Part shown: one piece after another, positions 1 to 25,977 of the stretch
Layout of the letters: every line of letters begins with the position of its first letter
Position numbering within the stretch: the stretch's first letter is position 1
Source of the DNA: Physcia stellaris
Taxonomy: Eukaryota > Ascomycota > Lecanoromycetes > Caliciales > Physciaceae
Direction of reading: 5' to 3'
Assembly (NCBI GenBank): GCA_018902385.1
Contig: JABSSW010000081.1
Span: forward strand, 92,701 to 118,677
DNA: 25,977 nt
Translations under genes and position numbers: made by a program
Notes under the pieces: model-generated
The model's database searches: none
What the model was told of the DNA's origin: nothing
Seen by the model: the letters and a program-made list of their open reading frames with translations, nothing else

Positions 1-1151
1 CGAAAATTCTGTAAAATTAAATCATACATCGATGCGAAAACTGCAAAAACGAACGAATCGAAATTCGATACACGTATTGACTTGAAATATGACGTAAAAT
101 CGTATCGTAAAACATGCGATCGAGTAATTGATCGAATTTGAAAAATGCAACGTTTTGAATTTGATTTTTCACGCAATGAAGCATCGATGTGAAATTTGAT
201 ATTTAGAACTGAATAAACGATACATCATGAAACAAGTATCAATTGTTTGAGTTTTGCGATGACGAACGAGAATGCAAATCACAACATGATTTTGATAACA
301 TCATTGTGTTTCAAAATTTTTAAATATTTCATGCGACATCAATGATTCAATATTCATGTAATTTGACTGTAAAAAATTCATAAAATATGTCGAAAAAATA
401 CGCAAAGCTGAAAACGATCGAGAAATCGATATGAAAAACATGCATCGATACAAAAAGTGCAAATTCGAATTTTTCTGATCTGACTAAGATTTGTCAAAAA
501 ATCAAATCGATTAATATGCGAAAAAATCAAATATTTTCAACATTATGAATTTTTTTGATCGAATTTTTGTTTTGCAAGATCGAGTATGTAATAATTGCAT
601 AGTACGTTTTTTCGAAACGATATTACGTGATTTTCATCGAGTATGTAATGATTTCATAATACGCTTTTTCGAAACGATAATATTTGAACGTGAACATTTT
701 GATCAATACATTTTTCGAAATTGTACTGTTTAATAGATTGCTTTTTTTAACAACTGTTCGTACAATACGTCAATACGTTTCTTCGAAATTGCGTTGACAA
801 ATTATATTTTCATTTTTTCTTTTTCGTATTTATCGGACGATTAAATTTCAAAAAATAATAAAAAATAAAAACGATTGATTAGTCGTGTTAAATCAAAACA
901 AAATCACAACAAAAATAAATCTTTATCATATTCGTTAAACAATAAAACAAATAAACAAAACATACAACAATTTTTAGTTTTTTCAAATCGATCAACGATT
1001 AATAAAAAAAACGAACGAACAAAATAAACAAACAAACAACATGTTAATTTTTTCAAAATAGTGATTTCAAAAAAATCAATACTTTTTCAAAATAAAACGA
1101 AAAAAAGCAAAATTTCAATAACGTTGTTTTCATTTGAATATTTCATTGTTT
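1..1151. other. AT-rich stretch without a supportable gene
   Basis: No coding region can be supported on either strand; the short open stretches here have no recognisable domain. GG and CC are almost absent, but CT and AG are still fairly frequent, so the stretch is less eroded than the sequence right of 12363. It holds a 57-bp tandem duplication (listed separately) and, near 840-1080, A-rich runs full of short aaacaaata-like words. It may be non-coding remains of the retroelement whose gag lies on the minus strand at 1152-2105, but nothing in it proves that. Confidence 0.5.
579..682. repeat. Diverged tandem direct repeat, two 47-bp copies
   Basis: Two copies of a 47-bp unit lie at 579-625 and 636-682, offset by 57 bases. 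Both start ATCGAGTATGTAAT and contain TTTTTTCGAAACGAT or its one-base variant. Shorter related pieces ending in TTTCGAAATTG follow near 700-722 and 770-790, so the array may once have had more units. The differences include G/A and C/T changes of the kind seen throughout the window. Function is unknown; internal repeats like this are common in untranslated parts of LTR elements. Confidence 0.7.
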
Positions 1152-2105
1152 TCAATTTTGAAAACATTTGACATGACTCAATCGATAAATCAATAAATGA
1201 CGAAACGTTTTTGACAATGTTTGCAAACAGAAAATGAACGAAAATTGTCGAAAATGAAAACGCATCGAAACAAATCGAAAAAAAAATGAATGAAATCGAA
1301 AATTATCGCGAAATCGAAAATTGACGCGAAACGTTTTCGCGAACATGTGTTGATTCAAATGTTTCGAATTTGATCGATTTCGAAACAGATGAAATCGTTG
1401 CATGAAAATATGACGTAATGCGATTTTGTATGAAATAGATTTGCAATTGCTTTTAAAATTGCATTTGTCGAAATTGCGCGAAAACAACGATTTATTTTGA
1501 TTTGATTGCAAATCAAATGAATTCGACTTTTCAACGAATATGCGAAACAGATCGTTCACGATGAGATAAAATCTCGATGATGTAAATATTCGAAACGAAA
1601 TAAACGAGCAAACAACGTTTGCATTTTTCGAGAATTTGCACATCGATTTGAATGTCGCAATCGAAAAACGAAAAAACTTCGATGTCACGATTGATTTTGA
1701 AACAATTTCTGCTCAAAATATCGATTTTCGTGATGTTGCAATCGACAAAAATTCTGATGAAAATTTTGAAAAAGTAATTAATGACTCGATTATTGATTTC
1801 GATGACGCGAGAAATGACGAAAAAAATGAAAAAATTATCGATTCAAATGACGAAACAAAAAAAATAAAAAATGAAACAACGAATTCAACAGATTGTTGAG
1901 CAAATTGTTTCGATTTCTTGACGTGTCGAATGCGAATATGTTCGTGAAATTTGATGTTGTTGTCGAATTTGATCGTTTTGCAACGTTTGCACGTATATTT
2001 TTCAGTTCGTTTTTTGATCAGACGAATTTTTTTTTGTTGTTTCAACAATTTTTTCGCTTTTTGTTTGATTTTGCTTTTCATTTGCAATTCGTGCTTTCGC
2101 ATCAA
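1152..2105 (-). pseudogene. C2H2 zinc-finger Gag-like retroelement protein (element D), degraded
   Basis: A minus-strand frame runs from 2105 to 1152 with one break, a TGA at 1713-1715 before residues AEI, where a Trp codon is expected. It begins with a Lys-rich segment, then a zinc finger at 1991-1923: CKRC followed by an H(X4)H pair. After it comes a low-complexity Ser/Phe stretch (probably former Ser/Pro), then a short motif VNDLFRIF at about residue 190. From memory, this order (finger, WAEI-like motif, DLFRMF-like motif) occurs in many fungal retroelement-associated hypothetical proteins; that match is recall, not a search. The finger resembles the one at the Gag end of element C (19110-19175), which suggests a related Gypsy lineage on the opposite strand. 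The frame can be followed upstream of 2105 to about 2486, but no start is convincing. No Gly, Pro or Trp codon remains. A host transcription factor is less likely given the degraded setting. Confidence 0.5.
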
Positions 2106-2888
2106 ATAATTTTCTTGTGTTTTTTTTGCTTGAGTGAATCAATTGCATCGCGAAACATTAATAAAGTTTGAATTCGTGTGTTCGTGATATAAAATTCGAA
2201 AATTTTGCGTTTTCGAATCATTTGCGTCGAGACAAATGCATAAAAAAAATGATCAAAAAAAAATATCGAAAACGAATTCGAAAATAAACGATGCGAAACT
2301 CGCAAAGAAAATACGAGTCGTCATTTTGACTGAATAATAAATGAATTTCGCGTAGAAATTCGAATAAATAAATACGCGAATTCGTAAAAAATTCGTAAAA
2401 GAATTCGATAAATAGACGAATTCGTAAAAAATTCGCGAAAAATATGTAAATCGATCGAAAACTGATTGTTTCGAAAAGTTTCGCAAATAAATAGATAGAT
2501 GTTATCGATGTAACTGAGAATACTGAATGTATTGATCGTGTGTATCAAGATATTAAATATTGCTCGATGCAATTAGATCGTTTTGATTTGATTAAACTGA
2601 ATATTCTCAATGAAATTGAATATTGTTGTTAATATTGCAAACTTTGCTGTATTGTTTGACGATTAAATATTACGTGCGTTCATGTTGTAATTGATACTAA
2701 ATGTAACGAAAATTGTTAATTCGATTCTCATAATTTATTGAAAGAATCATGAATGATTATCATTTTATTGCTTTGAATCTCGTTATTTTAGTAAGTTACA
2801 TGCAGATGAAAACACAAAAAATGTGCGAATGTCAAGACGTTAATTTCAACAAGAACGCGTTAATTTTGTTTTCGTCAAATTATATCAA
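2106..2888. other. Intergenic or upstream remnant between elements D and B
   Basis: No domain is recognisable. The minus-strand frame of the finger protein stays open to about 2486 with Phe-rich, low-information sequence. CT and AG are moderately frequent up to about 2880 and then become scarce, so 2880-2890 looks like a junction with the more saturated element B. I could not find the left LTR of element B here. A 40-bp tandem repeat lies at 2368-2447. Confidence 0.45.
2368..2447. repeat. 40-bp tandem repeat, two copies
   Basis: Two adjacent units start at 2368 and 2408. Both contain ATAAATA, then a few bases, then CGAATTCGTAAAAAATTCG. They differ by a few substitutions. The unit lies in Phe-rich low-information sequence on the minus strand and may be simple slippage in degraded DNA. 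Confidence 0.6.
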
Positions 2889-4330
2889 TTGAATTCTGAT
2901 TGCAACACATTCGCGAAAATTGTATTTTCAACATCATTTGAAATTTTTCGTGTCGAAATCGATCGTCATTTGAAACAAATAATCGATAACATCAACGAAA
3001 AAAAAATTGTTATTCAATTTAAACGTCGCAAATTCGTTTTTTCGCGTATAAATGTATCGATGAAAAATGACGATGTCATTCATTTTTTGAACGTCATCAA
3101 CGTCAATCAATTGAAATGATGAATCGAAAATTATGTCGTCAAATTTTTGCAAAAATTCGATGTTTTACGTTTTGATCGAAATATTTATTTGAAAATTTTT
3201 AATCAATATCAGAAGTTTGCGAATGAATTTCAAAACAACATCAACAAATTCGCAAAAATTAATTTCGAATTAACGAAAAAACGTTCATTGAAAATTCAAA
3301 ACGATGCAATTTATAACATTTTTCAAAACAAATACGACGCGTTGAAATTGAAATATCAAACTTTATCGATCAACGAAAAAAAACGTGAAAACAACGATAA
3401 CGACAATGCGTTTGTTTTCAACGTTTCAAAAAAACGTCGTTTTGTCAAACATTTTGATTCATTCACGTTTATCGATGAAATGAATTCGATTTGACGTGTG
3501 TGAAAAACGAAAATGAATGATAAAATGACAATCAACAACGATCATTACAATACGAATCTGTTCGTCGTTATTTTTGTTATTGATTGAATTGTCGACGAAA
3601 TTGACGATCATATTCAATCGATACGTGACATCGATTTCAATCATTTTAAAAATTGATTTATGATGTTGAAATTTCTGTCAAATATTTACGATAATTTTGA
3701 TTTTAAACGCAACATGCGTAATCAATTTCGAAATTATTGAACATTCAAAATTTTCAATCGTTTTATTTCATCTTTTTTCGTTTCAGTAATTCAACAAATT
3801 ATAACGAAATTATTAAAATTGAAAAATTAATGAAAAAAATATTTTGAAATTTGAAAAAAATTATGAACGTGTATTTTCGTAAATTTACTATTTTTGACGA
3901 AATCAAAATCATTTTTCAACAAATTTACAATCGACAAACGAATTTCAAAAAAAACGACAACACGTCAACAACGTTTTGAATTATTTCAATTCAAATTCAT
4001 TTTTGTCGTTTCGATTTCAATATCGTTCACGAAATTTGTTACATTCGTTTTTTTTGTAAAATTAACGATTCATTTTCATTTCAATGTGAAACTCAAATTT
4101 CGTGATTCGATAATCGACAAATTAATCGTCACGAACAAATGTTTCACATGTAACGAATTGAATCACGTTTGAAAAAAATGTTCGAACGATCACAAACATC
4201 AAAAACGTCATTGATACAAAATGCAAATATCGTACATGAATTTAATCGTCGAATCGAATGATTTTGATTCGAAAAATTAACAATTCACATCAAAAACGCG
4301 ATTGATGAATGTTTAAAAAATTTTTTTATT
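2889..4330 (+). pseudogene. gag: gag of element B (coiled coil, capsid-like core, CCHC zinc knuckle)
   Basis: Gag forms the particle that packages element RNA. The N-terminal part (to about 3494) stays open apart from a TGA pair at 3117-3122. It holds a Gln/Lys/Leu-rich helix around 3190-3370 that looks like a coiled coil. A capsid-like core follows at about 3440-3900, in broken frames, with pieces reminiscent of fungal chromovirus Gag such as TINNDHYNT and SNIYDNFDFKRN. The nucleic-acid-binding knuckle is clear at 4140-4181: CFTC, four residues, His, four residues including a TGA, Cys, giving CX2CX4HX4C. The TGA sits where a Trp would be. The protease follows from about 4343. Frame breaks make the protein non-functional. 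Family assignment rests on the knuckle and gene order; the core match is from memory. Confidence 0.75.
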
Positions 4331-4342
4331 CATAACGATGAT

Positions 4343-4767
4343 TTGTTTGATTTTTTTATCAAACGATTTTTAATTATCAATTGTACGTTATCATTCAACG
4401 ATAATAAACATAAATTAAAAATTTTAATAAACATTGATGCAATTGATTATGCATTTATTGATAAAAAAATCGCGCAATTTGTATGCAACATGTTGAACAT
4501 GAAATTCGTATTTTTATTGAAATCGAAATCATTGATTGAATTCGACGATCGTCAAATTTCATCAATAATTCATGTCATATATTTTAAATTAACGATAAAA
4601 TTGCATTTCGAATTGATCGTTTTTTTGTTAATCATCGATTTGAATAATTATTCGATAATTTTAAAAAAATCGTGAATAAACAAACATGAAATCATATTGA
4701 ACATGATTTACGATAAATTGATTTTCAAATCGTTTAAATGCAATTATCATGACAGTATATTCAGTCA
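4343..4767 (+). pseudogene. Aspartic protease of element B, catalytic site lost
   Basis: A retropepsin-like domain that would cleave the polyprotein. The open stretch 4343-4675 contains LINIDAIDYAFIDKKIAQ, which lines up with the usual Leu-Ile-Asp-Ser/Thr-Gly-Ala start and with LIDIDTSEYAFINEKTAQ in element A. The catalytic Asp reads as Asn and the following Gly as Asp. Both are explained by G-to-A changes after a purine (AG to AA, GG to GA). Near the end, IILKKS followed by TGA matches the ILEKS end of the element A protease. The frame then continues as a linker that also parallels element A, until element A interrupts it. Confidence 0.8.
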
Positions 4768-4772
4768 AATTG
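4768..4772. repeat. Target site duplication AATTG, left copy
   Basis: The five bases just before the left LTR of element A are AATTG. They are identical to the five bases just after the right LTR (12363-12367). Gypsy elements typically duplicate 4-6 bp of target, so this fixes the element borders and shows integration into element B. Confidence 0.95.
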
Positions 4773-4987
4773 TGTGAGATGCTATGCAATGATATGATAC
4801 TACTACATAATTACACGAGAATATCGAAGTGAAAAGCAAAACATGAGATTTGCAAAACATATGTAGAAAATTTGATTTCTTGAATGCGTCAAGTCGGATT
4901 TCGGCTCTAACACTCGATGTGATAAAATAACGATGTTAGTTCGATGTTAGTTCTGTCAGATGTTGAATTCGATGTACGTTCGTCACA
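4773..4987 (-). repeat. 3' LTR of element A (215 bp)
   Basis: It begins TGTGAGATG and ends CGTCACA on the plus strand, so it has the TG...CA termini of LTRs on either strand. It matches 12146-12362 along its whole length with two 1-base gaps. Of 14 substitutions between the copies, this one carries the T or A state at 11, so it is the more mutated LTR. In the minus orientation it is the downstream LTR, because the polypurine tract abuts 4988. Confidence 0.95.
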
Positions 4988-5008
4988 TTATCTTTCGTTT
5001 TTTTTCAG
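4988..5008 (-). other. Polypurine tract of element A
   Basis: On the minus strand this reads as an A-rich, almost pyrimidine-free run (GAAAAAAAACGAAAG, then ATAA) directly abutting the 3' LTR. Polypurine tracts prime plus-strand DNA synthesis in LTR elements and lie exactly there, which independently confirms the minus orientation. Confidence 0.7.
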
Positions 5009-5922
5009 TTTCGTCTCGAAACGATCAACTGAATTCGTTTTTTTTTAATGATGAACGTTTTGCGCGATCTAAATGCGCTGTTGAGTGACGTTGAATTGAA
5101 TGATTGATGAAGTGAAAAGATAGATTCGAAGTGCTGTGAAATCGATTTCGTTCGCGAAATCGATTCGTCAAGAATCGTGAAAACATCAGATCGATTTACA
5201 GTCTGATCATGTTAGTAGAATCATCGTAACAATGTTTAACGTCTTGATATTTTCGCGTATGCGAATGTTTGTGTGTACATTGCATGCGATAGAGCGTGAA
5301 TTTAATGAATGTTCTGAAAGATAATCAATTTATACGTTTCGTAAGAAGTAACTTCGACGAGCATTAGTAAGCAAGAAATTGTGAATTTGATTTAGCGCGT
5401 CAGCAATTTTGAGAATTTTTGCAACATCAAATTGATATCACGAGACGAGCAATTTGAACAAGTCGATAGAGTTTTTATCATCACGATTAACGCGTTGATG
5501 CTATCGCATATACGACGTTTGACTCGTACATTGCATTCAACGAAATATGCATGTATTAAATTTTCTGAAAAGCAAATATTTTGAACGAATTTTACAGATA
5601 GTTTCGCGTGTCATTAGTAAACAGTTGAAAATTTTGTTGACGAATTCGTAGATGTTCGAACTTTTCTGACAATTTGTTGTTTATTCATATCATTGCATGA
5701 CATTTTACATTATTACTTATTGTTCAATAAGACTTGACGACAGTTTTTGAAGATATTTCTGACACGATTCAGTTTTTCATGCGACGTAAGTTCTGGCAAT
5801 AAGTAACGCGAAATAACATGAAAGCGAAAGATCGAAGCAGAAACTATTTGAATCAGTTTGACAGTGAGTTGTAACGAATTCATGTTGACGTTTTTTGATC
5901 GATCATAAACGATGTTTACAAT
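5009..5922 (-). other. 3' untranslated region of element A with a 250-bp tandem duplication
   Basis: This stretch lies between the terminator of the pol frame (TAG at 5923-5925) and the polypurine tract. I see no coding potential. Its main content is a diverged tandem repeat of about 250 bp (units near 5211-5460 and 5461-5710). Confidence 0.65.
5211..5710. repeat. Diverged ~250-bp tandem duplication in the element A tail
   Basis: Anchors recur at a constant offset. TACATTGCAT lies at 5276 and again at 5527 (offset 251). CATTAGTAA plus A/G CAG-like sequence lies at 5362 and again at 5612 (offset 250). Between them, segments such as TAACG...TTGATG/ATT and TTCTGAAA also match. The units have diverged well beyond the LTR pair, so the duplication is older than this insertion and is probably a property of the element family. 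Confidence 0.65.
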
Positions 5923-6265
5923 CTAGTCATTTCGTAAAGCAAACTTCGTTGTCTTTGAACTAGTTTCGTGAAAGACATTCACGATGTTTTGAGCATTCTG
6001 AAATTCGTCATCGTCGACATAATATCAGATTCGATCATGAAAATTTCAGCTCGATCATTTACAGCGATATTGAAAACGATAATAATGATATCGAGATTGC
6101 AATATATCATCGAATTTTCATTCAAGCATTTCGTTCGCGATAACTGATTTTGAAAAATCGTTATGTTGTTTTTTCAGCGAATTTTTAGAATTTTTTTTAA
6201 TAGTCAAAAATGAAAAATTGAATGAATGTGCATATCGTCGAGCAGTTTCAATTCATAAACGAGAT
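5923..6265 (-). pseudogene. Chromodomain and C-terminus of element A integrase
   Basis: Chromodomains read histone methyl marks and direct chromovirus integration into heterochromatin. From about 6148 the frame reads ANEMLE, TGA, KFDDILQSRYHYYRFQYRCK, TGA, SS, TGA, NFHDRI, TGA, YYVDDDEF. All four TGA codons are where chromodomains have aromatic Trp residues. The element B copy (15754-15970) has TGA at the same four positions. The frame ends in TAG at 5925-5923, the likely original terminator. It is one frame off from the integrase core; the shift lies in an A-run near 6265. Confidence 0.85.
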
Positions 6266-7549
6266 TTTTTTCTTGATCATTTTGTATGAATTCAACTTTT
6301 TGTCGTTCAGTTTGTTTGACGAACGAGTTGTTTTTATATGACGACGATTTAGTCAAACGTAATTTTCTATTTCAAAGTTTATTGAAAAACGAAACTTGTT
6401 GATTCGAACAATTATTTTTTGTTTTGTATCGACAACATTGATTTTGACGTATTCGATGATACGATTCATTTTTTCGACAATGAATTCGTCTTGCTTAATT
6501 AGCAGACGTTTTTTAATGATGTCGTAATCATCTAAATTTGATTCAAAGATCATTCGAAAATGATAATTTTTATTAGTGAAAAATGAAGAGAGTTCGATGA
6601 TTGTTGAAACATCGTTGTTGTCAGCGAATTTCATGATATTTATTCAATCAATTCAATCGTTTTGACGATAATTGCAATACAAACGCAATCGAATTTCGAT
6701 ATTTTGATTCGTTCGTTCAATTTGATCATCGATTTCAGATTGAAAAGCAATGAACAGTTTACATTTGATTTTTAGTCGTTTACAGAAAATTTTTCAGACG
6801 CGATTTACGAACTGATCATCTCGATTTGAAATAATGAATGAGAATAATTCATGAGTACGAAATACATAATGAAGCAATATTTTGACACAAATCTGAATTG
6901 CTAAATTATCGTCATCAGTCACGCAAAAGACGTAATGACGTTTTTTGATTAAACGGTCGATAATAGTACAAATGACATTATTGTTTTTGAAGTCAGATAA
7001 TTCAATTATGAAATTCATCGATATATCAATTCATCGTTGATTAGAAATCGACAATGAAATTAGCAATTCGTGACGATCATCATGTGAAAATTTCGATCGT
7101 TAACATTTGTGACAATTACGAATATAACGTTTGATGAATAGTTTCATATTAAATCAATAGTAATAACGTTTAATGAGTTTTTCAGTACGATTCATGTTCG
7201 AATGTGCACAGAAAAGTTGATCGTGAACGTCACGAATTATTTCAATCATCAGATTTAACTGATTCGACATTCATAGATTTTCGTTCTTAAAAAAAATTTC
7301 GTTTCGATCGGAGCAATTTTGCAAATTTATTTTTTCGTTGATGATTTGTTCATCGATCAGGATTTGACGATGATTAATACAGTTTTCGTTTTCTCGATTG
7401 ATTTGCATGACGCGTTCGTATAAATCGTTTTGAGCGTCAATCGAACATAATTGCAATCGAAAAAATGACAGCAGAATTCGTTTTTTATAGAGTTCACGTT
7501 CGTCGTTTTCGACAGAACGAAATTCAGACATTTTAGTCAGAACATTCGT
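6265..7549 (-). pseudogene. Integrase of element A, catalytic residues mutated
   Basis: Integrase inserts element cDNA into the genome. Following the RNase H linker (MSEFRSVENDER at 7531), the frame shows an HHCC zinc-binding region near 7240-7080: His, six residues, His, then CHKC. The DDE core follows at about 7020-6650. The first Asp reads as Asn (ISMNFI at about 7018), and the second motif reads SNRDDQF, again Asp to Asn. The Glu region is visible as DDQIERTNQ near 6700. Frame phase is constant from 9034 to about 6350. Stops are mostly TGA at Trp positions, plus one TAA after CHKC where a Gln codon is usual. The C-terminal GPY/F-like module (KLNDKKLNSYK) precedes the frameshift into the chromodomain. 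Confidence 0.85.
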
Positions 7550-7999
7550 TTTGACGTTTTTGATTTCGAATTGATATTGAATTCTGATGTTGTAATTCGC
7601 TAAAATTTCGATTCAGCGTATTTGACGAGAAATGAATTTTTTGTTTGTCATAAAGATTTTCAAATTCTTGTGATCGATGTAGATTTCGACTGATTCGTCA
7701 ATATTTTCGAATTCGGATTTTCAATGTTTCAAACATCGAATAATGATCAGAAATTTTTTGTCATATATTTCGTAATTGCATTCGACAGAAATCATTTTTT
7801 TGCTGAAAAAAGTCATCGAATGAAAAATTTCGTCGTCGTCGTATTGAGATAGAATTTCATTCAGACATCAATTTGAGAAATCGATTTTCAGAATAATTTT
7901 ACGATTGCGATCGTAATGTCGAAGAATTGAAATTTCGATTATTTGTTTTTTCAGGATTTCGAATGTTTCGTTAGCGAAATCAATTCATTCGAAATCAGA
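7550..7999 (-). pseudogene. RNase H of element A
   Basis: This degrades the RNA strand of the RNA-DNA hybrid during reverse transcription. On the minus strand the frame reads IILKIDFSN (first acidic residue), then [32 protein letters not shown] (Glu/Asp motif) and IYIDHKNLKIF (third acidic residue). All are standard Ty3/Gypsy RNase H signatures in order. The phase is the same as RT upstream. TGA stops sit at expected Trp positions, for example after LKH. Several former Gly and Pro sites are substituted. Confidence 0.85.
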
Positions 8000-9048
8000 T
8001 TTTTTTTTGATCATTCGAATTAAAAACTTGACGAATTTCGAAAACGTTTTGATGAAACGTCGATAAAAATTGCAAAAATTCACAAACGTTTGCATTTTCT
8101 TGATGCATGTTGAGCGAATTCAATTGACGATGTTTTGCATTTTTTTGAGATTCATGCGTAAGTTTTTTGTCGATAATATGATTTTTAGAAATGAGATTTC
8201 TGTTTGAAAAAATTCGCATTTTTTGATATCGATTTGAAAATCAGTTTTTTTCAGTTTTTGAAAAATTTGAGTGAGATGTCGCTCATGTTGCTTTCGAGTT
8301 TTGCTGTAAATGAGAATATCATTCAGATACATTTGACAAAAATGATTAATATATTCAAACAGCAAATCGTTCATGTAGTGTTGTCAATTGATCGAATCAT
8401 TGATAAAATCGAAAAACAATACATGATATTTGTAAATGCTTAGCGAACATATGAAAATAATAAGATTTTCGTTTTGTGAATTCATTCGGAATTTATTGAA
8501 AGTCGATATAATATTCAACTTGAACAAGAATTTACAATCGATAACTTTAGCGAGAATTTTTTCGATCAACGAAATAGAATAACTATTACGTTTGATTATG
8601 ACGTTTAGTTTTCGATAATTCACGCACAGACGAAATTGTTCATTCGATTTGACGACGAATAAAATAGACGAAACATAAAACGTTTTGTTTGAATTGATAA
8701 ATTTTTTTTGAAAATTATCGTGTAAATATTTCTGAAGAGTTTCGAGTTTCTTGAGCGATAAAAAATAGATTCGATTTCGAGACAGTTGATTCGAACTTTC
8801 GATCAACTCGATTTTGTGATCGTAAAATTTATGAGAAAATAGTTTGTTTGTTTTTTTCGAATTGAATACACTTTCGAAACGTTTAAGAAATTCAGAAATT
8901 TTACGTTTCAATTTTTCGACGACTGTTTTCATGATCTTAAAAGTTTTTTTGAAATTCAGATCAGAATCAGTTTTTATTTTGATCAGTTTTTTTTTGACGT
9001 TGTCAATAATCTCGTTTAATTTTTTCATAATCAATGAAAAAATCTTGA
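8000..9048 (-). pseudogene. Reverse transcriptase of element A
   Basis: RT copies element RNA to DNA. The frame from 9034 gives SHKFYDHKIELIESSNQLSR (the conserved entry to Gypsy RT), then FVVKSNEQFRLCVNYRKLN and SISLIEKILAKV (fingers and palm). After a TGA at 8384-8386 come QHYMNDLLFEYINHF and the catalytic box YLNDILIYS at 8329-8318. The family motif is YxDD; the first Asp reads Asn, explained by GG to GA. FLKIILSTKNLRMN and an in-frame thumb/connection follow to about 8000. The phase differs from the protease/linker frame, with the break at a run of 20 A residues on this strand (9068-9049). Confidence 0.9.
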
Positions 9049-9674
9049 TTTTTTTTTTTTTTTTTTTTAGATTTTGTTAAAGATTGAAAAGTCGTCGCGT
9101 CGATGAACGTCACGTTCAATGATATATCAAAATCGAAATTTTGTTCGTCATTTTCAATTTTCGAAATCGTGATTTTAGATCGTCGACTAGATCGACGTGC
9201 AAATTTCTTGAAAATGTCAAATTTTTTTATCGGAACGTTAATTAGATTCGATCTTTGAGTTTCACGTATGATTTTCGTTTTTCGCTTTTTTTTGGACGAT
9301 TTATTCGGTGAATATTTTTTGTTTATTTTTTCAATGACATATTTGAAATCTGAGTTCAAGAATTTTTTTATTGATTGTTCGTCTTTTTTCGAGTCTTTCA
9401 CAGTAAGGCGAGAAAAAATTACTCGAAAGAATGTCGAGATTGATCGTCTCTGCAATATCTGATATTTCTGAACGTTTGTCGACGAAAACGACGTTAGAAA
9501 TCGTTCAAAAAATGACAAAAAAAGCGTTCTATTCGAGTGCTTGTTCGAATTAAATAATTTTTGAGATATAAACGAACGTGATAACAAAAAAAAAACTTCA
9601 ACGTGATCACAATGATTCGAAGTGAAATAGCATTCGTCGTTGATCATATTGAAAATCATTTCATGTTTGTTCAT
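9049..9674 (-). pseudogene. Protease-RT linker of element A, ending in an A20 run
   Basis: This stretch is in frame with the protease and read-through continues past it. It is basic and Ser-rich with no identified domain. It starts MNKHEMIFNMINDECYF, which parallels NKHEIILNMIYDKL after the element B protease. Several Lys-Lys-Lys clusters end at a run of 20 T on the plus strand (9049-9068). Beyond this run the continuation of the polyprotein is in a different frame. It keeps one of the few Pro codons in the window (SPNKSS). Chromoviruses have a variable linker at this place. Confidence 0.65.
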
Positions 9675-9992
9675 TCAAGATTTTTCTAAAATCAGCGAAT
9701 GCTGTTTTATTCTGATGATGAACAATGAGACGAAAAATTCTGAATGATTTTGTATCGTCATTTTGAGCAATATTTGATGAGTAATAGATTTGATTTTCGT
9801 CTTTTCGAAGTTAAAAACTCTTTTAAATCGAAATAGAGAGATTGAAATTAATTTTAATTTATGACATATTTTTTGCGCAGTTTTTTCATTAATGAAAGCG
9901 TATTCAGAAGTATCGATATCAATTAAGTCATGAATCATGATTTTTCTATCATTCGAAAACAGATTTATTTTTTTAACTAAAGATTTACAATG
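9675..9992 (-). pseudogene. Aspartic protease of element A
   Basis: Retropepsin-like polyprotein protease. Sequence LIDIDTSEYAFINEKTAQKI carries the active-site region; Asp-Ser/Thr-Gly now reads Asp-Ile-Asp, from CC to TC and GG to GA changes. Downstream IKSITHQILLKMTI and SLILEKS then TGA match the element B protease. The frame can be followed upstream to about 9990 (NLFSNDRKIM), which aligns with LSFNDNKHKL in element B. It is in a different phase from gag, as commonly seen for Gypsy pol, but damage could also explain this. Confidence 0.8.
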
Positions 9993-10199
9993 AAATTCGT
10001 TAAAAATGTTATGCTGAAAATCTCGTGAACAAATTCTGATAATTTTTTTCGCGTTTTCGAAAAAGATTGTTAGTTTTTCGATTCAGCGTCGAATGTGATT
10101 GAAGCATCGAAATTTATATTATCGTCGTCGATGCTTGAAGAATTATCGTTGATCAAGAAAATGATTTGCAAATTAAGCATTTTTTGTTTGATCAGATTG

Positions 10200-11620
10200 T
10201 CGATTCAATTATCAAATGATTTGTCAAAAATGCATTTCTTTCATCAATGATTTTTTTCATCACATTTTCGACATTTTTTTTTCAGTTTAGGCAGATTAGA
10301 ACGAGCAATGACAATTTTATACGTTTTTTTCTTTAAGAGAATTGTATATCTAGTTTTCAGATTTTTTATGTACTGTTCATTGCGACGAATTCGGAAACTT
10401 AGCTGACTGATCGATGACTTGTCTTTAATGAAAAAAATGTTGATTTTAGCATCGTTGTTTTTGATGCGACGATGCTTGTTATTCATGATTTGAAATTTGC
10501 GAAAGTAATCGTCAAAAGTTTTATAATCGTTCAAAACAACGTCGACGTGTTGAAGTTTCGTTGTGATTTTTTTTTCGAGATCGTGAATTTTGTTTTTTTC
10601 ATTTTTCTTGAACAGTTGATTGACTAGAAGAAGAAATTCGAAATAAAATTCGTTGAAGAGTTCAATGAATTTCATTTTCAAATTATCGTATTGACGACGA
10701 ACGTTTCGAAAATGATCAGCATCGATATAAATGTCGTTCAAAAGTTTGAAGATTTGATCAACTGATTCGAAGAAATTGCGTTTAATTTCGCGTCGAGTAT
10801 CGATATGTTTCGCAAATTTTTTTTCTGTTCAATCAATAATTGCAGAAATTTTTTTGAATTTATCGACGTATCAGTCGAAATTGATTTTCAATTTATCAAT
10901 GCATTTATTTTTTCAGATATCGTAGCGAATGTATTCGGATGTATTGAAATTCTTATGTTCAAAAAAGATAAAGAGGTCAGAATGTCGAGACGAACGTGTT
11001 TTAGAATCAGAACGAGATTTTTCAACAAAAAAGTCAGATTGCTTGAACGAGCGTTCCTTAGACTCAGAACGGGATTTTTTTTCGAAACTAAAAAATTCTT
11101 CAAGTTTTGATAATCTAACAGTTTTTTTTCGTTGTTTACTTTTATTTTCACGAACACGTTGAGTTTTGAAGAGTTCATTACATTGGATTTGAGCAACAGA
11201 GATTTCGATCTTGACGACACGCAAGATTTCGTTGATTTCATATTTCTTTTTATTATGATTCGAAATTTTGATTTTCATGTTTTTTATTTGAAAATTTCAG
11301 ACTCGGATGACGATCATTTTTCGGTTTCGATCTCGTCGAAAAATCTCGAAGATAGTTCAAAGCTCGTCGAGATGACTGACGATCATTGATTGAAGTTGTT
11401 GTTTCGAGAAGATGTTTATCGAATTAACGGTTTTGAGCGATTCATTTTCATCAAGTTCATCGTCATTTTGACTAGAGTTTAAGACAAGAAAGATGTCGAT
11501 GATATGTTGCTCGAAATTTGTGATTATTCGATCAGAAACATACACGTTCAATTGTGTGATCTCGCTAAGCAGTAATCGATTTTTCAAATTGATTTCGAAA
11601 AAGAAACTTGAAAAGATCAT
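10200..11620 (-). pseudogene. gag: gag of element A with CCHC zinc knuckle
   Basis: A single phase runs from ATG 11620 to the zinc knuckle, interrupted mainly by TGA codons. Order: an acidic N-terminal part; a Ser/Arg/Lys-rich repeat region around 11140-10990 with two SRSxSKxRS-type units; a capsid-like core (LNDIYIDADHFRNVRRQYDNLKMKF at 10741 onward, then FNEFYFEFLLLVNQL) that resembles the retrotransposon Gag domain; and the knuckle at 10273-10232 (CRKC, four residues, His, two TGA plus KK, Cys; CX2CX4HX4C). The start at 11620 is the first in-frame ATG after the leader. Residues for Gly, Pro and Trp are missing throughout. Confidence 0.8.
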
Positions 11621-11953
11621 GATTGTGAGCTGAGATCGAATAATTGTTGAAAAAAAAGAAAAGAAAAAATGAGCAAAACAATGATTTAAGTAGATTTTGA
11701 TGATTGAATTTCATTTAAAATGACAAATTCGATGTGATGTTGAGTGAAATTTCTAAATGTTTGTTTATGATGAAGCAAATGAGTGTTGAATAAAGATGTT
11801 TGTTTGTTGATGTTTTTTCTGATTCAATGATTTTTTGATTTTCAAGCACGAATGCTTCGTCAGAAGTGATAAAAAAAAAAAATTTGTTGTATTGTGAATC
11901 GAAATTATCGCGTGAATTCGTCTGTTCTGAACGTTTTTTAAGACAAAGCAAAC

Positions 11954-12051
11954 GAGTCTATTATGTTTCGTTTCTTTCAATTCACAACGAGTCTATTATG
12001 CTTCGTTGTTCTCGTTGAATGATCAAGATCAGATTGAGTCTATTATGTTTC
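11954..12051. repeat. Three copies of a 16-bp repeat in the element A leader
   Basis: GAGTCTATTATG followed by T or C and TTC occurs at 11954-11969, 11989-12004 and 12036-12051, spaced 35 and 47 bases apart. The only internal difference is one C/T in a CT context. The sequence between copies is not repeated as well, so the 16-bp core seems to have been kept. A protein or RNA binding element in the leader is possible. Confidence 0.8.
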
Positions 12052-12096
12052 TATTCGTTCATTGAATTTAATTGTAAAAGATTTTTGTTTATTTGA

Positions 12097-12121
12097 ATGC
12101 TCGCGTATCATGAACGAGCAT
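12097..12121. other. Inverted repeat (hairpin) near the 5' LTR of element A
   Basis: ATGCTCG at 12097-12103 and CGAGCAT at 12115-12121 are perfect complements separated by 11 bases. The hairpin lies about 25 bp inside the 5' LTR, where primer binding, dimerisation or packaging signals are found in LTR elements. Its role is inferred from position only. Confidence 0.6.
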
Positions 12122-12145
12122 GAAAAAAAAATGATTTCGATATAA

Positions 12146-12362
12146 TGTGAGATGTTATGCAATGATATGATACTACTACATAATTACACGAGGATATCGA
12201 AGTGAAGAGCAAATACATGAGATCTGCAAAGACATATGTAGAAGATTTGGTTTCTTGAATGCGTCAAGCCGAATTTCGGCTCTAACATTCGATGTGATAA
12301 GATAACGATGTTAGCTCGATGTTAGTTCTGTCAGATGTTGAATCCGGTGTACGCTCGTCACA
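12146..12362 (-). repeat. 5' LTR of element A (217 bp)
   Basis: It begins TGTGAGATG and ends CGTCACA on the plus strand. It is the less mutated LTR and keeps rare CC and GG (for example TCCGG near 12342-12346 and TTGG near 12247-12250). In the minus orientation it is the upstream, promoter-bearing copy. No TATA box or start site can be assigned with confidence. Confidence 0.95.
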
Positions 12363-12367
12363 AATTG
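12363..12367. repeat. Target site duplication AATTG, right copy
   Basis: Identical to 4768-4772 and directly adjacent to the TG...CA end of the right LTR. Composition changes abruptly here: CT and AG become rare on the element B side. Confidence 0.95.
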
Positions 12368-12479
12368 TTCAAATTCGACGTTTGAAATTTTTCAAATCAA
12401 ATCGTCGATAAAATATATTTAATTGACGTCGTGATATTTTATTATCGCAAAAAAACGATTCGAAACATATAACGATAAT

Positions 12480-13780
12480 AAAATTTCGATATATCATATT
12501 GTTTCGTTTCAAAATCAAATTTTTGTTTTTTACAATTGAAAATAAATCAAATGTATTCGATTCGAAATGTTTCGAATGTTCAATTCATTCGAACGTCGAT
12601 GACGATGACGAATCGTTAATCATCGAATCAAATGATTCAAAAATTGATATCACAACAATTACGAAAACGACATTCATTAAAAAATTTTTTTGAAAAAACA
12701 ACGCAACAAACGTTGAAAATTCAAAAAACAACAATTCGAAATTTTTTCATCGTCGAAATTGAATTCAGACGATTCAATAAATATCGCGATAATTGATGCA
12801 ATTATTTTTGTTTATTCGTCGATTTCAAAAATAAAAAACAAAAAATGCAATGTTTTTTCATTACGATCAATCAAATCGATTTCGCGTTCAAAACATTGCG
12901 AACAAATTTTGAATCGTTAAAAATTGTTGTCATGATCAAAAAAATTTTGAAACACGAACAAATCAAATCGATTTTTGAACGTATAATGAAAAAAATATTC
13001 AAATATTTCAAACATTTGTCAAAAATATTCGATTTTCAAAAAACAATTGAATTGTTATCGTATCGATTTTACGATCACAAAATCGAATTTTTAAACGATA
13101 ACAATACATTGTTTCGAAACAAAATATATTTTTTGTTCGAATTCAAATTTCAAAAATTCAAAAAATATTTGAAAAATAATTTTCAAAAAAATTTTATCGT
13201 ATTCAATCAAATTGCATACGTTTCGTTCGTTTTATTTGCAATCAAATCAAACGATCAATTACGTTTGTGTGTGAATTATCGACGATTTAATCACATCACG
13301 AAACGCAATCGATATTTCATTTTTTTGATCGAAAAAATTTTAATCAAAATGCAAAATTGCAAATATTTGATTAAATTGAATATCATATCGATTTTCAACA
13401 AATTTCGAATGAATGAAAAAAGTGAAAAATTCATCACGTTCGTTATTTTCATGAAATTATACAAATATCGAATATTATTTTTCGAATTGATCAACGAATT
13501 CGCGAATTGACAACATTACATGAACGATTTGTTGTTCAATTTTTTGAACGATTTTTGTCAAATTTATTTAAATGATATTTTCATTTACAACAAATTCAAA
13601 AAAAAACACATCGTTCACGTTCGTAAAATGTTGAAAAAATTCAAAAAAATCGAATTGCAAATGAATATTGAAAAATGCGAATTTTTCAAAAAAAAATGAC
13701 ATTTTTGAACGTCATATTATCGATAAATGATTTTCGCATGAATTCGAAAAAAAAAAAATTATTGTCAATTGAAAACGTTT
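12480..13780 (+). pseudogene. Reverse transcriptase of element B
   Basis: The open stretch 12845-13510 holds SYRFYDHKIEFLNDNNTLFR, AIKSNDQLRLCVNYRRFNHI, FFLIEKILIKM-like palm sequence and IISIFNKFRMNEKSEKF. After a TGA at 13508-13510 the same frame continues with HYMNDLLFNF and the catalytic box YLNDIFIYN at 13565-13576 (family YxDD, first Asp now Asn). The frame shifts by one in an A-run near 13690, after which FLNVILSINDFRMN continues the thumb region. Order and motifs match RT of element A nearly residue for residue. An open segment at 12499-12693 is probably in a wrong phase of the linker. Confidence 0.85.
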
Positions 13781-14380
13781 TACAAATTTGAAAAAATGTA
13801 AATTTTCGTGAATTTCGTCAATTTTTACAAACGATTCATTCGTGATTTTTCGAAAAAAAATTCGAATTTTCATTCGAATGATCAAAAAATTCGTGAATTT
13901 CGAATGAATTGTTGAAATCGAAAAAATTTTCAATTTTTTCAAAAAAACAATGACGAAAATTTTAATATTACGACATTACGATCGAATCAAACAAATCATT
14001 TTGAAAATTGATTTTTTTGATTACGTCAATACGAAAGTATTATTTCAATACGACGACGAAAAAATTTTGCATTTTGTTGTTTTTTATAATCGCAACAAAA
14101 TTTCAATCGAATGCAATTACGAAATTTACGACAAAAAATTGTTGATTATTATTCGTTATTTAAAACATTGACGTTTTAAATTTGAAAATATTGAAAAATC
14201 GATCAGAATTTTCATCGATCACAAAAATTTGAAAATTTTCATGACGTCAAAAAAATTAATTTTTCGTCAAATTCGTTGAACAAAATTTTTTCGAAATTTA
14301 ATATTGTTATTCAATTTCAATTCGAAATTCAAAACGTTAAAATAAACGTTTTAATTCGTATGTTTGATTTACGATCAAAA
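13781..14380 (+). pseudogene. RNase H of element B
   Basis: The open stretch 13950-14171 reads IILKIDFFDYVNTKVLFQYDDEKILHF, then [12 protein letters not shown] and LKH, followed by TGA. IFIDHKNLKIFMTS follows in the same frame. The acidic motifs align with RNase H of element A. A one-base shift in a T-run near 14285 precedes the NIVIQFQFEIQNVKINVL segment, which is the usual end of Gypsy RNase H. Many Gly and Ser-Pro sites are replaced. Confidence 0.85.
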
Positions 14381-15620
14381 AACGATATTGACGAACGACA
14401 TCAATATCGAAAACAAATATTGTTTATTTCGAAACGATTCGAAATTCACGCGATGAAATTTGACGAATTTATTTACGAACGAATTTTTGTTGTCAATAAA
14501 ATTGACGATGATTGCACGATTTATCGTGAAATCATTAAACAAAATTTCATTTCAATGAATGAAATTGATTTACGAAATTGCATTGAAAAAAACGACGTTT
14601 TGTATCGAAAAAATCGATTATGAATGTTCGTCGATATTTTTTTATTCATTGATTTTTTCAAAAAAATTCATGAATTTTTGTTTCGAAACATTTAAATTTT
14701 AATTGCATGAAAAATTTTATACGTCGCGATTATTATTGATTCAATATACGCAAAACGATTTGTCGATACGTACGTAATTGTTATAAATGTCAACGCACGA
14801 AAATTTTCAAAAATCGTAAAAACGATTTGTTTACATTTTTGATTATATTTTTGCAACGTTGAATCGACATATTAATAAATTTTATTATCGAATTGTTCGA
14901 CGTTCACGATTATAATGTCATATGCACGATAATTAATAAATTTAACAAAAAAATTTATTACGTGTTTTGCATCGTTGACGACGAAAATATCAATATTGAA
15001 ATCACGATCAAAATATTCATCAATTACGTATTTCGTACATATGAATTATTTTTTTCAATAACGTTTGATCGAAATTTTCAATTCATATCGTTCGTTTAAC
15101 AAACATTTTGTCGAATTTTCGATATCAAATGTAAATTTTTCATCGTTTTTCATTCAAAAATCGATGAACAAATCGAAAAAATCAATCAAAATATCGAAAA
15201 ACAATTGCGACAATATTGCAATTACATGCAAAACGATTGAAACGTTTGATTATTAATGATCGAATTTGCAAACAACAACGCGATATTTGCAATAACAAAA
15301 TTATTTTCATTTTTTATCAATAAAAATTTTCATTTTCGTATAAATTTTTTATCAAATTTTATTTCGTATATTACAACGAAAAAACGATTTTTAATCATCA
15401 AAACAAAAAATATTATTAACATGATGCAAAATATTTTCAATTACGTACGAAATTATGCAAAAATAATTTAAAAACGTATGACAATTCAAATCAACAAATA
15501 TCGAAAAATCGTAAAATACGTCGAAAAAAATTTCGTTTTTTTCGATCGACGAAACATCAAAACGATTAAATCGTTTGACAAATTCAATGACAAAAAATTA
15601 AATTTTTACAAAATATTATA
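14381..15620 (+). pseudogene. Integrase of element B
   Basis: After a linker (14276-14623) the zinc-binding region shows RNCYKCQRTK near 14780-14810 (CX2C half). The core follows: ILINFIIELFDVHDYNVICTI with the first catalytic Asp as Asn, YYVFCIVDDEN, YVFRTYELFFSITFDRNFQF with the second Asp retained at 15065, and IDEQIEKINQNIEKQLRQYCNY carrying the Glu near 15160. MIEFANNNAIFAIT at 15256 continues in frame towards the C-terminal module (KFNDKKLNFYK near 15580-15615). It parallels integrase of element A throughout. Frame breaks before the core and TGA at Trp positions disable it. Confidence 0.85.
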
Positions 15621-16077
15621 ACGTATGAACAATTTTTATCGATTCGAATTGTTTGAAATTATGCATATTTACGATGTGTTTCATTGTTGATTTTTGCGCA
15701 AAAATTTTCGTAATTTATTCGAAAATCAAATCAATGAATTTTTTGATTTCGTCATAATCAACGAAAATTTCGAATGAAAAATGAACGATATTTTGAAATT
15801 TCGATATTATTACAATCGTTTTCAATATCGTGTCAATTGATCGAATTGATTTCATAATCGAACGTGATATTATGTCGACAACGAAAAATTCGATAATGTT
15901 CGCGATATGATGAACGATTTTCATCGTAATTATTTCACGACAACAAATTTAAAATCGTTCAAAACGTTGATTTCAATATTTCAAATCGTCGTCAACGAAT
16001 CAAATTTTTCAACGAATCGTCGTCGTTTTCGAAAAAAAATCGTCATGTTGACATTAATCGAAATTATTTTCAATTAA
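15621..16077 (+). pseudogene. Chromodomain and C-terminus of element B pol
   Basis: The frame reads VIINENFE, TGA (15775-15777), KMNDILKFRYYYNRFQYRVN, TGA, SN, TGA, FHNRT, TGA, YYVDNEKFDNVRDMMNDFHRNY. This is a chromodomain with its Trp codons all turned to TGA. A basic tail with three Arg (NRRRFRKK) precedes a TAA at 16075-16077, the likely original terminator. The phase is constant from the integrase C-terminal module, with one odd TAA near 15620 where Gln is plausible. Confidence 0.85.
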
Positions 16078-16649
16078 CATTTGAAATCACGAATTCAATG
16101 TTCATTCATTCGTTTTTGATTTCACGATTTTTATTCAACAATTCAGTTTTTATTATCATTTCGATGTTATTTACAATCAAAATTTACATCGCATAAAAAA
16201 TTGAATCGTGTCAAAAATATTTTCAAAAATTGTCGTCAAATTTTATCGAACGTTGAAATGACAATAAAACATTAAAAAATAAAAAATGATAATCGTGAAA
16301 TTTCTGAATTTTACAATTATACGAATTGATCAACAAAATTTTCAACAACGTTTTCAAATTTCGAAACAACAACGAATCGTCGAAACGACGTTCACGAAAA
16401 AAAAAATAATGTTACGAACATGTTTGACAAATAAATTTAACAAATAAATAATTGATATGATAAATGATTAAACAAATATGTTTGAATCGAATTATGTTTT
16501 AATTTTTTGACGAAATTAACGTGATTTGAAATTTGACGTTCGCACATTGTTTGCAATTTCATCATTTTGTATTTATTTGTTTTTGCAAATTTATTGTTTT
16601 CGTTTAATTAATCAATAATACGTTTATTCAAACACGATTCATGATACAA
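16078..16649. other. Non-coding 3' region of element B
   Basis: No coding region is supported. A purine-rich run (ACGAAAAAAAAAATAA) ends at 16408 and is followed by TGTTACGAACATG at 16409. That layout resembles a polypurine tract plus LTR start, similar to element A. I could not find a matching left copy, so a right LTR from 16409 to about 16648 is only a possibility. The rest is AT-rich with short A and T runs. Confidence 0.4.
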
Positions 16650-16757
16650 TGTTTGTCAATTGAAATTGATCGTATGTAAATTAATGTTTTTTGTTTATAA
16701 ACAAATTTCGTTTCATAAAATTAATACAATTTTTTACATTTTTTTTTGTTTTTAATA
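16650..16757 (+). repeat. Left terminal direct repeat (putative 5' LTR) of element C
   Basis: It starts TGTTTGTCAATTG and shares nearly all of its first 80 bases with 24013 onward, including GATCGTATGTAAATTAAT and AAATTTCGTTT. The end is uncertain: the left copy reads TTTTTAATA where the right reads CTTTTAACA, consistent with a lost CA terminus. Differences are mostly C/T and G/A in CT and AG contexts, with two at CpA. At ~100 bp it is short for a Gypsy LTR. Confidence 0.7.
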
Positions 16758-17421
16758 ATATGATAATATCATCGTTACAATCAATCGTCATTTTGTATCA
16801 TTAATTGCATCGTGACAATCAACATACAAAACATTTTGTCGATTTAATTTTTAATTTGTTTGTTTTTGTTTTATCAAAATTTTTGTGTTTTCGTCGTTTT
16901 GTTATTTGTTCGATGATTTTTTCATTTCATTTTTCGAAAATTTTTCGATCGATTTTCATTCATTGTCATTGTTTGAATATTTTTTTTATGTATTTTTTTC
17001 GATTACGTTTGCGTAAAAAAATTCAATTAATCAATTTGTGAAAATTTTTCAGAAAATTTTTCACATCTTGTTTGTCAACAAATTTTCGACAAACAATTTC
17101 AATTTGACGTTTTCGAACAATTTTGTCTTGTCATCAAAATTTCTTAACATTGTTTTTCAATTTGACGTTTTTCGTAAAATCGATTATCGATACGTTTCAA
17201 TTATCTCAAACGAATTACGATTCATTCTTGACGTCATCGTTTTTACAAATTTTCGATCAATTGTGATACGTCGACAAATTCGTGACAATAAAACATTTTT
17301 TGTCGAATCGTTTGTTTATTTTTCGAAATGAATTATAATTAAATCAAATTTTCGAATTGTTGCGAAAATTTTTTACAATTAAATTGTTGAATATCGTCAA
17401 ATTCAAATTTATCGCAACTTT
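16758..17421 (+). other. Leader and possible N-terminal gag remnant of element C
   Basis: This 660-bp stretch is AT-saturated. Phe-rich open segments occur at 16805-17041 and 17038-17331 but carry no recognisable domain. A sequence TGATAATATCATCG sits just inside the left terminal repeat, where a primer-binding site would be; if its TGA was TGG it could be one, but no tRNA match can be asserted. Confidence 0.4.
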
Positions 17422-19178
17422 TTGCATTTCAAACTCGATAAAATTAATTCGACGTTCAGTAATAACATCGATAACACGTTAAAACGAAAATTATCGATTT
17501 TTTCAAATGTTTCACGCATATCACGTCGACATCAAAACGTTGACGATACATTTATTATTCGTCAACGTTTTAAATTCGACGAAACAATGTTCACATTTAA
17601 CGTATTATCGTTGACAAATTCAAAAACGTCGATCAATGTTAACAACAATTCTGACATCGATTTCGACGTCATTAATTCGATTGATATTCGTCAAACGTTT
17701 AATTCGCAAAAATCGTCAATTACAATTGAAAAAATAAAAAAAACGATTTCAATATGTTTAATCAATCGACATTTTCAAATCAACAACGTATTGAGTTGAA
17801 AAAAATAATTATTTTTGTCGTCACGTTTGTTATACGTAAAATTGTCACGTCAACATTCAATGACGATGATATTGATAATATTGACGAAATCAATAATGAT
17901 GAAGAAAAAAAAACAATAATTTATTTTCAATTAACGTCAATTTTTCACAATTTGACAATGTTAACGATTGAAAATCGAAAAACATTGATTTTTTTGATTC
18001 GAAATACGAAAATTCAATTCACATCGACGATTCAATCGTCAACGTTAATCGTCACGTATTTTATCGAAACGTTTATGTTTTTATCGACAAATTAAAAAAT
18101 ATGACATCGTTACGTGAAAAAAATAAATTACGTATCGTCATTTCGCAATGTTTACGTGACATTGTTTTAATATGACATTTTGCGAAATTGTCAAATTTCG
18201 AAAAAAATTTGTTTCGAAATCGTGTTACGTTGATTAATTGATACGAAATTTTGATTGTCAAATTCAAAAAACGAACGTCAGAAATTTTCGAAAAATTACA
18301 ACGTTTTCGTTACATCATGATTGACGCACGAAATGCACGCAATTCACGTTTATACGTTCAAAAAAATTTTCGACATGTTAAATCAATTGAATTAAATTCA
18401 ATTTTCAATCAATTCATCATGACGTGAAACAATTTCGATTGAAAATTTCGTCAACATGTGTCAAAATCAAATTCTGATGTCATTATACGTCAATTTCTTG
18501 AAAAATTGAATAAAAAAATCGAAATATGATACGACATGACTAAACATTTCGATCGAAATCAGTTTCGAAATCAGTTTTTCGATAATAATAATCGAAAACT
18601 AAATTCAAATAACAATAACAATAAGCAAAATTCTAAAAATGATCGTGTCGATAATCGAATTAATAATTATTACATTTATCAATCGACGTTTCAACAATTT
18701 CGTTTCGACAATTTTTCATATCAAAATCGAATTTATCAAAATAATCAACAATCAAACGATCGTCAATCACAACGCGTTTTGTTATTCGAAAAACAATCAT
18801 TTCAAATCATCGACGAAAACGCGTCAAATTCGCGAAAAAATCAGAAATTTTCACGAAACGTTAAACGATTTGTTGATAATAATCGATCAATTGACAACAA
18901 CAACAACAACGTTCGTCAAAAGAACAAAATTTATGTCGTTGATGAAAATGACGAAAAAAATTATTGAAAAATTTGTTGAAAATTTCAATCATGATCAGAA
19001 CGTTTTTTATTCGCAAAATTTCAATTATTATGATTCAAATTACGAATTTGACGATTTTGAAAACGACGTTTTCGCAATTTATTTCGTGATTTTTACGTTT
19101 GCAATTGAATGTCGTCGATGTCACAAAACATTCGAATTCAATAATCAATTACACGTTCATTTACGCATCGATTGTTAA
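17422..19178 (+). pseudogene. gag: gag of element C with terminal zinc finger
   Basis: Gag of a Gypsy element. An N-terminal Ser/Thr/Asn-rich part (17422-18095, two frames) is followed by the capsid-like core at about 18100-18540. The core contains SQCLRDIVLI then TGA, TGA-YEILIVKFKKRTSEIFEKLQR, and YIMIDARNARNSRLYVQ. These match, from memory, the WYEAL-FKxRT-LQRxRYTMxDAR pattern of ascomycete Gypsy Gag. All internal stops in the core are TGA at Trp positions. An Asn/Gln-rich segment follows, open from 18536 to 18967. After a frameshift an acidic stretch leads to a CX2CX12HX4C finger (CRRCHKTFEFNNQLHVHLR...C, 19110-19175) directly before TAA at 19176-19178. That TAA is probably the true end of gag. 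Confidence 0.75.
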
Positions 19179-19379
19179 AATGAATTGCGAAAAACTTTTA
19201 CAATTTTAATCGTCGAAATTTCGTTTATTGTTGTCATCAAAATTTTCAACATGTCAATCGTGATCGAAATTTCAATCGATTTCTTGTCGAAAATTTCAAT
19301 TTTTTTGAAAAAATCGAAATCAACAAATTTAATCAAAACGTCAATAATTTCGTTAAACGTCGACGTTTTCAAAAATTTC

Positions 19380-20165
19380 GACATTGATTTTGAATTTCGA
19401 AATTGATCGTATATAAAAAAAAACGTGTCGTTGATCGAAAATGAAAAAAAAAAACGACGTATATTTCGATACAAATGTCAACGTAACGTTAATAAACGCA
19501 ATTTTTTTTTATCGACAAAATTTTGACGTTTCGATACGTCAAATGATTACGTTTTTTACAATGCGTGATTTAAATATTTTACAATATCAAAATTCAAATT
19601 ATGTTATTGTGTCAATGTATTTTGTCGACGTCAAAAACGATAATTCAATCAAAATTTTTATTCGTCGCGAAATATATTTAATAAACAATTTTAAAATCAA
19701 CATGTTTATCGATAACGATGTCATTGTGTCAAAAAACGTCGTTTTCGATTTGATCAAAAAGCAAATTTTTATTGATAATTGTGAAATGATTATAATTTTT
19801 GACGTACGATCGCGAATTAATCACGTTCAACAACGTTTTATTCATGTCAAAAAATTATCGTGTTGTCGTCGCGAAATCAAATAATTATTTTCATACATTA
19901 TTTAGTCGACGAATTGCTCGTCAATCGTGATTTTTTATTCGAATTTGACGAATCAAATTTCATTTTATATGTTCACATAATTGACGTCGACATTAAAATC
20001 GTTTTGATTATCAACGATTCGAATCACGTCGTCAAAATCTCACGCAATTTTCGATTAAACAAATTGATTGAATTTGATTTTTCGCAAATTTATCATTTAA
20101 ACGAAAACGAAAACGTCGTCGAATTGATTAAACGAAAATTTAAATTTGAACATAAAACATTTTGA
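19380..20165 (+). pseudogene. Aspartic protease region of element C
   Basis: The open stretch 19441-19884 starts near the active site: YFDTNVNVTLINAIFF, where the retropepsin motif Asp-Thr-Gly-Ala now reads Asp-Thr-Asn-Val. Gly to Asn is what two successive G-to-A changes after a purine would give. The domain continues with SNYVIVSMYFVDV and NFKINMFIDNDVI, typical of the hydrophobic Ile-Gly-Asp-Asp region of this family. A second segment in another frame (19860-20165) begins VDELLVNRDFLFEF and ends LIKRKFKFEHKTF. It is probably the polyprotein downstream of a shift near 19870. Confidence 0.65.
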
Positions 20166-20779
20166 TTCAAAAAATTTATAACAATCATCGTCGTCATCAA
20201 TGTAATCGTCATTGTCGTAATCAATGATAACACGATTTTATTAAAAATTGTCATTGATTTTTCGTTGTCAAAAAATAAATTCAACGTTGTCGTTTACATT
20301 GTCGAATCGTCAATATTCGAATTGCAAATTTTTTTTTCAATTTTCGTATTTGAATTGCGAAAAAAAAAATTTATTCAAATTATCAAAATTTCGTTCATCA
20401 CAATCGATGTTATCGATTTTGACGCGAAATTTTTCGCAAACAATTTTTTTGAAATAATTTTTTTTAACGACGTCACGATACATCAATCAAACGTTATTCA
20501 ATTTTTCGTCAACATAATCGACGAATTTTTCGCATTGTGAAAAACATTGATTTCGTCGAATTTTTGCAAACATTTGAATGCGTATTTTTTGAAATTTGAT
20601 TCAAAAAAATCGAATTAACAATAAAATCAAAATTTATTCATTTAATCAACGCGACAAAAATTTAATTAATAAAACTTTTGACGAATTTCACGAACAAAAT
20701 CGTTTGTTTTAAATTATTGATTTAACGTCATTTAATTATTCGACGTTCGTTGTTTGAAAAAACGTCGAAAAAAAAAAAA
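20166..20779 (+). pseudogene. Linker between protease and RT of element C
   Basis: Low-information, heavily mutated coding remnant. The open segment 20265-20540 (MSKNKFNVVVYIVESS...) is in a plausible frame for the variable segment upstream of RT. Many TGA and TAA stops follow to 20779. No domain can be named. Confidence 0.45.
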
Positions 20780-21450
20780 TAATTGTAAATATACGCGAGT
20801 TGAACGTTATTACATAATCAGATATTTATTTTTGTTATTACAAATTGACATTATATTCGTCGTTCGTAATTGTTTTTTCATTTCAATTGTAAACGCATCA
20901 ATTTTTTTTTATCAATGACGCGTACATTCGAATGACAAACACAAATTCATTGTCGTTACGTATCGAAATCAAAAATTTTTCAATGTAATCGTTATGAATT
21001 ACAAAAATTCATCGATTTACGTACAACGACAAATAAATCGATTATTGCGCAAATTTCGTCGATTTGCACGAATTTACGTAAATAATATCGTCATTTATTT
21101 TAAAATTGTCGAAAAACATGTTCAACATTTACGATTTGTTTTCGACATGTTACGTCAAAACAAATTTATTAAATTTAACAAAAATTTTTTTAAATTATTC
21201 GTTTGTTCGATTATTCGATCAAAAAATCGATTCATTTGAACTGTCAATCAGTGAAAAAAAATTGAAAACAATAATCAAATTTTCGTTTTCAAAAAACTTT
21301 ACGTCAATTCGAAATCTATTAAAATTTCATTGATTGATTACGTGATTACGTATCAAATTTTACGTTGACGTATTCAAAATTTTACAAAAACGAAAAACTG
21401 AATTGTTAAAATTTTTTCTCAAAATTGACAACGTTAAAAAACATATTCAA
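20780..21450 (+). pseudogene. Reverse transcriptase of element C
   Basis: Readable RT core from about 20785: IVNIRELNVIT, TAA, SDIYF, then (after a one-base shift) FISIVNASIFFYQ, TGA, RVHSNDKHKFIVVTYR, FNVIVMNYKNSSIYVQRQINRLLRKF and ARIYVNNIVIYF. YVNN at 21075-21086 replaces the catalytic YVDD; both Asp are now Asn. IVEKHVQHLRFVFDMLRQNKF and KIDSFELSISEKKLKTIIKF follow. Pieces such as FFYQWRVH and SPAYVQRQIDR are characteristic, from memory, of an ascomycete Gypsy lineage distinct from elements A and B. Confidence 0.8.
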
Positions 21451-22080
21451 ATCGCATTCGACTAAATAATGCGTCATTTTTGAAAACAGAATTTTTTCGC
21501 AATTGCAATTTTTGTTATTCAAGTTTTTCATATTTAATTTATCATGATAACAAACGACAAACATTTGTCGATTTAAATATTAACAAAAAATTCGAATTAA
21601 ATGTCATGATTTATTACGTGAAATCATTCGCAAATTGAAATAACATCGATTATGAATTTCGAAAATTCATTGAATTTATATTGTTTTTTAATCGATTATT
21701 CATTTCAATCGAAAATTTTGCGTTATTGATCAATCGAATTAAAATTGATTGACATTGTTTGAATGTTGAAAAAATAAAACATTTTATCGATTTGTTTGTT
21801 ATCAATCGTTATTTATACAAATCATGATTCGACGTTTAAAATTGTCAAACAAATTTTTTCATTATTTCGTCAATTGACAAATTTAATTTTCGATTCGTAT
21901 TTCGCGTCGAATTATATACAACGTTTCAATTTTGACATTCGTCAAAATTTGACAAACAACATATAATGTCAAACGTTTTATTTCGTTTAATCAATTTCAA
22001 TAACAATATTAAAAAAATTTTCGACAAAAATGAATTAAATGTTTTGTTCATCATTACATTTATCGAAATGAAAAAAATTT
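21451..22080 (+). pseudogene. RNase H region of element C
   Basis: The frame near 21540-21840 reads RQTFVDLNINKKFELNVMIYYVK (first acidic motif LxLD/DLD-like), then FRKFIEFILFFNRLFISIEN (Glu motif) and VEKIKHFIDLFVINR. These fit the Gypsy RNase H order with Gly and Pro sites replaced. Several TGA and TAA stops interrupt. A KQHIMSNVLFRL-like segment near 21955-21990 fits the usual RNase H end (family: Asp-Ala-Leu-Ser-Arg-Leu). Confidence 0.65.
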
Positions 22081-23500
22081 TTCGCAATCGATTGTTAGAA
22101 AATTACATCAAAAATTCTGTTTGAAAAAAAATCATTGTTTTGTTGAATGCACAAAAACAAATCGACATTGAAAACAATGCAATTTTTTTTTATCGAAAAA
22201 ACGATTTCATTTTTCGCGTTGACGATTATATTTTTGATCACATATTTCAATTTCGTCGATTGTGCATTTCGCAATCAATTGTTGACGAAATTTTCGATAC
22301 ATTTCATGACGTCGTCAATAATCATTTCGATTTTGTCAAATGTTGAACGAAATCAATTTTTTACTTTATTCGTAATTTTTTCAAACAATTACGAAAATAT
22401 TTACGTTATTGTTCGAATTGTCAAATTCATCAAATCAAACGACATAAATCGTATGATTTTTTACAATCAATTTTGTCGATTTCGATATTTTTACATTTTC
22501 ATTATTGATTTCATTTTGAATTTTTCAAATTTACGAAAAATTCGATGTCGTTATGTCAATTATTTGCAAATTTTCCAAACGTATCATTTGCATATTGAAA
22601 AAATTCATTTGAACAATTGTTCAATAAATCAAAATTTTGTTGAATCGTTTCGACGTAATCGATTGAAATATTTCGAAAATTATTATTTCGAACAAAAATC
22701 GCAAATTTGTTTGAATTATAAATTGAATTGTTTTGTCAATTAAACGTCAAATTATTTTATTTTATTGCATATCATTCATAAATTGACAATCAATTTGAAC
22801 GCAAATCAATTAAATCGTAACAATCGCGTTACGATTCGTTATGATCATGTTAAACAATTCGATTGATTGATAAACAATTTAATGTTTCGAATTCAACGAA
22901 TTTTCAACAATTTCATAATCAACATCGACAAAACATTCAATGAAATTTTTTATGATTTCATTTTGTTTTATTTAGAAAATTTATTATCGAAATTTTTGTC
23001 GATGTTATTTGATTTTTCGTCGATTGTTTTTCGTTCGATTCAACGTGTTATTCGAAATGAAATAATCGACGTCGTAACGTTCGCTCAAATGCATGTTAAA
23101 TATTATTACGATAAAAATCACATTTTTTTTATGAAAATCGACGATTGAACATTTTTTCAATTGAATATTACAAAATATCAATCACGATTCGATAGCAAAA
23201 CAAAAATACGTTTCGACAATATATTGATTTATTTCAAATTATTGAACGCATTCGAAAAACTTGTTTATCGATTATTTTTTTTCAATTAATTGACAAATTT
23301 ATTTTGTGAAAATTTTATTATCGTTGATTAAAATTTTGTTCGTCGTTTGACGATAATTTTTATCGTCGTTTTAAATTAACAAAATCGAATTCAAATTTTC
23401 GCTGAAAACGATACATTTTTTTCAAATCAAATTTTGAAAATTGAATCGCTTTATGAACAAGCGAAAATTTAAATCGAAAAATCGAATATTTTGTACGTTA
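22081..23500 (+). pseudogene. Integrase of element C
   Basis: The open stretch 22140-22346 ends with the His half of the zinc-binding domain (FHDVVNNHFDFVKC). A shift leads to YLRYCSNCQIHQIKRHKSY (CX2C half, about 22400-22445). The core is readable in broken frames: IIDFIL near 22500, KFSKRIICI, LLNRFDVID, KIIISNKNRKF (second Asp changed) and FIAYHS...IDNQFER near 22760-22800, the region of the catalytic Glu. FRIQRIFNNF at about 22880, YDFILFYLENLL and FAQMHVKYYYDKNH (22867-23148) continue towards the C-terminal module. The whole order matches Gypsy integrases of the same lineage as the RT. Confidence 0.7.
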
Positions 23501-23864
23501 AAAAACTGAAATTCGCAACATGACGTTTGAAGAATTTTTTTGAATTCGACAATTTGATAATTTGATAAACGATTACGAAATCGATTTGATTGACAAAAAT
23601 TTTCAATTTATGATTAGAAATTTTGAATTGCGAAAGTTTTTCGTAATTTTTAACGACAAAATTTTCGCAATCATTTCATTGACGTCGAATTTTTGTCAAT
23701 CAATTTTCGTTTGATCAACGATTCGTCGTTGTTATTTCACGAAAATCAATCATAACGTTAACGTCGTTGACGAAATCGAAAACAAAAATTCGAAAATTTA
23801 TCGTGATTTTTTCTCGTCGATTGATCAAATAATTCGACGTTCGAATCGATTGACAAAAAATTAA
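23501..23864 (+). pseudogene. C-terminal tail of element C pol
   Basis: A frame running roughly 23530-23864 reads LINDYEIDLIDKNFQF...ELRKFFVIF, then a polar part DEIENKNSKIYRDFFSS, then DQIIRRSNRLTKN and TAA at 23862-23864. The Arg-Arg-Ser/Asn-Arg ending resembles C-termini of fungal Gypsy polyproteins. I see no chromodomain. One TGA lies at an expected Trp. The assignment depends on position and the basic tail. Confidence 0.5.
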
Positions 23865-24012
23865 AAATAAATGAAAAAATGAATTAAAATTACGAATCGA
23901 CGATATTGATTATTTCAATTGAAACAATGTTTTATTTTTTTAATTGAAACAAACTGTTAAAATTTGATCAAATTTGACAAAATTTCTGTTTGTTGATTTT
24001 GAAATTGATCAA

Positions 24013-24112
24013 TGTTTGTCAATTGAAATTGATCGTATGTAAATTAATTTTTTGTTTATAAGCAAATTTCGTTTTATAAAATTAATACAACTTTTTTTTT
24101 TTGCTTTTAACA
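24013..24112 (+). repeat. Right terminal direct repeat (putative 3' LTR) of element C
   Basis: It starts TGTTTGTCAATTG, matches 16650 onward, and ends TTTTAACA, giving TG...CA termini. It keeps AAGCA and CAACTTT where the left copy has AAACA and CAATTTT, again AG to AA and CT to TT. It reads TTTTATAA where the left copy has TTTCATAA, one exception at CpA. No clear polypurine tract precedes it. Confidence 0.7.
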
Positions 24113-24855
24113 TTTTTCAAAAACAATGTATAATTTTTTTTTTAAAACGATCAAAAATTATTTACATCGTCGACATGAATTTCGACGTTTATCGAATAAA
24201 TTATTATATCGATTCAAATATACAATGACGTTAATATCGAAACGAATCGTTAAAAATTCGATTGATCAATTTTGAAACGTCGTCGAAACGTTAATAAAAT
24301 CGAAAAAAAATACGTTTATTCGAAATGATCATATCGAATCACGAAAATTGTAAATCATTCGTTTTCGAATGTTTGATACAAAATCGTGATAAACAACAAA
24401 ATTTAATATTGATATTTTAACGATTTTTTGAGTTTATTTAAATTATCGATTAACGATAAAAATATTTATTTTTTATCGTGAAACAACGTTTAAAATTTTT
24501 GTAATTTTATAATCGTAAATTATCGACAATTTTTTTGACGAACAAAATAATAAACGTTTTTGCAAAATATCAAAAATCGAATGAAATCGTTAATTAAATG
24601 TTTTTCGAAATAAATCAACACATATTTGAAATTCATTTTCAAATAAAAAATAAATTGATTCATGCGACGATTTTTCGATTTTTTAAATCAATAAAATGAT
24701 CGTTAACAAGATCGTGATTCGATAATTCGTAAATTTTATTTTCGTTATCGAGTTTTTCATACGTTTTCAGAATTTCGAAAAGCGAATTTTGATACGAATT
24801 TTTTTTCATTTTTGTCAAATCAAATTTTATTTGAATTCGTTTTTAACGTTCGATT

Positions 24856-25265
24856 TCATGCAACAACAATGTTTGTCAATATATATTTTTCGTACGAACA
24901 TGAAATACGTTTCGATTTCGTTATCATAAACGCAAATTGTTTTTGATTTTTTGATTCGATGTTTTCGATACGATTCGTAATAAAACGAATTTTGAATTTT
25001 TTTGCAACGTCAAATTTTGATATTGTCGTCGTTTCAATTATTTTGATTTTCGATATTGTATTCAAAACATGTTTAACGTTACTTTTTGATTTAAATTCAC
25101 GATCAAAAATGATTTTTCGAAAAAACGATTGATTTTTTGACGTTTGAACATTTCGAATTGTACGAAATAAACGTCGTACGTTTTCAAACAATAATTGTCA
25201 ATTGTTATTACATCACAATTTAAAATTTCGAAACGACGAAAATCGAATTTTTTTCGCATAAACAT
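24856..25265 (-). pseudogene. Unidentified degraded coding remnant
   Basis: Two overlapping minus-strand frames (25265-25062 and 25191-24856) stay open for 67 and 111 codons. The shorter reads RRFEILNCDVITIDNYCLKTYDVYF-like sequence (given only in part here as its first motif, CDVITIDNYC). The longer is Lys/Ile/Ser-rich with no Gly, Pro or Trp. I do not recognise either. Open length alone is weak evidence, because loss of TGG-free stops and high A/T lengthen and shorten frames unpredictably. Confidence 0.3.
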
Positions 25266-25457
25266 GATTTATAAATTAATTTTCGTTTTTGTATCGAATA
25301 TTGTTTCGATTCGTTTCAAATTTGACAATTTTGTATGTTAATTTTGATTTTGACGCATTTACGAATTACAAATTCTTTGAATTTTTGTCGTTTTTTTTTT
25401 AACATGATTTTTGTTTATGTTTGAAAAACGACGTATCGAAATCGAAATTCAAATTTT

Positions 25458-25496
25458 TTAATCGATTTGAACGAAAATCGTTCAAAAATCGATTAA
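25458..25496. other. Near-perfect inverted repeat
   Basis: TTAATCGATTTGAACGA at 25458-25474 and its complement with two extra A residues at 25478-25496 are separated by three bases. It would form a 17-bp hairpin. It lies in unidentified sequence; in a window this rich in TCGA and TTAA words chance palindromes are common, but this length is unusual. Confidence 0.5.
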
Positions 25497-25977
25497 TTTT
25501 TTGATTGTTTCAAAATTTGATCAACGAAAATGATTTTTTTTTGTTTATAAATTTCAATTTGATAATTTGATCGCATTCGATACAATTTTTATTTTGTTTT
25601 GAATTTTTGAATTCGCGAATAAATTAACGATATATTCGAATATTTTTCGATTTGATTGATTCGTGATTCGAATTGATTTTGTTAATATTTTTTATTTTTT
25701 TATTTTTGAATTTCGCGTTTTTGAATTTTTTTCGTTTCATTTTCAAAATTTGTCGATATCGAACGAAATTTTACGCTTTTTGAATTTTTTGAATTTTTTT
25801 CAAAATTTGATTATTTTTATACGTTTGAATCGTTCAAACAATTCGATTTTCGTAAAATTTTTTTTTTTTAAAAACATGCAACGAAATTTTATACGAAATT
25901 CGTCACGAAAATCGTTAAATTTCACGACATTCGTGAATTTGAATTCGAATTTCAATTTCGCAAACATATTTATTTGT

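Follow-up and report, generated by a model that had tools for sequence, protein, structure and literature searches.

A RIP-like process probably aimed at cytosine before pyrimidine in repeats of Physcia stellaris

The retrotransposon described here as element A raised the question of which process would alter cytosines followed by a pyrimidine (CpY) in its LTRs and spare those followed by a purine (CpR). Element A lies in a stretch of 25,977 nucleotides of Physcia stellaris DNA, and this whole stretch is referred to below as the window.

Mutation spectrum of the LTR pairs

An earlier note, made from the sequence alone, had placed two LTRs in the window, and this was borne out: LTR 1 (4773..4987, plus strand) begins with TGTGA and ends with CACA, LTR 2 (12146..12362) lies on the same strand, and both are flanked by a 5-bp target-site duplication AATTG, to the left at 4768..4772 and to the right at 12363..12367 (neither assigned to a strand). 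The internal part of the element (4988..12145) was assigned to the minus strand, which carries long open frames. Global alignment of LTR 1 with LTR 2 reproduced the 14 substitutions and the two 1-base gaps that had been counted by eye; all 14 substitutions were transitions, and all 14 fell in the CpY context that the note had claimed (eight of CpT/ApG type and six of CpC/GpG type). The claimed even split between strands was also recovered, with seven C/T and seven G/A changes when counted by eye on the alignment, and LTR 1 was the more mutated of the two, carrying the T/A state at 11 of the 14 positions (by eye). In a multiple alignment of 30 copies the same pair showed 15 transitions, a gap being positioned otherwise there.

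When both strands were considered, 14 of the 31 CpY sites had changed, in agreement with the estimate of about 30 sites with nearly half changed, compared with 0 of the 55 CpR sites (Fisher p = 6e-8), and the unchanged cytosines comprised 17 CpY, 33 CpA and 22 CpG. The note had reported 12 CpA and 11 CpG sites as unchanged; that none had changed was correct, but the counts were smaller than ours, a discrepancy that probably stems from how the two strands were tallied. The observed/expected ratio (o/e) of CpT was 0.61 in element A versus 0.01-0.28 in the 2-kb bins outside it, indicating that the loss of CpY follows the nesting of the elements.

The spectrum was then determined over eight LTR pairs. 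Changes were found at 98 of 157 CpY, 12 of 256 CpA and 2 of 176 CpG sites, that is, CpY 98/157 versus CpR 14/432 (Fisher p about 6e-54), so that the family-wide rates at CpA and CpG lay far below those at CpC/CpT. The sparing of CpA and CpG was therefore complete in the element A pair but not in the larger set, where CpA changed somewhat more often than CpG (p = 0.05). Between element copies 4-20% of CpA sites differed, and two comparisons low in transversions (the window copy with L042, and L036 with L042) still gave 11-13%; a weak leak into CpA is thus seen beside the CpY mutation. A table of all pairs among 30 LTR copies, out of 40 that had been scored, gave changes at 18% of CpA, 75% of CpT, 3% of CpG and 169/171 CpC sites, and it was set aside since old subfamily changes were mixed with new ones in it; its alignment of 250 columns was messy, and the LTR pairs within single elements were used in its place.

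Strand-clustered runs of mutations are a feature of RIP. No such runs were found in 15 comparisons (30 tests, |z| < 1.7). The mutation of both strands and the lack of strand patches fit double-stranded DNA as the substrate, as had been argued in the note.

Displaced rDNA copy and AT-rich compartment

CpY mutation was also observed outside transposons, in a displaced rDNA copy, and because this copy could be polarised against conserved rRNA positions (the upper-case positions of Rfam), the direction of mutation is C>T. At these positions C>T changes were present at 42/45 CpC, 28/51 CpT, 1/39 CpA and 0/34 CpG sites, and C>U or G>A accounted for 93 of the 103 substitutions. With the lower-case rRNA positions included, 23/134 CpA and 28/136 CpG sites were changed; we read the changes at lower-case positions as probable ordinary divergence. 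CpC was mutated more than CpT in the rDNA copy (p = 2e-5), whereas the same difference reached only p = 0.09 in the LTR pairs. Ordinary decay, whether through deamination of methyl-CpG or through a mutational bias towards AT where selection is absent, would suit a region that is AT-rich and presumably without selection; however, CpG was kept in the rDNA copy as well as in the LTR pairs, and no transversion stood beside the 112 transitions that separate the LTRs of single elements in the eight pairs, which makes this explanation exceedingly improbable.

A larger sample covered 225,440 distinct positions of the genome and gave 433 usable 500-bp windows; its loci were chosen non-randomly, by an LTR, gene or rDNA match. 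In the AT-rich windows (n=342, < 35% G+C) the o/e values were 0.023 for CpC, 0.29 for CpT, 1.23 for CpA and 3.30 for CpG, and in the GC-rich windows (n=83, >= 42% G+C) they were 0.95, 1.07, 1.08 and 0.90, respectively. Within this non-random sample, dinucleotides were normal in GC-rich DNA, including three methyltransferase loci, and the LTR loci and the rDNA copy were mutated; across these loci CpY mutation appeared confined to AT-rich DNA, probably of repeat type. The canonical RIP thresholds as quoted in PMC6180176 (TpA/ApT >= 0.89 and (CpA+TpG)/(ApC+GpT) <= 1.03) were both passed by 0/342 AT-rich, 0/8 middle and 2/83 GC-rich windows. One might suppose an ordinary CpA-directed RIP that has exhausted its CpA sites and left only CpT and CpC polymorphic. 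This may hold for CpT families of Colletotrichum, since in C. truncatum a CpT bias was reported beside a very low CpA index (PMC6180176), but in P. stellaris the AT-rich DNA retains CpA at the above o/e with a TpA/ApT of only 0.45, and CpA sites are abundant and mostly unchanged in the LTR pairs and the rDNA copy, leaving this account with almost no probability.

The base preceding the cytosine was of little influence. By trinucleotide, the fraction changed was 0.82 for ACT, 0.73 for GCT and 0.80 for TCT, and 0.12 for TCA, 0.125 for ACA, 0.07 for TCG and 0.12 for ACG; the 3' base decides the target on both strands, and the 5' base matters little. Lichens grow in full light, and UV damage at dipyrimidines, which CpC and CpT are, could be imagined as a source of C-to-T changes in a sun-exposed lichen. 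The UV signature needs a pyrimidine beside the C and is strongest when this is 5'; TpC should be affected whatever the 3' base. Here the rates at TCA and TCG did not exceed those at ACA and ACG, and ACT and GCT were about equal to TCT. UV is contradicted by this lack of a 5'-base effect, GC-rich DNA is normal in this genome, and we regard UV as highly improbable.

Reading frames of mutated elements

In the window, the older AT-rich mass (14001..25977, no strand assigned) had its CpY near exhausted with CpA and CpG kept, as per 2 kb on both strands only 0-1 CpC and 2-17 CpT were counted. A direct repeat within it (16568-16793 / 23928-24163) was considered as a second LTR pair and rejected, being too diverged and AT-rich to read; its differences included 14 A/T changes, and C/T changes before A too. 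When the right half of the window was compared with itself under relaxed settings, the matches were mostly of 56-63% identity, and this result was discarded.

With CpA spared and TGG mutated, stop codons are expected to be dominated by TGA. In the blocks of element A chosen as coding (1,600 codons), the stops were 18 TGA, 1 TAA and 0 TAG, and the ratio of TGA to other stops was 18:1 in the blocks read as coding versus 205:183 elsewhere (p = 2e-4). A probable reverse-transcriptase fragment of element A (8384..9034, minus strand) is open and mutated and owes this label to its inverted similarity to 12845..13510 (plus strand), a reverse-transcriptase fragment of a related element in opposite orientation. 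No RT domain was detected by Pfam in either fragment, and none of the six open fragments of the window gave a Pfam match above the curated cut-off; PF00078 was carried by 31 of the 110 relatives of the fragment at 12845..13510. Its 221 aa are without G, P or W and include 9 Q, 4 H, 6 M and 3 C. Among the 110 matches of a protein search with this mutated fragment, 98 had G+P+W <= 2%, and 92 of these 98 had Q+H+M+C >= 5%. The composition of these relatives suggests that the CpY style occurs elsewhere too, though their number carries no information on prevalence, as the query itself was devoid of G, P and W, and open frames would not survive damage of the CpA type.

Candidate enzymes and known systems

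The only PF00145 loci found were a single DIM-2-like gene and two genes of the RID family that look intact, methyltransferases of the types for which the earlier note had suggested a search. One RID-family gene is of the EQT type (contig C5, motifs PPCQ and EQT) and the other of the EET/DmtA type (contig C6, motifs PPCQ and EET), the latter being shared with a Heterodermia. The DIM-2-like gene (contig C3) encodes the Pfam domains DUF7893 and DNA_methylase, and its protein matched PDB entry 9bap_A, listed as DNA (cytosine-5-)-methyltransferase, with E 5e-188. Motif VI (EQT versus EET) was not supported as a simple marker of dinucleotide class, because the EET clade includes Aspergillus DmtA, and CpA and CpG have been reported for Aspergilli (PMC4352252).

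A free cytosine deaminase, APOBEC/AID-like or other, acting on retrotransposon cDNA or single-stranded DNA was also weighed. Eight PF00383 matches are present in the genome, which may be housekeeping deaminases and provided no lead as candidates. Enzymes of the APOBEC/AID type recognise the base on the 5' side and act on a single strand of the cDNA. In our data it is the 3' base that decides and both strands are mutated, the rDNA copy was struck as well, and the changes postdate insertion since the LTRs of a single element differ; a free deaminase is therefore very unlikely.

The LTR pairs, the polarised rDNA copy and the AT-rich windows concur in supporting the RIP-like CpC/CpT process that had been proposed, and we consider it likely that P. 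stellaris has a RIP-like genome defence aimed at cytosine before pyrimidine. New retrotransposons, and further surplus copies like the displaced rDNA unit, would be recognised as duplicated DNA, and C-to-T mutation on both strands would act at CpC (most strongly) and CpT, repeatedly, until CpY is nearly gone, passing over CpG and striking CpA weakly. A methyltransferase probably drives this mutator. The likeliest enzyme would be a RID/Masc1-family DNA cytosine methyltransferase with altered 3'-base specificity, either the EQT-type or the EET/DmtA-type RID being a candidate, with DIM-2 as a possible partner, and the timing may be before meiosis; RID and meiosis are brought in here by analogy.

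DIM-2 might instead act alone, without RID: heterochromatin would direct 5-methylcytosine to CpY in repeats and deamination would follow, possibly in vegetative cells; this is a sub-variant of the best reading, and its odds overlap with it. A DIM-2-like gene is present, N. crassa DIM-2 prefers CTs for methylation, and Zymoseptoria Dim2 drives mitotic C-to-T at CA (PMC8016269). However, CpC was mutated more than CpT in the rDNA copy, and 5mC in Zymoseptoria peaks at CG and is near absent from CT, the opposite of the mutation in P. stellaris (PMC8016269). We therefore hold DIM-2 alone to be rather unlikely.

The process has in common with N. crassa-type RIP that C-to-T changes fall on both strands, that repeat compartments are AT-rich and sharply bordered, that displaced rDNA copies are mutated, and that RID and DIM-2 genes are present. 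It differs in that the target is CpC/CpT and not CpA, which is mostly intact, that stops in presumed coding DNA are nearly all TGA, and that the canonical indices are negative. CpT-biased RIP has been described in Magnaporthe oryzae, Botrytis cinerea and Sclerotinia, with one or two RID/Masc1 copies (PMC4352252), in Anisogramma anomala, with two (PMC10998396), and in some Colletotrichum families (PMC6180176). There CpT is likewise a main or second target, but in the available text of this literature each of these systems also has CpA changes or loss, and none is reported with CpC strongest or CpA spared. Monilinia shows classical CpA with CpC double mutations (PMC8959702). CpG-type systems (Microbotryum, rusts and Tuber, the last with CpA too; PMC4352252) have a similar C-to-T bias in transposons, whereas P. 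stellaris spares CpG and yielded only the three PF00145 loci described above. Among lichen fungi, RIP has been called in Cladonia rangiformis (PMC12542154) and two Lecanoromycetes (PMC7882544). C. rangiformis likewise has a GC-poor repeat compartment with sharp borders, RID and DIM-2, and RIP was measured there by GC content, with CpA and dinucleotide absent from the main text and the context unstated (PMC12542154).

A 2025 survey of more than a thousand fungal genomes concluded that a preference for CpA is common to RIP-like defences; the 130 species in which it found strong signatures belong to Dothideo-, Eurotio-, Sordario- and Leotiomycetes (PMC12543289). The CpY spectrum contradicts this shared preference as far as the available text states it, and in the accessible portions of the literature searched no CpY-only RIP was found, CpT being reported only beside CpA. 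The usual RIP indices missed every AT-rich window here and can thus overlook a compartment of heavily mutated repeats, so that in some lineages RIP may be called too seldom. The RID/DIM-2 enzymes of P. stellaris may represent a natural specificity switch, and a comparison of target-recognition regions could test what determines the dinucleotide preference, a long-standing question. Broken elements are predicted to meet a different fate, gathering missense changes at Gly, Pro and Trp codons but few stops. Tentatively, and with less confidence than even odds, fungal repeat-mutating enzymes may form 3'-base classes, in which the CpY class of P. stellaris would complement the CpA class, perhaps via the EET-type RID; such a class may be widespread among lichen fungi and have been overlooked since it is the loss of CpA that RIP software scores, with Gln/Arg codons left and stops arising mainly from Trp. 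If this class is true, broken elements would retain long reading frames nearly without Gly, Pro and Trp.

Transitions in element A and its family

The Physcia stellaris (ascomycete; Lecanoromycetes, Caliciales, Physciaceae) assembly analysed comprised 43.97 Mb in 147 contigs, with the window at C81:92701-118677, and was somewhat smaller than the published draft of 46.57 Mb (184 scaffolds, 43.3% G+C; PMC7513301). Element A is flanked on both sides by the target-site duplication AATTG, and an alignment of its LTRs (4773-4987 and 12146-12362) shows 14 transitions plus two 1-base gaps. Of the transitions, eight were CpT-type and six CpC-type, and the earlier note was right both in its count and in calling all of them CpY-type (C before C or T). 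Cytosines unchanged on both strands numbered 17 at CpY, 33 at CpA and 22 at CpG, and change at CpY differed from that at CpR (C before A or G) with p = 6e-8. The observed/expected ratio (o/e) of CpT was 0.61 in element A vs 0.01-0.28 in the 2-kb bins outside it; lesser change than in the surroundings is as expected of a younger, nested insertion.

Elsewhere in the window, related elements at 5942-8868 and 13026-15950 face each other, inverted, with 68% identity over 3 kb. Two direct copies of a repeat, at 16568-16793 and 23928-24163, are separated by about 7.36 kb and reach at best 88.6% over 114 bp; they are probably the LTRs, now diverged, of an older element. The end of an open frame at 18639-19178 resembles a C2H2 zinc finger (E 0.019, below the Pfam cut-off).

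At least 40 LTR copies were scored genome-wide from 295 candidates, and eight same-strand pairs were chosen by position and all used, six spaced about 7.2-7.4 kb and two (contigs C29 and C64) 3.2-3.7 kb. Pooled, they showed 112 transitions and no transversions; changed and kept sites were 86 and 58 for CpT, 9 and 1 for CpC, 12 and 244 for CpA, and 2 and 174 for CpG, with three further changes at a C preceding a C/T difference. CpY was thus changed at 98 of 157 sites vs 14 of 432 for CpR (p ~6e-54). The CpY specificity proposed in the earlier note withstood this family-wide test, set beforehand: CpA and CpG rates lay far below that of CpY and non-transitions were absent.

The eight elements were also compared in 28 pairings, not independent of one another (130,059 aligned columns), where 227 of 232 CpC, 6667 of 8391 CpT, 1936 of 15179 CpA and 1357 of 14223 CpG sites were changed, alongside 3,229 transversions. 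CpR differences were greater between subfamilies that also differed by many transversions. Change was 4-8% at CpA and 3-4% at CpG in the pairings (L numbers being sampled loci) window-L038, L037-L039 (fewest transversions among pairings over 7,000 columns) and L037-L041 (three transversions). In window-L042 and L036-L042, however, CpA change was 11-13% (CpG 3-4%) despite few transversions, so CpA likely leaks weakly as a mutation target.

Sparing of CpA predicts that codons for Gln and Arg persist, new stops arising from Trp codons alone. The blocks of element A read as coding, 1,600 codons selected for being nearly open, contained 18 TGA, one TAA and no TAG, vs 205, 150 and 33 elsewhere in the three minus-strand frames (p = 2e-4). 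Four fragments that stay open within the window, 165-223 aa long, each had no Gly, no Trp and 0-2 Pro, with 5-9 Gln, 4-5 His, 2-6 Met and 2-3 Cys.

A protein search with a mutated reverse-transcriptase (RT) fragment gave 110 matches, 31 with PF00078. Gly and Pro made up 0.09% and 0.14% of the 87 ENA-only matches, pooled (Gln 3.1%, Met 2.4%), and 0.22% and 0.61% of the 23 with NCBI or JGI sources; this is the composition that CpY loss and CpA retention would leave, but as a lead only, the query itself biasing the matches and CpA-type damage leaving no open frames. Many metagenome proteins among these matches (P0121-P0230) are RT fragments nearly without Gly and Pro, apparently mutated repeats translated by gene finders. 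Trp seen by eye where Arg is expected in P0190 and P0209 is a hint that CpG may be changed in other fungi.

Direction of change and compartments

Screening for 5.8S rRNA (39 of 2,644 first-look candidates scored) reported a single match in the assembly, within an rDNA unit with many C-to-T changes on contig C41, a target other than a transposon. A 3.2-kb locus enclosing the match had 31% G+C and CpC o/e 0.05; the 9-kb stretch holding it was low in G+C throughout. As a proxy for the ancestral letter, the LSU, SSU and 5.8S parts of the unit were aligned with Rfam. Among the positions listed, 571 upper-case consensus positions showed C>T, counted on both strands and where the neighbour was upper-case too, at 42 of 45 CpC, 28 of 51 CpT, 1 of 39 CpA and 0 of 34 CpG, and 93 of the 103 substitutions were C>U or G>A, with three U>C. 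When lower-case positions were added (1,275 listed), the contrast was weaker (131/186, 83/143, 23/134 and 28/136, respectively), which we think reflects true divergence in variable columns too. In the rDNA, CpC exceeded CpT in frequency of change (p = 2e-5); for the LTR pairs (9 of 10 vs 86 of 144) p was 0.09. The SSU match spans 4,296 bases for a 1,831-position model (L053, G000:C41:42000-51000), which shows that it contains large insertions; these may be group I introns. The assembly may lack intact rDNA.

Composition was sampled in the window and 52 loci, which had been selected for matches to LTRs, methyltransferases or rDNA, with a contig end added, so that shares are not genome shares. 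These 225,440 distinct positions yielded 433 N-free windows of 500 bp. The 342 windows below 35% G+C had o/e of 0.023 for CpC, 0.29 for CpT, 1.23 for CpA and 3.30 for CpG, vs 0.95, 1.07, 1.08 and 0.90 for 83 windows with 42% G+C or more; eight between were intermediate. Compartment edges can be sharp: locus L055 has such an edge near 6 kb. The AT-rich class gave TpA/ApT 0.45 and (CpA+TpG)/(ApC+GpT) 1.35, and both canonical RIP thresholds (>= 0.89 and <= 1.03; PMC6180176) were reached by 0 of 342 AT-rich, 0 of 8 middle and 2 of 83 GC-rich windows.

The 5' neighbour had little influence: the changed fraction was 0.82, 0.73 and 0.80 for ACT, GCT and TCT, 0.125, 0.09 and 0.12 for ACA, GCA and TCA, and 0.12, 0.07 and 0.07 for ACG, GCG and TCG. 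This speaks against deaminases reading the 5' base, and also makes UV dipyrimidine damage, a rival worth a test in a lichen, a highly improbable cause. No strand runs beyond chance were found in 15 comparisons.

Candidate methyltransferases and relation to RIP

PF00145 (DNA_methylase) gave four matches in three genes, and one methyltransferase matched 'hypothetical protein G7Y79_00005g016670 [Physcia stellaris]' at 100% in a protein search. The gene on C5 encodes a RID-type protein (PPCQ, EQT; match to the 932-aa protein P0001), that on C6 (L031, G000:C6:791557-792528) a second RID-family protein (PPCQ, EET in motif VI), and that on C3 a DIM-2-like protein (open frame 1,118 aa, motif ENV). In Masc1/RID enzymes EQT or EET replaces ENV, Botrytis Rid being an EET case (PMC6709928). 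In a 32-row, midpoint-rooted tree with several long branches, the C6 protein and a Heterodermia protein were sisters (100/100) within a 12-row group including Aspergillus and Histoplasma DmtA-type proteins (97/96); the C5 protein paired with one other protein (98/82), then with an Alectoria protein (97/93). On this tree we take the two RID-family genes to be old paralogues, and lichen genomes carrying both types are perhaps worth a survey. That DIM-2 alone is responsible for the CpY changes seems rather unlikely; it remains a real candidate because N. crassa DIM-2 methylates CTs by preference (PMC8016269).

CpT is reported alongside CpA in Magnaporthe, Botrytis and Sclerotinia, with CpG in others (Amselem et al. 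2015, PMC4352252), and CpA with CpT in Anisogramma (PMC10998396). Colletotrichum truncatum has CpT families with a likewise very low CpA index (PMC6180176), and Monilinia classical CpA plus CpC double mutations (PMC8959702). The rDNA pseudogenes of other ascomycetes show mainly CpA, N. crassa CpT being comparatively high (PMC5555474). RIP is reported in Lecanoromycetes (PMC7882544), and in Cladonia rangiformis was judged by GC content without dinucleotide context (PMC12542154). Badet and Croll 2025 describe a CpA preference common to RIP-like defences; their main text leaves Physcia unnamed, lecanoromycetes being confined to the legend of a figure about non-coding k-mers (PMC12543289). The main text of the P. 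stellaris genome paper mentions neither RIP nor repeat-induced mutation (PMC7513301), and no report of CpY-only RIP was found in the literature searched, a scope outside which Clutterbuck 2011 lies.

The CpY mutation pattern is real, strong and general across the sampled parts of the P. stellaris genome. The process works in the manner of RIP but departs from it in the tests of CpA preference and canonical indices; it is best classed as a novel variant among RIP-like repeat-mutating processes.
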